A stretch of DNA of 64,000 bases from Micrococcaceae bacterium (GTDB lineage Bacteria > Actinomycetota > Actinomycetes > Actinomycetales > Micrococcaceae): assembly GCA_025465475.1 (NCBI GenBank), contig JAODMR010000141.1:1-64000 (forward strand), written 5' to 3'. A model generated the notes under the pieces. It was not told where the DNA came from, did no database searches, and saw only the letters and a list, made by a program, of their open reading frames with translations. A program made the translations under genes and the position numbers. The stretch's first letter is position 1, and each line of letters starts with the position of its first letter. This document shows positions 1 to 64,000 of this stretch, in pieces.

Positions 1-1354
1 CTTCCACCGATTGTCCGACGGCAGCCCTGGTCACTGCACGGAGCAGGAAACGGAGCAGCAACGGCAACAGGTGCGGGCCCGGCTCAATGTCCCGCTCAAG
101 CAGGGCTTCGGCCGCCCGGTACCGGCCGAGGTTGAAGTTGGCCCGCGCCAGGACCGCTGCCGCCTCAACCTTCAGGTCGGGGTCATGGATCGCCGCACCG
201 ATCCGTAGCGCAAGGTTGTTCTGGAACAGCTTGCAGGCAAGAACGGCAGCGCGGAGCAGCTGGGTTTCGGGAACCCGGGCACCGCAATCAAGCGCCCAGG
301 TGACCATGCGCAGCAGTGCTTCAGGCGTGCGGGGTTCCTCCTCCAACCGGCTGACCAGGAGCTGATGCAATTGCAGGCTTCGGGCGGCCGGCACCAGGCG
401 ACGCAGCACCTCGCCATAGGCGGGGCTCAACAGCCGCAGCCCCGCGCCCCCCGCGTCATTCGTCAGGGCCACCAATTGCTGCTCCAGCAACTCGTCGACC
501 GCGTCCGGGCCGGCCAGCTCCTCCACCAGTTCCACTGCCACCGGCTCGGCGAGCGCCACGAGGTTGAGGGCTTCCCGGCCGCCGGGTGAGGTCCGCATCA
601 GTTGCCTGCGGACCACCGCTGCGAGGTCTGGGCTGGGTGTTGGACCATCCTCCGACAACAGCCAGATACCGTGGTGTTCGGTCAGGGCGCCGCTGTTCAG
701 CGCTTCCTGCACCAGCAGCCTGAGCACCAGGGGGTTGCCGCCGGAGGCATGCCGGAACGCGTCACTTGTTTCGTTGGGGACATGTCCACCAAGCAGGGCG
801 GTGCACAGCTCGTGGCTTTCCTCTCCGGTCAACGGAAGCAGGTCGAAGCGCTCTGCGGCGCCCTCGTGCCAGAGCCGCAGCATCGGCTGCGGTATGCCGG
901 GGCGTGGCTTGCACGCTGCCACCACCTTGGCCCACCCTGCCTGCACCAACTCGGTGATCATTTCCGCGGTCGCTTCATCCACGGCCTGGGCATCGTCAAC
1001 CAGGATCAGCCCAACACCGGCGGCCGGGTCGGGACCGGTCCCGGCATCGGCGCCGTCGGTGCCCAGGTGCGCCCACAGGGTGCGCAGGACGGCGACCGGG
1101 GAGCTGACATCGGCCACCCCCAGCTGGACCAGGTAGGGTGCCAGCACACCGTAGGGCACCGTGGAGAGGCTGGGGCTCCCCTGGACCCGCAGGACCGACC
1201 GGAAGTGGCCGGTGTCGGCGCTGATCCGGCCGAGCAGGGAAGAAGCGCCCAACCCTGTCTCGGCGACAATGAACACCGCCCGGCAGTCATCCGATGCCAG
1301 GGCTGCCCGGATGGCGCGTTCGGTATCGGCCCGGCCAACCCACGCGCCGGTCAC
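1..1354 (-). CDS. LuxR-type large ATP-binding regulator (LAL/MalT-like), 3' end beyond window
   Basis: About 451 N-terminal codons are visible; the HTH end lies outside the window. The start is a GTG at 1352-1354 inside the GTGA that also carries the TGA stop of the upstream regulator, so the two genes are probably translationally coupled. The protein opens directly on the ATPase domain (MTGAWVGRADTERAIRAAL). The P-loop reads AETGLGASS near residues 33-41: Ala stands where the invariant Walker A Lys should be. Walker B (LILVDDAQAVDEA) is intact. The segment STVPYGVLAPYL resembles the same region of the complete regulator at 9280-12078. A winged-helix and TPR-like helical region follows, as in STAND/LAL proteins. 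Family role (known): ligand- and ATP-gated transcription activation through a C-terminal LuxR HTH. The missing lysine suggests weak or no ATP hydrolysis (inference). Confidence 0.8.
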   Translation of the reverse strand, partial: MTGAWVGRADTERAIRAALASDDCRAVFIVAETGLGASSLLGRISADTGHFRSVLRVQGSPSLSTVPYGVLAPYLVQLGVADVSSPVAVLRTLWAHLGTDGADAGTGPDPAAGVGLILVDDAQAVDEATAEMITELVQAGWAKVVAACKPRPGIPQPMLRLWHEGAAERFDLLPLTGEESHELCTALLGGHVPNETSDAFRHASGGNPLVLRLLVQEALNSGALTEHHGIWLLSEDGPTPSPDLAAVVRRQLMRTSPGGREALNLVALAEPVAVELVEELAGPDAVDELLEQQLVALTNDAGGAGLRLLSPAYGEVLRRLVPAARSLQLHQLLVSRLEEEPRTPEALLRMVTWALDCGARVPETQLLRAAVLACKLFQNNLALRIGAAIHDPDLKVEAAAVLARANFNLGRYRAAEALLERDIEPGPHLLPLLLRFLLRAVTRAAVGQSVE

Positions 1355-4239
1355 CAGGCAGCAGTTCCGGTCCCGGGACGCCGGGTTCGCACCAGGGCGG
1401 TTGGCGCCGGGGAGGAGAGTGCTGCGGGCAACGGGAACGCGTGGGGCAGGGATGGGGTGCCCAAGGATGGCGGGCCCGCGGTTGGGGTGCCCGGAACGGG
1501 CCGGACGTGCAGGGTGGGTTCAATCTCGGCGCGGGAGGTGATGCCGAGTTTGGTGAAGATTTGGTACAGGTGGCCTTCCACCGTCCGTACTGACACATCC
1601 AGGGCGGCAGCGACTTCGCGATTGCTCATGCCTTTCGCCGCCAGTTTGGCCACCTCACGTTCCCGTTCGGTGAGCTCCGGCCCTTCCGTGCGCGGGACCA
1701 ACGGCAGCACGGGCAAGGCACGGACCAGGCGGTCCAACCGGTGTTGCGCCGCCCTCGCCGAAAGCGTGTCCCGCGCGTCCCTGGCAAAATCCACGGCAAG
1801 TACGGCGCAGCGTGACTCCACGGCGTCCAGTTCCAATTCAGAGGCCTGGGCGGCCGCCTCCAGGAGAATCCGGGGGTCCTTGGCCAGGCTTCCCCGGGCA
1901 ACAGTCTGGTTAAGCTCAGCCATCGGCCCCTGGCGGCGGGCTGACACCTCCTCCAGACGCTGCAACTCCTCATCGCTGCCATGAACTGTCGCGCCGAAAA
2001 GGCTGATGGAAGCGGTGGTGAACCGGCCGGCAGCCAGGTCCAATGCCGCAGACTCGAGCAGACGCTCCTTGGCCTTGGGGTCCCCCAACCAGCGCCTGGC
2101 CATGTGGCCGCAGAACTCGGCCATGGAGGTGACAAGCCAGTCGGCATCGGGGCCATCCACGGGTGAGGCAGACAGGAACGCGGTTGCCTCCCGCGCGTCG
2201 TCAACCTGCGCGTAGGCGAAGGCGAGCGCCTGGTGCGCGAGCCGGGAGAACATCCGCTCGGCGTGGCTCTCCAGCTGCGCCTTGCCGGCCAGCAGGGAAC
2301 CGATTGCGAGATCTCCCCGTCCGGCGTAGGTGTACGCCAGGCCGAGACCCAATTCCACCATGGCGCCGCTGTAGGGCATGGTCGCGGGGCGTTCGTCCAT
2401 GGCGTTCGTCAGCAGGCGGATGCAGGTCCGCCATTGCCCGGTGAACAGCAGGGCGGCGAACAGGCCCTCGCGGCACCGGTCATTCAGTCGCTGCTGGACG
2501 CCCGTCTGGAGGGCCAGTTCCCGCACTTCCGCGGCCAGCCCGAGCGCGTCCAATTCCCGCCCGGTCAACGCGTAGGCCAACACCAGCAGGCTGCCGCAGT
2601 CCAGCCGCACGCCGGTGGTCAGGCCGTTGCGCCATCTTGCCTCCAGCCGGTCCACGATCGCGGAAAACTCGCCCCGATGGGAGCGTTCCGCCAGTTCAGC
2701 CACTTCCAGAACCTGTAGGACGGCCTCCTGTGCGCTGTCTGCTCCCCCTGAGGTTCCTTGATTCCCCTGCACCGAGGTTCGGGCGGCCGCAAGAACCTGG
2801 GCCACCCGTTCGGGCCGGCCGGCGGAGAGCTCTGCCAGGGCAAAATCGAGCCAATAGGACCCGACGGCGCCCAAGGGCAGTCCTTCCAGTTTTGCGGGAG
2901 AAACCTTCTCCAGGACGGCCACGGCTCCTGCAGGATCCCCCTGTTGCAGCATGGCAGCCGCGCGGTGCTGCATGGCCGTCACCCAGTTCCCGTCCGCCGG
3001 GCCGAACCGTTCCAGGCAGCGCAGCGCGAACACCGGGTCGGATCGACCCAGAGCCGCTGCCGCTGCCGCCAGTGCCGTCTCCGGGGCAAGTCCAAGCTGG
3101 CAGTCCAGGGAAAGGGCGGCAAAGTTCAGCACCTCCTCGGTTGTCAGCGGTGTGTCCAGTTCACCCAGGACGCGTGACAGCTGGCGGTGCATGCGTTGGC
3201 GCTGGGATAGCTGGAGCCAGCCTCGAATGACCTCTGCCATGTAGGGTTCCCGCAAAGAAGCCCAGCGGCCCTCCTCGCCGGTCACCACCATCAGGCCCGA
3301 CTCTTCCAGCCGCACGAGCACTTCAGGGTCCACCAGACGGATCAGGACAAACAGGGGAATCCGCCGCGTCAGGGCCAGATACTCCATGGCAGCGGTTGCC
3401 TCGGGATCATGGCTGTCCAGCCGTGCCCGTACCAGTTCGCCAAGCACCTTGTCGGATTCCAGCACGATGGGACCGCTGATCGTCCACACGTCATTGCGTA
3501 GCTGCAGGTTCCCCGTCCGCCGCTGTTCGGTGACGATGGCGTGCAGTACGAGCGGATTGCCGCTGCTGCTGGCGTGAAGCGTGGTGACTGCCGCAGCGGA
3601 CACCCGGTTGTGCAGGACGCCGTGCAGCAGGGTGGCGACTTCTTCCCGGGTAAAGGCATCCAGTTCAACACTTGCCAGCACGCGATCCTTGAGCAGCCAC
3701 AGGAAATCTTCGGGCAGGTCGGAGGTGCTGCGGGCCAGCACCAGGATCTTGGCCGTGCCGCTCAACAGCAGGTGCATCAGAAGCGCAATGCTCATGCCGT
3801 CGATCGCCGGCAGGTCATCGAGGATGACGAGTACGGGACGCCCGGCCGCATCCGCACGGATCAGCCCGGCCATGCCGTGCACTGCCGCTTCAGGCCTGCC
3901 CAGGGTTTCCGGCTCCAGTTTCGCGGCGAGGAACGCCACCTGGCCAAACGGGGACGCGGTGCCCCTGCTGGTGCCATGCAGTTTGATGATGTGGGTGTCC
4001 CCGGCCAGTGCGCTTTCGACGGCGCGGGCGAGCGTGGTTTTTCCGACTCCGAGGGGGCCGGTGATGACGACGCCCCGGAACGCCGGGTTTCCCAACTGGT
4101 CCAGCACGGAGGAAGCAACGTCCTGGCGCAGCACGGAAGACCACAGGCGGCGTTCGGCCGCGCCCATGGCACGCTGCGCTCCGACGGGACCGCCCAGCAA
4201 CGCTGCTGAGGGCACGCCAGGAGGTGAATCCACGCTCAC
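1351..4239 (-). CDS. LuxR-type large ATP-binding regulator (LAL/MalT-like)
   Basis: 962 aa. GTG start with a GGGGG stretch about six bases upstream. N-terminal P-loop GPLGVGKTT (residues 61-69), Walker B LVILDDLPAIDG, then a long alpha-helical TPR-like region and a LuxR HTH at about 856-909 (LTEREREVAKLAAKGMSNRE and VSVRTVEGHLYQIFTKLG). This is the LAL architecture; family members act as cytoplasmic activators responding to small ligands or protein partners. Unusually, about 53 residues rich in Pro, Ala and Thr follow the HTH, which normally ends such proteins. Its TGA overlaps the GTG start of the next regulator (GTGA at 1351-1354). It lies downstream of an exopolysaccharide-type sugar transferase on the same strand, 182 bp away, so polysaccharide control is a reasonable but unproven guess. 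Confidence 0.88.
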   Translation of the reverse strand: MSVDSPPGVPSAALLGGPVGAQRAMGAAERRLWSSVLRQDVASSVLDQLGNPAFRGVVITGPLGVGKTTLARAVESALAGDTHIIKLHGTSRGTASPFGQVAFLAAKLEPETLGRPEAAVHGMAGLIRADAAGRPVLVILDDLPAIDGMSIALLMHLLLSGTAKILVLARSTSDLPEDFLWLLKDRVLASVELDAFTREEVATLLHGVLHNRVSAAAVTTLHASSSGNPLVLHAIVTEQRRTGNLQLRNDVWTISGPIVLESDKVLGELVRARLDSHDPEATAAMEYLALTRRIPLFVLIRLVDPEVLVRLEESGLMVVTGEEGRWASLREPYMAEVIRGWLQLSQRQRMHRQLSRVLGELDTPLTTEEVLNFAALSLDCQLGLAPETALAAAAAALGRSDPVFALRCLERFGPADGNWVTAMQHRAAAMLQQGDPAGAVAVLEKVSPAKLEGLPLGAVGSYWLDFALAELSAGRPERVAQVLAAARTSVQGNQGTSGGADSAQEAVLQVLEVAELAERSHRGEFSAIVDRLEARWRNGLTTGVRLDCGSLLVLAYALTGRELDALGLAAEVRELALQTGVQQRLNDRCREGLFAALLFTGQWRTCIRLLTNAMDERPATMPYSGAMVELGLGLAYTYAGRGDLAIGSLLAGKAQLESHAERMFSRLAHQALAFAYAQVDDAREATAFLSASPVDGPDADWLVTSMAEFCGHMARRWLGDPKAKERLLESAALDLAAGRFTTASISLFGATVHGSDEELQRLEEVSARRQGPMAELNQTVARGSLAKDPRILLEAAAQASELELDAVESRCAVLAVDFARDARDTLSARAAQHRLDRLVRALPVLPLVPRTEGPELTEREREVAKLAAKGMSNREVAAALDVSVRTVEGHLYQIFTKLGITSRAEIEPTLHVRPVPGTPTAGPPSLGTPSLPHAFPLPAALSSPAPTALVRTRRPGTGTAAW

Positions 4240-4421
4240 TTTTTACCCCCGTGGCCGTGAACCGATTGGATACGCAGATGGCTCTGTCGTTGCAGTCACC
4301 TTACAGGCAAAAATCGGCCTCACAAACGGCGTTCCACGCAGCGATACCGGCAACGCGGGAGAATGGTATGGCGCCCTCGGCCGGCGGGCGCTATACCGGG
4401 AAGCGACGGTGCTGGCGGCGG

Positions 4422-5963
4422 CTAGAAGGCCCCGACCGGCTTGACCAGCATGCGGGCGGTGCGGACGATGATCATCAGGTCCATGGCGATGGACCAGTTC
4501 TCCACGTAGTAGAGGTCCAGCCGGACGCTGTCCTCCCAGCTGAGGTCCGAGCGACCGTTGACCTGCCACATGCCGGTCAGACCCGGTTTGATGTACAACC
4601 GCCGGTGCACGGAACCGGTGTAGGCGGTGACCTCACTTTGCAGCGGGGGCCGCGGGCCAACCAGGCTCATGTCACCCTTGAGGACGTTCCAAATCTGGGG
4701 CAGTTCGTCCAGGGAGTATTTGCGCAGGGTTCGCCCTGCCTTGGTTACCCGTGGATCATCGCGCAGTTTGAACAGTGGACCGGCGCCCTCATTGTGTTCG
4801 CGGAGCGCCTCGAGGTCCTGCTCAGCGGTTTGCACCATGGAACGGAACTTGTACATCCAAAAGGTCCTGCCGCCCCGGCCGATCCGCTGCTGGCGGAAGA
4901 CGACTGGCCCGGCGCTGTCACGGTGGACCCAGAGAGCGATGCACGCAAGCAGCGGCAGCAGCAGCAACAGGGCTGTACCGGCCAGGACAACGTCCAGCAT
5001 TCGCTTGAGCAGGTGTTTGACGCCGGAGAACTGCGGCAACTCAACATGCATGAGGGGCAAACCCTCAACGGGCCGGAAGTGGATCCGCGGGCCGGCAACG
5101 TTCGTCATTCCGGTGGCGAGCACCAGTCCGGTGTTGCTTTCCTCCAATTGCCATCCCAGGTTCCGGATGTAGTCATTGCCTCCCTTGACGCGTCCGGCGA
5201 CGACGACGGCGTCTGCCTGTACACGGGCTGCGGCGGCAACGACGTCGTCCAGGCCTGCGACGACGGGGATGCTTCGGCCCTCGACGGCGACGGATTCCTT
5301 CCGGTTTTTGCCCTGCACCGCGGCGCCCACAACGTCGTAGGCGGCCCCGGACTTGCGCTGGATCTGATTAATGACGTACCGGACGTCGTCGGGCCTGCCG
5401 AGCACCACGACCCGGGAAAGGTAATGGCCCCTGACCCGCTGCCGTGTCAGCCAGGAACGCCAGAGCCAGCGAACAAGGGGGAGGCAGATCAGGCCGAGGG
5501 GCAGCGCGATGGCGAAGTATCCCCTGGAGAGGTCCAGCTTGAGGGCCAGGATCATGATGGCCAAGATGCCGAAGACCAGCAGGGTGGCGTTGATGACCCG
5601 CTTGTATTCCTCGGAGCCGATGCCCAGCGCCCGGACTTCCCGGCTGCGAAAAGCCTCCAGGGTGCCTAGCCAGGCGAGCGCGATGAATCCCGCCACCAGG
5701 GGTGCCTGGGCATCAGGCAGGACCACGGCTTGGCCGGGTTCCAGGCCAAACCGCAGCAGGTGGGCCGCGGCGAGGACCAGGCACACGACGGCGATGTCTC
5801 CTGCGAGCAGCAGACGTTGATATTGGCGGGACCAGGCCGTGCCGGGCTGCAGGCTGCCGGAGTCCGGCGTCCGCGGCCGAACGTAGCCAACCTTTGGGTA
5901 CTGGACCTGGAGCTCGGAGGTACCGGTGGAAGTGCTGCCGACACCTATGTCTGTCGCTGTCAC
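4422..5963 (-). CDS. Polyprenyl-phosphate sugar-1-phosphate transferase (exopolysaccharide initiation)
   Basis: 513 aa from the GTG at 5961-5963, chosen because AGGACGG sits upstream; an in-frame start at 6158 would add a low-complexity Arg/Pro extension. Several hydrophobic helices occur at the N-terminus (for example GDIAVVCLVLAAAHLL), followed by a Rossmann-like CoA-binding_3 region (SRVVVLGRPDDVRYVINQIQ), another membrane helix, and a C-terminal bacterial sugar transferase domain with KRMLDVVLAG, GRTFWMYKFRSM, SLDELPQIWNVLKGDMSLVG and KPGLTGMWQVNGRSD. This is the WcaJ/WbaP/CpsE-type family. Members move a hexose-1-phosphate from a nucleotide sugar to undecaprenyl phosphate at the cytoplasmic face, the first step of exo- or capsular polysaccharide assembly. 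No other polysaccharide assembly gene adjoins it; it is enclosed by LAL regulators. The sugar used cannot be read from sequence. Confidence 0.9.
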   Translation of the reverse strand: MTATDIGVGSTSTGTSELQVQYPKVGYVRPRTPDSGSLQPGTAWSRQYQRLLLAGDIAVVCLVLAAAHLLRFGLEPGQAVVLPDAQAPLVAGFIALAWLGTLEAFRSREVRALGIGSEEYKRVINATLLVFGILAIMILALKLDLSRGYFAIALPLGLICLPLVRWLWRSWLTRQRVRGHYLSRVVVLGRPDDVRYVINQIQRKSGAAYDVVGAAVQGKNRKESVAVEGRSIPVVAGLDDVVAAAARVQADAVVVAGRVKGGNDYIRNLGWQLEESNTGLVLATGMTNVAGPRIHFRPVEGLPLMHVELPQFSGVKHLLKRMLDVVLAGTALLLLLPLLACIALWVHRDSAGPVVFRQQRIGRGGRTFWMYKFRSMVQTAEQDLEALREHNEGAGPLFKLRDDPRVTKAGRTLRKYSLDELPQIWNVLKGDMSLVGPRPPLQSEVTAYTGSVHRRLYIKPGLTGMWQVNGRSDLSWEDSVRLDLYYVENWSIAMDLMIIVRTARMLVKPVGAF

Positions 5964-6301
5964 TCGTCTACCCGTCCTGCTGTTGAAGGGGACCGACGAC
6001 GCCGGGGGAAGCCTCGGTCTCAGAAGGCTATGGCGCCGCCGGCCCCGCGCGGGGACCGGCCGCTCGTACGCGGACGGAGCTGCTTGGCGCAGCTGCCGGA
6101 AGCCGCTCCCAATGGCGGAGGAGGCATCTGCCCCCGCCGCCGGAAGTGGCCGGTACACCCCACGTTAGGCTTGGCCCCAGCCGGCTGCACGAGTACACAG
6201 ACGTGTTGTTTGAGCCCGGACTACCCCAAAAATCTGGTGTTCGATACCGGTGACGATAGCGAACCACTTGCCCGAATAGGGGCACCACTGGTTGACCGTC
6301 T
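5964..6301. other. Intergenic region upstream of the sugar transferase
   Basis: About 338 bp between the end of the 6302-8992 regulator and the chosen transferase start. If translation began at 6158, the right 195 bp would be coding, but that stretch encodes only an Arg/Pro/Ala-rich tract without a fold. No clear sigma-70 promoter or hairpin terminator was recognised. It is the likely site of the transferase promoter. Confidence 0.4.
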
Positions 6302-8992
6302 TTAGGTATCCAGATCAGAGGCCAAAGCCTTAGCCAGCTCCGCCCGGCTGGAGACGTGCAGCTTGGCATAAATCTGGTAAAGATGGCCCTCGACGGTCCG
6401 CACGGAAATGCGCATATGCTCCGCGATCTCCTTATTGCTCGCACCCATCGCAGCGCGCCTGGCCACCAGGGCTTCGCGGGGGGTGAGCGCGTCCAGTAGA
6501 TCTGGAACGGCGGGTACGGCGGCGACGTGCGGGTTCTCCTCGACTCGGCTCTGAACCGAGCGCAGCACGGCGCGGTTGCCGGATGCGGAAGCGACCTTTT
6601 GGGCGGCCGCGGCAATATCAACGGCGAACAGGCTGTTGCCGCTTTCGGTCGCCAGGTTCATTGCCACCAACAGCAGCTGCGCGTCCCTGCCTGCCAGGCC
6701 CTTGGCGTATGCCTCGCAGAGCTTGGCGAAGGGGCCCTGGGTCTGGGCTGCAAGGGCCAGCAGGCGGTCGACGGAGGAGCTGTCCCCCAAGCGGACGGCG
6801 GCGCTAAGGGCCACAAGTTCCAGGCCATAGGCTCCTTCGGCCTGTTGTTCCGCCGCCAGCGCGCGCAGTTGGGACACAGCGTCGGTCAGGGAGGAAGCAA
6901 CCCCGGCTGTCAGGGCGACAAAGTACTCAACGCGCCGTTGCATGTCACGGGTGAGCCCGGAAACAGCCAACTCAAGGCGGACCCCGTGCGAACCTGTCCG
7001 GTCAAACTTCCCTTGCAGCGCCCAGCAGTAGTCAGCGGCAGCGGCGGCCACAGCTGCCAGGTCAGCGGGGTCTCCCTCTCCGAGCTGCTGCAGCGCCGGT
7101 TCCAGGTATCGCAACGCCTCGTCCGCGCGGCCCGCGTACGCAGAAATCAGGCCTTCGACCACTTCGCCGGCCGTTCCGTCGTGCGCGCCAGCGGTCCGGG
7201 TACTGCCACGCAGGGTCAGGTCCGCGTCGGAGGGTATCCCGGTAATCATGAACAGGTAGCCCAGGCGGCCGGTTACCGAGGCGCGGCACCAGGCGGACAC
7301 CCCCGAGCGTGGCAGGGCCTGCGCCAGGGCCGCTGCCAGTTCAAGCGCTTCATCCTGCTTATCCGTCGCCGCCCAGGCTTGTCCCTGCAGGGCATCGGCC
7401 TGCAGCCGAAGGTCCATGGGCGCGTCCCGCCAGGCCTGCCGATCCGCGCCGAGCACCTCCGTCACGGCGCGATATTTGCCCTCATCGGCCGCAAGCTCTG
7501 CCTTTCCCAGCTGCACCATCAGGCTCAGCAGGGCCGCGGCCGTGCCGGTGGCCGCCGCCGTGCCACCGTGTTCCTTGGCGTCGGAGGCCTTGGCATCGGA
7601 GGCAAGGAGGTCTTCCGCCTGCTGCAGCGCAGCGGACCGTTCTGCCGACGTTCTGCGGATGCGTGCTTCGAGCAGGAGCAGCGCCACTTCCACCGCGGCC
7701 GGGAGCGGGCCCCGGAGGGTGCCGCGGATATGTTCAATGGCCACGACGGCAGCCTGGGGTTCCCCGCGCACCGCGTAGGCGCGGCCTATCTCCAGCACGG
7801 CGGCAGGATGGGCAAGGTAACCGGGTACCGCTGAGGCAAAGCGCAGGGCCAGGTCCGGTTCCAGGGCCTCGTTGGCGGCACCGGCCACCCGCAGCAGGAC
7901 CTCCGCAGACAAGGGGACGGCACAGTCGAGGCACCAGGCGGCATAGTGGAAAGCTGAGACAGGGGGCAACTCGTCTTCGCCGCATTCCTGCCGAAGTTTG
8001 TACAGCAACTCGGCCCGGCGGCGGAGCCCCACCTGAGCGGCGATCACCTCGGCCGTCAACGGACAGGCGAACCGAACGTTGCGCCGTTCTGAGCTCCCGA
8101 TTTCCAGCAGTCCCTGATCCTCTAACCGGCTGAGCGCGTCGGAAGGCTCGAGCCGGAGCAGCAGAGGCAGGGAAATGAAACCGCAGAGAGCCACCAGCTC
8201 CAACAGTTCATGCTCGGTTCGGTGCAGGCGGGTCAGCGGCCCTGTAACCGCGTCCGTGAGTTGGGGACCGTGCGTCACCGGTGCCGAGGTAAGCACCCAA
8301 AAGCCCCCCTTGGATTTCAGCCGTCCCGCGTGAACGTACTCCTTCGCCAGCAGTTGCAGCAGCCGGGGGTTGCCCTCGGTGGCGTGCCACAGCTCCGTGA
8401 CGGCAGCCCTGGTCGGCCGATCCTTGAGCAAGGCGTGCAACATCCGTCCCGCCTCGGCCTGGGATAGTCCGTCAACGTCGATCCGCCGGAGCCATCCTTC
8501 GTGCCAGAGGCTGAGGAAATCGTCGTGGCACGCGTCCAGGTTTTGGCAGATGACGACCAGGCGCACCGTCCTGTTCAGGGCCAGTTGGCTGATAATCAGG
8601 GCCGACAGCTCGTCAACTTCATCCGCATTGTCCACGACGAGAACCAGTTGCCGGTTACGGCCGCGGTCACGGAGGCGCCGTGTGAGGGTCTGCAGCAGGA
8701 GCACCGGCTCCTCCCGCACGGAAACGTCCAGCTCGCCCAGGAGGAATCCGAGGGTTCCCAGGGGCACGCCCATGAGCAGGGCGCTGCCGCGGACGGGCAG
8801 GACGTCCACGTTCGCGCCAGGCAGCGCCGACTGGACCAGTGTGGTCTTGCCGGCGCCGCGTTTGCCCACCAGGACGGCACCCAGATAGTGCGGCGACGCG
8901 AGCGCGTCCAGAAGCCCGGAGGCAAGTTCGTTTCGTGGCATCAAGGGGGGCGCGTTCATCCGGACACCTGGGGAGGAGTGGTCAGAGGGCAT
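6302..8992 (-). CDS. LuxR-type large ATP-binding regulator (LAL/MalT-like)
   Basis: 896 aa from the ATG at 8990-8992 (MPSDHSSPGV), preceded by GGGAAGGG; a longer in-frame form from 9058 adds 22 Arg-rich residues and is less likely. P-loop VGKRGAGKTT (residues 42-51), Walker B LVLVVDNADEVDEL (Asn after the Asp), winged-helix region, long TPR-like helical repeats, and a C-terminal LuxR HTH at about 836-896 (ASNKEIAEHMRISVRTVEGH then LYQIYAKLHVSSRAELAKAL). It is a paralogue of its neighbours but clearly diverged from them. It precedes the sugar transferase on the same strand, with about 340 bp between. A dyad at 9083-9109 lies about 90-120 bp upstream of its start and may control it. The ligand and target genes are unknown. 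Confidence 0.87.
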   Translation of the reverse strand: MPSDHSSPGVRMNAPPLMPRNELASGLLDALASPHYLGAVLVGKRGAGKTTLVQSALPGANVDVLPVRGSALLMGVPLGTLGFLLGELDVSVREEPVLLLQTLTRRLRDRGRNRQLVLVVDNADEVDELSALIISQLALNRTVRLVVICQNLDACHDDFLSLWHEGWLRRIDVDGLSQAEAGRMLHALLKDRPTRAAVTELWHATEGNPRLLQLLAKEYVHAGRLKSKGGFWVLTSAPVTHGPQLTDAVTGPLTRLHRTEHELLELVALCGFISLPLLLRLEPSDALSRLEDQGLLEIGSSERRNVRFACPLTAEVIAAQVGLRRRAELLYKLRQECGEDELPPVSAFHYAAWCLDCAVPLSAEVLLRVAGAANEALEPDLALRFASAVPGYLAHPAAVLEIGRAYAVRGEPQAAVVAIEHIRGTLRGPLPAAVEVALLLLEARIRRTSAERSAALQQAEDLLASDAKASDAKEHGGTAAATGTAAALLSLMVQLGKAELAADEGKYRAVTEVLGADRQAWRDAPMDLRLQADALQGQAWAATDKQDEALELAAALAQALPRSGVSAWCRASVTGRLGYLFMITGIPSDADLTLRGSTRTAGAHDGTAGEVVEGLISAYAGRADEALRYLEPALQQLGEGDPADLAAVAAAAADYCWALQGKFDRTGSHGVRLELAVSGLTRDMQRRVEYFVALTAGVASSLTDAVSQLRALAAEQQAEGAYGLELVALSAAVRLGDSSSVDRLLALAAQTQGPFAKLCEAYAKGLAGRDAQLLLVAMNLATESGNSLFAVDIAAAAQKVASASGNRAVLRSVQSRVEENPHVAAVPAVPDLLDALTPREALVARRAAMGASNKEIAEHMRISVRTVEGHLYQIYAKLHVSSRAELAKALASDLDT

Positions 8993-9082
8993 GGCGTTGC
9001 CCTTCCCGCCCTGTGGCCGACATCGACGTCGGTAGCGGAATGCAGAACCGATTTCCACCCGAAAGGCCTGTATAGCTCACGT

Positions 9083-9109
9083 TTCCCAGCTTTCCCCTGC
9101 TACTGGGAA
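9083..9109. promoter_or_regulatory. Inverted repeat upstream of the third LAL regulator
   Basis: TTCCCAG (9083-9089) and CTGGGAA (9103-9109) form perfect 7-bp arms around a 13-bp spacer. On the minus strand a TATACA (9069-9074) lies just downstream, in a position compatible with a -10 box, but no good -35 was found. The dyad could be an operator for the 6302-8992 gene or a stem at the 3' end of the 9280-14861 gene pair. There is no U-tract, so an intrinsic terminator is unlikely. Confidence 0.35.
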
Positions 9110-9279
9110 GTCTAGGGAGGGCCGGTGCATCCCGGCGTGAGTAGTTTCTACCCGTTTCCTTGGCTGGGCCACCGGCCGGACGGGACTGGACCGATATACC
9201 GCGCCCGGATTCAGCGTTCCGGACCGCTCCCGATTTACGGACCGAGGCTATGGGAGACCCGCAACGAGTTTCAGGTCCG

Positions 9280-12078
9280 TTAAGGCCTGTTCTCCTGTTT
9301 CCTCAGTGCAAGTCGCAATTCACTCCGGTGACGAACGCCGAGCTTGTCGAAGATGCGATAGATGTGGCCCTCAACCGTTCTCGTGGACAGGGAGAGTTCC
9401 GTGGCGATGTCGGCGTTGCGTTTGCCCTGTGCCACCAGATCGGCGATCTCCTGTTCCCGCCGGGTCAGCCCCTGTGCTTTCGAGGTTCGTCTGTCCAGCG
9501 TTGCGGGGCCCGGCCCGGCTGCGAGCTGGCGTGCCCGTTGCAGCAGCTCTTCATCCCCGGAGGAGATCGCCAGACGCACCGCTGCTGCCGTGCATTGCTG
9601 CTTAAGGGTGAACGTTCCGCCTGGACCGTCGGCGGTTGCCAGGCGCAGCAGGGTGGCCGCATCACCGGCAAGGCTAGCCGCCGCAAAGGCATGGGCCTGC
9701 GCAGCAACCGGCCCTTCCATGGAGGCGGATAACTGCTCCACCCGTGCCAGATTTTCCACGTCGCCGGCACGCAGGCTAAGCAACCGCAGTTCGAGCTCGA
9801 CCGCAAGCATGCCAGCGTCCTGGGCACGCCCCGCGAGGGAGGCCAGCCGAGCCAGCTCTTTTTGATTTCCAGGATTACGGACAACTGAGGCAGCTGTGGC
9901 GTAGCCGGCACCCAGCAGCTGTAACTGGCCGGCATCCGGTGGCAGGCGCGTGGGCACTGCCGGCTCCTGCCCTGCGCTGCCTGTGAGTGCCGCACAAAGG
10001 GACGCCATGCCGGCCGCAAGCGGTATCAGGCCGCCGACCTGGTGTACGCGGAAGGCGATGAGGGCGCTGGTGAGGCTGTCCGCTGCCTCGTCCCAGCGCC
10101 CGTTGTGCAGTTGCAGCACACCGCGCGCGAAATCCAGGACGCCGCCGAAGTAGACCAGGCTCCGTGGTGAGGTGAGCGCGTAACTCCGCACCGCTTCCTG
10201 GAACTCGTCGAACCTGCCTGCCCGAAGCAGGGCAGTAACGTGCCGCAGCAGCACGAATTCCCAGTAGATCATCAGGGACTCGTTGCCTGCTGTGGTTATT
10301 TCGAGGGCTTCGGAGGTGTAGCTGACAGCGCTTTCGGCCCGGCCGGTGGAGGCGAGGATATCGCCCCGAAGAGCCAAGGCAAGCAGCCTTGATGCGTCGT
10401 CGCCGTCGCCGGTGGAATCCGCAAGGACGCGGTCAACCGCCTCTTCGGCCTCACGGTGCCGTCCGGTCCAGGTCAGTGCCAGTGCATCGATCAGGTCAGC
10501 TCCGCGGCGGGATGAGGTCAGCTGGGCAGTGGTGGCACCCATTGGCCGCCCTGCTTCCTGCAGGCGCCCGTCCTCCGACCGTTCCAAGCGCTCGATGGCA
10601 GTCCGCCATCTGGCGGCCACCGCGGAGAGCCTGCCGGTGGGAAGGCCCTGGTAGAGGACCAGCTGTACTTCCAGCAGGATCGCCATCCGGGCAGTTGCCG
10701 GGTCCGCCGCGCCCTCCGCCGCATTCGCCAGCAGCGCCCTGGCCGCCTCGATTCTGCCCTGGTGGAAGGCCGCCCGGGCTTTCTGCACGTCGGCTGCCAC
10801 CTGCCAGGCGGGGTCGTCGACGGCGGCAGCGGCACGGAGCGCGAAGTCCGCGTCGTAAAGGTTGTTGGCAGTCGTTGCGGCGGCGACCAGCACCGTGGCC
10901 GGGACGACCACGCCACAATCCAATGACCAGCTGACCCGGCGCAGCAAGGCGTCAAAGGCGGGCCGCTCCGTATCCATGGCCGCCATCACCTTTTGCCGCA
11001 GCCGGGCGCTGCGTGCGGCTGGAACCAGCTGCCGTGCCGCCTCTCCATATAAAGGATGGGCCGGGCGCAACAACCGTTCCCGATCGGCTGACACGGTCAG
11101 GAACCGCGCGGAGACGAGGGCGTCGATCTCCTGGTGTAGGCCCAAGCTGAACGCCGCCGAAAGCGGCAGGGGTTCCGCCAGGGCCACGAGTTCAAGGGTT
11201 TCCCGTTCGGCTCGGGACAATGCGGAGAACTGTCCTTGGATGAGGTCGATCAGCTGACCTCCGGCGGGCAGAATGCGTTTCTGCAGCAGCCACACGCCGT
11301 ACCGCTGCACCAGTGCTCCCGTTGCAAGACCGTGGGCCACCAGGGCCTGCAAAAACATCGGATTCCCACCGCTGAGTCGGGCCAGTTCCGCGCTGGTGCT
11401 CAGCAGCACGGGGGCGCCCAAAAGTTGGCGGGCCAGTCGTTCGACGGCGGGCAAATCCAATGGCTGCAGCCGGACCACCTGCAGTTGCCGGCGCTCGGCC
11501 TGCCGCCGGATTGCTGCGGGCAGGTCGGTTATGCTGCGGCTGAGCACAAGCAGGACGATCGTTTTTGAGTCGGCGAGCTGAGCCAGGATCTCCGCGCTTG
11601 CTTCATCCAGAACTTGGGCGTCGTCGACAACGACCAGAACACGGTCATCCGCAGCCCCGGCTCCTGGTGTTGCCTTTGCTTCAAATCCCTGTTCCGTTCC
11701 GGCCGCGGGCACGGAAGCGGGCGCAGTCTCGTCTTCTTCCCCTGGCCCCGTGCGCAACCGCGCGCGCAGGGCCCGCATGATCGCCATGGGCGAGGCGACG
11801 GCCTTGGGTGCCAGCTCGGGCAGCAAGGGGGCAAGCGCCCCGTAAGGGACCCGGGAGAGCGCCGGGCTGCCATGAACATGCAGCGTGCCAAGGTGCGGCA
11901 GTTGCTGCCGCACCGCGATTACGAGCGCGCTTTTGCCTAATCCGGCGCCGGCGACGACCAGGACCCCGGCGTTCTGCTCAGATTGAAGCGCTGCGAGGAT
12001 GTCGGCGAGTGCCTGCTCCGCGGCGACCAACGGGGACCGGGCCGACGGGATCTGGCCGCGCTCAGCACTCACCGTCAT
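9280..12078 (-). CDS. LuxR-type large ATP-binding regulator (LAL/MalT-like)
   Basis: 932 aa. The ATG (12076-12078) is part of an ATGA that also holds the TGA of the upstream regulator, so the two are coupled. P-loop GAGLGKS (residues 44-50), PYGALAPLLPELAP, an Ala/Gly-rich insertion of about 35 residues (near 120-150), Walker B RVLVVVDDAQVLDEA, TPR-like helices through the middle, and a LuxR HTH at about 871-932 (LTRREQEIADLVAQGKRNAD, LSTRTVEGHIYRIFDKLGV). It is the closest of the complete set to the truncated gene at 1-1354, sharing the PYG-LAP segment and the DDAQ Walker B. Unlike that gene it keeps the catalytic-type P-loop Lys. A cytoplasmic transcription regulator is the expected role; the signal is unknown. 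Confidence 0.88.
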   Translation of the reverse strand: MTVSAERGQIPSARSPLVAAEQALADILAALQSEQNAGVLVVAGAGLGKSALVIAVRQQLPHLGTLHVHGSPALSRVPYGALAPLLPELAPKAVASPMAIMRALRARLRTGPGEEDETAPASVPAAGTEQGFEAKATPGAGAADDRVLVVVDDAQVLDEASAEILAQLADSKTIVLLVLSRSITDLPAAIRRQAERRQLQVVRLQPLDLPAVERLARQLLGAPVLLSTSAELARLSGGNPMFLQALVAHGLATGALVQRYGVWLLQKRILPAGGQLIDLIQGQFSALSRAERETLELVALAEPLPLSAAFSLGLHQEIDALVSARFLTVSADRERLLRPAHPLYGEAARQLVPAARSARLRQKVMAAMDTERPAFDALLRRVSWSLDCGVVVPATVLVAAATTANNLYDADFALRAAAAVDDPAWQVAADVQKARAAFHQGRIEAARALLANAAEGAADPATARMAILLEVQLVLYQGLPTGRLSAVAARWRTAIERLERSEDGRLQEAGRPMGATTAQLTSSRRGADLIDALALTWTGRHREAEEAVDRVLADSTGDGDDASRLLALALRGDILASTGRAESAVSYTSEALEITTAGNESLMIYWEFVLLRHVTALLRAGRFDEFQEAVRSYALTSPRSLVYFGGVLDFARGVLQLHNGRWDEAADSLTSALIAFRVHQVGGLIPLAAGMASLCAALTGSAGQEPAVPTRLPPDAGQLQLLGAGYATAASVVRNPGNQKELARLASLAGRAQDAGMLAVELELRLLSLRAGDVENLARVEQLSASMEGPVAAQAHAFAAASLAGDAATLLRLATADGPGGTFTLKQQCTAAAVRLAISSGDEELLQRARQLAAGPGPATLDRRTSKAQGLTRREQEIADLVAQGKRNADIATELSLSTRTVEGHIYRIFDKLGVRHRSELRLALRKQENRP

Positions 12079-14861
12079 TCAAGCACCTGACGCAATTCGG
12101 CACGGCCGGAGACGTGAAGCTTCTCGAAGATCCGCCCCAGATGCCAGTCCACGGTCCGGGGTGAAAGGCTCAGCCGTTGTCCCATACCGGCGCTGCTTTC
12201 CCCGGAAGCAGCAAGCTGCGCCAGCTCAAGCTCGAATTTGCTCAGCTGACTCAACCTCTGGTCGATACTGTGGGCGTGCCGGAGGTGGCGGAAGCTGTCG
12301 TTCTCCATGGTGCGGGCGGTGCGCATGAGGGACCTGTCTCCCACCTTTGCTGCCACCGCGTGCGCCTGCCGCGCCGCCTCATGGGCCAGCAGGATGTTAT
12401 CGAGGAGTTGCGCCGTTCGGGCCGTCCGCAGCAGGGCCTCAGCGTCGTCGCGCAGCAGTCCGGCAGCGAGGTCCGCGAACATGGCGGCACTGCTTCCTGG
12501 AAGGGAGCGGGCGATCTGCTCCAGCTGTGTGGCGGCTGTCGCGTTGCCGAGGCGTGCCGCCGGAGCCAAGCAGGCCATCGCAACAGCGGCGGCGCTGCGC
12601 TCCTTTGCCTGCTCAGCCAGCAGGCACAGCTGATCGGCTGCCTCCTCAGGGGTGGGCACAATAAAGCCATTACCGGCAGGGACTGGCACGGCCGGCTCGG
12701 CTCCGGACGGAAGCGGCCCGTCGTCGGGCTTCATGCCGGCAAGAATGGCTGCAGCGGCAGCGTGAAAGTATTGCGCCAACTGCTGCGCTTGCCAGGATGG
12801 TCGCTGCTGGAACTCCCGGGACTGAACGAGGTAGCGGGCTGCCCTTTCCCTGTTGCCTTGCAGGGCATAGGCGTAACCGGTCACCGCTGTCGCAAGAGGC
12901 AGGACGTCGTCCGTGTCGCGGACGGTGAGTTGGCTGAGGGCTGGCAGAAGCGACTCCATAGCAACGTCGGAACGGCCGGCGGCCGCGTGCAGCAGCCCAG
13001 TGGCCAGCTCCCCCCCGGAGCCCCGCTGGTGCCGCACCCGGGCGGTGTCCTGGTCCTCGCCCACCAGCCGACGACAAACGGCCAGGTCGCCCACCAGGAA
13101 GTATCCCTGGAAGATGCGCTGATAGGCGTCAGCGCGGGCCGGGGCCGGCAGCTGGTTCTCCCGCAGGACCACCATCAGCCGTTGCGCCAACTCCTCCATC
13201 TGCGGCTGTTGACCCGTCGCTGCGTACACCTCGCACAGCAACGCCCCGGCCCGGACCCGCAGCTCCGCCGCTCTGTCATGATCTTCGAAAAGGGCCAGAA
13301 CGTCTGATGGGACATCCCTGTACCTGCCTTCGTAGGCAGCCAGTTCAGAGCGTGCCATCAAGATCTCTGCGCGCAACTCATCGCCGGCGGAAGTGGGAAA
13401 GGCAGAGTGCGGCTCCTCAAGGACAACGCGCTCCAGGTCCGTCAGCACTTGCCCTGCTTCAGCGTGCCGATGCCAGGACGTGCGCAGGACCGAGCTGTGC
13501 AGCAGTTTGAGGCTTATCCAGCCCACTGCCTCACCGGGGTCCTCCGGCGGTGGCACGGCATCGAGCAGTTTGAGGGCCCGGTCGTGCTGGCCCGCGCTGA
13601 TGAGCGCTGTCACTTCGGCCGACACAGCGTCGGGGCTGCGCTGGATCTCCGGAACGGCGTCGAGATAGCGCAGTGCCGACACTGAATCACCCGCCGCATT
13701 GGCCAACCGTGCGGCGCGGAGCGCAAGCTGCGGTTCCAACACCGCTCCACAGTCCAAAGTCCACGAGGCATATCCGACCAGGCTGGCCGGTGGCCATTGA
13801 TCCTGGCCTATCAGGGCCGACACCTCCTCCCACAGCTCACGGCTACGACCGAAGGGGACATGGCTGGCCACCACCACTGCGGTCAGGCCATGACTGATCC
13901 GGACCAGGGGAACCTGCCCCGCGACGATCTGTACAGCCCCCCGCTCTTCCAACCGGTCGACGGTATCCGGCTGGACCAGGCGCAGCGCCACCGCCAACGG
14001 CAACTCGATGACGAATGACAGGATTTCCATCAGCTTCCGGTGCTCCGAGGGGAGCCGGTGGAGCCGTGAGGTCATGACGTCAACGAGCTCGCCCGAGTGG
14101 ACCAGGGGCTCCGCCAGCACCCAGATCCCGTCCTGCTGCACCAGCGATCCGGCGTCCGTTTGTTCCCTGCACATGAGAATCAGGAAGTAGGGGTTTCCGG
14201 CTGTCTCCTGCCAGAGGGCCCGCGCGGCACGAACGGACACCCGGCCACCCAAATGGGCGGCCAGGAGTTCCCGTGCTTCCTCCAGCAACAGCGGCCCAAG
14301 GTCAATGCGCTGCAGGCTGCCGTCGGTCCACAGGCGGAGGATTTCGTCACCGGAACGCAAAACGTCGGTTGTGGTGACCACCAGGGTGACGGCGTTTTGG
14401 CGGCTGAGCTGGGACGTGGCCATCACGGCGAGCTGGTCGAGTTCCTCCGCGTTGTCAACCCACAGAACCACCCTGCGCCCCTGCGCCCGCTTGGCGATCA
14501 GTGCGGCGAGGCCCTGCAGCACCAGCATCGGATTTGCGTACACCTCGTCCGGAAGGTCGCTGAGCAACCAGGCGTAGGCGCCGTAGGGCGTCTTGGCGGA
14601 CACGGTGCTGCCGCGGACGGTGAGGACCAGGACCTCTTCGGCGAGCGAAGCGAGGGCTTGCTGCACCAGTGCGGACTTGCCGATCCCATTCGGCCCGACG
14701 ATGAGTGCTCCCCCGGCGCTGCCGCTGATGGCGTCCTGTACCGCGCGCAGGGCATCCGCCCTGCCAATCCACGGTGTTGCGGGCAGCTCGCCTGCTGACC
14801 GGTCCGGATGATGAGCCCGTGCGGCTCTGACGGAGAAGGCTCTTCCATCCGCCGTTGTCAT
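12075..14861 (-). CDS. LuxR-type large ATP-binding regulator (LAL/MalT-like)
   Basis: 928 aa. ATG at 14859-14861 with GGGGGATCC directly upstream. P-loop GPNGIGKS (residues 56-63), Walker B RVVLWVDNAEELDQL, winged-helix and TPR-like helical middle, and a C-terminal HTH at about 873-928 (LSKFELELAQLAASGESSAG, LSPRTVDWHLGRIFEKLHVS). The HTH is of LuxR type, with DWHL where the others have EGHL/EGHI. It is first in a two-gene unit with the 9280-12078 gene (ATGA overlap) and the first regulator of the array after the housekeeping gene pth (about 170 bp away). The family is known to couple ATP binding with inducer sensing; no target is inferable here. Confidence 0.88.
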   Translation of the reverse strand: MTTADGRAFSVRAARAHHPDRSAGELPATPWIGRADALRAVQDAISGSAGGALIVGPNGIGKSALVQQALASLAEEVLVLTVRGSTVSAKTPYGAYAWLLSDLPDEVYANPMLVLQGLAALIAKRAQGRRVVLWVDNAEELDQLAVMATSQLSRQNAVTLVVTTTDVLRSGDEILRLWTDGSLQRIDLGPLLLEEARELLAAHLGGRVSVRAARALWQETAGNPYFLILMCREQTDAGSLVQQDGIWVLAEPLVHSGELVDVMTSRLHRLPSEHRKLMEILSFVIELPLAVALRLVQPDTVDRLEERGAVQIVAGQVPLVRISHGLTAVVVASHVPFGRSRELWEEVSALIGQDQWPPASLVGYASWTLDCGAVLEPQLALRAARLANAAGDSVSALRYLDAVPEIQRSPDAVSAEVTALISAGQHDRALKLLDAVPPPEDPGEAVGWISLKLLHSSVLRTSWHRHAEAGQVLTDLERVVLEEPHSAFPTSAGDELRAEILMARSELAAYEGRYRDVPSDVLALFEDHDRAAELRVRAGALLCEVYAATGQQPQMEELAQRLMVVLRENQLPAPARADAYQRIFQGYFLVGDLAVCRRLVGEDQDTARVRHQRGSGGELATGLLHAAAGRSDVAMESLLPALSQLTVRDTDDVLPLATAVTGYAYALQGNRERAARYLVQSREFQQRPSWQAQQLAQYFHAAAAAILAGMKPDDGPLPSGAEPAVPVPAGNGFIVPTPEEAADQLCLLAEQAKERSAAAVAMACLAPAARLGNATAATQLEQIARSLPGSSAAMFADLAAGLLRDDAEALLRTARTAQLLDNILLAHEAARQAHAVAAKVGDRSLMRTARTMENDSFRHLRHAHSIDQRLSQLSKFELELAQLAASGESSAGMGQRLSLSPRTVDWHLGRIFEKLHVSGRAELRQVLE

Positions 14862-15034
14862 GGATCCCCCAATACTGCAAAAAGCCCCGGATGCCTTGCG
14901 GCATCATCCCATGACGGTTCGGAGCTCCTTCGCAGCACGGCCGTTGCCGGCAGTGAATCGCAAAGACGTCCCGGCACCGTCCTTGTCCTGCACGTTACGC
15001 CGGGCCCTGCCGCGAGGCAAGGTTGTTTCGTTTC

Positions 15035-15613
15035 TTAGCGACCGTGGAACTTTTGCTGGGCGTCAAGCAGGCCGGAAACAACCAGCATCTCGGCAGCGTC
15101 GGCAGCTTCGTCAATGAGGAACGGCAGCTCCTTGGACTCCGTGGCCGTGAAGTCCTTGAGCACATGGGTGGCGGCATCCGACCGACCGGGAGGGCGGCCG
15201 ACGCCGATGCGGACCCGGTGATAGTCCTTGGTGCCCAGGGTGGCGGAGATGTCGCGCAGGCCATTGTGTCCGCCCTCGCCACCGCCAAGTTTGAGCCGGA
15301 CCGTGTTGAAGGGAATGTCGATTTCGTCGTGAACGGCAAGGACCCGCTCCGGCGGAACATCAAAGAAGCGGGCCAGGGCCGCCGTCGGACCCCCCGAGGT
15401 ATTCATGTAGGTCGCCGGCTTGGCCAGGACCAGCTTGGGGCCGCCGATCGACAGGCGGCCTTCGGCCACCAGGGCCCGCGCCTTGTGGCTGCGGAAGCCG
15501 GTACCGAGGCGACGGGCCAACTCCTCAACGACCATGTAGCCAATATTGTGCCGGTTACGCGAATAGTCGGGCCCGGGATTTCCGAGCCCGACTATTAGCC
15601 AGGTGTTACTCAT
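15035..15613 (-). CDS. pth: Peptidyl-tRNA hydrolase
   Basis: 192 aa from ATG 15611-15613 ([17 protein letters not shown]); an ATG three codons upstream (15622) is equally possible. It hydrolyses peptidyl-tRNA released from stalled ribosomes and so recycles tRNA. The family signatures are present: GLGNPG, NRHNIGY with the catalytic His, and [10 protein letters not shown] with the acidic partner. Length is normal for bacterial Pth. It is the last gene of the prs-rplY-pth group, 65 bp after rplY on the same strand; rplY-pth adjacency is common in bacteria. Housekeeping and very likely essential. Confidence 0.96.
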
Positions 15614-15626
15614 GTTGTGCATTCTA

Positions 15627-15657
15627 TCCCGGCAGGAGGATCGCTTCCGCGCCGGGA
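15627..15657. other. Stem-loop between rplY and pth
   Basis: Perfect 7-bp arms TCCCGGC (15627-15633) and GCCGGGA (15651-15657) around 17 bases. On the minus strand the hairpin ends just before the pth start codons, so it could attenuate readthrough from rplY or mask pth translation initiation. There is no U-tract, so a classic terminator is not supported. Confidence 0.3.
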
Positions 15658-15678
15658 GAGGTTGCTGCGCCCGCGAAA

Positions 15679-16278
15679 TCAGGCGTTGTCGGCGGTCTCC
15701 GAAACGACGTCGCCGCTGACGGCTGAATCGCCCAGGTCCTGCTCTTCGGGTGCGGAGATGTTGACGATCATCGTCTCGGCATCGGTCAGCAGTGCTGAGC
15801 CCTGCGGCAGGACCAAATCGGAAGCGTGCACGTGCTGGCCCGCCTCGCGACCCTCGACGCTGAACTCGACGCTCTCCGGAATGTGGGTGGCTTCAGCCTC
15901 AAGGCTGATGGTGTTCGCCTCGAGGTTGGCAACGGCACCGGAGGCAACTTCACCGGTGAGGATGACGGGCACGTCGACAGTGACCTTTTCGCCGCGGCGG
16001 ACGGTCAGCAGGTCGATGTGCTCGATGATCTGCAGCAGCGGGTCGCGCTGAATGTCCTTGATCAGGGCCAGGTGCTCTTCGCCCTGGATGTCCAGGGTCA
16101 GCAGGGCATTGGCGTTGCGGGCGGCGCGGGTGGTGGCCCGCTCCGGGAGGGCAACGTGGATCGGCTCGGCACCATGCCCGTAGATGACGGCGGGGATGAG
16201 GCTGGCGCGACGAGCGCGGCGGGCCGAGCCCTTGCCGAACTCGGTGCGGATTTCTGCGGCAAGCTTCTGCTCAGACAT
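15679..16278 (-). CDS. rplY: Ribosomal protein bL25 (long, CTC/TL5-type)
   Basis: 199 aa from ATG 16276-16278 ([20 protein letters not shown]) with AAGGAGAAG five bases upstream; an in-frame start at 16344 lacks a ribosome-binding site. The N-terminal 5S-rRNA-binding L25 domain ([20 protein letters not shown]) is followed by the C-terminal beta-rich domain ([18 protein letters not shown]) of the CTC form, and an acidic tail. It binds 5S rRNA in the large subunit, and the long form is linked to stress resistance in some Gram-positives. A perfect 7-bp hairpin at 16303-16320 sits just upstream of the ribosome-binding site. About 720 bp of repeats separate it from prs, so it probably has its own promoter. 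Confidence 0.95.
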
Positions 16279-16302
16279 GTACTTCTCCTTCGGAATGTGG
16301 GT

Positions 16303-16320
16303 GCAAACGAAAACGTTTGC
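16303..16320 (-). promoter_or_regulatory. Perfect hairpin/dyad upstream of rplY
   Basis: GCAAACG (16303-16309), AAAA, CGTTTGC (16314-16320). It is an exact 7-bp inverted repeat, AT-richer than its surroundings, 25 bp upstream of the rplY start. As RNA it would be a short 5'-leader hairpin; as DNA it resembles a small operator. Either would affect rplY. Confidence 0.45.
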
Positions 16321-16499
16321 CAGCAAGGACGGCGGTCTGGTCACTGGCCATCACGCGGCACGCGAAGGAGTTTCAGACCCAGTCGATAACGGAGTCGGGC
16401 TGGCCGGCGCGGCTTCGGATACTTCCCGGGCCGCGTACGCCTGCACTGCTCCCTCGCCAAGGTAACCGGACAAGTCTACCAGCCCCGCCGGTCCAGCCC

Positions 16500-16975
16500 G
16501 TCTGTGGTCGACCCCCGCGGGTCGGGCCTGTCGAGACCCCGCGGGTCGAGCCTGTCGAGACCCGGCCGCCGTCGGATCCTGATCTCGACAAGCTCGATCA
16601 CGAGCGCGGTGGTCGGGCCTGTCGAGACCCCCGGTGGTGTCGAGACCCTCGGTGGTCGGATCCTGATCTCGACAAGCTCGATCAACGAGCGCGGTGGTCG
16701 AGCCTGTCGAGACCCCGCTGGTCGAGCCTGTCGAGACCCGGCCGCCGTCGAGTCCTGATCTCGACAAGCTCGATCAACGATCGCCGTGGTCGAGCCTGTC
16801 GAGACCCCGCTGGTCGAGCCTGTCGAGACCCCGCCGCCGTCGGATCCTGATCTCGACAGGCTCGATCAACGAACCGAGACCCCGCCGCCGTCGAATCATG
16901 ATCTCGACAGGCTCGATCAACGACAAGCTCGATCAGCGACAGGCTCGATCAACGGTCCGACGGGCTCGATCGACG
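16500..16975. repeat. Array of GCCTGTCGAGACCC / TCTCGACAAGCTCGATCA repeats
   Basis: This 480-bp non-coding stretch is built from two units in opposite sense: about seven copies of GCCTGTCGAGACCC (for example near 16528, 16550, 16618, 16701, 16725, 16793, 16817) and about seven copies of GATCTCGACAAGCTCGATCA or its variant with AGG (for example near 16581, 16674, 16757, 16849, 16900, 16922, 16938). The units are near reverse complements, so neighbouring copies can pair as long hairpins. This resembles a REP/BIME-type palindromic cluster. It fills the gap between prs and rplY. Related units recur at 57871-57992. No spacer regularity, so it is not CRISPR. Confidence 0.85.
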
Positions 16976-16999
16976 ATGGGCTCCATGAACGAGGGAGAG

Positions 17000-17980
17000 T
17001 TAGGCCTGGCCGTCGAAGAGGGAGGTGACGGAGCCGTCGTCGAACACTTCGCGGATGGCGCGGGCGATCAACGGCGCGATGGAAAGCACTGTCAGCTCCG
17101 GGAACCGCTTCTCCGCCGGGATGGGCAGCGTGTTGGTGACGACCACCTCGCGGGCCCCGCTCTCGGACAGCCGGCGGGCGGCCGGGTCGGAGAACACGGC
17201 GTGCGTGGCGGCGATGATAACGTCCTTGGCGCCGGCGTTCTTGAGCACCTGGACCGCGCCGGAGATGGTTCCGCCCGTGTCGATCATGTCGTCGATCAGC
17301 AGGCAGGTCCGTCCCTCGATCTGCCCGACGACGGTCTTGGAGACCGCCTGGTTGGGCACCGTCAGGTCGCGGCTCTTGTGCACGAAGGCCAGAGGGGCGC
17401 CACCGAGGCGTTCGGCCCACTGCTCAGCCACCCGGACACGACCGGTGTCGGGCGAAACAACAGTGATGTTCTCGGCGTCCACCCGGGTACGGATGTAGTC
17501 GGCGAGCAACGGAATGGCCATCAGGTGGTCGACCGGGCCGTCGAAGAAGCCCTGGATCTGGGAGGTGTGCAGGTCAACGCTCATGATCCGGTCGGCGCCG
17601 GCGGTCTTGTACAGGTCGGCGACCAGGCGTGCCGAGATCGGCTCACGGCCGCGGCCCTTCTTGTCCTGCCGGGCGTACGGGTAGAACGGCGAAACCACTG
17701 TGATGCGCTTGGCGGAGGCCCGCTTCAACGAGTCGATCATGATCAGCTGTTCCATCAGCCAGTTGTTCAACGGGGCGGGATGGGCCTGGATCACGAACGC
17801 GTCGGTGCCGCGGACGCTTTCCGCCGGGCGGACGTAGATCTCGCCGTTCGCGAAGTCGTAGGCGTTGACCGGCAGCAGCTCGGTGCCCAAAACCCTGGCG
17901 ATTTCCTGCGCCAGTTCCGGGTGCGCCCTGCCGGCGGCGAGCACCATCTTTTTCTCGCCGTGCGCCGTGATTTCGCTCAT
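17000..17980 (-). CDS. prs: Ribose-phosphate pyrophosphokinase
   Basis: 326 aa from ATG 17978-17980 (MSEITAHGEKKMVLAAGR) with AGAGGGC upstream; longer in-frame starts would run into glmU. It makes PRPP from ribose-5-phosphate and ATP for purine, pyrimidine, His, Trp and NAD synthesis. Signatures: FANGEIYVRPAESVRGTDAF, PYARQDKK, DLHTSQIQGFF (metal and PRPP region) and the PRPP loop LLIDDMIDTGGTI. Length is normal. The glmU stop lies 2 bp upstream, so glmU and prs are co-transcribed, as in many actinobacteria. The REP-like array begins just downstream of the stop. It feeds purK/purE found at 52.9-54.8 kb. Confidence 0.97.
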   Translation of the reverse strand: MSEITAHGEKKMVLAAGRAHPELAQEIARVLGTELLPVNAYDFANGEIYVRPAESVRGTDAFVIQAHPAPLNNWLMEQLIMIDSLKRASAKRITVVSPFYPYARQDKKGRGREPISARLVADLYKTAGADRIMSVDLHTSQIQGFFDGPVDHLMAIPLLADYIRTRVDAENITVVSPDTGRVRVAEQWAERLGGAPLAFVHKSRDLTVPNQAVSKTVVGQIEGRTCLLIDDMIDTGGTISGAVQVLKNAGAKDVIIAATHAVFSDPAARRLSESGAREVVVTNTLPIPAEKRFPELTVLSIAPLIARAIREVFDDGSVTSLFDGQA

Positions 17981-17982
17981 GA

Positions 17983-19569
17983 TCAGTTGCCCTCTTCTGT
18001 AGATGCCTGGATGCTGGAGGATTCTGAGGCCGTGCCGGACAACGCCGCGTGCCCGGCAGAGATGGACCCGGGTCGGTGCGTTTCCACCCAACCGTCGAGG
18101 TTGCGCTGCGGGGCGACGCTAAGGGTAAGGGCTCCGGCGGGCACGTCCTTACGGATGACGGCACCGGCCCCGCTGTACGCACCGTCGCCGACGGACACGG
18201 GTGCCACGAAGACGGTGTTCGACCCGGTGCGGACTCCAGAGCCGATCACGGTGCGGTGCTTGTGCTCGCCGTCGTAATTGGCGGTGATATTGCCGCAGCC
18301 GATGTTCGTGTCCTCGCCGATCTCCGCGTCACCGGCGTAACCGAGGTGGGACAGCTTGGACCGGCGGCCGATGGTGACGTTCTTGGTTTCGTAGAAGGCG
18401 CCGATTTTGCCCTCCTCCCCGAGCACGGTGCCGGGCCGCAGGTAGGTAAACGGACCGACGGTGGCGCCCTCCCCAATCACGGCACCGCTGCCGTGGGTGC
18501 GCATAACGGTGGCGCCGGCACCCACCGTGACGTCGGTCAGGGTAGTGTCGGGGCCGACGACGGCGTCCCTGGCCACCGAGGTTGAGCCGTGCAGTTGGGT
18601 GCCGGGCAGCACCGTGACGTCCTCCTGCAATGCGACGGAGGCATCGATCCAGGTGGTGCGCGGATCGACGATCGTCACGCCGGCGCGCATCCAGGCGTCC
18701 AGGATGCGCCGGTTGTGTTCAGCGCCCAGGGCGGCGAGCTGGACCCGGTCGTTGGCGCCCTCCACCTGCCAGCGGTCCGTGGTGACGACGGCGGCCACCC
18801 TGCCACCGGCGTCCCTGGCCAGGGCCAGCACGTCGGTCAGGTACATCTCACCCTGGGCGTTGTCAGCGGTCACGGAGTTCAGGGCGTCGCGGAGCACTGC
18901 AGCATCAAAGGCGTAGATTCCCGAGTTGATCTCCCGGATCCCGCGCTCGGCCGCAGTGGCGTCCTTGTGCTCCCGGATCCCCAGCACGGTGTCGTCCTCG
19001 GCGCGCAGGATGCGTCCGTAGCCGGTGGCGTCATCCAACACGGCGGTCAGCACCGTCACCGCGTTCTGGTCCGCGGAATGTGCGGCCACCAGGTCCCGCA
19101 GCAGGTCGGGGGTCAGCAGCGGCACGTCGCCGTAGGTGACCACGACAGTTCCCGTGACCGATGCCTGCGCGTCCAGGGCCTCCAGGGCAACCTGCACGGC
19201 ACGACCCGTGCCGGGAACCTCATCCTGGTCCACCAGCAGGGCCAGGGGGTCAAGGGCGGCGACGGCGGCAGCGACCTGCTCGCGCTCGTGCCGGACCACG
19301 ACTGCCAACCTGCTGGGCTCCAGCGCACGGGCGGCGGCGAGGGCATGCCCGAGCAGGGGAACACCGCCGAGGGGATGCAGGATCTTGGGGGTTCGTGATT
19401 TCATCCGGGTGCCGGCACCGGCGGCCAGGACGATCACCGCCGCTGGAGAGCCCGCACCTGCATGGCCTGCGGTTGAGGGGCCTTCGGGCCGGTTGCCGTT
19501 TCCCGCTTCGCCGGTGCTGCCTGGCGCGGGCTGGGAAGTGGTGCGGGGTTCGGAAGGCTGGTCACTCAC
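17983..19569 (-). CDS. glmU: Bifunctional UDP-GlcNAc pyrophosphorylase / GlcN-1-P acetyltransferase
   Basis: 528 aa from GTG 19567-19569, chosen for the AAGGAG nine bases upstream. It makes UDP-GlcNAc from GlcN-1-P, acetyl-CoA and UTP for peptidoglycan and wall polymers. A Ser/Gly/Pro-rich N-terminal extension of about 42 residues precedes the uridylyltransferase domain (VIVLAAGAGTRMKSRTPK, residues about 45-62; VVVTYGDVPLLTPD). The C-terminal half is a left-handed beta-helix with repeated hexapeptides and the acetyltransferase motifs (GAFYETKNVTIG, GNITANYDGEHKHRT). The C-terminus adds a short Ser-rich tail. First gene of glmU-prs, downstream of tRNA-Gln. The disordered N-terminal extension is unusual for GlmU in general but its effect is unknown. 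Confidence 0.96.
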   Translation of the reverse strand: MSDQPSEPRTTSQPAPGSTGEAGNGNRPEGPSTAGHAGAGSPAAVIVLAAGAGTRMKSRTPKILHPLGGVPLLGHALAAARALEPSRLAVVVRHEREQVAAAVAALDPLALLVDQDEVPGTGRAVQVALEALDAQASVTGTVVVTYGDVPLLTPDLLRDLVAAHSADQNAVTVLTAVLDDATGYGRILRAEDDTVLGIREHKDATAAERGIREINSGIYAFDAAVLRDALNSVTADNAQGEMYLTDVLALARDAGGRVAAVVTTDRWQVEGANDRVQLAALGAEHNRRILDAWMRAGVTIVDPRTTWIDASVALQEDVTVLPGTQLHGSTSVARDAVVGPDTTLTDVTVGAGATVMRTHGSGAVIGEGATVGPFTYLRPGTVLGEEGKIGAFYETKNVTIGRRSKLSHLGYAGDAEIGEDTNIGCGNITANYDGEHKHRTVIGSGVRTGSNTVFVAPVSVGDGAYSGAGAVIRKDVPAGALTLSVAPQRNLDGWVETHRPGSISAGHAALSGTASESSSIQASTEEGN

Positions 19570-19708
19570 GGGCAGGCACTCCTTGCTGTGTTTCTGGCTG
19601 ACCGGTTCCGGTGCACATTGCCGCCGGCGGCCCCAAGCTGGGTCCAAGCAGGACCACAGGGCAATCCTACGGTGAGCCAGCGCGGCGGGGTTTGCCCTCC
19701 GGACCCTG

Positions 19709-19783
19709 TGGTTCCGCCCATAGGATTCGAACCTATACTCCACGGCTCCAAAGGCCGGGGTGCTGCCATTACACCAGAGCGGA
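19709..19783 (-). tRNA. tRNA-Gln (UUG)
   Basis: 75 nt on the minus strand including an encoded CCA. The acceptor stem TCCGCTC pairs with GGGCGGA (one G-T wobble); D-arm GTGT..GCAC; anticodon loop CTTTGGA gives UUG for Gln, with four of five anticodon-stem pairs intact (27-43 is a C-T mismatch); T-arm ATAGG-TTCGAAT-CCTAT is perfect. It lies between the ABC-F gene and glmU, a position known for tRNA-Gln in several actinobacteria. Confidence 0.93.
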
Positions 19784-19917
19784 CCGTGCTGCCTGCGGCG
19801 GGACCGTTCCGAAGAACCGCTGCCAACCGGCTGGCTGCACGAGTATCAAGTTTGCCATGCCGACGGCAGTGCCCGCGACTTTGCCCCGGAAGCGGAGGGG
19901 CAGGACTGCTGGTGGTG

Positions 19918-21852
19918 TTACTCCAGCAGCTCCGAGGCTTCCAACCACTGCTGTTCCAACGCATCTTTTTCGGCGCTCACGCCCTGCAGCTTGCGGTTCA
20001 ACTCAGCGAGATCCTCGTAGTTCCCGGCCCCGGCTGCCATCTGGGCGTGCAGCTTCTCCTCCTGGCTGGCCAACTTGCCCAGCTGCCGCTCAATCCGATT
20101 GATTTCCTTGCGCGCTTCCCGCTTTTCCGCCTCGGTGGCCCCTCCGCCGTTCGCCCCTTCGCCGGCAGCACCAGGGTTGGCGGCACCCGAAGCGGCTCCC
20201 GATGAGGAGGCACCGTTCCCGGCTCCGCTGACGGCCAGGGCCGCTTCGCGGAGCTGCAGGTACTGATCGACGCCGCCCGGAAGGTCGCGGATCTTTCCGT
20301 CGCCCAGCAGCGCCATCTGGCGGTCCGTGACCCGCTCCAGCAGGTACCTGTCGTGCGAAACCACCACCAGTGTTCCCGGCCATCCGTCCAATACATCCTC
20401 CACCGCCGAAAGAGTGTCAGTGTCCAGGTCATTGGTTGGCTCATCGAGCATCAGCACGTTGGGCTCCCCCACCAGCAGCCGCAGCAGCTGCAGCCGGCGG
20501 CGTTCCCCACCGGACAGGCTGCGGACCTGGGTCCACTGTTTCTCGTTGGTGAATCCGAGCTGTTCGACCAACTGGCCGGCGCTCAGTTCGCGCCCGCCGA
20601 CGCTGAAAGTCCGTTTCTCCTGCTCGATCACTTCGATCACCCGCAGGTCAAGGACGTCGTCCAGCTCCCGAACCTCCTGGCTGAGTACAGCCGTCTGAAC
20701 GGTCTTGCCCTTTTTTCGGCGGCCCGAGGTGGGGGCAACCTCGCCGTTGAGCAGGCGCAACAGGGTGGTCTTGCCGGCGCCGTTGACGCCGACCAGGCCC
20801 AGCCGCTCCCCCGGAGCCAGCCGAAGCGTGATGTTGGAGAACAACTCGCGCCGGGTCGCACCGTCTTCCCCACCAGCGTCGGCTCCAGCAGCGCCGGCTT
20901 CAGCAGCGGCGGCGTTGCTGTCAGCCGCGCCTGCGCCGCCGTCGTCGTTCCCGCCATCTGCACGATAGGCCAGGGAGACGTTTTCCAGGTCCAGCACGTC
21001 CTTGCCCAGCCTGGCGGTGGCCATCTTGTTCAGCGAGAGTGTGTCGCGGGGTTCGGGCACATCGGCGATCAGCTCGTTGGCTGCCTCAATGCGGAACTTG
21101 GGTTTCGCGGTGCGGGCCGGTGCGCCGCGGCGCAGCCAGGCGAGTTCCTTCTTGACCAACTGCGCCCGCTTGCTTTCCACCACCGATGCCATCCGGTCAC
21201 GCTCGGCACGGGCCAGGACGTAGGCGGCATAACCGCCCTCGAAGGGGTCGACGACGGCGTCGTGGACTTCCCAGGTCCGGGTGCAGACCTCGTCCAGGAA
21301 CCACCGGTCGTGGGTGACCACCAGGAAGGCGCCCTCGGTGGCGCGCCACCGCGTCTTCAGGTGCCGCGCGAGCCACGCCACGCCTTCAACGTCGAGGTGG
21401 TTGGTTGGTTCGTCCAACATGATGACGTCGTCGTCGCCGATCAGCAGCTTGGCCAGCGCGACCCTGCGTTTCTGCCCCCCGGAGAGGGAGTGCACGTTGG
21501 CGTGCCAGTCGACTTCCCCGACCAGGGCACCCATGATCTCCCGGATTTTGGAATTGGAGGCCCACTCGTGTTCGGCCTGGTCGCCCACGATGGCTTCCCC
21601 GACGGTGAGGTCGCCGTCCAGGACGTCGGACTGGTCCAGGTAGCCCACGGTGACGTTCCGTCGGGACGTGACACGGCCTTCATCGGGGGTTTGCCGCTGG
21701 GCGAGCAGGCGCATGAGGGTGGATTTGCCGTCGCCGTTGCGGCCAACGATGCCGATCCGGTCCCCCTCCTCCAGGCCCAGCGTGACGCCGTCGAGCACGG
21801 TGCGGGTAGCGAACTGGACGGTGAGGTTTTCGCCGCCGAGGAGGTGTGCCAC
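19918..21852 (-). CDS. ABC-F family ATPase (Uup-like, translation-associated)
   Basis: 644 aa; GTG start at 21850-21852 with GGAAAG about ten bases upstream. Two nucleotide-binding domains and no membrane segments: NBD1 has GRNGDGKST, LSGGQKRRVALAKLL and DEPTNHLD; NBD2 has GVNGAGKTT, LSGGERRRLQLLRLL and DEPTNDLD. A charged linker lies between them and a C-terminal coiled coil (KREARKEINRIERQLGKLAS onward) is preceded by a Gly/Ala/Ser-rich hinge, as in Uup/EttA-type proteins acting on ribosomes or branched DNA. An Ala/Gly/Asp-rich insertion of about 40 residues sits near the start of NBD2. It is in the ispE-rsmA-rpfB line, 67 bp after ispE. Antibiotic resistance is possible for ABC-F proteins, but the housekeeping context favours a general role. 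Confidence 0.93.
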   Translation of the reverse strand: MAHLLGGENLTVQFATRTVLDGVTLGLEEGDRIGIVGRNGDGKSTLMRLLAQRQTPDEGRVTSRRNVTVGYLDQSDVLDGDLTVGEAIVGDQAEHEWASNSKIREIMGALVGEVDWHANVHSLSGGQKRRVALAKLLIGDDDVIMLDEPTNHLDVEGVAWLARHLKTRWRATEGAFLVVTHDRWFLDEVCTRTWEVHDAVVDPFEGGYAAYVLARAERDRMASVVESKRAQLVKKELAWLRRGAPARTAKPKFRIEAANELIADVPEPRDTLSLNKMATARLGKDVLDLENVSLAYRADGGNDDGGAGAADSNAAAAEAGAAGADAGGEDGATRRELFSNITLRLAPGERLGLVGVNGAGKTTLLRLLNGEVAPTSGRRKKGKTVQTAVLSQEVRELDDVLDLRVIEVIEQEKRTFSVGGRELSAGQLVEQLGFTNEKQWTQVRSLSGGERRRLQLLRLLVGEPNVLMLDEPTNDLDTDTLSAVEDVLDGWPGTLVVVSHDRYLLERVTDRQMALLGDGKIRDLPGGVDQYLQLREAALAVSGAGNGASSSGAASGAANPGAAGEGANGGGATEAEKREARKEINRIERQLGKLASQEEKLHAQMAAGAGNYEDLAELNRKLQGVSAEKDALEQQWLEASELLE

Positions 21853-21919
21853 AGATCAACCACTTTCCAAAGGAATCAAGGCCATCCAGCCTACCGCCGA
21901 ATGGCGGTTCACCGCCCGG

Positions 21920-22888
21920 TCAGCGGGTAATGTCGCCGATGACCTTGGCTCCATGGACCGGCCCGTGCACCGGCAGGGACTGGTGTCCGCGCGCGTCCAT
22001 GGCATCAGCAAGGGCGTAAGCTTCGTCTTCGCCCTCGGCGAGCAGGGCGATGGTGGGGCCGGATCCGGAGACCAGCGATGCCAAGGCGCCCAACTCCGCC
22101 CCGTCGGCGAGGACTCCTGCCAGTTGCGGAGCCAACGCGATAGAGGCCGGTTCCAGGTCGTTGCCCAGGACCCTGGCCAAGGCCTTGGCATCGCCGGCGC
22201 GCAGGGCGCTCAGCACGTCCGGGTCCAGCGCTCGCGGTTCGTCCGGTTTGGTGCCGGCAGCTTCCCGCAACCGGTCCAGCTGGGCGTAGACCGCGGGAGT
22301 GGACAGGCCTGCGTCCGACTGGACCAGCACCCAGTGCAGCTGGTTAGGTGCCAGGGCCGGAGTCAGTTGGTCGCCCACCCCGAGGCCGACGGCGGCGCCT
22401 CCCAACAGCGCAAAGGGCACGTCGGCCCCCAACTCGGCTGCGAGATGCGCCAGTTCCTCCCTCGACAGGCCGCTGTTCCACAGCTCGTCGCAGGCCAGCA
22501 GGGTGGCTGCGGCATCAGCGGAGCCACCGCCCATACCACCGGCCACGGGCACCCGCTTGGTCAGTTCCAGGTGCACACCGCCCGCGTGTTCGCTGACCTC
22601 GGCCATGAGCCGAGCCGCCCGGACGGCCAGGTTGCGGTCATCCAGCGGAATATCGGCGACGGCTGGGGAGTGTTGGGCCGCCGTGGCAATGCTGACGGTA
22701 ACGTCCGTGCCTGGTACTGAGGTGGCGCTGACCTCTTCGAATAGGGAAACGGCCAGGTAGAGGCTGGCGACGGCGTGGTAGCCATCGGGCCGACGGGGTC
22801 CCACCCGGAAGGAAACATTGATTTTCCCCGGCGCGCGGACCCGTACCGTCCGTCCAGGCAATGGAGGCCGCACTGCAGCACCGGCCAC
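21920..22888 (-). CDS. ispE: 4-diphosphocytidyl-2-C-methyl-D-erythritol kinase
   Basis: 322 aa. The GTG start (22886-22888) abuts the TAG stop of rsmA with no gap, so translation is coupled. A GHMP-family kinase of the MEP isoprenoid pathway, it phosphorylates CDP-ME at the 2-hydroxyl, on the way to IPP/DMAPP and then undecaprenyl carriers and menaquinone. Motifs: RAPGKINVSFRVGPRRPDGYH at the N-terminus, the ATP loop PVAGGMGGGSADAAATL, and the C-terminal GHMP motif LVSGSGPTIALLAEG. Normal length. The rsmA-ispE order is widely conserved in actinobacteria. Confidence 0.96.
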   Translation of the reverse strand: MAGAAVRPPLPGRTVRVRAPGKINVSFRVGPRRPDGYHAVASLYLAVSLFEEVSATSVPGTDVTVSIATAAQHSPAVADIPLDDRNLAVRAARLMAEVSEHAGGVHLELTKRVPVAGGMGGGSADAAATLLACDELWNSGLSREELAHLAAELGADVPFALLGGAAVGLGVGDQLTPALAPNQLHWVLVQSDAGLSTPAVYAQLDRLREAAGTKPDEPRALDPDVLSALRAGDAKALARVLGNDLEPASIALAPQLAGVLADGAELGALASLVSGSGPTIALLAEGEDEAYALADAMDARGHQSLPVHGPVHGAKVIGDITR

Positions 22889-23803
22889 CTAGGACAACGC
22901 CTTCGCTTCGGCGATGCGCGTGAACGCGATGATGTCCAGCACCTCGCCCCGGGCCCGGGGGTCCACGCCGGCAGTTGCCAGGTACCGTTCCGCCTCGACG
23001 GCCCCGCCCGCCCAGCCGGCCAACGCGGCCCGCAGGGTTTTCCGACGTTGCGCGAACGCAGCATCGATGACCGCGAACACCTGCTCGCGGCTGGCGGAGG
23101 TCTGCGGTGGTTCCCTCCGGGTGAAGGAGACCAGTCCCGAGGAAATCTTTGGTGCCGGCCAGAAGACGTTCATACCGATGACTCCTGCCTTGCGCATGGA
23201 GGAGTACCAGGCTGCCTTGACCGACGGCACCCCGTAGGTTTTGGATCCGGGTGCCGCGGCGAGCCGGTCCGCCACTTCATCCTGCACCATCACCAGGCCG
23301 TGCTGCAGGCTCGGAAAGTGTTCCAGCAGGTGCAGCACCACGGGCACGGCCACGTTGTACGGCAGGTTTGCCACGAGGGCAGTGGGTTCGGCCGGAAGCT
23401 CGGTGACGCGCATGGCGTCCGAGAGGACGACGTCGAGGGAGTCCGCCAAGTGGGGGCGGAAGGCGCGTACCGTGGCCGGCAGCTTGCCGGCCAGCACGGG
23501 ATCGATTTCGACGGCGACGACGCGGGCCGCGGCATCGAGCAGCCCGAGCGTGAGGGAGCCGAGGCCAGGTCCAACTTCCAGAACGGTCTCCGAGGGGTCC
23601 AGCCGGGCGGCAGCGACGATCCGGCGGATGGTGTTGCCGTCGATGACGAAGTTCTGGCCCAGGGTCTTGGTGGGCCGGACCCCGATCTCGTTCGCGAGCC
23701 GGCGGATTTCCGTGGCTCCAAGCAGCGGTTGGGGTCCCGGCGCCGATTCCCCCGTGGGCTGCGGCGGGGAGGAGGGTCCGCGCTGCGGATCAGGTACGGA
23801 CAT
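22889..23803 (-). CDS. rsmA: 16S rRNA (A1518/A1519-N6)-dimethyltransferase
   Basis: 304 aa from ATG 23801-23803 ([10 protein letters not shown]) with AAGGTGACG just before; in-frame codons up to 24154 overlap rpfB and are rejected. KsgA dimethylates two adjacent adenines in the 3'-terminal 16S rRNA hairpin during 30S maturation, using SAM. Motifs: [22 protein letters not shown]-binding [20 protein letters not shown], and the catalytic [11 protein letters not shown] Pro/Ser-rich N-terminal stretch of about 30 residues precedes the domain. It is downstream of the rpfB terminator, so it probably has its own promoter in the 142-bp gap, and it reads directly into ispE. Confidence 0.96.
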
Positions 23804-23850
23804 CGTCACCTTGCCATCGTAGTGGAGGTTCGGGACCCCGCCCGGCCGGA

Positions 23851-23862
23851 ACCGGTACCGGT
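23851..23862. promoter_or_regulatory. Perfect 12-bp palindrome upstream of rsmA
   Basis: ACCGGTACCGGT is exactly self-complementary and lies 48 bp upstream of the rsmA start, between it and the rpfB terminator. A protein-binding site is possible; chance occurrence in GC-rich DNA cannot be ruled out. Confidence 0.25.
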
Positions 23863-23873
23863 GGAAAGCACAA

Positions 23874-23927
23874 AGCCCGCCTTCCGCTCCGCAGCCGTTA
23901 CGGAAACAGCGGGGAGGAAGACGGGCT
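23874..23927 (-). terminator. Intrinsic terminator downstream of rpfB
   Basis: On the minus strand, 19 bases after the rpfB stop, AGCCCGTCTTCCTCCCCGC pairs with GCGGAGCGGAAGGCGGGCT (few mismatches, about 16-base loop), followed by TTTGTGCTTT. This is the clearest rho-independent terminator in the window and separates rpfB from rsmA. Confidence 0.75.
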
Positions 23928-23945
23928 TCGCTTGAAGAAGGTGGA

Positions 23946-25473
<1,528 letters not shown>

Positions 25474-26376
25474 TCAATCAGCCCAGGAGCCGTATACCGC
25501 TTCGGTGTTGGCGGCTAACTGACCACACAAGTCAGCCAGGTCCATCCCTCGTAGCTCGGCCATGGCGCGCACGGTCCACGGCAGCATGTAGCTTGCGTTG
25601 GGCCGGCCACGATGCGGATGCGGAGTCAGGAACGGCGCGTCCGTTTCCACCAACAGCAGCTCCGGTTGCGCAATGGCGAGCGCCGCCCGCAGGTCGGCGG
25701 CGTTGCGGAAGGTCACCGTGCCGGCAAAGGACATGTACCAGCCATTGCTGTTGCATTTCCGGGCCAGCTCCTCGTCCCCGGAAAAACAGTGAAAAACGAC
25801 ACGTTCCGGAACGGCCTCGGAGCCAAGGGTCGCCACGACGTCCTCGTGCGCGTCCCGATCGTGGATCTGCAGGGCCAGGTCCAGCCGCTTGGCAATGTCG
25901 ATATGGCGGCGGAAGGAGTATTGCTGGCCCGCTCGTCCAGGTTCTTCGGTACGGAAGTAGTCGAGTCCTGTTTCGCCAATGGCACGGACCCGCGGATGGG
26001 AGGCCAACTCTTCAATTCCGGCGAGGGCCTCGTCCAGGGCGCCGGCGGCGGCCAGTTCGGGCGCGTCGTTGGGATGCAGTGCGACGGCGGCGAGCAGCCT
26101 GGAGTCGAGCTCCAGCAGTTCCACGGCCCGTCGGGACGACTCCAGGTCGGTTCCCACCTGCACCACCCCGCGGACGCCGGCCTCCCCGGCCGCGTCCAGC
26201 GCGTCCCGGACGGAAACCTGCGTGGAGTCATCGCTGCCGAACTCCAGGTGCGTGTGATTGTCCATCACTGCCACGGGCAGCGGTTCCGGCGCCGGCGGAT
26301 AACCGGCCTTCCGGCCCCGGCCCTCGTCCGGAAGCATGGTGGACCGGTAAGCGGAAGGAGTGTCGAGGTTGTCCAT
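25474..26376 (-). CDS. tatD: TatD-family metal-dependent DNase
   Basis: 300 aa; ATG 26374-26376 with AAGGTGAGG upstream. TIM-barrel amidohydrolase fold: metal-binding DNHTHLEF near residue 39, the family signatures IGETGLDYFR, LQIHDRDAHEDV and FHCFSGDEELA, and LLVETDAPFLTPHPHRGRPN near the C-terminus. Members are Mg-dependent 3'-5' exonucleases or DNases linked to DNA repair and quality control. An N-terminal extension of about 35 residues is atypical but small. First gene of the tatD-rpfB-rsmA-ispE block; in many actinobacteria metG lies upstream, but here a divergent moxR operon does. Confidence 0.93.
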   Translation of the reverse strand: MDNLDTPSAYRSTMLPDEGRGRKAGYPPAPEPLPVAVMDNHTHLEFGSDDSTQVSVRDALDAAGEAGVRGVVQVGTDLESSRRAVELLELDSRLLAAVALHPNDAPELAAAGALDEALAGIEELASHPRVRAIGETGLDYFRTEEPGRAGQQYSFRRHIDIAKRLDLALQIHDRDAHEDVVATLGSEAVPERVVFHCFSGDEELARKCNSNGWYMSFAGTVTFRNAADLRAALAIAQPELLLVETDAPFLTPHPHRGRPNASYMLPWTVRAMAELRGMDLADLCGQLAANTEAVYGSWAD

Positions 26377-26570
26377 GATTCCTCACCTTACCGACCGGTA
26401 TGACCTCCTGCTCCCCTGCCCGTCGTTGCCGGCAGGGATCCTCGAAAACTTTCGGGCGGGAACTCTCCCGACCGGAACAGTGTTGAAACTAGTAACGTTG
26501 AAAAAGCACAGCACCGTGGCTTGCCGGCCGGCTCCTCCGGACCGCAGCCGGGGCAGCAGGAAGGCCGCCG

Positions 26571-27638
26571 ATGGACACCGAGGACCGCACCATGCTCCAC
26601 GAAGCGTCGGCGTTGCCGGCCGTGAGCCCCGCCCAGTTCCAGGAGACAAGCAGGCGCATCCTGGACGCGGTCAACACCGTGATCGATGGGAAGGCCGAGG
26701 CAGCGGAGCTGGCCCTGACGGTCCTGCTGGCGCAGGGACACCTGCTGCTCGAGGATGTCCCGGGCGTGGGGAAGACGCAGTTGGCCAAATCGCTGGCCCG
26801 GACCATTAACTGCTCGGTCAGCAGGATCCAGTTCACTCCCGATCTGCTGCCGTCTGACGTCACCGGAGTGTCAATCTTCAACCAGGCGACCCAGCTGTTT
26901 GAATTCCGGCCCGGAGCTGTCTTCGCCAACATCGTGATCGGTGATGAAATCAACCGTGCCTCCGCCAAGACCCAGTCGGCGCTGCTGGAGTGCATGGAAG
27001 AACACCAGGTGACGGTGGACGGAAGATCGTATCGGTTGGATGAGCCGTTCATGGTGGTGGCCACCCAAAACCCCATCGAGATGGAGGGCACCTATCCGCT
27101 GCCGGAAGCCCAGCGTGACCGGTTTATGGCACGCATTTCCATGGGTTACCCCGACGTCGCTGCGGAGCTGCAGATGCTGGAGACGCACCAGTCGACCTCA
27201 CCGCTGGAGCAGATCACGGCGGTGACGACCGGCACCGAGGTGGCGGCCATGATCCGGCTGGTGCATTCGGTCTACGTTTCCCGCTCCGTCAAGGAGTACA
27301 TCGTGGCTCTCGGCCGGGCCACCAGGAACAGTCCCAAGCTGCGGCTGGGCGCGAGCCCACGGGCCTTGTTACAGCTTTTGCGGGCAGCGAAAGCCTATGC
27401 CGCCCTCCGGCAGCGGGAATTTGTCCTGCCCGACGACGTCGTGGCTGTCGCCGAACCGGTCCTGGCCCACCGGCTGCTCCTGGAGCGCAAGACCGCAAGT
27501 TCCGGTGAGAGCGCGTCAACGGTGCTGGCCGGCCTGGTGGAACGATTGCCGGTTGCAGCCGAGACGCCCCGCGCCAGCAGGAATCTGTCAGGCACCTTCG
27601 GGCAGCGGACCGGCACCGACGACGCCCGGGGGCAGTGA
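26571..27638 (+). CDS. MoxR-family AAA+ ATPase
   Basis: 355 aa; ATG with AGGAAGG nine bases upstream. AAA_3 ATPase: P-loop DVPGVGKTQ (GVGKT 65-69), Walker B VIGDEINRASAKTQSALLE, sensor VVATQNPIEMEGTYPLPEAQ, and a C-terminal lid (GASPRALLQLLRAAKAYAAL). MoxR proteins act as chaperone-like ATPases, usually with a VWA or DUF58 partner; this gene is followed at once by DUF58 and transglutaminase genes with overlapping stop/start codons. The operon diverges from tatD; the 194-bp gap contains two nearby GTTGAAA motifs (26480-26505) that may be part of a promoter. The substrate is unknown. Confidence 0.94.
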   Translation: MDTEDRTMLHEASALPAVSPAQFQETSRRILDAVNTVIDGKAEAAELALTVLLAQGHLLLEDVPGVGKTQLAKSLARTINCSVSRIQFTPDLLPSDVTGVSIFNQATQLFEFRPGAVFANIVIGDEINRASAKTQSALLECMEEHQVTVDGRSYRLDEPFMVVATQNPIEMEGTYPLPEAQRDRFMARISMGYPDVAAELQMLETHQSTSPLEQITAVTTGTEVAAMIRLVHSVYVSRSVKEYIVALGRATRNSPKLRLGASPRALLQLLRAAKAYAALRQREFVLPDDVVAVAEPVLAHRLLLERKTASSGESASTVLAGLVERLPVAAETPRASRNLSGTFGQRTGTDDARGQ

Positions 27639-29134
27639 TGGGGCCCGGCTGGCTGCCGCCCCGGGTGCTGCGCCCCCGGGGCTGGGGACTGCTGGCCGCG
27701 GGCGCGTTGTCGCTGCTGTTTGCAGCCGTTATGGGCCGGCGTGACCTGTTGACCCTCGCCCTGTTCCTGCTGATCCTGCCACTGCTGGCAATCGTGGGCA
27801 GCAGGCTGCTCAAGCCGGCGCTGAAGGTATACCGGGAATTTTCCCCCCCTTCGGTGGAGACGGAGGCTGCCGTCACGGTCACGCTCGCCATCCATGGCAA
27901 CACGGCCCGGCAGGTGGGGGTCGCCCTGCAGGAGCAACTGCCCACGCGGTTCGGTGAGCCTCCGACTTTCTCCTTCCCCTCCCGGACGGCGACGTTCGGA
28001 GGTGTCAGCAGGTATGCGTACCGGCTGCGCTCAACGCATCGCGGCCAATTCCGCGTTGGACCGGTGACGGCAGAGTTTTCCGATCCGTTTGGGCTCACGC
28101 GGCGCCGGCACCAGCTTGATGACGGCGACCTGCTGACCGTGACTCCCGCCGCGCTGGACTTGCCCGGGACCCAGCTCACCGGCTCCCGCGGCAGCGACGG
28201 AAGCATGGCCACCCCGCAGAAGGCCAATCCGAGTGAGGATGACGCGATGACCCGCGAGTACCGCTCCGGAGACCCGATGCGGCGCGTGCACTGGCGGGCC
28301 ACCGCCAGGCACGGGCAACTGATGGTCCGGCAGGAGGAATCGGTCACGACCCCGGACGCCACCCTGATCCTGGACAGCAGGACCGGAGCGTTCACGACCG
28401 GACACACAGGTTTTCCCCTGTCCGGGCAGGAGGGCCGGTCCCCTTCGCTGCACACCACCGAGGGCTTTGAATGGTTGGTCGTGGCGGCCATGTCCATCTC
28501 CGCCCACCTGGTGGAGCGCGGCTTCTCGCTCCGGATCCTTGACCCGCAGGGCCTGCCCGGGCTGGCCCGGTCCGCGTCGGCACCCTGGCCGCAGGAAGAG
28601 CATTACAGCGGTTCGTCGGGCCTGCAGGCCGTGGCCGAATCCCTTGCCGCACTGGAACTGCAGGTACCCGCCCACCAGCCTCTCCCCGTCAGCGGGCGCA
28701 CGCAAAAAATCGGGAGCCCTCGAACCGGCCCATCCGGCAGCAGCGGGCCAGCAGCGGGTGGGTCCACTGCAGGCGCAAGCCAGCACGGCGCAGCCCTGAG
28801 TGAGCACCTGTTATCCCAACTGGCCGCGCACCGGCACCGCGGGCCCATCGTCGCCCTGCTGGGGCGCCTCTCCGTGACCGAGGCACGGCTGTTGGCTCCG
28901 GCAGCTGACTACGCCGCAGGAGCCTTGGCCATCCTGGTGCTGGAGCGCCCGCAGGAGGCGACGGAGGTACTGGAGGTGCTCCGTAGCGGCGGTTGGCGGG
29001 CCACGGCCGTGAACCGGAAAACATCGCTGGCATCGGCCTGGGCCTCCTTCGATGAGGGTGCTTCCGGCAGCATCCTGCAAAGCGCCGCACGCTCCGGGGG
29101 GCAGCGCACCGCCTCAGGGAGGGGGTCGGCATGA
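27638..29134 (+). CDS. DUF58 membrane-anchored protein
   Basis: 498 aa from the ATG at 27638, in TGATG overlap with the moxR stop; a GTG one codon earlier is also possible. Two hydrophobic helices near the N-terminus (LLAAGALSLLFAAVMG; LTLALFLLILPLLAIVG), a beta-rich extracytoplasmic-like part, then the DUF58 signature YRSGDPMRRVHWRATARHGQ with VRQEE, followed by a VWA-like segment with a Gly/Ser/Pro-rich insertion. DUF58 proteins work with MoxR ATPases. The 3' end overlaps the transglutaminase gene by ATGA, so the three are translationally coupled. The exact role is unknown; membrane-protein or cofactor maturation is the family hypothesis. Confidence 0.9.
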   Translation: MGPGWLPPRVLRPRGWGLLAAGALSLLFAAVMGRRDLLTLALFLLILPLLAIVGSRLLKPALKVYREFSPPSVETEAAVTVTLAIHGNTARQVGVALQEQLPTRFGEPPTFSFPSRTATFGGVSRYAYRLRSTHRGQFRVGPVTAEFSDPFGLTRRRHQLDDGDLLTVTPAALDLPGTQLTGSRGSDGSMATPQKANPSEDDAMTREYRSGDPMRRVHWRATARHGQLMVRQEESVTTPDATLILDSRTGAFTTGHTGFPLSGQEGRSPSLHTTEGFEWLVVAAMSISAHLVERGFSLRILDPQGLPGLARSASAPWPQEEHYSGSSGLQAVAESLAALELQVPAHQPLPVSGRTQKIGSPRTGPSGSSGPAAGGSTAGASQHGAALSEHLLSQLAAHRHRGPIVALLGRLSVTEARLLAPAADYAAGALAILVLERPQEATEVLEVLRSGGWRATAVNRKTSLASAWASFDEGASGSILQSAARSGGQRTASGRGSA

Positions 29135-31668
29135 GCGCCCCGGTGCGGGACACCGCTCCGGCCGGCACCGCCCGGGCCGGCACCGCTCCGGAACCGGACC
29201 GCCGGGCGCCCGGTTTTGGGCGCAGCCCGGTCGGCGCTTTTCCCTGGGCCATGTCCGCGGCGATTTTCGTGGCGGTTCTCGGCAGCGCCCTGGGACTCAA
29301 TGGGGTGTTGCGCGGCTGGGACTGGCTGGTGCCGGCGGCCGGTGCGGTAGGCGCCGTCGTGCTCACCCTGGCAGTGGCACGCAGTGCGCGACTGCCCGAA
29401 GCCGTGGTACCCGTCACCGCCCTGGTGGTCCTGGGCATGGTGCTGACCCTGCAGTTTTTTCCTGCCACCGCCTTGCTGGGCGTCCTGCCCACCACCTCGA
29501 CGCTGGGGGAATTGGGCCAGTTGTTGGGCCGGACCTCGGAGACGGTGGTGGGCGGCGTGGCTCCCGTCGAGGCGCACCCGGGTGTGGTGCTGGTGACCTG
29601 CGCCGGGTTGGGGCTGGTGGCGGTGCTGGTCGACGCCCTGGCGGTGAGCCTGGGACTGGCGGCGGCGAGCGGGCTGGGGCTGCTGGCCGTGCTGATCGTT
29701 CCGGCGCTGGTGAAGCTGGACAGCGTTGGGCCCTGGGGGTTCACCGGAGCAGCCGCCGGGTACCTGCTGGTCCTGGCGTGCAGCCAGTCCTTGGGAGCCG
29801 GGCGGGACCTTGGGACCTCCGATGGGCCGGGTTCCGCCCGTCCAGCGGGACAGGGCACCCGCACGGTGCAGGCCGTAGGCCTGGGAGCGGCAGTCATCGT
29901 GCTCACCCTGCTTCTGTCAGCCGTTCTCCCCGGTTTCACCACAGGCACCTTTCCGGAGGGTTCCAGGTTCAACCCCTTTGGCCGCAGCACGGGCCTGAAC
30001 CCCATGGTCACGCTGGGCAATGACCTGCGAAATCCCAGCGGGCAGGGGCAGATGATTTACGCCACTGACTCCAGCAGCCCGGTCTACCTACGCTCGACCA
30101 CGTTGGAGGACTTTGACGGGGAGTCCTGGGCGCCGGACGAACGTCGCGGCCAGCGCCGTTTCGACCCCAGCCGCATCACCGATGACTACTCGACCGCGTC
30201 CGTGCTGGACGGCGTAACCACCACAACCGTGGTCAATTCCCAGGAGTTCAACAGTCCATGGCTTCCGGTGCCGTACGCACCCCTGAGTGTGCAGGGGCTG
30301 CAGGGCCGATGGACGTGGGACCCGGAAACGCTGAGCATCAGGGGCATCAGCAGCACTACGCTGCATCAGACCTACACCGTCCGTTCCGTGGCACCGAAAC
30401 TGACCAGGGAATCACTGGCACACGTGGTGACGGCGCCGCGCCAATCCCTGGACCGGCAATTCCTGGAACTGCCTGAGGGCACGCCGGAGATCATCCGTCA
30501 GACGGCGCTTGATGTGACGGGAACTGCCCCCACCCCCTACGACAAGGCAATGGCCATCCAAAACTTTCTGCGGGGCCCGGAGTTCACCTATTCGGAACTC
30601 ACCCCCCTCCGCGAAGGGTATGACGGAAGCAGCATGGACGTGCTGGCAAAGTTTTTGGAGGTCAAAAGCGGCTACTGCGTGCATTTTGCCGCCGCCATGG
30701 CTGTCATGGCCCGGGAAGCGGGCCTTCCCAGCCGAATTGCGGTTGGCTATGCGCCGGGAAAGATCACCGGAAATACCGTCACCGTCGGCGGGCAGGAGCT
30801 GACCGAATTCTCCGTGGATGGGCACAACGCCCATGCCTGGCCGGAACTGTATTTCGAGGGCATCGGCTGGGTACCGTTTGAACCAACACCCAGCCGGGGC
30901 CAGGTCCCCGGCTATGCCCTGCCGCCCAGCGACGACCTGGGCGCTGCCTCCGAGCCGGCCGAGAACCTGGACCCATTGGCGGCGAGCGCCCCCGCGGGTG
31001 CTGCCTCGACGGCGGCCACCGGCCTGGGCGTGGCAGGCGGAGCCGGCAATGACGACGGCTCAGCGTTGCTGCGGACGCTGCCCGTCCTCCTGGCCGGTAC
31101 GGCCCTGCTGGGGCTGCTGGCTTCCCCGGCGCTGACCCGGGTGGCGTTGCGCAGGCGTCGCCACGCCCTGCTGTCCCCCGGTCCCGGCAGGCACCAGGGC
31201 GCCCGGGCGGCAGAACAGCCTCAGGTGGCGGCCTGGGCTGAACTGTTGGACCTTTCCAGGGACTTCGGTGTGGGCCCGGAACCGAGTGAGACGCCGCGGA
31301 GCTTCGCTGCCCGGTTGTTAGGCAGCGGTCGGCTTGGCACGGACATGACCGATACGGACCTGCGCCGGGCCGTCGACGAATTGCTGGAGGGCTTTGAACT
31401 CAGCACCTACGGCCGGCCCGTGCAGCTGGCGGACCGCTCCGACCCGGCCAGGCACCCGGCCGGCCTGCAGCTGATCCGGTTGCACCAGGCCTTCCGGCTG
31501 CAGGCAGCAGCGGGGGTACGCTGGCGCGCGTTGCTTCTGCCGCCGTCGACGCTCAACCGTTGGGCGGGTATCTTTCGACAGGCGTTGCCGGTCCGCCGGG
31601 GACGGCAGCCTTTCGGCCAGCGCCTGGGTAAGCTGCATCTGCCGGGGAGGCGAACAGCGCGTCGCTGA
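29131..31668 (+). CDS. TgpA-like transmembrane transglutaminase (DUF3488/DUF4129)
   Basis: 845 aa; ATG overlaps the previous stop (ATGA). N-terminal block of about six or seven helices (residues about 35-260), an extracellular transglutaminase core with catalytic Cys516 (KSGYCVHFAAAMAVMAREAG) and His568 (GHNAHAWPELYFEGIGWVPF), another helix near 650 (TLPVLLAGTALLGLLASPAL) and a cytoplasmic DUF4129-type tail. The family places a papain-fold domain outside the membrane; its reaction (transglutaminase or peptidase) is not settled. MoxR-DUF58-TgpA operons are widespread in actinobacteria. Some Pro/Ala-rich linkers are present but nothing is missing. Confidence 0.92.
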   Translation: MSAPVRDTAPAGTARAGTAPEPDRRAPGFGRSPVGAFPWAMSAAIFVAVLGSALGLNGVLRGWDWLVPAAGAVGAVVLTLAVARSARLPEAVVPVTALVVLGMVLTLQFFPATALLGVLPTTSTLGELGQLLGRTSETVVGGVAPVEAHPGVVLVTCAGLGLVAVLVDALAVSLGLAAASGLGLLAVLIVPALVKLDSVGPWGFTGAAAGYLLVLACSQSLGAGRDLGTSDGPGSARPAGQGTRTVQAVGLGAAVIVLTLLLSAVLPGFTTGTFPEGSRFNPFGRSTGLNPMVTLGNDLRNPSGQGQMIYATDSSSPVYLRSTTLEDFDGESWAPDERRGQRRFDPSRITDDYSTASVLDGVTTTTVVNSQEFNSPWLPVPYAPLSVQGLQGRWTWDPETLSIRGISSTTLHQTYTVRSVAPKLTRESLAHVVTAPRQSLDRQFLELPEGTPEIIRQTALDVTGTAPTPYDKAMAIQNFLRGPEFTYSELTPLREGYDGSSMDVLAKFLEVKSGYCVHFAAAMAVMAREAGLPSRIAVGYAPGKITGNTVTVGGQELTEFSVDGHNAHAWPELYFEGIGWVPFEPTPSRGQVPGYALPPSDDLGAASEPAENLDPLAASAPAGAASTAATGLGVAGGAGNDDGSALLRTLPVLLAGTALLGLLASPALTRVALRRRRHALLSPGPGRHQGARAAEQPQVAAWAELLDLSRDFGVGPEPSETPRSFAARLLGSGRLGTDMTDTDLRRAVDELLEGFELSTYGRPVQLADRSDPARHPAGLQLIRLHQAFRLQAAAGVRWRALLLPPSTLNRWAGIFRQALPVRRGRQPFGQRLGKLHLPGRRTARR

Positions 31669-31672
31669 AACC

Positions 31673-31688
31673 GCCTGCCCCGGCAGGC
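31673..31688. terminator. Candidate bidirectional hairpin between convergent genes
   Basis: GCCTGCC-CC-GGCAGGC is a perfect 7-bp inverted repeat in the 28-bp gap between the stops of the transglutaminase gene (plus) and the aldehyde dehydrogenase gene (minus). Position suggests a shared terminator, but there is no U-tract on either side. Confidence 0.4.
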
Positions 31689-31696
31689 AGTATGGC

Positions 31697-33193
31697 CTAG
31701 CTGGCGTACGGGTCCGCGATGCCGATGTACTGGGTGTAGAGGTACTCCTCGATCCCCTCGAGTCCCCCTTCGCGGCCAAGACCGGACTGCTTCACGCCAC
31801 CGAAGGGCGCGGCGGCGTTGGATATGACACCGGCGTTCAGCCCCATCATGCCCGTCTCCAGCTTTTCACCCATCCGCAGGCCTCGGTTGAGGTCCTTGGT
31901 GAACACGTACGCCACCAGCCCGTATTCGGTGTTGTTGGCCAGCCGAACGGCCTCCTCCTCCGTGGCGAAGGTGACGATGGGGGCCACCGGGCCAAAGATT
32001 TCCTCGGCCAGGATGCGTGCACCTTCGGGCACCCCCGTCAGCACGGTCGGCTGATAAAAGTAGCCGTCCCCGTCCACGGGGGAACCACCGGTCACCGCTG
32101 TGGCCCCCGCTGAAAGCGCGTCCTGGACCAGCGCATCAACCTTGTCCCGCGACTTAGCGTCAATCAGCGGGCCGACCTTGGTGTCCGGTTCCGTGCCCCG
32201 CCCGGTCGTCATTGCCTTCATCCGTTCGGCAAAACGGCTGCCGAACTCCTGCGCCACCGACTCGTGCACGATGAACCGATTGGCAGCGGTGCAGGCCTCA
32301 CCCATGTTGCGGAGCTTCGCGGCCATGGCGCCCTCCACCGCGGCGTCCAGGTCCGCATCCTCGAAGACCAGGAACGGCGCGTTTCCGCCCAGTTCCATGG
32401 ACGTCCGCAAAACATTCTTCGACGCGTCGGACAGTAGCCGCCGACCGACCTCCGTGGAGCCCGTGAAGGACAGCTTGCGTAGGCGCGGATCCTGGATCAG
32501 GTTTCCGGTGGTATCCCCTGCCGTCGTTGTTGAGATGACGTTGAGCACACCGTCCGGCAGGCCTGCCTCCTGCATGACGGCGGCAAACAGCTGGGAGGTC
32601 AGCGGAGTCAGGTTTGCAGGCTTGAGCACCATGGTGCAGCCGGCGGCCACGGCCGGAGCGATCTTGCGGGTCGCCATGGCCAGCGGGAAGTTCCACGGAG
32701 TGATCAGCAGGCAGGGACCCACCGGCTTCTTGTTGACCAACAGCCGGGATTTACCGTCCGGGGACATGGAATAGCGCCCGAACGAGCGCACGGATTCCTC
32801 CGAGAACCACCGCAGGAATTCCGCCCCGTATGTCACCTCGCCACGCGCCTCAGTCAGTGGCTTGCCCATTTCCAAAGTCATCAGCAGGGCAAAGTCTTCC
32901 GCCCTGGCTGTCACCAGTTCGAAGGCCCGCCGCAGGATCTCTCCGCGCTCCCGGGGCGCCGTGCGGGCCCACTCCTGCTGGGCTGCCACGGCGGCGTCCA
33001 GGGCGGCCGCAGCATCTTCCGCGCCGGCGTCGGCGAGCGTAAGGAGCGTCTTGCCCGTCGATGGGTCTTCCACATCGAAGGTTTTGCCGGAGGCAGCCGC
33101 ACGCCAGGAACCGGCAATCAGCAGGCCCGTGGGGACAGTTGCCAATAGTTCGGCCTCGCGTTGGCCGGTGATGGTGCTGGTGCTTGCAGCCAT
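31697..33193 (-). CDS. gabD: NAD(P)-dependent succinate-semialdehyde dehydrogenase
   Basis: 498 aa; ATG 33191-33193 with GAGGGAG upstream. Oxidises succinate semialdehyde to succinate in GABA or 4-aminobutyrate-type catabolism. ALDH motifs: LLITPWNFPLAMATRKIAPA, cofactor loop FTGSTEVGRRLL, catalytic Glu in MELGGNAPFLVFEDADLD, catalytic Cys in GEACTAANRFIV, and EIFGPVAPI. The FEDADLD and GEACTAANR forms match the SSADH/GabD subgroup rather than betaine-aldehyde enzymes. Monocistronic here; no GABA transaminase is adjacent, so the substrate assignment rests on family resemblance. Confidence 0.85.
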   Translation of the reverse strand: MAASTSTITGQREAELLATVPTGLLIAGSWRAAASGKTFDVEDPSTGKTLLTLADAGAEDAAAALDAAVAAQQEWARTAPRERGEILRRAFELVTARAEDFALLMTLEMGKPLTEARGEVTYGAEFLRWFSEESVRSFGRYSMSPDGKSRLLVNKKPVGPCLLITPWNFPLAMATRKIAPAVAAGCTMVLKPANLTPLTSQLFAAVMQEAGLPDGVLNVISTTTAGDTTGNLIQDPRLRKLSFTGSTEVGRRLLSDASKNVLRTSMELGGNAPFLVFEDADLDAAVEGAMAAKLRNMGEACTAANRFIVHESVAQEFGSRFAERMKAMTTGRGTEPDTKVGPLIDAKSRDKVDALVQDALSAGATAVTGGSPVDGDGYFYQPTVLTGVPEGARILAEEIFGPVAPIVTFATEEEAVRLANNTEYGLVAYVFTKDLNRGLRMGEKLETGMMGLNAGVISNAAAPFGGVKQSGLGREGGLEGIEEYLYTQYIGIADPYAS

Positions 33194-33388
33194 GATGACT
33201 CCCTCGTCGGTAGTGTGTGGTCACGGACACGGCGACCGTTCCGCTGTTCCCGGCCTTCACGCTAGTGCCGTCCCGGAAGCAGTGTCCATGCAAGGGCGCA
33301 CTTCGGCGGGCGGCGCAACTTGTGCAAGTGCACAACAGCGGGGCCGGCGCGCGAGTCTGTCGGGGCTGCCGTCGGTCCGGCGCTGCCG

Positions 33389-34336
33389 TCAGGACGGTCC
33401 GGTGCGCGCAGCCAGGACGGCGCTGTAGAGGTCGCGCTTGCTGAGCCGGTTTTCCTCCGCGACGGCCGCAACGGCGTCCTTGAGCCGGAGGCCCGAGGCC
33501 ACCAGGGCGTTGACGGCGGCGACGGCTTCAGCAGGATCCACCGCTCTCGCTTCCCCGGCTCCGGCCACCACGACGGCGATTTCGCCCCGGACGTCGCCCG
33601 CTTCGGCCCACTCCAGCAGGTCGCGCAACGGTCCGCGCAGCACCTCTTCGTACGTCTTGGTCAATTCACGTGCCACCGCGGCGCGGCGTTGCGGACCGAA
33701 GGCTTCGTGCAGGGCGCGAAGCATCGCCTCCAACCGGTGGGGTGCTTCAAAGAAAACCATGGTGCGCCGCTCAGCGGCCAGCTCGGTCAACCTGGCGGAT
33801 CGTTCCCCGGCCTTGCGGGGCAGGAATCCCTCGAAACAGAAGCGGTCAGTGGGGAGCCCGGACAGGGCGAGCGCGGTCAGCACGGCGGAGGGCCCGGGAG
33901 CGGCCGTGACGCGCACGCCGGCCTCCACAGCCGCCTGCACCAGGCGGAAACCGGGGTCGGACACGGCGGGCATTCCGGCGTCGGTCACCATCAGCAGGGT
34001 CTTGCCGGCGAGGACCTGCTCCAGCAGTTCCCCCGTGCGGGCGGCCTCATTGTGTTCGTGGTAGCTGATCACGCGACCGGTCACCTCAACCCGCAAGGAC
34101 TGCACCAGCCGGTGCAGTCGACGCGTGTCCTCGGCGGCGATAAGGTCGGCGCTGCCCAGCCACTCGATCAGCCGCGCGGAGGCGTCCCCCATGTTTCCGA
34201 TGGGCGTTGCCGCCAGCACGATGCATCCGCCACTGGTGGAGCCAGGAGTTCCGGGACCGGGAGTTCCGGGACCAGGTGCTCCAACGTCCTGTGTTTCCGT
34301 GGCCGATGCGGGGTCTGTTGGCTGGTCGTCGTCCAT
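33389..34336 (-). CDS. rsmI: 16S rRNA (cytidine1402-2'-O)-methyltransferase
   Basis: 315 aa from ATG 34334-34336 ([14 protein letters not shown]); codons upstream of that run through the divergent promoter and are rejected. Methylates the ribose of C1402 in the 16S decoding centre with SAM. Tetrapyrrole-methylase fold: [46 protein letters not shown] and [17 protein letters not shown], with the C-terminal helical domain ending [15 protein letters not shown] Gly/Pro/Thr repeat ([12 protein letters not shown], encoded by short direct repeats at about 34245-34290) forms a flexible N-terminal linker. Divergent from the protein O-mannosyltransferase gene 91 bp away. Confidence 0.95.
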
Positions 34337-34427
34337 AATTCCCAGCCTACCGGGGGGTCCGTCGTGGAACGGTGGCAGGCCTCCGCCCCGCAGCGGCTCC
34401 GTCCAGGCGGACCGGTAGCATGTCAGG

Positions 34428-36098
34428 GTGAGCCTGAACGTCACCGATCCTCCCGCCTCCGCGCGGTTGCAGGACACCTCCCCAGCGGGTCGGTGGCTCC
34501 AGGATCCGGCCCGGGCGTTCAGCCGCACGGCCCTCATCGACCGCCTGCTGGGACAGCGGTGGAGTTGGCGCAGCACCCCGGTGTCCCTGCGGCTGTGGTA
34601 CTGGCTGGTGCCTGTCCTGACGGCCGTGCTGGGAGGTATCCTCCGCTTTGTCCGGCTGGACCAACCGCACGCCCTGGTTTTCGACGAAACCTACTACGTC
34701 AAGGATGCATACTCGCTGCTGCAAAGCGGCTACGAGCGGAACTGGGCTGACAAGTCCAACGACGGCTTCCTCCTTGGAAACTTCAGTGGCCTGCAGAGCA
34801 CCCCGGAATACGTGGTGCACCCCCCGGTGGGTAAGTGGATGATCGCCGCGGGCATGCAGCTCTTTGGCCCGGCCAGTAGTTTTGGGTGGCGCTTCAGCTC
34901 CGCGGTGGCCGGAACCCTGGCAGTGCTCATGATCGCCCTGATCGCCCAGAAGCTGTTCCGCTCCACCCTGCTGGGAGGGGTAGCCGGATTACTCCTGGCG
35001 GTGGATGGGCACGCCATCGTGCAGTCCCGCACGGCTTTGCTGGATGTCTTCGTCATGTTCTGGGCGTTGGCGGCGTTTGGCGCCCTGCTGCTGGACCGGA
35101 CCTCGGGACGGCTTCGGCTCGCGGCACGGCTCGCCGCCACCGCCACGGAGTCGGGGCGTCCTCCTGCCGCAGTGCTGACGTTCGGGCCCTGGTTGGGCCT
35201 GCGTCCCTGGCGCATCGTCGCAGGAGTCTGTCTTGGCCTATGCGCCGGCACGAAATGGTCGGGCTTGTTTTTCCTGGTCGTCTTTGGCCTGCTCACCGTG
35301 CTCTGGGACCTGAGTGCCCGGCGGATCGCCGGAGTCCGGCGCTGGGTAATCGGCGGACTGATAAAGGATGGTCTTCCAGCCTTCCTGGCCATGGTGCCGG
35401 TCGCCGCACTGACCTACCTGGCCAGCTGGACCGGCTGGTTCCTGTCGGGGAATTCGTACGACCGCAACTGGGCTCAGGCCAATCCGTCCGCCACCTGGGG
35501 CTGGGTACCCGACGGACTGCGGTCGCTGTGGCATTACCATTCCACGGCGTATAACTTCCACACCGGGCTCAGTTCCGACCATCCGTACAAGGCCAACGCC
35601 TGGTCCTGGCTGGTCATGGGCAGGCCGACGTCGTTCTACACCGATTATCCGAAGCAGGGCGAAAAAGGATGCCTTGACGCGTCCTGCGCCGCCGTCGTCA
35701 GTTCCGTGGGCAACCCCCTGATCTGGTGGTGCGGGACCTTGGCGGCCCTCTTCCTGCTGTTCTACTGGCTGTTCCGCCGGGACTGGCGTGCCGGCGGCGT
35801 GCTCGCCGGATGGGCTGCGGGTTACCTGCCCTGGCTGCTGTACCCCACCAGGACCATCTTCTTCTTTTACGCGATCGCCTACGAACCGTATCTGGTACTC
35901 GGATTGGTCTTTGTGCTGGGCCTGGTGTTGGGCCGGCCGGCCGATCCGCCGTGGCGCCGCCAGCAGGGAGCACTGTTCGCCGGCATCTTCCTGGTCCTGG
36001 TCGTGCTCCTCTCGGCGTACTTCTACCCGCTGTGGACCGCGCAACAGATCTCCTACCAGGATTGGCGAAACCATATGTGGATGCCCAGCTGGGTCTGA
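34428..36098 (+). CDS. Dolichyl-phosphate-mannose-protein mannosyltransferase (Pmt)
   Basis: 556 aa; GTG start. GT39 membrane glycosyltransferase with about ten helices. Polyprenyl-phosphate mannose is the donor, and secreted proteins are O-mannosylated on Ser/Thr at the outer face of the membrane. Features: [20 protein letters not shown] with the catalytic-type Asp-Glu pair in the first extracytoplasmic loop, [33 protein letters not shown], and the C-terminal PMT_4TMC segment ([19 protein letters not shown]). Normal length for actinobacterial Pmt. rsmI and pmt are often adjacent and divergent in actinobacteria. Mannose supply could come from manA at 56.5 kb. Confidence 0.93.
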
Positions 36099-36143
36099 TC
36101 TTTGTGACGACCCGCGGAACCACCATGAGGAAAGAGGACCCGA

Positions 36144-37985
36144 GTGAAGGAAGCAACCACCGATCTGCTGGTTACGCTGCCGCCGTCCAGCAACGTCACG
36201 GACCTGCTGCTGGATAGATCTGCGGCGGACCCCCATGCCCCCATGTTCGAACGCAGGACACCGACGGGCTGGCAAGGAGTTGCCGGAGCGGCCTTCCTGG
36301 CGGAGGTCACGTCCGTGGCCAAAGGGCTGCTCGCTGTCGGCGTCTCCCCCGGTGAGAGGATCGCCGTGATGTCGGAGACCCGGTATGAGTGGGCCGTGGC
36401 CGATTTTGCCATCTGGTTCGCCGGGGGCGTGAGCGTGCCGATCTACGAGACGTCCTCGGCCGCCCAGATCGGATGGATCCTGCAGGACTCCGGTGCCCGG
36501 AGGGTCCTGGTGGACACGGCGGAGCGGGGCTCCCTGGTTCAGGGCGCCGCAGAACGGTCAGAGACGCTCGGCGATGCGCACATCGGTACGTGGCGGCTGG
36601 CCTATGACGGCGAGGGCCCCGATCTGTCCACGCTGGCCGCCCTGGGCGCGGGGGTTTCCGACGCTGAGCTGGAAGGGGTGCGATCCAAGGCGAACCTCAC
36701 CGATACCGCCTCCATCGTTTACACGTCCGGGACCACTGGGCGCCCCCGCGGGTGCTGCATCACGCACGGCAACTTCGCCCTGGTCGCCAGGAACGCCCCC
36801 GTTTTCCTGCCCGAGGTGCTGGCCGCACCCGGATCCCGGACGCTGATGTTCCTTCCGCTGGCCCATGTGCTTGCCCGGGCCGTCCAACTGGCGTGCCTGG
36901 CGTCCGGAACAACGGTGGGTCACACGACCAGTGCCACCTTGCTTCCCGACCTGGCAACGTTCCGCCCGACCTTCCTGCTCAGTGTTCCCAGGATCTTCGA
37001 GAAGGTGCTGGGCGCGGCCCGCCAGCAGGCGCAATCCAGCGGGCGCCGCCGCCTGTTCCAAACCGCCGAGCGTACCGCCATTTCCTACTCGGAGGCGTTG
37101 GAGCGAGCTGCGGTGACGGGCCGGGCACCCGGGCGGTTGCTACGGGCACGCCACGCGGTGCTTGACAGGTTCGTGTACGCGCGGATCCGGGCCCTGTTCG
37201 GCGGCGCGGCCCGCTACGCCATTTCCGGGGCCAGCCCGCTGAGCCGGCGCGACGCGCACTTCTTTCGCGGTGCCGGCGTGGACGTGCTGGAGGGCTACGG
37301 TCTGACCGAATCCACTGCCCCGTGCACGGTCAACATTCCGTCCCGGACCCGGGTAGGAACGGTGGGCATTCCGCTGCCAGGTACCACCATCCGGATCGCC
37401 GACGACGGGGAGGTGCTGGTGCGGGGCATGGGGGTCTTCGCCGGATACCACAACGACCCCGCCGCAACCGCTGAGGTTTTCACCGACGGCTTCTTCCGTA
37501 CCGGTGATCTGGGCACGCTTGACGATGACGGTTTCCTTACCATTACGGGCCGGAAGAAGGACCTGCTGGTCACCGCAGGCGGCAAGAACGTCTCCCCCGG
37601 ACCGCTGGAGGAGCAACTCCGTGCCGCCCGGCTGATTTCCCAGGCCGTCGTGGTTGGCGAAGGCAGGCCGTTCATCGGCGCGCTGCTGACCCTCGATGAA
37701 GGGGAGCTCCGCGCCTTCTGCGCCAGCGCCGGAATGGACCCGGTGGGCGTCGCGGAAGCCGCCGTGGACCCGCGGATCCGGGCTGAACTGCAGCGCGCCG
37801 TGGACGCCGCCAACAGCAGCGTCTCCCGGGCGGAGGCGATCCGCAGCTTCACCGTCCTGGCCACCGACTTCACCGTGGAATCCGGGCATCTCACCCAGTC
37901 CCTAAAGGTGAAGCGCGCCGCCGTCGTCCGTGACTATGCGGATGAGATCGACGCCCTGTACGGGACCGGCGGTACGGCCCGGTAG
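36144..37985 (+). CDS. AMP-dependent long-chain fatty-acid-CoA ligase
   Basis: 613 aa; GTG start with AAGAGGA about seven bases upstream, 45 bp after pmt. ANL superfamily: ATP-binding loop IVYTSGTTGRPRGCCITHG (Arg in place of the usual Lys of the PKG motif), ISGASPLSRRDAHFFRGAGV, GYGLTESTAPCTVN, TGDLGTLDDDGFLTITGRKK and a C-terminal catalytic-Lys region SGHLTQSLKVKRAAV. This matches FadD15-type acyl-CoA synthetases. It activates fatty acids to acyl-CoA for lipid synthesis or degradation. Probably co-transcribed with pmt; convergent with the next gene. Confidence 0.9.
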   Translation: MKEATTDLLVTLPPSSNVTDLLLDRSAADPHAPMFERRTPTGWQGVAGAAFLAEVTSVAKGLLAVGVSPGERIAVMSETRYEWAVADFAIWFAGGVSVPIYETSSAAQIGWILQDSGARRVLVDTAERGSLVQGAAERSETLGDAHIGTWRLAYDGEGPDLSTLAALGAGVSDAELEGVRSKANLTDTASIVYTSGTTGRPRGCCITHGNFALVARNAPVFLPEVLAAPGSRTLMFLPLAHVLARAVQLACLASGTTVGHTTSATLLPDLATFRPTFLLSVPRIFEKVLGAARQQAQSSGRRRLFQTAERTAISYSEALERAAVTGRAPGRLLRARHAVLDRFVYARIRALFGGAARYAISGASPLSRRDAHFFRGAGVDVLEGYGLTESTAPCTVNIPSRTRVGTVGIPLPGTTIRIADDGEVLVRGMGVFAGYHNDPAATAEVFTDGFFRTGDLGTLDDDGFLTITGRKKDLLVTAGGKNVSPGPLEEQLRAARLISQAVVVGEGRPFIGALLTLDEGELRAFCASAGMDPVGVAEAAVDPRIRAELQRAVDAANSSVSRAEAIRSFTVLATDFTVESGHLTQSLKVKRAAVVRDYADEIDALYGTGGTAR

Positions 37986-38013
37986 CCGCAGAGGGACCCG
38001 TCCCCGAGCGGGC

Positions 38014-39057
38014 TCAGGCGGCCGGTGCGGCCCGCCGGCCCTGGCCCTGGGCGCGGACGGAACCCTGCCGCCGCCGCTTGGTGGGCCAGGTGAAGGCCAG
38101 CACCAGGGAGGAGACGACCAAGATGGTGGCCCCGATGAGAATGCCCGCATCCATCCAGAACTGCCCGGGGAACAGCCTGATCAACGTGTCGTTGAGGTAG
38201 AAGGTCCAGGTGCCGTTGGCGAAGAAAATCCGGTGGATGTCGGTGAAGAAGGTGTCCCAGCCCAGGAAGGCCAATACGCCCAAGCCGATGACCAGGACGA
38301 GTGTTCCCAATGAACCGGCAAAGAGGCCTCGCCGCACTCCCCCGCTGCTGTGGCGCAGCAGGTACACGATGAAGACCAGCATCGCCACGGCCAGAATCAG
38401 TCCCACCAGGAAAGCCATGGACAGCACCGACTTGACGTCCGCCATGTGGCTGACTTCGCCAGCGGCAAAAAGCTTGCCGCCCTCCGGGTTCACCAGGTCG
38501 CCCAAGTACCGGGAACCGGTAAAGTTCAGCAAATAGTCGACGGTGTAGGATCCGTAGGTCATCCGGTCGTCAGTGCTGAAGCCAAAGGTATCGGCGGGAA
38601 ATCCGGGCCGGTGGTATTCAACCCACAGGAAGAGCGAGCTGGTGGCAAGCCGGATCGCCCCGGCCAACAGCACGATCGGAAAGAACACCGCCAGGAGGAC
38701 CTGCAGGACGCGTGGCAGGACGGGCCTGGCATTGGCTGCCTGCTCCCGCTCGGCAGCTCGCTTGTCGACTTCCTCCTGGGGCGGACGAACGTGAAGGGCT
38801 GCCGTGGGCAATGGCTCCGCAAAAACCTCCGCGTGGTTCCGGGGGGAGCGGGCACCGGCATCGGCCGGGACGGGGCCCGGAACGGCGCTGCTGCCCGGCG
38901 CGGCTGCCCGGGCCCGGGGGCTACCCTCGGCCAACGGGACCGCCTCCGTCGGTGCCGTTCCTGTATCCCGCGCCGAAGTGCCGGACGGCTTCATCCATTC
39001 AAACGGCACCTCGTCAGCGGATTCCGGTTCGTTGTCGTAGGCGTTGTTGTTCCTCAC
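38014..39057 (-). CDS. TIGR01906 / DUF1461 integral membrane protein
   Basis: 347 aa; GTG start 39055-39057. A hydrophilic N-terminal region of about 115 residues rich in Ala/Pro/Glu precedes a membrane region with about five helices (VLQVLLAVFFPIVLLAGAIR; SMAFLVGLILAVAMLVFIVY; LGTLVLVIGLGVLAFLGW; AGILIGATILVVSSLVLAF). FSTDDRMTYGSYTVDYLLN is the recognisable family segment between the first helices. The function is unknown. Ends in an Arg-rich tail. Convergent with the acyl-CoA ligase (28 bp) and in line with the SpoIIM-type gene 57 bp upstream. Confidence 0.85.
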   Translation of the reverse strand: MRNNNAYDNEPESADEVPFEWMKPSGTSARDTGTAPTEAVPLAEGSPRARAAAPGSSAVPGPVPADAGARSPRNHAEVFAEPLPTAALHVRPPQEEVDKRAAEREQAANARPVLPRVLQVLLAVFFPIVLLAGAIRLATSSLFLWVEYHRPGFPADTFGFSTDDRMTYGSYTVDYLLNFTGSRYLGDLVNPEGGKLFAAGEVSHMADVKSVLSMAFLVGLILAVAMLVFIVYLLRHSSGGVRRGLFAGSLGTLVLVIGLGVLAFLGWDTFFTDIHRIFFANGTWTFYLNDTLIRLFPGQFWMDAGILIGATILVVSSLVLAFTWPTKRRRQGSVRAQGQGRRAAPAA

Positions 39058-39114
39058 TCTCCGAGCCTACCCGCCCATTCCCCGGTTACCCGGCCGCCGC
39101 CCGGCGCGGGATGG

Positions 39115-40107
39115 TCAGGCGTAGGCGATGCGGTCCCCGGCGTCCGGTTCGGCCAGATCGCCCCCGTGCCCGGCCCGGTAGGCCCGGCGTCCGAGCACCA
39201 GGGCGTAGGTCCAGTAACCGGCCAACAGCACCGCGCCAATGGCGAGTTTTATTCCTACCGGCAGCCGGCTTGGCGTGACAAAGGCCTCCACCAACCCTGA
39301 GGCGAGCAGCACTAGGACCAGGCCAAGGGCCACAGTGATCAGTGCCCGGCCCTCGCGCGCCAAAGATTCCAACCGTGGCAACGCCCCGGGCGCCACCCAT
39401 GCCCAGAAGATGCGAAGTCCTGCGGCGGCGGCCACGAAAACAGCCGTAAGCTCCATCAGGCCGTGCGGCAGGATGTAGCTGAAGAAGACGTCCCCCTTGC
39501 CGTAGGCAAACATGATTCCTCCCGTCAGGCCGACGTTCTGGGCGTTGAGGTAGAGCTGGTATGGCACGTACAGGCCGGTCACCCCCAAGGCGACGCACTG
39601 CGCGGCGATCCAGGCGTTGTTGGTCCAGACCTGGCCCGCGAAGGACGCCGCAGGGTTCGCCGAGTAGTAATTGATGAAGTCCTCCTGCACCAGTTGCCGC
39701 AATCGCTCATCCCCACCCAGCGCCCGGAGCACGTCGTCGTTGCTCGCTGCCCACGAGCCGTACAGCACCGCGATCAGGGTGAACACCGCGCCCGCCGCCA
39801 GCGTGAGCCATCGGATCCGGTAGAACGCCACCGGAAGGTCGGCACCAAAGAACCGGGAGACATCTTCGCGGAGATTGGATGGAGCTCCGGTGAGTCGGGT
39901 GCGGGCACGGGCGAGGCGGCGGGACAGGGTGGCGGACACCGAGCTCTCCGGCGCGATGGACCGCAGGGTGGAGAGGTGGCTGGAGGCACTCTGGTAAAGG
40001 CGCAGCAACTCGTCCGCTTCCGCGCCCGTCAGCCGGCGGCGGCGGGTCAGCTGCTCCAGCCGGTCCCACTGGTCGGCGTGCACGGAAGCGAAGGCGTCCT
40101 GGTCCAC
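39115..40107 (-). CDS. SpoIIM-family (stage II sporulation protein M-like) membrane protein
   Basis: 330 aa; GTG start 40105-40107 with GGGGAC upstream. An N-terminal helical cytoplasmic region (RRRLTGAEADELLRLYQSAS), then about five or six helices, with the SpoIIM core around residues 165-240 (NAQNVGLTGGIMFAYGKGD, ILPHGLMELTAVFVAAAAGL). In non-sporulating actinobacteria this family commonly pairs with a divergent RDD protein, as here (83 bp apart). The MoxR/DUF58 operon often found with them lies 11 kb away. Role unknown. Confidence 0.9.
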   Translation of the reverse strand: MDQDAFASVHADQWDRLEQLTRRRRLTGAEADELLRLYQSASSHLSTLRSIAPESSVSATLSRRLARARTRLTGAPSNLREDVSRFFGADLPVAFYRIRWLTLAAGAVFTLIAVLYGSWAASNDDVLRALGGDERLRQLVQEDFINYYSANPAASFAGQVWTNNAWIAAQCVALGVTGLYVPYQLYLNAQNVGLTGGIMFAYGKGDVFFSYILPHGLMELTAVFVAAAAGLRIFWAWVAPGALPRLESLAREGRALITVALGLVLVLLASGLVEAFVTPSRLPVGIKLAIGAVLLAGYWTYALVLGRRAYRAGHGGDLAEPDAGDRIAYA

Positions 40108-40190
40108 GTCCCCAGCCTAGCTGGTGACCCGCTGGATACACTGGGTCCAGCGCGCCAGCCCGGCGCCAGGAACCGGCAGGAGGACCGGGT

Positions 40191-41006
40191 TTGAGCTCCG
40201 TTGTGACGGGCGAGGCCGTTGTCCTGGAACTGCGCCCGGCCTCGTTTGCGGCCCGGACCGTCGCGGCACTGATTGACGCCGTCGTCGTGGTTGCTGCGGC
40301 GATCCTCTCCTTCCTGGCATTTGCCGCGCTCCCACCCGTGGTTGACCAGGCGGCAGGGACGGTGCTGGTGCTGGGCCTGGTGCTGGTGCTCCTAGTGGGG
40401 CTGCCGGTCACGGTTGAAACCCTGTCGCGGGGCCGGTCGCTGGGCAAGCTGTTGATGGGATTGCGCGTGGTGCGCGACGACGGCGGGGCGATCCGCTTTC
40501 GGCATGCCCTGATCCGCGGGTTGATTGGTTTCCTGGAGCTCTACCTGATGCTCGGTTCGGTGGCTGTTGCGGCGGCCCTGATGAACAGCCGCTCCAAACG
40601 GCTGGGTGACATGGTGGCCGGCACCTATGCGCTGCGTGAGCGGGTTCCCGCGCCGCCGCCCCTGCTGCTGCAGGTGCCTCCAGCCCTGCGGGTCTGGGCC
40701 TCACTGGCCGACATCGGCCGGATCCCTGATTCGCTGGCACGCCGGGTGCTGCAGTTCCTGCGCCAGGCGGACAGGATGTCCCCGTCGTCGCGGGATCGGC
40801 TGGCAGCCCTACTCGCGGCGGAGGCCGCCGTTCTTGTTGCTCCGCCACCGCCCCCATCGACGCCGGCCGACGTGTTCCTGGCCGCGTTGTGTGCGGAGCG
40901 GCGGAACCGCGAGCTGCTCAGGCTGCGGGAGCAGCGCGGCCGGTCCGAGGAGGTTGCACAGCGGCTCTACACCTTGCCGTTCGCCCGGAACCGGGGCCAG
41001 CAATGA
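40191..41006 (+). CDS. RDD family membrane protein
   Basis: 271 aa. The TTG start is chosen because AGGAGG lies seven bases upstream; a GTG at 40203 is less well placed. N-terminal RDD domain with three or four helices (RTVAALIDAVVVVAAAILSF; VLVLGLVLVLLVGLPVTVET; FLELYLMLGSVAVAAALM) and the motif SRGRSLGKLLMGLRVVRDDG plus SKRLGDMVAGTYALRE. The C-terminal 110 residues are cytoplasmic, helical and Arg-rich, as in the longer actinobacterial RDD proteins next to SpoIIM genes. Transport of an unknown solute has been suggested for the family. Confidence 0.9.
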   Translation: MSSVVTGEAVVLELRPASFAARTVAALIDAVVVVAAAILSFLAFAALPPVVDQAAGTVLVLGLVLVLLVGLPVTVETLSRGRSLGKLLMGLRVVRDDGGAIRFRHALIRGLIGFLELYLMLGSVAVAAALMNSRSKRLGDMVAGTYALRERVPAPPPLLLQVPPALRVWASLADIGRIPDSLARRVLQFLRQADRMSPSSRDRLAALLAAEAAVLVAPPPPPSTPADVFLAALCAERRNRELLRLREQRGRSEEVAQRLYTLPFARNRGQQ

Positions 41007-41073
41007 ACCCTGACGGGACTCTGAACCAGGGCCAGCACTGAAGCCTGGCTGGCCGCTGGGAGGGGCAGGAAGC

Positions 41074-42315
41074 CTAGCGGGAGGGGTATGCCGCCCAGGG
41101 AATGTTCCAGTCGCCGTACCCGTCGGTGGGCGCTGCGGATTCGCTGACGCTGTTGATGACCTGCACCACGTCCCCGATGCCCATGTTGTTGAAGACCCAG
41201 GCGGCTCCCTCAGCGTTCATGCCGATGCAACCGTGGGACAGGTTCAGCTCGCCGATGTAGGCCACGGCGGAGTCTGTGGCCTGGTGGATGAATTCACCGC
41301 TGGGCGTCAGGCGGGTCGCGTAGTTCACGTCCAGTTCCCCGTAGTTGGCCGGGTCGTCCTTCGCCAGGCCGATGGAGGAGGCGACAAAGTGCGCGGTCCG
41401 CTGCTTGTCCATCAGCACCAGGTAACCCGATGCGGAGGGGAAGCGCTCGTCCCCCATGGTTACGAGGAAGTGCTGGGCGGGCTGGTCGTTGATGAACACG
41501 TCAGCCACGTGGTTGGCAGAGTCTGCGACCATGACCATCTTGTTCCCGATGGGAATGGTCATGGTTTTGTTGAAGTTTCCGATCTGCCCGTTTCCCAGGT
41601 CCACGCCGAAAAGCTTCATGTCGATCGTGATGGTGCTGTTGGCCGTCCAGAAACTCTCCGGGCGGAAACGCACCATCTTGTCGCTGTACCAATGGAAGGC
41701 GCCCACCTGCCCGGCCGTTGTCGTGATCCGGATGGCGTTTTCGACGGCTTCCTTGTTCAGGACCGGCTCGCTGAAGGTGATCTGGATGGGCTGGGCGACA
41801 CCGACTTTCTGCCCGTTGAGCGGGTAGACGGCTGCGTCCGCCTCATGGGAGGCGGGCACGGTATTGAAAGTCTGGGTCTTGCGGACTTCCTGCCCGGCAG
41901 CGTCGAGTGCCGCGTAGCTGACCGTGTAGGAGGTGTCGAAGGCCAACTCCCCGGTGGAGGTCCAGGTCGCTTGATCGGGGCTGGTCTGTCCCCCGACCAC
42001 CGCGCCCGTTTTGCGTTCGGTGACGGTCACCGACTTCAGGGTGCCGTTCGTCGCCCTCACCACCACGGGAGCCGCCGGGTTCACCTGCTCGGCGCCGTTC
42101 GTGGGGGTCACGCCCACGTCCACAGGCTTGAACTCACGGGTGGGGGTCGCCGAAGCTGAGGCGGTGGGTACTGTAGGCGCGGCTACCGGGGCCTGCGCCG
42201 TGGCGGGCGCTGCCTGGGGCAACGCGCTTGCCGCCCCCACTCCGCCGGCAGCTGCCGCGAGGCAGACAACTGTTACCAGGCCAATTTTCCAACCCTTGCT
42301 GCTGCCTTTAGCCAC
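41074..42315 (-). CDS. L,D-transpeptidase with Ig-like domains
   Basis: 413 aa from GTG 42313-42315, chosen for GGGAG eight bases upstream. Signal segment at about 8-32 (GLVTVVCLAAAAGGVGAASA) followed by Ala/Pro/Thr-rich linker, two Ig-like (Big_10/LDT) domains about 65-275 (KPVDVGVTPTNGAEQVNPAA; QIGNFNKTMTIPIGNKMVM), and a YkuD catalytic domain about 276-400 with the active-site motif NLSHGCIGMNAEGAAWVF. Makes 3-3 crosslinks in peptidoglycan or attaches proteins, and confers beta-lactam tolerance in relatives. This matches the mycobacterial LdtMt2-like arrangement. 192 bp downstream of ahcY; convergent with RDD. Confidence 0.92.
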   Translation of the reverse strand: MAKGSSKGWKIGLVTVVCLAAAAGGVGAASALPQAAPATAQAPVAAPTVPTASASATPTREFKPVDVGVTPTNGAEQVNPAAPVVVRATNGTLKSVTVTERKTGAVVGGQTSPDQATWTSTGELAFDTSYTVSYAALDAAGQEVRKTQTFNTVPASHEADAAVYPLNGQKVGVAQPIQITFSEPVLNKEAVENAIRITTTAGQVGAFHWYSDKMVRFRPESFWTANSTITIDMKLFGVDLGNGQIGNFNKTMTIPIGNKMVMVADSANHVADVFINDQPAQHFLVTMGDERFPSASGYLVLMDKQRTAHFVASSIGLAKDDPANYGELDVNYATRLTPSGEFIHQATDSAVAYIGELNLSHGCIGMNAEGAAWVFNNMGIGDVVQVINSVSESAAPTDGYGDWNIPWAAYPSR

Positions 42316-42507
42316 TGTGAACTCCCACACCGATCGCCCCAATACTCCTTCAACAGCGTCCGCGGGGCCGGGTCTAAAACCCCGGACTGCGGCCGCTGCT
42401 GCGCCGCGGCACTTCAGGCCGCCTCCCTATTCTAGTGGATGGCGGCTTCCCGGAACTTCGGTGCCGTGAAACAGGAGTGCAACGATGCGGCGCTACGGAG
42501 CCGCGGA

Positions 42508-43998
42508 TCAGTAACGGTAGTGGTCCGACTTGAACGGTCCGGCCACGTCCACGCCCAGGTATTCGGCCTGGTCCTTGGACAGCTCAGACAACTCGACGCC
42601 CAAAGCTGACAGGTGCAGGCGGGCAACTTTCTCATCCAGGATCTTGGGCAGCACGTAGACGCGGTTCTCGTATTCCGGTGCGCCCCCGGGTCCCTCCTGA
42701 GCGTGCTTGGTGTAGAGCTCGATCTGCGCGATGGTCTGGTTGGCGAAGGAGTTGCTCATCACGAAGGACGGGTGCCCGGTGGCGTTGCCAAGATTGAGCA
42801 GGCGCCCTTCGGACAGGACGATGATGGACCGTGCCTGCTCCCCGTCCCGGTCGGCGTCGAAGACCCACTCGTGCACCTGCGGTTTGATTTCGACCTTCCT
42901 GATCCCGGGAACGCGAGCCAGGCCTGCCATGTCTATTTCGTTGTCGAAGTGGCCGATATTGCCCACAATGGCCTTGTTCTTCATCTGCACCATATGCTCG
43001 GCAAGGATCACGTCCTTGTTGCCGGTGGTGGTGATGAAGATGTCGCCCTGTTCCAGCACCGATTCCAGCCGGGCGACCTGGTAGCCGTCCATCGCTGCCT
43101 GCAGCGCGCAGATGGGGTCAATCTCAGTCACGATGACGCGTGAACCCTGCCCGCGGAGCGCCTCGGCGGCTCCCTTGCCGACGTCGCCGTAGCCGCAGAC
43201 GACGGCAACCTTGCCGCCCATCAAAACGTCCGTGGCCCGGTTCAGGCCGTCCGGCAGGGAGTGGTGGATGCCGTACTTGTTGTCGAACTTGCTCTTGGTG
43301 ACAGAGTCGTTGACGTTGATCTCGGGGAACAACAGTTTGCCCTGCTCCGCCAGCTGGTAGAGCCGGAGGACGCCGGTGGTGGTTTCCTCGGTGACGCCGC
43401 GGATCCCGCCGGCTATGCGGGTCCACTTCTGGGGATCCTCTGCGAGGGTGCGGCGCAGCACGTCCAGGATGATGGCGTACTCTTCGGGATCATCAGCGCC
43501 CGCTTCGGGTACGGCACCGGCCGCTTCGAACTCAACGCCCTTGTGCAGCAGCAAGGTGGCGTCCCCGCCGTCGTCAAGGATCATGTTCGGGCCGAGTTCG
43601 GGGTTGGCGTCCGCTCCGGGCCAGGTGAGGATCTGCTGGGCGGTCCACCAGTACTCCTCCAGGGTTTCACCCTTCCACGCGAAGACAGGAACGCCCTGGG
43701 GGTCCTCGACGGTGCCGTCGCCGACGACGATGGCGGCAGCTGCCTCGTTCTGCGTGGAGAAGATGTTGCAGGAGGCCCAGCGGACTTCTGCGCCCAACGC
43801 AACAAGCGTTTCGATCAATACCGCGGTTTGCACCGTCATATGCAGCGAGCCGGCGATTCGGGCGCCCCGCAGCGGCTGGCTCTCGCCGAATTCACGGCGC
43901 AACGACATCAGGCCGGGCATTTCGTGTTCGGCCAGGCGGATCTGGTGCCGACCGGCTTCCGCCAGGGAGATGTCAGCGATTCGATAGTCCAGGGTCAT
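42508..43998 (-). CDS. ahcY: Adenosylhomocysteinase
   Basis: 496 aa; ATG 43996-43998 with GAAGGA upstream. Reversible NAD-dependent hydrolysis of S-adenosylhomocysteine to homocysteine and adenosine, relieving product inhibition of methyltransferases. Motifs: [49 protein letters not shown], the NAD fold [18 protein letters not shown], and C-terminal KSDHYRY. The length of about 495 residues matches the long bacterial form that carries an extra insertion in the substrate domain. Lies 58 bp after the Trm112-like gene and may be read from it. No SAH riboswitch was recognised in that gap. Confidence 0.98.
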
Positions 43999-44056
43999 GT
44001 CGGCAGTCCTTCAGTACGTGGAGGGGAGTTTGGTGGCCGTCGGTGCGGCCGGTGGA

Positions 44057-44248
44057 TCAGGAGGCGCCGGCCGTCTCGGCCAGCTGCTCGGGCCGGAGCA
44101 GCAGCACTATGTCATCCTCGATCGCGTAGCGGAGGGCTGTGCCGTCCGGTCCGGGAACGGAACTGACCAACTGGTTGCCCTGCTGGGTCAACGACGAGGC
44201 GGTGACCGGGCAGCGCAGCACGGCTAGGAGTTCGGCTCTGATCTGCAT
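44057..44248 (-). CDS. Trm112-family small protein
   Basis: 63 aa. Starts MQIRAELLAVLRCPVTASSL and has the YAIEDDIVLLLRPEQL ending typical of the Trm112/UPF0434 fold. Only one Cys of the usual zinc-ribbon set is visible, so it may not bind zinc. In eukaryotes and archaea Trm112 activates methyltransferases; bacterial copies are uncharacterised. In other actinobacteria it lies near manB/manA and ahcY. Here it sits between DUF3499 and ahcY on one strand. Confidence 0.85.
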   Translation of the reverse strand: MQIRAELLAVLRCPVTASSLTQQGNQLVSSVPGPDGTALRYAIEDDIVLLLRPEQLAETAGAS

Positions 44249-44324
44249 GGCGGTTACTTCCTAAAGAGGCGATGGGATGCCGCGCCGGGAACTGCGGGCA
44301 TGCGTTCAGCCTAGCCCTGGGTGA

Positions 44325-44711
44325 TCAGTCCCGCAGAATGCGCAGGTGCCCGCGTCGCGGCGGCGCCACCGTGCCAGTGGGAGGCTCCAAAGCCGTTCTG
44401 CTGCCACGCTGGGAACGGGTGTCATCATCGGAGTCCCGCGGCACTGCCGCTTCACGCACCGCATCCGCAAGAGCGAGAAGGTCATCGGGACCGGGACCGG
44501 CAGGCACCTCAGGCATCGCCAGCCGGACGACGTCCCAGCCGCGGGGAACGGTTAGCCGGTCCGCGTGCGGTCCGCACAGGTCGTAGCAGTGGGGTTCCGC
44601 GTAGGTGGCCAGGGGTCCCAACACTGCAGTGGAATCCGAATAGACGTACGTCAACGTGGCGACAGCCGACTCGCGGCATCCGGGTCTGGTGCATTGACGT
44701 AAGTTTCCCAC
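44325..44711 (-). CDS. DUF3499 family protein
   Basis: 128 aa from the GTG at 44709-44711 (MGNLRQCTRPGC); a TTG three codons upstream is possible. Two Cys pairs, CTRPGC near the N-terminus and CYDLCGPHADRL about 40 residues later, suggest a small zinc ribbon. The ATLTYVYSDSTAVLGPLATY block is the family core. The rest is a disordered Asp/Arg/Pro tail. Found only in actinobacteria, next to the divergent metallopeptidase-like gene and WhiB2, as here; function unknown. Confidence 0.87.
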   Translation of the reverse strand: MGNLRQCTRPGCRESAVATLTYVYSDSTAVLGPLATYAEPHCYDLCGPHADRLTVPRGWDVVRLAMPEVPAGPGPDDLLALADAVREAAVPRDSDDDTRSQRGSRTALEPPTGTVAPPRRGHLRILRD

Positions 44712-44803
44712 GGCTACCAAGGGTACCCGCCACGGGACGAAGCGCCGTGCACACCGCGCGGGTAGCCGTCGAAAATGTTTGGCGAGCGCACTAGAGTCAG
44801 AAC

Positions 44804-45352
44804 ATGACGTTCATGGCCAATCCTTCGGGCTTTTCCATCCGGCCGGAACCGATGACCGAGCCCGGCACGCCGGAGGCGGCGACAGGTAACGCGGCAGGGT
44901 ACGACGGCGGCGGCCCCCGGCGCAGCTTCCGGCAACGGCGGCGGAACCGCCACGGCAGGGGCCTGCGCGGAGACCTGTTGTTGCCCACCCTGCCGGGTGC
45001 GCGCACCAGGGCGGAGCGCTTCGACGAGCTGGTGATGGAATCGGCCGACCGGTTGAGCGACCTCTGGGGCCAGCCCATGGAGGCCGTTGATTTTGGCGTG
45101 GAGGACATTCCCGCTGACCTGGAGCGCCTGCTGGGCACCTTTGAGCGCGCTCCGCTGGGCATTCACCGAGCCGCCACTGCTGGCCGGCGGGGGCTGATCA
45201 CCATCTATCGGCGGCCCATCGAACAGTTGGCTGACACCGATGAGGAGCTGCGGGACATCATCCACGAAGTCATCATCGAGCAGGCGGCAGGAATCCTGAA
45301 CGTTGCCCCGGAGGCCGTTGATCCCATTTACCGGCGCAGTCGCAGACTCTGA
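44804..45352 (+). CDS. Zincin-like metallopeptidase family protein
   Basis: 182 aa; ATG start, divergent from DUF3499 with 92 bp between; TAGAGT at about 44794 may be a -10 box. A basic, disordered N-terminal 60 residues (PRRSFRQRRRNRHGRG), then a compact domain with ERFDELVMESADRLSDLW and FGVEDIPADLE. The metal motif is HEVIIEQ at residues 154-160: the first His and Glu of HExxH are present but the second His is not; a Glu occurs at 159. Whether it still binds metal is uncertain. Conserved beside WhiB2/DUF3499 in actinobacteria. Confidence 0.82.
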   Translation: MTFMANPSGFSIRPEPMTEPGTPEAATGNAAGYDGGGPRRSFRQRRRNRHGRGLRGDLLLPTLPGARTRAERFDELVMESADRLSDLWGQPMEAVDFGVEDIPADLERLLGTFERAPLGIHRAATAGRRGLITIYRRPIEQLADTDEELRDIIHEVIIEQAAGILNVAPEAVDPIYRRSRRL

Positions 45353-45428
45353 CAGCGGCGGACGGCCGTTCCGGCACGGCTGGCTTTCCCTGCCTGCCCG
45401 CGTGCTGACAGTCCCCCGGGGCGGAGGG

Positions 45429-47108
45429 TCAGTAGCCCAGGACGACGTGCACGGTTTGCGGGGCGGCCGCGCCGCGGGAGATGTCGGTGACGGCAATCGC
45501 CGCCTTGTTCCGCACTGTCAGCACCTGCGCCCCATAGACCGGGTCACCGGTCGCCGAGATCAGGAATCCCACTGTTCCCGGTCCACCGAGCTGCAGGGAG
45601 TCCACCACAACGCTTGTTCCGCCTGCCACGTCAACGCTCTGGCTGGGTCGAAGGGTGCCGTCGGACCCGACGGGTGTCAGCGTGACCTGCGCCCGGCCGT
45701 CGGGGGCCCCGAACGAGAGCTTTGAGTCGGCGGTCGGGGACAGGGTGAGCAACTGGGCATCGGCCAACCTGCCGGTCGCAGGAGCGACACCGAAGTCCAC
45801 CGGGTCGCCGGCCTTGGTGCCGCGGATCACGCGCGCCGACGCGGTGAAGGGGGCGTCTGAGCGTACATCCACGGTGTAGGTCCCGGCGGGCAGGCCGGAC
45901 AGGGACAATTCCGTGACCCCTCCGGCCTTGGCGGTGAAGACGCCGCCGTTGGGCAGGGCCTGCTGTCCGGCGGTGCCGAACACCTTGACCTGCATCACGG
46001 CGTCGGTTCCTCCGGGCACGGCCACGGATACGGCGGGGACAGCGTCCGCGTAACCCGCCTGGGCGGCAAGCTCGGAAGCGACGGCGGGGTCACCGATTTC
46101 CACACCGCTGATCACCTGATGCTCCGCCGGCGCGGCCGCGGGTGACAGGATGTCGACCCCACCGGGGGTGAGGCCCCGTAGCACTGACTGCTGGACGGCC
46201 GCACCGACAGGCCCACCGATGCTCTTGAGCCGGACGGCCAGGTGCTCCTGGCCGGGTGCGAGCCCGGCCAGGACGATGGCACGGGACTCCCCGGCGGGCA
46301 CGAGCAGGCCCCTGGCTCCGGGAGCCTGCACCTGTCCCTGGTCGCCAAAGAGGTCCAGGTTTACCGTGGCAGCGGCGGTGGAGTTGTTAACCAGGGTGAG
46401 GATGGAGGTGCGCCCCACGGTGGTGCTGGCGCCCATTAGCCAGAAGTCGTTGCCGGGGGTCAGGCAGTTCGCCGCAGCCAGGCCCCGTAGGTCCCCGTCG
46501 TCGGCGGTGAAGGTGCTGAGCCCGTTCACGGCAGCACGCTGACCGTTTCGGGGGTCAGCACTGAGGACCGACGGCGCGGCAACGTCCAGGCCCGGGAGGA
46601 CAGCGGCTCTGCGCTGTGCTCCGATGCCCGCCGCGTTCCCGGTGGAAGGGGCTGGCGTATCGGCCAGCGTTCCCAACGGCTGGCCGCTGCCGACTGCGGC
46701 GAGCCTGGCGCCGGGGAACACTCCGTCCCCGGAACTGAGCAGGAGTGCCGAGACCAGCGTTTTGGCGCTGCTGGACGCGGCGGAAAACTGTGGATCGGTT
46801 CCGGCGTCGGATCCCTCCAGCAAACGTGCCGGACCGGAACAACTGGCGACGCTGGTTCCAGCGGGGACGGGGGTATTCCCGATGCTGGCGCCAGCTCCGG
46901 TCGCCGCGGAAACAGGCCACAGGGACCCGCCCGCGACCACTGCGAGGGCAAGGGCCACTGTTCCGGCTCCTGCCAGGGCGGCCGCGGCGGCGCCGTGCCG
47001 CACGGCCTTGGTGCGCTTGATCGCGGTAGTCCGGTTTCGCCCCCGGTTGGCACGCTTTTTGGACAATGGCTGTTGGGACAATGGCTTCTTGGGCAATGGC
47101 TCAGCCAC
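45429..47108 (-). CDS. DUF5719 family secreted/membrane-anchored protein
   Basis: 559 aa from GTG 47106-47108; this overlaps the last 8 bases of the glycosyltransferase gene, and AAGGTGGGAAG precedes it. A basic cytoplasmic N-terminus (KKPLSQQPLSKKRANRGR), one membrane segment (AAAALAGAGTVALALAVVAG), then about 480 extracytoplasmic residues of beta-rich, Ala/Gly/Val-rich sequence with repeated Ig-like patterns (SILTLVNNSTAAATVNLDLF; AVPGGTDAVMQVKVFGTAG). No enzyme motif is seen. Actinobacteria-specific and nearly always downstream of the large membrane glycosyltransferase, so a partner role in envelope polymer assembly is plausible but unproven. Confidence 0.85.
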   Translation of the reverse strand: MAEPLPKKPLSQQPLSKKRANRGRNRTTAIKRTKAVRHGAAAAALAGAGTVALALAVVAGGSLWPVSAATGAGASIGNTPVPAGTSVASCSGPARLLEGSDAGTDPQFSAASSSAKTLVSALLLSSGDGVFPGARLAAVGSGQPLGTLADTPAPSTGNAAGIGAQRRAAVLPGLDVAAPSVLSADPRNGQRAAVNGLSTFTADDGDLRGLAAANCLTPGNDFWLMGASTTVGRTSILTLVNNSTAAATVNLDLFGDQGQVQAPGARGLLVPAGESRAIVLAGLAPGQEHLAVRLKSIGGPVGAAVQQSVLRGLTPGGVDILSPAAAPAEHQVISGVEIGDPAVASELAAQAGYADAVPAVSVAVPGGTDAVMQVKVFGTAGQQALPNGGVFTAKAGGVTELSLSGLPAGTYTVDVRSDAPFTASARVIRGTKAGDPVDFGVAPATGRLADAQLLTLSPTADSKLSFGAPDGRAQVTLTPVGSDGTLRPSQSVDVAGGTSVVVDSLQLGGPGTVGFLISATGDPVYGAQVLTVRNKAAIAVTDISRGAAAPQTVHVVLGY

Positions 47109-50100
47109 GGCTTCCCACCTTCTCCGGTTCCTGGACTCGCTCGGTGGCGGCGCTTCGGCTGACCCGTACACGGACCCGGCGGGCGGGCATTGGAATGGCG
47201 AGCAGCAGGGTCAGCAGCAGTACTACGCCCTGCGCAATGTTCCACCACAGTGCTCCCGGCTGCTCGAACCGCACCTCCAGGTGTCCACCTGCTGCGGGTA
47301 GGGCAAACGACTGGTTCCAGTCGCCGTTCGTGTCGGGCTGCAGTTTCTGGCCGTCGAGCCAGGCACTCCACCGCTCGTCGGACCGCTCAGCAAGCACCAG
47401 CTGCCTGCCGTCCGGGCCGGCAGGCACCTCCGCTGCCACGTCGGTCCGGCCTGAGGCAACGCTGGCCAGCGTGCTCCCGTTGGCATCCACCACGCGGACC
47501 CGGGTCAGCAGGTCAGGAGCGCCGGCGGTGCTTCCTGGCGGGGTGACCCGCCAAAGCCAGCCAACGTTGGTCGGTCCCACCGTTGCCAGTCCAGGAACGG
47601 CTTCAATTTGGCTGGCCAGCAATTCGGCGGCCGTATCGCCCTGCTGCAGCACGATGAAGGCGACGCCGAGCTGGGCCAGTTCGGGCCGGGGATCGACCCC
47701 TGATCCGGTGGTGACTGTTGCCACCGCCGTGCGTAACGCACTCGTGGCCGGGTCGTCACCAGCGATACTTTCCGAGCCAGGGGTCCCGGTGACGGCCTGG
47801 GTCGAGGCGATGGCGGACAGAGCATCCATGGCGGTGCCGCTTCCCCTCATCAGGGCGGCGCTGAAGGAACCGTCAGGGTTGACGTGGATGACCAGGGTGC
47901 GGCTGCGCTCAGGTCCTTCGCCCCGGTCAGCGGCCGTAGCGGGAACGGTGACCGGGGAGGCTGGCCCGATCAGAATGTCGGTACCGTACGCGGACCCGTT
48001 CCCGGGCTGCGCCTGGGAAGCGGACTGTTCCGTTGTTCCGGCGGAGGTGAAGCCACTTCTGGCAGGGGCCGCCGTGTTGTGCGCAATGCCCTGGGCCACC
48101 CAGAGGCTCAGGCTGACCGCCGGGGTGAGGGCCAACAGGACCGAGAGGAGGACCGCGGTGCTGCGCAGCACCGCGGGCCGCGCGCCCGGGGCGTGCCACG
48201 CCCTGCTGCACACGGCATCAAGTCCCAGGACGGCCGGTGCGAGCAGGGCAAAGGCCGTCACGGATACGGCCGGACCGGTGAAGGGCGGGACGATGCTGTC
48301 CCCGCCGAGGGCGACGCCGAACCGGGCGGCGGCGTAACCAGTGACGAGCCCGAGGACCGCTGTCAGCCAGAGACCGCGAACCAGTCGTCCACTGCGCACG
48401 GGAAGGAACAGGGCAGCCACGGCGAGCAGCAGGATCGGCACACCGACGGCCAGCATGGCCAGCAGCGACCACGGCGCGTCGGAGCCCAGGGCAGGCAACC
48501 CGGCGATGCCGGTGCTGATGTGCACCGGCTGGCCCAGCAGTTGCTGCCAGAGCGGAGCGGGCTGGTAGGCCAACGGAACCCCGGGATCGGCGAGCAGTGC
48601 ACGGGGACGGTCAAGAGTGGAGATGAGGAAGGGAACAAAGAGTACGACGCTGGGCAATAGGGCCCACCAGAGGGTACGGCCGCGGCGGCCCAGCCGGAGC
48701 ATGGCAAGGCCGACCACCAGGATCGCGGGCAGCAACAGCACCGGCGCTGCGGCGGTCACCACGGCCAGGCCCAGTCCTGCCGCGGCCGCCGCCGTCCACG
48801 AGGGCGTGCCCTGCGTGCCGGGACGCGGGGCCTGGCCGGCGACGGGTAGGACTGTCCCCGGCAGGGGCAGCCGGGAAGCAGCCGATCCCGAAGCGCGCAG
48901 CAGCCCGAGGGCAACCCAGGGCAAAACGAGGTGCGCCAGCAGGGCGCCGAGCCGGCCTTGCGCCAGGGCGATCTGCAGGGCGGGCGCGGCAGCCCAGGCC
49001 AAGGCGGCCAGGAACCGGGGCCAGCGCAGGGTCGTCAGGGCGCCGGCAGCGAACCAGGCTCCCAGCCCGGCCAGGGGCAGGGAGAGGATCAGCAGCCATG
49101 ACACGGCTGCACTGCCGTTGCCCCAGCCTAGGGCGGCCAACAGCCAGAGGACGTAGGCAAAGGGGTCGCCGTGGCCGGGCAGCCCTGCGCCTAGGCTGAT
49201 CCACCAGGCCGACGCGTTGTTCCAGATGGCGGAGAGGCTGCCGGACAGGGGCAGCAGCGCACCACCGGTGACGGCGGCGGCACCGATCAGCTGATGCAAC
49301 GTCACCAGTGCGGCGGCGAGCAGCAGGACCGTCGCCACCGTTGCCCCGGTGCCGGACCACATGCGGTTTGCGGTTGCCAGGGCCACAAAGTCGTTGCGGA
49401 AATCCCCGCTGGGTTCTGCGGCGCCCTCTTCCGGGACGGGTTGCGGATTCGGCTCGGTGTCGGAGGTCAGGGATTGGGTCCAGGTACGGCGGTGTGCCCA
49501 GACCTCACGGCGCGGTGTTTGCAGGGTCCGCACCACGGACGGTGGGAGGGTGCGGGTGCGCTCGGCTTCGGCCCGGCCGTGAGCGACCTTTACGGGGTGC
49601 AGCACGGCCGACCAGCTGGCCAGGAACTGGCCCGCGCCACCACCAGGATCCTTGAACAGCAGGCCTGTCATCAATCGGGACACGCCGCCCAAAACGGCAC
49701 CAACCGCCAGCAGGGGGACCTTCCACAACGCCGCGTGCTTGAGGCGCAGATAAATTTCCGCACGCCGGCCGGCGCGCCGGGTGGACAGACCATCCGGTCG
49801 CGCGACGACATGGAACATGCGTGCCGTGGGCACCACTACCACCCGGTTACCCGCCAGGCGGTTGCGCCAGCAGAAGTCGAGGTCGTCGCCGATCCCGGGC
49901 AAGGCAGGATCGAAACCGTGCAGGGCGTCCCACACGTCCCGGCGAACAAGCATGCCGGCGGAATTCACGGCGAACACGTCGCTGCGGCCGTCGTACTGGC
50001 CCTGGTCCTGCTCGTCGAAGTCGATGCGGGTGACGCGTTCAGCCCAACGGCTGGTGGACAGGCCCACGTCGAGCAGCTTGCGGGGCTCGTCCCAGTCCAG

Positions 50101-50451
50101 TTGCTTGCACCCGGCGACGCTGACGGAGGGCGCGCGTTCCACGGCCTGCAGCAGTTCGGCCAAGGCGTCGGGGGCGGGCGCGGCATCGTCGTGCAGCAGC
50201 CAGAGCCACTCCCCCAGGGCCGGATCTGCATCCGGGTTTCGGGAACCGGTGGCCGTTGCGACGGCGGCTCCGAAACCAATGCGGTGACCGCTGGCACGGA
50301 CATTGGCCTTGCCCAGATACCGCTGCAGCACGTCGTAGGAGTCGTCGCTGGAGGCGACGTCAATGCCGAGCACGACGTCGGCCGGGCGGGTCTGGTTTGC
50401 GAGCGCGGCAAGGGTACGGGGAAGATAGCGGCCGCCGTTGTGGGCGACCAC
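47101..50451 (-). CDS. Large multi-pass membrane glycosyltransferase (GT2 domain)
   Basis: 1116 aa from the first conventional start (GTG 50449-50451), but that start cuts the first beta-strand of the GT-A fold. In frame upstream, an ATT at 50479-50481 overlaps the whiB stop (TAATT) and would give MPDAVTVTAVVVAHNGGRYL, a complete GT2 beginning; it is the likelier biological start. GT2 domain in residues about 1-260 (VLGIDVASSDDSYDVLQRYL; WLWLLHDDAAPAP with the DD donor site; PGIGDDLDFCWRNRLAG). The remaining 850 residues contain about a dozen helices and a C-terminal extracytoplasmic part. It likely polymerises or decorates an envelope glycan. In line with whiB (upstream) and DUF5719 (overlap). 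Confidence 0.88.
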   Translation of the reverse strand: MVAHNGGRYLPRTLAALANQTRPADVVLGIDVASSDDSYDVLQRYLGKANVRASGHRIGFGAAVATATGSRNPDADPALGEWLWLLHDDAAPAPDALAELLQAVERAPSVSVAGCKQLDWDEPRKLLDVGLSTSRWAERVTRIDFDEQDQGQYDGRSDVFAVNSAGMLVRRDVWDALHGFDPALPGIGDDLDFCWRNRLAGNRVVVVPTARMFHVVARPDGLSTRRAGRRAEIYLRLKHAALWKVPLLAVGAVLGGVSRLMTGLLFKDPGGGAGQFLASWSAVLHPVKVAHGRAEAERTRTLPPSVVRTLQTPRREVWAHRRTWTQSLTSDTEPNPQPVPEEGAAEPSGDFRNDFVALATANRMWSGTGATVATVLLLAAALVTLHQLIGAAAVTGGALLPLSGSLSAIWNNASAWWISLGAGLPGHGDPFAYVLWLLAALGWGNGSAAVSWLLILSLPLAGLGAWFAAGALTTLRWPRFLAALAWAAAPALQIALAQGRLGALLAHLVLPWVALGLLRASGSAASRLPLPGTVLPVAGQAPRPGTQGTPSWTAAAAAGLGLAVVTAAAPVLLLPAILVVGLAMLRLGRRGRTLWWALLPSVVLFVPFLISTLDRPRALLADPGVPLAYQPAPLWQQLLGQPVHISTGIAGLPALGSDAPWSLLAMLAVGVPILLLAVAALFLPVRSGRLVRGLWLTAVLGLVTGYAAARFGVALGGDSIVPPFTGPAVSVTAFALLAPAVLGLDAVCSRAWHAPGARPAVLRSTAVLLSVLLALTPAVSLSLWVAQGIAHNTAAPARSGFTSAGTTEQSASQAQPGNGSAYGTDILIGPASPVTVPATAADRGEGPERSRTLVIHVNPDGSFSAALMRGSGTAMDALSAIASTQAVTGTPGSESIAGDDPATSALRTAVATVTTGSGVDPRPELAQLGVAFIVLQQGDTAAELLASQIEAVPGLATVGPTNVGWLWRVTPPGSTAGAPDLLTRVRVVDANGSTLASVASGRTDVAAEVPAGPDGRQLVLAERSDERWSAWLDGQKLQPDTNGDWNQSFALPAAGGHLEVRFEQPGALWWNIAQGVVLLLTLLLAIPMPARRVRVRVSRSAATERVQEPEKVGSRG

Positions 50452-50480
50452 AACGGCGGTGACTGTTACTGCATCAGGAA

Positions 50481-51071
50481 TTAGACTGCCCGCTTCCGCA
50501 ACCGGCGGCGCTCCCGCTCCGACAGGCCGCCCCAGATACCAAACCGCTCATCGTTGGACAGGGCGTACTCCAGGCACTGGGCTCGGACGTTGCAGGCACC
50601 ACAGACCTTCTTGGCGTCACGCGTGGAACCGCCCTTTTCCGGGAAAAAGGCCTCGGGGTCCGTTTGCGCGCACAGCGCATCGGTCTGCCAGCCGAGTTCA
50701 CCTTCGTCGCTGAAGTCATCGGCGAAGGTGGTCAGGCCGATCCAGATCGGCTGGGCGAGTTCGCGGCTGGGTGGCACGATCTGCTCCAGCGGCAGGTCCT
50801 CGAGGTCGTCGTCCGCCTCCCCGCTCTCCAGTGCCTCGTGGGCGGCCAGGAAAGCTGTGGCCTGGTCCTCCACGGACTGCTGGGTAGAGCGGTTATACGC
50901 TTCAGCTGCCTGCGGGTCGGCGGGATCGACATACCAGTCGCTGGGCACGCCGCGCGAGCGAAAGTGCGCCGACGCCTGTGCCTGCAGGGGGTCGATCGGT
51001 TCCAAAGCCGTTGCGGAGCCATCCATCGGCATCCCCGCCGACGATCGTGCGTTCGTCTCTGCTGATGCCAT
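50481..51071 (-). CDS. WhiB-family iron-sulfur transcription factor (WhiB2-like)
   Basis: 196 aa from ATG 51069-51071 with GGAAGGACC upstream. The C-terminal 73 residues are a WhiB domain: Cys134, Cys157, Cys160 and Cys166 (C-x22-C-x2-C-x5-C) for a 4Fe-4S cluster, the turn GIWGGLSERERRRLRKRA and a basic DNA- or sigma-factor-binding tail. WhiB proteins bind sigma-A domain 4; WhiB2/WhmD controls septation in mycobacteria and streptomycetes. The neighbourhood (DUF3499, metallopeptidase, glycosyltransferase) fits WhiB2. The N-terminal 120 residues, acidic and Ala-rich, are an extension not usual in WhiB2. A promoter with an overlapping palindrome lies at 51181-51210. Confidence 0.93.
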   Translation of the reverse strand: MASAETNARSSAGMPMDGSATALEPIDPLQAQASAHFRSRGVPSDWYVDPADPQAAEAYNRSTQQSVEDQATAFLAAHEALESGEADDDLEDLPLEQIVPPSRELAQPIWIGLTTFADDFSDEGELGWQTDALCAQTDPEAFFPEKGGSTRDAKKVCGACNVRAQCLEYALSNDERFGIWGGLSERERRRLRKRAV

Positions 51072-51180
51072 GATGGTCCTTCCAAAAATTGCTGTGCGCC
51101 TGCCGGGCGTTATCGCCACCGTGCCGCCAACCTGCCCTGCGGGCACCTGAGCGGCCCGGGGAGATCGTTTCGTGGCTCTA

Positions 51181-51210
51181 ATTACACTCGTGTAATACGG
51201 GTCTAGTCAA
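51181..51210 (-). promoter_or_regulatory. Predicted whiB promoter with overlapping palindromic operator
   Basis: On the minus strand TTGACT (51205-51210) and TGTAAT (51181-51186) are separated by 18 bp, a good sigma-70-type match. ATTACAC-TC-GTGTAAT (51181-51196) is an exact 16-bp palindrome that covers the -10 box, so a bound protein would block transcription. It is AT-rich against a GC-rich background and lies about 110 bp upstream of the whiB start. Confidence 0.65.
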
Positions 51211-51322
51211 GTGGGCGGAAATCCTATCCACAACTTTCGCCAGCCGGCGTCAACGCCACGCCCGGGATTGTCGCTTTGCTTTTTCGGCGTGGCGCGCTCC
51301 GGCGCAGTGGCAGGATGACGGT

Positions 51323-52051
51323 ATGCCCCAACCCCTTGCTGAATTGCTGAAGCTGCTTCGTTCCCAGGACTCGTCCTCGCCCCGGCTGACCTGGTACGGT
51401 CCGGACGGCGAACGCGTTGAACTGTCTGGCCGGGTGCTGGATAACTGGGTCGCCAAGACCTCCAACTTCCTGGTCGACGAGCTGGACGCCGAACCGGGCA
51501 CGCGGCTGCTGCTGGACCTGCCAGCGCACTGGCGTTCGTTCAGCATCGCCCTGGCCGCGTGGCAGGTCGGGTGCACGGTGACTTTCCCGGCGGAAGTGGC
51601 CTCGGCGGGCGCCCCGGGCGCCAGCCCCGCCGGACCGCACATCACCCTGACGTCGCGGCCGGAGCAAGCGGAAGGCAGCGGAACCGTCGTGGCCGTAGCC
51701 CTTCCCGCGCTGGCGATGCGCTGGCCCGCCCAGCTTCCGGCCGGTGCCCTGGATTATGCTGCGGAGGTCCGTGCCCACGGCGATGCCTTCGTGCCCATGA
51801 CTGAGGTGCCCGCCTCCACCGCCGCCATTCTCCGTGCCGACGGCACGGTCATTGCCTTTGCCGACCTGCTGTCTGCGTTCGCCGCCCCCACGGAGGCCGG
51901 GAAGCGCGTGCTGGTTCCGGCCGGGAACCTGGCGGAGAGCCTCTCGGCGGCCTTGGGTGTCTGGCAGCAGGCGGGCTCGGTGGTACTGGTCCACCCCGAC
52001 ATACCGGTGACCGACCATTTGGTATCCATGGAGCAGATCACCGGCCCATAG
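51323..52051 (+). CDS. TIGR03089 family protein
   Basis: 242 aa; ATG start, 251 bp from the divergent whiB. Resembles the N-terminal part of acyl-CoA synthetase or AMP-binding enzymes without their adenylation core: LTWYGPDGERVELSGRVLDN, KTSNFLVDELDAEPGTRLLL, HWRSFSIALAAWQVGCTV and a closing LGVWQQAGSVVLVHPD. The family is limited to actinobacteria and uncharacterised. No ATP-binding loop is present, so it is unlikely to be an active ligase. Confidence 0.85.
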   Translation: MPQPLAELLKLLRSQDSSSPRLTWYGPDGERVELSGRVLDNWVAKTSNFLVDELDAEPGTRLLLDLPAHWRSFSIALAAWQVGCTVTFPAEVASAGAPGASPAGPHITLTSRPEQAEGSGTVVAVALPALAMRWPAQLPAGALDYAAEVRAHGDAFVPMTEVPASTAAILRADGTVIAFADLLSAFAAPTEAGKRVLVPAGNLAESLSAALGVWQQAGSVVLVHPDIPVTDHLVSMEQITGP

Positions 52052-52087
52052 GTGCCGTGCTTCAGTGGTGCTGCAGCACGGCGTCCA

Positions 52088-52153
52088 GCGGTGCGTCACC
52101 GCTCGTGTGGCGGTGCGTCACCGCTCGTGTGGCGGTGCGTCAGCGCTCGTGTG
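52088..52153. repeat. Three tandem 22-bp repeats at the 3' end of gtrA
   Basis: Copies at 52088-52109, 52110-52131 and 52132-52153 share the core GGTGCGTCACCGCTCG; the third differs by one base. On the minus strand each copy contains a TGA. Because 22 is not a multiple of three, the TGAs (ending at 52140, 52118, 52096) fall in three different frames. gtrA stops in the first copy it meets. Confidence 0.85.
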
Positions 52154-52706
52154 GCGGACGCACGGTTGACCCCGGTTCGGCTGAGTGATGACCGGTATGC
52201 GCCGCCTGCACGACCGGAAGCCCGCCCGTGAACAATTCCCGGTCGTGCGCGAACGCCGGCTCGGCGTCGAGTTCGGCAGTGAAGACCCAGAACCGGTAAG
52301 CGACGAACCGCACCAGGGTGGCCACGACGATGCCCACCATGCCTGCGAGGAAGAGCGTGGGCTTGTCGGTGATGCCAAGCCAGTACTTGGCGGCCGCGGT
52401 GAAGCCGGTGGAGATGCCGATGCCGATCCCGTTGATCAGGATGAACAGCAGGAATTCCCGCAGGATGTTCGGTTGGCGACGGTGCCGGAAGGTCCAGAAC
52501 CGATTCGCGACCCAGGAAAAGACAGTGGCGATGGATGCGCCGACAAAGCGGGCCTTGGCCTCGCTGTCGGTCATCGGTCCATGCATCAGGAACCAGGTGC
52601 TGCCGTTGTCGATGATGAAAGCCACGCCACCAACGACGCCGAACTTGGCCAGTTCGCGCCACAGAAGGCCGACCAGTGCCTTAATTCGTTCAATGAGTGA
52701 CTGCAA
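52140..52706 (-). CDS. GtrA family membrane protein
   Basis: 188 aa from TTG 52704-52706, chosen for the strong GGAGG six bases upstream; an in-frame start at 52787 has none. Four helices in the GtrA pattern: LAKFGVVGGVAFIIDNGSTW, ASIATVFSWVANRFWTFRHR, FLLFILINGIGIGISTGFTA and LAGMVGIVVATLVRFVAYRF. GtrA proteins are thought to flip or assist polyprenyl-linked sugars for cell-surface glycan modification. The last residues (RPPHER) are encoded by the tandem repeat. Divergent from purK; GtrA next to purK/purE is a known actinobacterial arrangement. Confidence 0.92.
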   Translation of the reverse strand: MQSLIERIKALVGLLWRELAKFGVVGGVAFIIDNGSTWFLMHGPMTDSEAKARFVGASIATVFSWVANRFWTFRHRRQPNILREFLLFILINGIGIGISTGFTAAAKYWLGITDKPTLFLAGMVGIVVATLVRFVAYRFWVFTAELDAEPAFAHDRELFTGGLPVVQAAHTGHHSAEPGSTVRPPHER

Positions 52707-52923
52707 CGGGTTCCTCCACCTGCCGAGCTGACGTACCGGCAGCCGCCGCCCCTGCCGGCCTGCCAATCCGCCTGCCGGTACGGGCAACAGCGGATGGCCG
52801 CATGAGCGGCCAACTGTTGATTCTACGGGACGTGCCTGAATGCGGGCAGAAAAGTCGCTGGCAAGACGCCGCTCAGCGGGAAGCCGCCACGGCGCAGCGT
52901 AGGGGTTCGGTACGCTGGATCCT

Positions 52924-54177
52924 GTGACTTTCCCTGTGATAGGCGTCGTTGGTGGCGGCCAGCTGGCCCGGATGATGGCGCCGGCCGCCGTCGCCCTAGG
53001 TTTCGAGCTTCGTGTCCTGGCCGAAGGGCAGGACGTTTCGGCGGTTTCCGCCGTTGCCCACGCACCGGTAGGAAATTACCGTGACCTTGACACGCTGCGC
53101 CGGTTCGCGGACGGGGTGGATGTGCTGACCTTCGACCATGAACATGTGCCGACGGAGCATCTGGCTGCCCTCATTGCGGAGGGCGTCAACGTCCAGCCTC
53201 GCCCGGACGCGCTGGTGCATGCGCAGGACAAGCTGGTCATGCGGGAGGCGATCGAACGGCTGGGGCTTCCCAATCCGCGGTGGGCAGCGGCGGCCGATGT
53301 GGCCGACGTGATTTCATTCGGGAACGACCATGGCTGGCCCGTGGTGCTGAAGATGCCCCGCGGTGGCTACGACGGCAAGGGCGTCCGCGTCCTGGCGGAC
53401 GCTGCCGCAGCTCAGGATTCAGCGGATTGGTTTGAGGCCATGTCGCCGCTGCTCGTGGAAGCCAAAGTGGAGTTCAGCCGGGAATTGTCGGCACTGGTGG
53501 CGCGTACGCCCAGCGGGGCCGCCAAGGCGTGGCCAGTGGTCGAGTCCCTGCAGGTTGCCGGCGTGTGCGACGAGGTCCTGGCTCCGGCCCCGGACATTGC
53601 CGTGGAAGTGGCGGCAGCCGCCGAGGACGCAGCCCTGCTGATCGCCGAGCAGTTGGGGGTTACCGGCGTCATGGCCGCCGAGTTGTTCGAAACGCCCGGC
53701 ACGGGCCCGGGGTTCCTGATCAACGAACTCGCGATGCGTCCGCACAACACCGGACACTGGACCATGGACGGTGCCGTCACGGGCCAGTTCGAACAGCACC
53801 TGCGGGCCGTACTCGACCTGCCGTTGGGCGCCACCGACGCCCTGGCCGCCGTCGTCGTCATGAAAAATTTCCTGGGCGGCGCGAACGAGGACATTTTTAG
53901 CGCTTACCCGGCCGCGCTGGCGGCCGAACCGTCCGTTAAGGTGCACAGTTACGGCAAGGCGGTGCGGCCCGGCCGGAAAATCGGCCACGTCAATGCCCTC
54001 TCGTTTCCCGGTGACGATGTCGCCACGGTGCGCCGGCGTGCGGAGACTGTCGCCGCAATGCTCCGCGACGGCGCGCCTTCTCCGGCCACCCCGTCCGCTC
54101 CGTCGGCCGTTTCAGCCTCTCCCGCAGCGACAGCCCCTCCCGCAGGGACCGCCTCCCCCGAAAGCGAGCCCGTATGA
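52924..54177 (+). CDS. purK: N5-carboxyaminoimidazole ribonucleotide synthase
   Basis: 417 aa; GTG start, TACGCT ten bases upstream may be a -10 box. ATP-grasp enzyme that carboxylates AIR to N5-CAIR in purine synthesis. Motifs: [20 protein letters not shown] at the N-terminus, [47 protein letters not shown]-like segment ([16 protein letters not shown]), and [19 protein letters not shown]. An Ala/Pro-rich tail of about 35 residues follows the fold. Overlaps purE by ATGA. Confidence 0.96.
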
Positions 54178-54755
54178 GCCAGCACACCGTTTCGCCAGCG
54201 CCGGGCCCGGCCGTCGGCATTGTGATGGGTTCGGATTCGGACTGGCCGGTCATGAGCGCGGCAGCCCAGGCCCTGACCGAGTTCGGCATTTCCTTTGAGG
54301 TCGACGTCGTCTCAGCCCATCGCATGCCGGAGGAAATGATGTCCTACGGCAGGAATGCACAGGCCCGGGGCCTGCGCGTCGTCATCGCGGGGGCCGGCGG
54401 TGCCGCGCACCTGCCAGGCATGCTGGCGAGCGTCACCACGCTGCCCGTCGTCGGCGTGCCCGTGCCGTTGAAAACCCTCGACGGCATGGACTCCCTGCTG
54501 TCGATCGTCCAGATGCCCGCGGGCGTGCCCGTGGCGACGGTCTCCATCGGTGGTGCCCGCAACGCCGGCCTGCTGGCCGTGCGCATCCTCGCTGCGGGAA
54601 CCGATGCCCTGGCCCGGCGGTTGCAGGACGGCCTGGCGGACTTCGCCAGTGACCTGAACGCCGCTGCCAGCGCCAAGGGTGCGGCGCTGCGCGCAAAGGT
54701 CCAGGAGGACTTTCCCGACGCCAGCCAGCAACCCCCCGCCGAAACGGATGGATAG
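54174..54755 (+). CDS. purE: N5-CAIR mutase, PurE class I
   Basis: 193 aa; the ATG lies in the ATGA that ends purK, so the pair is translationally coupled. Converts N5-CAIR to CAIR, the step after PurK. Signatures: [54 protein letters not shown] and [20 protein letters not shown]. The presence of purK supports the class I reaction. The C-terminal 30 residues are a helical Ala/Lys-rich extension. Confidence 0.97.
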
Positions 54756-54761
54756 CGTTTC

Positions 54762-56411
54762 ATGAGCGTCACCAGCCCCAACATCACCCGCGCCTCCGGC
54801 CGGCCCCCCGTCCTCACTGACCCGGTGCGGTATCCGCAGGCGGCCGCGTCTCCGTTGCGCACCAAACGCGCCCTCATCCTGATCGTGCTGACGGTGTTCC
54901 TTCCGGGCAGCGCTCAGGTGGTGGCGGGGAGCCGAAGGCTGGGACGGGCTGCTTTGCGCATGACGTTCACTGTCTGGCTGCTGGCCTTGGCGGCCCTGGT
55001 GGCTCTGTTGCTTAACCGCGGCATGGTGCTGAACCTGGTCACCAATCCGCTGACGTCGCTGGTCTTCGTTATTGCGCTCGTAGCGCTCGCCGTGGGGTGG
55101 GCCTTTCTGTTCCTGAATACGTTCCGGATCATCCGGCCGGGCCTGCTGGCCCCTGGGGTGCGCGTGCTGATCGGAATCCTGCTGGTGGTGCTGATGGTCG
55201 CCACGTCCGGAACACTCGCTTATGCCGCCTATGTCATCAACGTGGGACGCAACGCGATTTCCGACATTTTTGTCGCCTCCGGACCGGCCATGGACCCGGT
55301 GGATGGCCGATACAACTTCCTCGTCATGGGCGGCGACGCCGGTGCGGACCGCGTGGGACGGCGCCCCGACAGCATCGTCGTCGTCAGTGTGGACGCCAAG
55401 TCCGGCCAGGCCGTCACCATCAGCATTCCCCGCAACCTGCAGAACGCACAGTTCACCGCAGACTCTCCCCTGAATGCCGTCTATCCGGACGGCTACAACT
55501 GCGGGGACAACTGCATCATCAACTTCCTCTACACCGATGTCACCGAGCATTACGCGGACCTCTACCCGGGCAAAACCGATCCCGGTGCGGCCGCCATGAT
55601 GGATGCTGCCGGCGGCACCCTGGGACTGAAAATCCAGGGATATGTGCTGGTCGACATGGAGGGTTTCTCCAACCTGATCGACGCACTGGGCGGGGTGAAA
55701 ATTAACGCCGGGGGCTGGGTGCCGATCAGTGGCGCGGCGATTGGCGATACGGGGCTGCACGTTCCCCCCAACGGCTGGATTGCACCCGGAGAGCAGACCC
55801 TGGACGGCTTCCATGCACTCTGGTACGCCCGGTCCCGTGAGTTCGTCACCGATTATGCGCGCAGCCAGCGCCAGCAGTGCATCCAGCAGGCTTTGCTGAA
55901 GCAGATGGATCCGGCCACGGTCCTCACCAAATTCGAGTCGATCGCCAATGCCGGCACCAAGGTCATGGAGTCGGACATTCCCTCAGCCCAGTTGGGCAGC
56001 TTTGTGGACCTGGCGTTGAAGTCGAAGCAGTACCCGCTCAGCCGCCTGACCATAGGTCCGCCGGACTTCGACATCAACTTCCCGACCTACCCGGACTTCG
56101 ACCAGATTCACGCCCGGGTGCAGGAACGAATCGCTGCGGCGTCCGCCAATGCTCCGACCCAGAACGCCGGCAGCGGCACCGGTGAGGCGTCCGGGGCGGG
56201 AACTGACAGCGGGGTGCCTGCCGACGGCGGCACTGACGCGGGCGGCGACGCCACCGGCGAGGCAGGCACCGGGGCTGATCCTGCACAGCAGGCGCCGGCG
56301 ACGGCGGACCCCTCCATCACCGAGGACTACCTGCAGCGCCTGGCCGAGCAGGGCAACACCTCGATGCTGGAAACGCTGGTGGGCAATAATGGCACCTGCA
56401 CCGCCGGCTAG
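54762..56411 (+). CDS. LytR-CpsA-Psr (LCP) family wall-polymer ligase
   Basis: 549 aa; ATG 6 bp after purE. Four N-terminal helices (ALILIVLTVFLPGSAQVVAG; TVWLLALAALVALLLNRGM; LVFVIALVALAVGWAFLFLN; VLIGILLVVLMVATSGTLAY) then the LCP domain (about 185-390): FLVMGGDAGADRVGRRPDSI, SIPRNLQ, GYVLVDMEGFSNLIDALGGV, DGFHALWYARSREF with the conserved Arg residues that bind polyprenyl pyrophosphate. The C-terminus is a Gly/Ala/Thr-rich stretch ending in a conserved-looking tail. LCP enzymes attach undecaprenyl-linked teichoic acids, arabinogalactan or capsule to peptidoglycan. Confidence 0.93.
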   Translation: MSVTSPNITRASGRPPVLTDPVRYPQAAASPLRTKRALILIVLTVFLPGSAQVVAGSRRLGRAALRMTFTVWLLALAALVALLLNRGMVLNLVTNPLTSLVFVIALVALAVGWAFLFLNTFRIIRPGLLAPGVRVLIGILLVVLMVATSGTLAYAAYVINVGRNAISDIFVASGPAMDPVDGRYNFLVMGGDAGADRVGRRPDSIVVVSVDAKSGQAVTISIPRNLQNAQFTADSPLNAVYPDGYNCGDNCIINFLYTDVTEHYADLYPGKTDPGAAAMMDAAGGTLGLKIQGYVLVDMEGFSNLIDALGGVKINAGGWVPISGAAIGDTGLHVPPNGWIAPGEQTLDGFHALWYARSREFVTDYARSQRQQCIQQALLKQMDPATVLTKFESIANAGTKVMESDIPSAQLGSFVDLALKSKQYPLSRLTIGPPDFDINFPTYPDFDQIHARVQERIAAASANAPTQNAGSGTGEASGAGTDSGVPADGGTDAGGDATGEAGTGADPAQQAPATADPSITEDYLQRLAEQGNTSMLETLVGNNGTCTAG

Positions 56412-56459
56412 CCGTATATCCACGTCCACCTTTTCCGCTCGTTTCGCATTGGAGCCCTC

Positions 56460-57710
56460 ATGTACGCGTTGACGAACGTCACCCGGCCCTACGCCTGGGG
56501 GTCGACCACAGCGATTCCCGACCTGTTGGGCCGGGAGCCCTCCGGAGGGCCGGAGGCGGAAGTGTGGCTGGGCGCCCACCCGGACTCGCCGTCGGTAGCC
56601 ACCATGCCCGACGGGAGCACCGTCCCGCTGGATGAGCTCATTGCCACGGATCCGGTGGCCGCCCTTGGTGCCGACGCCGCGGCATCGTTCGACGGCAAAT
56701 TGCCGTTCCTGGCCAAGATCCTGGCCGCTGCGGAGCCTCTGTCCCTTCAGGTTCATCCCACGCTGGAGCAGGCTCGTGAGGCTTTTGCGGCCGAGGAAGC
56801 CGCCGGAGTTCCGCGGGATGCCGGGCACCGCAACTACAAGGACGATAACCACAAGCCGGAAATGATCGTCGCCCTGACGGATTTCCAGGCGCTGTGCGGA
56901 TTCCGCCCCGCAGCTGAGTCCCGCCGGCTTTTCGAACAGCTGATCGACCTGTTGGGAAGCGGGAACGTGCCGGCAGTGCTGTCGGATGTTGTGCAGGACC
57001 TGGCAAAGGCTGATGAGTCCGAGGCCATTCGGGCGGCTTTCGCCCGGCTGATCGACGCCGGGACGGACGTGGCCGATGCGACGACAACGGCCTCTGAGGC
57101 CATCACCTCTGCAGGTTCGGCCACCTCCGGCAATCCAGGTCTGGCCACCGTGGCGACCCTGGCGGAGAAGTATCCGGGAGATCCCGGCGTCCTGCTGTCC
57201 CTGCTGCTGAACCACGTGACGCTGGCGCCGGGTGAAGCCATTTACCTGCCTGCGGGCAACATTCACGCCTATCTGCAGGGTCTTGGCGTGGAAGTGATGG
57301 CCTCCTCGGACAACGTCCTGCGCGGCGGCCTGACGCCCAAGCACGTCGATGCGGCGGAACTGATGAAGACGGTCGCCTTCCAGGCTCTTCCGGTGCCCCG
57401 GCTGGAACCGGTGATGACGGAGCTGGATCAGCAGCTCTGGCAGCCGCCCTTCCGTGAGTTCCAGCTGCAGCGGGTGGAGCTGGCGCCCGGCGCCGGACCG
57501 GTTCCGCTGGCACAGAATGGGCCTTTGCTGGTCATCGTCCTGGCCGGCTCGACAGTGCTTGATTCACCCCGGGGTGACCTTCGGCTCGATCGGGCGGGCA
57601 GCGCGTTTGTCCCGTCACGGGAAAGCCCTGTCAACCTGCATGCGGTCAGCGGCGCCACCGAGACCGCCCTGGCCTTCGCCGTGACCCTCTCCGGCGCCCA
57701 CCCGCTCTAA
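56460..57710 (+). CDS. manA: Mannose-6-phosphate isomerase, class I
   Basis: 416 aa; ATG with GGAG seven bases upstream. Zinc enzyme interconverting fructose-6-P and mannose-6-P, feeding GDP-mannose for mannosylation. Zinc ligand motifs: LSLQVHPTLEQA, DDNHKPEMIVALTDFQALCG and IYLPAGNIHAYLQGLGVEVM, and the catalytic Arg region DNVLRGGLTPKHVD. Somewhat longer than the E. coli enzyme. In line with purK-purE-LCP; with pmt at 34.4 kb it supports an active protein-mannosylation pathway. No phosphomannomutase gene is visible in the window. Confidence 0.95.
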   Translation: MYALTNVTRPYAWGSTTAIPDLLGREPSGGPEAEVWLGAHPDSPSVATMPDGSTVPLDELIATDPVAALGADAAASFDGKLPFLAKILAAAEPLSLQVHPTLEQAREAFAAEEAAGVPRDAGHRNYKDDNHKPEMIVALTDFQALCGFRPAAESRRLFEQLIDLLGSGNVPAVLSDVVQDLAKADESEAIRAAFARLIDAGTDVADATTTASEAITSAGSATSGNPGLATVATLAEKYPGDPGVLLSLLLNHVTLAPGEAIYLPAGNIHAYLQGLGVEVMASSDNVLRGGLTPKHVDAAELMKTVAFQALPVPRLEPVMTELDQQLWQPPFREFQLQRVELAPGAGPVPLAQNGPLLVIVLAGSTVLDSPRGDLRLDRAGSAFVPSRESPVNLHAVSGATETALAFAVTLSGAHPL

Positions 57711-57726
57711 CTCCCCCGCCCCCTCA

Positions 57727-57854
57727 CCCCACACCGCCGAGTGTCGACATCTGCACGCCCCCACACCGCCGAGTGTCGACGTCTGCAGGCCCCCACACCG
57801 CCGAGTGTCGACCTCTGCAGGCCCCCACACCGCCGAGTGTCGACGTCTGCACGG
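57727..57854. repeat. Four tandem 32-bp repeats downstream of manA
   Basis: The core ACACCGCCGAGTGTCGAC recurs exactly at 57731, 57763, 57795 and 57827, a 32-bp period, with a few variable positions between cores (ATCTGCACG, GTCTGCAGG, CCTCTGCAGG, GTCTGCACG). The core contains GTCGAC and a self-complementary centre. Without regular unique spacers this is not CRISPR. Confidence 0.9.
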
Positions 57855-57870
57855 TTGTTGGGGGTACGCC

Positions 57871-57992
57871 AGGTCCCGACAGGCTCGACCAACGAACCGG
57901 GCCGGGTTCGACAGGCTCACCAACGAACCGGGCCGGGTCCCGACAGGCTCGACCGCAGGTGGTGCATTGGGTCTCGACAGGCTCGACCAACG
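57871..57992. repeat. CGACAGGCTCGACC repeats
   Basis: Four copies of (T/C)CGACAGGCTC(G)ACC near 57877, 57909, 57940 and 57976, interleaved with two copies of CAACGAACCGGGCCGGG. They are the same sequence family as the array at 16500-16975 but in a looser arrangement. Confidence 0.75.
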
Positions 57993-58617
57993 GTTGGGGC
58001 CGGTGCTGGCTTAGGAGTCGGATGCCTCGTTGGCGCCTGGATGGAAGACTCCGGGGCGGCGGGAGCGGGAGCCTTCCGAAGGCGGGCCGGCAACGCGCGA
58101 ACCGCGCCAGGCCACCCCTTCACCCGTGGTGAGGAGCACTGGCACGCCGCAGCACCCGGCTGCTTCATGGAACACATTCGCCATGCTCCAAAACGGCGAA
58201 GACCCATCCAAAACCACCACGTGGGCCGAGCACATCACCGACGCCGACTACAACGGCTGCTAACCAGCCGCCGAACTCGTCTACCAGAGCTCAGTGGCGG
58301 ACCGACCAGAACCCGCAACCACCGCAGGGACACGACCAGACTCCTGGGACCCCGTATCCATCGCGACGGATGCGTGCTTATATTGCTGGATGGACCGAGA
58401 CTTGAATTCCTACTCTCCCCGCTCGGGCAGACGGTTTTTCGAGATCACCGGCCGTCAGACGAAAATCCGAGCTTTTGATCCACCGGTTGCCACGACGAAG
58501 CTGCCACGCCGGCAGGAGGCGTCGTCCTTTTCCCCGGCGGATCGGTGCGCCGGAGCACTCCGGGGAGCGCGGCCCGGCCCCGGACCTCAGCGTGACACGG
58601 GCCGGTAGCCTCTCTCC
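57993..58617. other. Gene-poor region between repeats and glycosyltransferase
   Basis: About 620 bp. Three short open frames exist, none with a recognisable domain, ribosome-binding site or convincing codon pattern. GC drops locally around 58370-58480. The stretch around 58190-58260 reads as a plausible protein tail on the plus strand (AMLQNGEDPSKTTTWAEHIT then a stop), which may be a gene remnant. Confidence 0.4.
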
Positions 58618-60078
58618 ATGCGCAGGACGTCGGCGGGCCCCGACACCGCCGGAGGGGAGCGCGTACTGATCCTGTCCGCGGGGGTGGGATCAGGGCACAA
58701 CAGCGCCGCGGCGGCGGTGCAGCAGGCGTGCGCCGCTCGCGCAGACATTGCCGAGGTGCAGGTGCTGGACGTGCTGCAGGTGAGTAGCGTCCTCTACCGC
58801 GCACTGCTGGGGAAGGGCTACTTTGTTCTGGTCAAGGACTTGCCCTGGCTCGTCGAGTGGGGCTACGACACCAGCAATCCGCCGTTCCGGCGCCGTGGCC
58901 CCGTCGACCCCTGGACACGGGTAAATGCCGTTCCGGTCATAGGGGCGATCAAGCGGTTCCAACCGACCGCCATCGTGTGCACGCACTTCCTGCCCGCCCA
59001 GCTGTTGGCGTCGCTGCTCCTTCGTGGCGTGATCGACGCGAGGACCGCTGTCGTGATGACGGACTACGACTTCCAGGGCCTGTCGCTTCCGGGCGCGTTC
59101 CATTCGCTCTTCGTGGCCAGGGAGGAGGGGAGGGTGGAGCTGATGGCGCTGGGCCTCCCTCCCGACCGCGTGGCGGCAACGGGCATCCCAATCGCCGCAC
59201 AGCCCAATATCGCGCCCGCACGCGATGCCAGCAAGCCTCCGATGCTGCTGATTTCGGCGGGCGCGTCCGGCGGCGACTATGCGCTCTCGGTGGTGCGGCA
59301 GACGATGCACATGCGGTCGGCTTTCACGGCCACCATCGTGTGCGGACACAACGATGCGCTGCGGCGGCGCATCGAGCAGCTGGCGACACCGGCCGGCGAC
59401 CGCTACAGCGTGCTCGGCTTTACGGCCGACATGCCGCAGTTGCTGCGCCGAGCCGACCTGTTCATCGGCAAGCCGGGCGGGCTGTCGGCGTCCGAGTGCA
59501 TGGCTGCAGGGCTGCCCATGGTGCTGGTGCATCCCATCCCCGGGCAGGAGGTTCGCAACGGCGACTACCTGATGGAGCAGGGGGCGGCCGTCCGCTGCAA
59601 CACGGCCTCGACGATCGGCTGGAAGATCGACGAGGTGCTCCGCGAGCCGGGCCGCCTGCAGCGGATGCAGGCCGCGGCGTGGAGAACCGGACGTCCTGAC
59701 GCCGCGGCGGACGTGCTGACCGGCCTGCTGGGCGGGCCGTCACGTCCGCTGGTCGTGACCCGCGCGGCGCAGAGGACAATTCTTGCCGCGAGCGAGCAGC
59801 GCTTCGTCGCGACGGATCTGACGGGACCCTCCTCGCTGGTCCGCCTGATCGACCCGGCCGCGGGCAGCACGGTCGCGCTGCTGCAGGCCGAGGAGCTGAA
59901 GGACATGCAGAAACGGTACGCGAATCCTGACGGCGGCCTGGTGCTGCGGCGCGGCAGCGCGCCCCTGGTGCACCGGTGGGAGGCACGGCGGCTGCTGCGC
60001 GCCATGCTCCGGGGCGACGACGCGCTGCCTGTCCGAGTCGAAGGAGTCTCGGCGCCCCTTCCAGTTCCTCCCCGGTGA
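58618..60078 (+). CDS. MGDG-synthase/UgtP-like diacylglycerol-type glycosyltransferase
   Basis: 486 aa; ATG start, ribosome-binding site weak. GT-B fold like 1,2-diacylglycerol glycosyltransferases (GT28): N-terminal LILSAGVGSGHNSAAAAVQQ (residues 17-36) with the Gly-His lipid-acceptor motif, IVCTHFLPAQLLASLL, VVMTDYDFQGL, and C-terminal donor site FIGKPGGLSASECMAAGLPM with HPIPGQE. Such enzymes add a hexose to diacylglycerol, making glycolipids or lipoteichoic-acid anchors. The C-terminal 110 residues extend beyond the usual domain and are unrecognised. It faces the GH3 gene tail to tail, 19 bp apart. Flanking repeats and debris suggest an accessory insertion. Confidence 0.8.
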   Translation: MRRTSAGPDTAGGERVLILSAGVGSGHNSAAAAVQQACAARADIAEVQVLDVLQVSSVLYRALLGKGYFVLVKDLPWLVEWGYDTSNPPFRRRGPVDPWTRVNAVPVIGAIKRFQPTAIVCTHFLPAQLLASLLLRGVIDARTAVVMTDYDFQGLSLPGAFHSLFVAREEGRVELMALGLPPDRVAATGIPIAAQPNIAPARDASKPPMLLISAGASGGDYALSVVRQTMHMRSAFTATIVCGHNDALRRRIEQLATPAGDRYSVLGFTADMPQLLRRADLFIGKPGGLSASECMAAGLPMVLVHPIPGQEVRNGDYLMEQGAAVRCNTASTIGWKIDEVLREPGRLQRMQAAAWRTGRPDAAADVLTGLLGGPSRPLVVTRAAQRTILAASEQRFVATDLTGPSSLVRLIDPAAGSTVALLQAEELKDMQKRYANPDGGLVLRRGSAPLVHRWEARRLLRAMLRGDDALPVRVEGVSAPLPVPPR

Positions 60079-60097
60079 CCGGCGGGACAGGCGACCT

Positions 60098-62359
60098 TCA
60101 TCGGTCCCGGGTGGGCAGACCGTCCCGGACACTGCCTCCGCCCGGTCCCTCAGTGCCCCGCAACCTGGCCGCACCCGCCCAGCTGACCGGGCTGTGCTGA
60201 CCGACGAGCAGGGCCCAGTCGCCCGCACGGGCGGACCAGCGCCGGGTGGCGGGATCGCGCTGCAGGGTAGGCCCCGCGTCCAGTGCAACCCGCACCGTCG
60301 TTTCAGCGCCGGCCTGCAGCGTCACCTTCCGGAAGCCCAGGAGCTGAGCCACCGGCCTGCGGATCGACACGTCCGCGGCGTAGACCTGAACGACGGTCGA
60401 GCCCTCGCGGTCGCCGGTGTTCGTTACGAGCACCTCCGCGTTGCCGCCTGAGTCATCGAATTTGTGGTCGAGGAGCCGGTGCTTGATCGTCGTATAACCC
60501 AGGCCGAATCCGAACGGGAAGGCGGGCGCATGGCCCTCGCGGTCGAGACGGCGTTGACCCCACTTGTCGTCATAGACGACGGACCTCGCCGCGGGGTTGA
60601 ACGGTGGCAGATGCGCGGCCTCCGTTGGCAGCACAAACGGCAGCCGTCCGCCCGGCTCTGAACTGCCGGTCAGCACGCTCGCCAGCGCATGCCCGCCCTC
60701 CATGCCGCCGTACCAGGCGAGCAGGAGCGCCGGCACGCGGTCCCGCCACGTCTCCGTCAGGATCGCGCTGCCCCCGATCAGCACGACGACGGTCCGGGGG
60801 TTCGCCGCGGCGACCGCCCCGATGAGGGTCACATCGGAGGGGCGCAAGTCCAGCGAGCTGCGGTCCCCACCCCGGACGAAGCGCGCCGCCACGTGCGCGA
60901 GAACGATGAGCAGCCGACGGAGGGGGCCCGAGCCGAAGGCCCGACCGAGCACGCCCACATCGACGCCACCGGTGACGACGGACTCGCCCTCGTCGTGCTG
61001 GTCCATGCCGACAACCACGATCGCCATCTCCGCGGCGGCCGCCAGCGCCGCCGCGGCGCGCGCATTCCGACCGCAGGTGGTCGTGATTCGAGCAAAGGGA
61101 AGCGCCTCACGCAGCCCCTGCAGCGGCGAGACCGTGGAGGGCGGCCGAACACGTGACGAGCCGTGATCGCCGAGGTTTGCCCGTGCCGCGAGTCGTCCGA
61201 TCACCGCGACATGCCCGGTGGCGGGATCCAACGGCAGCAGCGGCGCGGCGCCGACGTTTTCGTTCTTCAGCAATACGGTCGACTCCGTGGCGACCCGGTG
61301 GGCAAGCGCCCGGTGCGCCGAGGAGGCGATGACGGCGAGCGTCGGGCCAACCGGCTCACGAGTTGCTGCGTGCAGCACGCAGGTGCGCAGGATGCGGCGG
61401 GCGGACTGCAACACCGTCGCGCGGGCCAAATCACCCTTCTGCAGCGCTGCGGGCAAATCGCGGGCGCGCAGCAGTCGCAGCGGCATCTCCACGTCCATTC
61501 CCGCCTCCAGGCTCACGACCGCGTCGTGGGTGCCGAACACCCAGTCGCTGGTCACGAACCCAGGGAAGCCCCACTCGTGCCGCAACACATCCGTGAGCAG
61601 GGCGCGATTGACGTCCATGTACTCGCCCCGCACCCGGTTGTACGCACTCATCACGGAATCCGCGCCGGCATCCACGACCGCCTTGAAATGCGGGAGGTAC
61701 ACCTCGTGCAGGGCGTGTTCATCGACCGACACGTCGACCTCGAATCGCTCATTCTCCATCGAGTTAAGCGCGAAGTGCTTCACGCACGCCATCACGTGCA
61801 CGCGTACACCTCGGGTAAGGGCCGCCCCCATCATGCCGGTGAGCACCGGATCCTCCCCATAGCACTCCTGCGCCCGGCCCCACCCCGGGTGACGAAGCAG
61901 GTTCACGCAGACGGAGGCGGAGTAATTCGCCCCCCGCGCCCTGGTTTCCAGGCCGATCGCGAGCCCAACCCGTTCCTCGAGTGACGGATCCCAGGTCGCG
62001 GCCCGGGCAATTGTCACAGGGAAAGCGGTGGAAGCGCCGATCACGACGCCACGGCCACCGTCACTGAACCGGATCCCCGGGATGCCGAGCCGCGGGACCG
62101 CCCCCGCCACGAACGGCCGCCGACCAAGCAGCGTCGGGATGAGCGGGAGCAGCAACCCCGGGGAGTCGCCGTCAAGCAGTCCGAGGATCTCCCTCTCCGT
62201 CATCCGGTCAATCAGTTGCTCCGCGGCCCCGTCCGGGTCGAGCCCGCCCCCGCGGACTGCCCGGACTGCCTCGTCATACGCGCTGCCCTCCCCCTTCATC
62301 GCGTCCATAGGTGACGGCTCATGCCTTAGCCTTGCCCGCCGGGCTGCAGCAATGTTCAT
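60098..62359 (-). CDS. Glycoside hydrolase family 3 protein (beta-glucosidase-like)
   Basis: 753 aa; ATG 62357-62359, although an ATG at 62308 or 62299 is possible since no clear ribosome-binding site is seen. GH3 N-terminal barrel with RFSDGGRGV, the KHFALNSMEN motif and nucleophile Asp272 in GFVTSDWVFGTHD, the (alpha/beta)6 domain (STVLLKNENVGAAPLLPLDP; AVIGRLAARANLGDHGSSRV) and a C-terminal fibronectin-III-like domain (FPFGFGLGYTTI). No signal peptide, so intracellular. Removes terminal beta-linked glucose or similar; the substrate is unknown. Paired convergently with a glycolipid-type glycosyltransferase. Confidence 0.88.
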   Translation of the reverse strand: MNIAAARRARLRHEPSPMDAMKGEGSAYDEAVRAVRGGGLDPDGAAEQLIDRMTEREILGLLDGDSPGLLLPLIPTLLGRRPFVAGAVPRLGIPGIRFSDGGRGVVIGASTAFPVTIARAATWDPSLEERVGLAIGLETRARGANYSASVCVNLLRHPGWGRAQECYGEDPVLTGMMGAALTRGVRVHVMACVKHFALNSMENERFEVDVSVDEHALHEVYLPHFKAVVDAGADSVMSAYNRVRGEYMDVNRALLTDVLRHEWGFPGFVTSDWVFGTHDAVVSLEAGMDVEMPLRLLRARDLPAALQKGDLARATVLQSARRILRTCVLHAATREPVGPTLAVIASSAHRALAHRVATESTVLLKNENVGAAPLLPLDPATGHVAVIGRLAARANLGDHGSSRVRPPSTVSPLQGLREALPFARITTTCGRNARAAAALAAAAEMAIVVVGMDQHDEGESVVTGGVDVGVLGRAFGSGPLRRLLIVLAHVAARFVRGGDRSSLDLRPSDVTLIGAVAAANPRTVVVLIGGSAILTETWRDRVPALLLAWYGGMEGGHALASVLTGSSEPGGRLPFVLPTEAAHLPPFNPAARSVVYDDKWGQRRLDREGHAPAFPFGFGLGYTTIKHRLLDHKFDDSGGNAEVLVTNTGDREGSTVVQVYAADVSIRRPVAQLLGFRKVTLQAGAETTVRVALDAGPTLQRDPATRRWSARAGDWALLVGQHSPVSWAGAARLRGTEGPGGGSVRDGLPTRDR

Positions 62360-62800
62360 GCACTAAAGTCTGCACCCTGTGCGCGTGGGAGCGGGAAAAC
62401 GGATCAGGGGACCCTTCCCGCCGCGGAAAGCACCCCTCGGCGGCTTCCGTCCACCAACGGCCTACTTCCCGGCAGCCACGGCGCTCAACGGCGAGTATCC
62501 CGAGCTCACCCGCCTGGCGCGTACATCGGTCGCGGCCCGCAACGAGTTGCTGCTCGCCCGCGCTTGTGCGCCTTGACCGAGCTCCGCGACGCCGTGCGTC
62601 ACTTCGAGTCGTCCGACAAGCACGAGCAGCAAAGGGTTCGGCGACTCGATGACCTGACAGACCTTCGCCTCCTGGACATCCTGAGCAGCAACAGAGCGGC
62701 CTGACGACGGCTGCACCTGGTCCATGCCGCGGCCGAAACGGCAGGCCATCGCCTCCTTTTGCGTGGAGTCTGCCGGTGTCTATGGTGGTACTTGGTAGCT
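62360..62800. other. Gene-poor region with a possible frameshifted remnant
   Basis: 440 bp. On the plus strand a frame from 62379 ends LTRLARTSVAARNELLLARA then stops at 62574; two bases later another frame continues LTELRDAVRHFESSDKHEQQ to a stop at about 62703. Joined, these give one helical, charged C-terminus, so this may be a small gene with a single frameshift. No family recognised. Confidence 0.3.
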
Positions 62801-63351
62801 CTAGAACACTGCCGGGGACGTCTGGCCCGTGTGGACGTATTTCCCCTGAGGTCGTCGAAGGCAGCGTGCAGCATCCGTCCGGCGAACTGCAGTCAGTGTT
62901 CGGACTTACCCATGCCTCTGAGGCCAGTTCCTGTGCATGGGCGACAGTCGCCGGCAGTGACGCTCTTTGCTGCGCGTCGTGGAAGTAGTGCGTTTCCGTT
63001 GAATTCCAGCCGGTCCATGCTGACGTTGGCGACACTTGTCACGAATTTTTCGAGCAACTCGGCGGCATACCGGTGTTCGGTGTCGATATGCCCTGAGGGC
63101 GCTGCCTGCCTGAACAGGGTCAACTCGTGGACCAGAGCACGACGGCGGCTCAGCGCGGGATATGTCTGCAGGATCCACGACGGTGGCGGTGAGCAAGCCG
63201 AACCCGCAATGGCCTGCGCGGCGGCAACGAAGCGAATCAGCGGCGTCGACGGAACTATTTCGGCGTAGCCGACCGTGGAGAGGCTCACCACGGAGACATA
63301 AAGGGCTTCGGCAAGGTCCCCTCCCCTGGGCACGCCCTAGGCGTAGACCAA
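62801..63351 (-). pseudogene. Degraded potassium channel (ion channel family) gene
   Basis: Pieces of one two-helix K+ channel can be read in order across frames: LVYA-stop-GVPRGGD (TAG at 63337-63339), ALYVSVVSLSTVGYAEIVPS pore, FVAAAQAIAG, WILQTYPALSRRRALVHELT, DTEHRYAAELLEKFVTSVAN, then (other frame) HYFHDAQQRASLPATVAHAQ and ASEAWVSPNTD, then (other frame) LQFAGRMLHAAFDDLRG, then KYVHTGQTSPAVF and a stop at 62801. At least three frameshifts, two compensating small deletions near 63192-63212 and a nonsense codon break it, and the first membrane helix is not found. The selectivity filter is TVGYAE instead of TVGYGD. Not functional unless the frameshifts are sequencing errors. Confidence 0.75.
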
Positions 63352-63587
63352 CCCTTGGGCAGATACGGGAGGTACATTAACGCCCCTGTTTCTGGCGTTC
63401 ACCTCCAAGTGGATCGAATCCCTGCACGTGGGAGAACCCCACCAATTCCGGCCTGTGGCTATATCCATTACGGCCGCGGGCGCGCATACTCAGGGCATGG
63501 CCGCACGTCCGCGTGGCTTTCCTGTCCTCCGGTTCCCCCCTCGCGAAGGGGATGTTGTCAGGGCCCGATGAGGAATGAAGCCCCCAA

Positions 63588-64000
63588 ATGGCCGACGCTC
63601 AACGCCCACAGCCGTCCCATCTCATTGTCGACCACCTGCAGGACCTCGTTCTGAAAACCAAGGACGTCAAGGTCATGCTCGATGAACTCGTCCAGTTTTC
63701 CGCCCTCACCCTGACAGATCCCACCACCGCGTTCTGCAGCATCACCCTGATGCGGCGTAAAAAACCCGTGACCGTGGCCAGCAGCGAAACCAGCGCGCTG
63801 CGTCTGGACGAAGCCCAATACAGTGCCGGTGACGGGCCCTGCCTGACAGCAATCCGAGATCAGGTCGTCATTCACGTGCCCGACCAGGAGCGTGAACACC
63901 GCTGGCCGCAATACGCCGCAACCGCGCTGCAGGAGGGTGTCGGATCCAGCCTTTCCATACCGCTTGCCCTTGCAGGTGAGGCCGAAGCCGGCCTCAACAT
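63588..64000 (+). CDS. GAF-domain protein (probably GAF-ANTAR regulator), 3' end beyond window
   Basis: 137 codons visible from ATG 63588 with GAGGAATGAAG upstream. The frame stays open to the window edge. The start (DLVLKTKDVKVMLDELVQFS) and core (FCSITLMRRKKPVTVASSET, LDEAQYSAGDGPCLTAIRDQ, VIHVPDQEREHRWPQYAATA, GVGSSLSIPLALAGE) match the GAF domain of actinobacterial GAF-ANTAR proteins. These are RNA-binding antitermination regulators with a small-molecule or redox sensor. The ANTAR half, if present, lies beyond base 64000, so that part is inference. Confidence 0.85.
   Translation, partial: MADAQRPQPSHLIVDHLQDLVLKTKDVKVMLDELVQFSALTLTDPTTAFCSITLMRRKKPVTVASSETSALRLDEAQYSAGDGPCLTAIRDQVVIHVPDQEREHRWPQYAATALQEGVGSSLSIPLALAGEAEAGLN

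Follow-up and report, generated by a model that had tools for sequence, protein, structure and literature searches.

Paired LAL-type regulators, a predicted operator and a structured RNA at an exopolysaccharide locus of Micrococcaceae

Why does a soil-dwelling member of the Micrococcaceae carry a run of large LAL-type regulators beside an exopolysaccharide (EPS) gene, and would these regulators act singly or together? The locus opens the window, by which we mean the whole stretch of DNA analysed (64,000 nucleotides of contig JAODMR010000141.1). Large LAL-type open reading frames lie on its minus strand at 2-1354 (cut), 1351-4239, 6302-9058, 9280-12078 and 12075-14861, and the same array holds a sugar transferase frame (4422-6158, minus strand, longest ORF). 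These frames and the two overlapping stop and start codons (GTGA at 1354-1351 and ATGA at 12078-12075), as the earlier note had described them, can be read directly from the sequence. The array and its surroundings comprise the following features:

15035-15622, minus strand: putative pth, the syntenic anchor, named from its sequence
12075-14861, minus strand: LAL13, type I, 928 aa, adjoining pth; Walker A GPNGIGKS, divergent recognition helix
9280-12078, minus strand: LAL12, type II, 932 aa; its start overlaps the LAL13 stop
9132-9161, minus strand: predicted operator before LAL11, 20.4 bits; TAGACT -10-like hexamer downstream
6302-8959, minus strand: LAL11, type I, 885 aa with the start chosen here, without a type II partner
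6188-6195, minus strand: right half of the operator only (TACTCGTG), 232 nt before T10; the whole site is below threshold
5974-6058, minus strand: structured RNA element ahead of T10 (model R1, 69.5 bits)
4422-5963, minus strand: T10, EPS priming (polyprenyl glycosylphosphotransferase) gene, 513 aa, from domain and family profiles
1351-4167, minus strand: LAL9, type I, 938 aa; no operator upstream
2-1354, minus strand: LAL8, type II, N-terminal half, the rest on contig C47; Walker A lysine replaced by alanine

The window begins at the left end of its contig (C69), and for this reason the LAL8 frame holds only the N-terminal half of the protein (451 aa, no HTH). The right end of C47 is identical to the first 127 bases of C69, and a search of the genome's own assembly found this 127-bp stretch at those two contig ends only. 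Once the contigs are joined, LAL8 is 896 aa long and carries GerE in its C-terminal half, while C47 adds two further LALs (LAL7 and LAL6) and a second transferase; the joined locus thus counts seven LALs and two priming transferases for EPS, with a polysaccharide locus at its end. The earlier count of five LALs, with one transferase as the only other gene, reflected the contig end and was abandoned. The genome has two tandem modules, LAL13-12-11-T10 and LAL9-8-7-6-T5. LALs do flank T10, as had been proposed, but what looked like enclosure is better read as two adjacent modules of LALs plus transferase.

All four complete LALs of the window returned GerE HTH and P-loop domains in a domain search, and a C-terminal LuxR/GerE HTH was present in seven of seven LALs (the four complete proteins, the C-terminal half of LAL8, and LAL7 and LAL6 on C47). 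The array proteins range from 885 to 938 aa, matching the size of about 900 aa that characterizes LAL regulators. Walker A (GK[ST]) is intact in six of the seven; LAL8 deviates in this motif alone because its lysine is lost (AETGLGAS). Across the family, the motif is intact in 81/87 type I and 60/78 type II proteins (seven rows were not scorable). The NCBIfam MalT model (NF003420) scored 40 of the 537 bits of its cut-off at best, and AbsR2 (NF050132), the top NCBIfam match for all five window LALs, gave 65-99 bits against a cut-off of 850. No relatives of LAL9 were found in the viral contigs searched. The transferase T10 scores above the cut-off of TIGR03025 EPS_sugtrans (416 bits, 296 needed) and has a Bac_transf domain (PF02397, 230 bits), so its description as an EPS priming enzyme stands; the WcaJ-type label does not, with 321 bits for TIGR03023 against a cut-off of 411. 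Its start is probably at 5963 rather than 6158, because uncut homologues are 499-549 aa long and the structured RNA occupies 5974-6058.

There is a recurrent gene order in the Micrococcaceae, namely pth - [LAL I-LAL II]n - target gene, in which the anchor is the gene that we take, from its sequence, to be pth (peptidyl-tRNA hydrolase). As a control, 100 pth stretches of the family were drawn regardless of LALs. LALs were present in 44 of these 100; pth was called in 97, and a LAL lay within the next four genes in 40. Every one of the 173 LALs in the full set of stretches shares its strand with pth, and a LAL comes directly after 48 pth genes, so that a scattering of these genes among unrelated neighbours in relatives was mostly not seen. 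There are genomes in which LALs lie at another place, and genomes in which the gene behind them differs. The stretches from G116 and G160 reach contig ends and cannot display an array. In G010 and G013 two SufS/SufU-like genes, one with Aminotran_5 and one with NifU_N, come after the LAL pair, and other genera have genes of matching size there.

What repeats within this order is a two-gene unit. We identified 72 tight pairs from 14 genera, always with type I before type II. The 76 I-II junctions have a median of 14 bp, 72 of them lie within 100 bp, and in 27 the two genes abut or overlap; the remaining 29 LAL junctions measure 147-944 bp. As the units are at least 147 bp apart, they do not form one coupled array. 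A single co-transcribed array was accordingly rejected, many of the gaps between units carrying operators (24 of 29), and the regulators number seven instead of five co-produced ones, arranged as two-gene units with a solo type I gene besides. Nor do LALs usually occur singly in this family. On the sequence evidence the unit is an operon of two genes, LAL I and LAL II, which are old paralogues and share the helix S-RTVEGHLY. Profiles trained with a genus held out placed 144/144 members of the 72 pairs correctly as I or II, while FastTree gives the two clades, in the rooting used, low support (0.37 for I and 0.31 for II).

Could such pairs simply be locally duplicated, independent pathway regulators, their order and spacing inherited from duplication of a two-gene segment? 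This is unlikely in our judgement, although copy number varies from one to seven per locus, solo type I genes exist, and the available text of PMC6784220 describes GdmRI and GdmRII, from the geldanamycin cluster, as acting independently even though both are needed. Independent duplicates do not readily explain the unbroken I-then-II order at all 72 junctions of up to 100 bp, or the co-segregation of partners, which agreed in 731/1110 comparisons (49% expected; 4/500 permutations as high). The pattern of Walker A loss points the same way: the lysine is intact in both partners of 50 pairs, lost in II only in 15 and in I only in 3, with four pairs not scorable in I, two of which have a dead II. 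One partner alone has thus lost it in 18/68 scorable pairs and both in none, where simple arithmetic would anyway predict only about 0.7. The mixed complexes suggested earlier would fit a strict I+II unit of this kind, and we favour partners that act jointly.

The next question is which genes such pairs could control. A LuxR-like predicted operator, with the consensus AAnTCGaGTA-N5-TACTCGTG, lies ahead of 30/40 transferases and 21/32 internal LAL I genes, but only 1/58 first LAL I genes; it is absent at 10/40 transferases and 11/32 internal LAL I, and T10 itself has half a site. LAL13 has no operator upstream at 7 bits, and LAL9, also without one, shares 50% identity with the LAL nearest pth in G002. 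When the model was trained on transferases alone (threshold 12 bits), it detected 14/32 internal LAL I against 1/58 first LAL I, and 12/20 other post-LAL genes against 9/644 remaining genes, with 0/31 pth and 0/72 shuffled sequences; trained on internal LAL I alone, it recovered 27/40 transferases at 12 bits. Holding out the genus lowered the internal LAL I with an operator to 13/32. An operator common to transferases and internal LAL genes, together with a transferase at 34/68 LAL-run ends, supports the link to polysaccharide that had been put forward. The -10 of these predicted promoters is mostly TAGnnTT, though not at all sites, the ugd-like site being among the exceptions; the sole exact operator of this genome lies some 110 nt ahead of a gene for a UDP-glucose/GDP-mannose dehydrogenase.

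The operator stands out only by its location and its tie to LALs. At one mismatch the pattern is no commoner genome-wide than a reversed control, and the exact operator occurs in 33 genomes against 57 for that control. Among 149 genomes, LALs are found in 31/33 with the exact operator versus 57/116 of the others, and the reversed pattern shows no such association (35/57 vs 53/92). It is quite improbable, in our view, that another regulator binds this site and that the LALs control other things, lying beside EPS genes by shared ancestry. The link between LAL and operator is a predicted one, and the SufS/SufU-like genes after the pair in G010 and G013 would suit that reading; nevertheless, operators are found at 37/54 genes adjoining LAL runs, whichever gene stands there, and nearly all exact-operator genomes bear LALs. 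We therefore keep to the LALs as the probable ligands of the operator.

After the operators we found a conserved structured RNA of about 62 nt. Two-sided changes occur at 11/18 of its pairs, and 99.5% of 772 cells are paired (0/500 shuffles as high). Its strand was assigned because the most variable G-C pairs show G-U but no A-C. A hairpin competing with the outer stem is weak (66.4% of cells paired against a shuffle average of 64.3%). In seven stretches searched against Rfam 15, the RNA reached no gathering score; only a tRNA, in five sources, was found at gathering thresholds, and with E up to 10 the sole match in window positions 5900-6310 was mir-1913 (E 0.086), elsewhere and on the other strand. 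In L036, Scr3202 matches the position and strand of the RNA weakly (22 bits, E 1.1; gathering score 52). Outside the family, a class-wide search returned weak matches only (E 3.4e-5 to 8.2e-3). LALs are present in 75/80 RNA-bearing genomes and in 13/69 without the RNA; seen from the other side, 13/88 LAL genomes lack the RNA and five RNA genomes lack LALs.

The strong stem of this RNA raises the possibility that it is nothing more than a family-specific intrinsic terminator, one that ends transcripts of pth and the LALs and regulates nothing. We take this seriously while doubting it. In its favour, a copy lies within 260 nt after pth at 27/109 pth loci (LALs are close by at 13 of these and absent nearby at 14) and 9/91 copies face a convergent gene. 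Against it, a GAGA loop and a C-tract persist in copies not chosen for them (GAGA in 57/63), an operator is upstream of 44/55 copies away from pth (0/29 near pth), and the nine nucleotides past the stem contain just 3.3 T on average. A related class of the RNA lies after pth, without an operator, in genomes with and without LALs. Because of this class and the copies facing convergent genes, a transferase leader is too simple a description of the RNA. Its role is more probably regulatory, as set out below.

We consider it most likely that LAL I and LAL II, working as a pair, switch on EPS genes, other such pairs and the structured RNA. Each operon would make one type I and one type II LAL (ATPase plus LuxR HTH), most likely joined in a hetero-oligomeric activator. 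The operator-less pair adjoining pth would be the entry point, triggered by signal binding. The signal-bound pair would then bind the operator, placed over the promoter -35 region, and turn on the priming transferase for EPS and further polysaccharide genes, as well as additional LAL pairs. Many such transcripts would carry the RNA, whose probable role is either to govern read-through into the gene that follows or, once released, to serve as a small RNA. The whole chain, from two-gene LAL operons through the operator to EPS genes and RNA, has in our estimate a somewhat better than even chance of being correct, and while computation shows the pair architecture, the operator, the RNA structure, their linkage and their co-occurrence across genomes, we infer the binding step, the I-II complex, the direction of the cascade and the function of the RNA. 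More tentatively, the I-II pairs may be obligate hetero-pairs (one partner Walker-dead in some clades) in self-activating, stacked cascades, with the RNA as the primary product of operator promoters, acting as a cis attenuator or trans small RNA, and with both polysaccharide and cysteine-desulfurase-like genes as outputs.

Literature matches judged by title and abstract included none on this system of LAL pair, operator and RNA. LALs of antibiotic clusters (GdmRI/GdmRII; NysRI, NysRIII; AmphRI, AmphRIII; PikD) have the same size, N-terminal ATPase and C-terminal LuxR HTH, and these clusters likewise hold more than one LAL per biosynthetic locus. Here, by contrast, a two-gene unit stands in one to several copies at a polysaccharide locus, with a common predicted operator and an associated structured RNA. 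A cascade of LALs has a precedent, as expression of gel14 needs gel17, according to the available portions of PMC6784220 and PMC3282765, the latter of which terms LAL regulators poorly studied. For Arthrobacter luxR genes, the text available from PMC9659744 reports no UMCV2 sequence with the architectures of model LuxR proteins, LAL-type RevU included. The present system brings together a rule of partnership, predictions for operator, promoter and hierarchy, and a structured RNA below Rfam thresholds, and it is a case where two LAL paralogues may make one obligate activator. Its predictions are testable in environmental Arthrobacter relatives and would give a handle on how these bacteria decide on EPS production.

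The proteins also resemble MalT of E. coli and STAND ATPases in their P-loop ATPase and LuxR HTH, and perhaps in a helical repeat region; MalT is a single regulator. An AlphaFold2 model of LAL9 (mean pLDDT 69, pTM 0.44) had as its best Foldseek match 6mfv, a STAND protein with tetratricopeptide repeats, at E 6e-8 but TM 0.19-0.25.

Our ORF calls place the transferase and all five LAL-type ORFs of the minus strand where the earlier note had them, and both of its stop/start overlaps are present on direct reading of the sequence. The left edge of the window is base 1 of contig C69, in an assembly of 172 contigs, and the first 127 bases of C69 are an exact repeat of the right end of C47, another contig of the same assembly. 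A search of the assembly placed this stretch at these two ends and nowhere else, which is the pattern expected from a single assembly path that has been broken. After joining to C47, the gene cut by the window edge encodes an 896-aa LAL with an HTH, followed on C47 by two further LALs and then by a second transferase, T5. Downstream of T5 are, in order, a cytidylyltransferase-like protein, a GT4-type glycosyltransferase, a CDP-alcohol phosphatidyltransferase, a protein with no Pfam match, and a PKD-domain protein. The joined order is therefore pth (the peptidyl-tRNA hydrolase gene), LAL13, LAL12, LAL11, the transferase T10, LAL9, LAL8, LAL7, LAL6, T5, and the polysaccharide-type genes. Between the called genes at 17983-19569 and 19918-21852 lies a tRNA gene on the minus strand (window 19712-19783; 57 bits with the Rfam tRNA model).

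Excerpts of two papers on antibiotic loci already describe several LALs per locus as well as LAL cascades (PMC6784220, PMC3282765). Our searches of open-access literature turned up no paper whose title or abstract deals with LAL pairs and EPS genes, or with the structured RNA described below, in relatives of Arthrobacter.

The LALs fall into two types that form a repeated pair. A tree of 173 LALs placed 92 in type I and 80 in type II and left one unplaced, with low branch support for the two clades when rooted on a distant LAL. We therefore tested the split without a tree, taking first or second position in a tight pair as the label and training profiles with one genus left out, and all 144 proteins (72 pairs, 14 genera) were classified correctly. 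At the 76 I-II junctions, which include both overlaps in the window, the median gap is 14 bp and 72 gaps are within 100 bp; the remaining 29 LAL junctions (18 II-I, 7 I-I, 3 II-II, and 1 unplaced) have gaps of 147-944 bp. Pair partners tend toward matching subtypes, and the HTH recognition helix is nearly identical between the types. Degenerate Walker A motifs are commoner in type II (18/78) than in type I (6/87), and loss in both partners was seen in none of the 68 scorable pairs (of 72), a result that is not significant alone. Because one relative, G002, carries downstream of pth the same order as LAL9-8-7-6 (45-52% identity), LAL13-12-11-T10 is best read, from gene order, as a second module that would have been inserted between pth and the ancestral one.

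As a syntenic anchor, pth is present in 148 of the 149 family genomes drawn. We took the stretches downstream of it from 100 drawn genomes (36 pth-bearing genomes were left out) and added 15 picked earlier for their LAL content, our own locus included, giving 115 stretches with genes called by our own gene caller. LALs occur in 44 of the 100 drawn stretches and in 59 of the full 115, and every one of the 59 has a type I gene as its first LAL. No pth was called within four of these 59, so LALs reside at other loci too. A 67.8% GC piece (L219) of a contig labelled Sporosarcina beigongshangi has a type I LAL, a type II LAL, the core of the structured RNA described below, and a transferase, and is probably contamination from a Micrococcaceae genome.

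Counts of k-mers in the regions preceding transferase and type I LAL genes gave TACTCGTG as a lead, and the full operator is an inverted repeat, AAnTCGaGTA-N5-TACTCGTG, mostly with TAGnnTT about 20 nt downstream, the layout of a predicted activator site over a -35 region. At 12 bits, with the matrix training sites included, it precedes 30/40 transferases, 22/90 type I LALs, and 3/7 separately spaced type II LALs, compared with 21/664 other genes, 0/31 pth genes, and 1/130 shuffled controls. Among type I LALs it marks internal copies (21/32) rather than the first within a stretch (1/58). The signal holds when the matrix is trained on transferases and applied to internal LALs or the reverse, and with the genus held out sites remain at 28/40 transferases, 13/32 internal type I LALs, 12/20 other post-LAL genes, and 1/58 first type I LALs. 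Transferase sites come from 8 of 13 genera, and those at internal type I LALs from 6 of 9. The operator is not enriched as a pattern, because its exact form occurs in 33 of 149 genomes and the reversed control in 57, but 31 of the 33 carry LALs and the control has no such association; its place and its LAL company are what stand out. The source genome has these operators in the array:

Window 9132-9161: operator upstream of LAL11
Joined locus: operator upstream of LAL7
Joined locus: operator (17.6 bits) upstream of T5

None was found upstream of LAL13 or LAL9, T10 has a half site in place of the full operator, and the only exact operator of this genome lies upstream of a UDP-glucose/GDP-mannose dehydrogenase gene.

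Upstream of transferases there is also a structured RNA of about 62 nt, in which 13 pairs form the outer stem and 5 the inner hairpin. In an alignment of 43 copies, part of them from close relatives, 99.5% of 772 cells are paired and two-sided changes occur at 11 of 18 pairs; shuffles and slid registers all fell far below this. The pattern used to select these copies fixed GAGACC and CCC[AC]G[CG]CG, which by itself makes those columns invariant; among 63 covariance-model copies outside the alignment GAGACC is kept in 25 and GAGA in 57. The most variable G-C pairs change to G-U and not to A-C, which places the RNA on the sense strand of the transferase. A second class, mostly about 65-200 nt downstream of pth, has the loop GAGACT and CCCCCATCCC-like tracts (38-56 bits), and by eye its outer stem varies in step (for example in L096, L098, and L123). 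In genomes lacking the array, this class precedes a 438-aa gene, the size of an Aminotran_5 (SufS-like) gene. No Rfam threshold was reached in the stretches searched. With the longest-ORF start of T10, translation would take in window 5974-6158 and with it the structured RNA (5974-6058), and an automatically annotated start may be too far upstream.

With strict filters and E 0.01, the model matches 80 of 149 family genomes in 19 of 31 genera, a few of them weakly; a class-wide search with strict filters matched 27 of 393 genomes, weakly outside the family. An exact core match in a 358-base piece (L222) of an Acidobacteria MAG contig is likely misbinning. Scoring LAL presence by a LAL9 search at E 1e-12, 75 of the 149 genomes have both RNA and LALs, 5 the RNA alone (three by weak matches, E above 0.002), 13 LALs alone, and 56 neither. 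All 84 copies in the stretches are on the pth/LAL strand, and an operator lies within 450 nt upstream of 44/55 copies away from pth and 0/29 near it; in a wider set of 91 copies it is upstream in 55 and downstream in 5. The two elements also meet at further loci, before small regulators in the relative G022, beside LALs elsewhere, and, in the source genome, in the gap that separates a polysaccharide deacetylase gene from a convergent gene.

The simplest reading is that an operator-less entry LAL pair would sense a signal and then activate the operator-bearing LAL pairs and the polysaccharide genes, with the RNA tuning or accompanying this output. The RNA may be an attenuator, a small RNA, or a terminator: copies that follow pth, and those with a convergent gene next to them, favour a role at 3' ends, and copies between promoter and transferase favour a leader.

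In G022, three small regulators (L167:1609-2313, L168, and L169) are each preceded by the RNA and two of them by the operator, and the L167 regulator has a BTAD domain. Near its transferase (L025:5738-11691), this genome also carries APS kinase, TauE, inositol-phosphatase (CysQ-like), and PAPS-reductase-domain genes, with Pfam assignments made for G022 alone; the same clusters recur in G001a, G003, and partly G002, hinting at a sulfated polymer or a coupling to sulfate assimilation.
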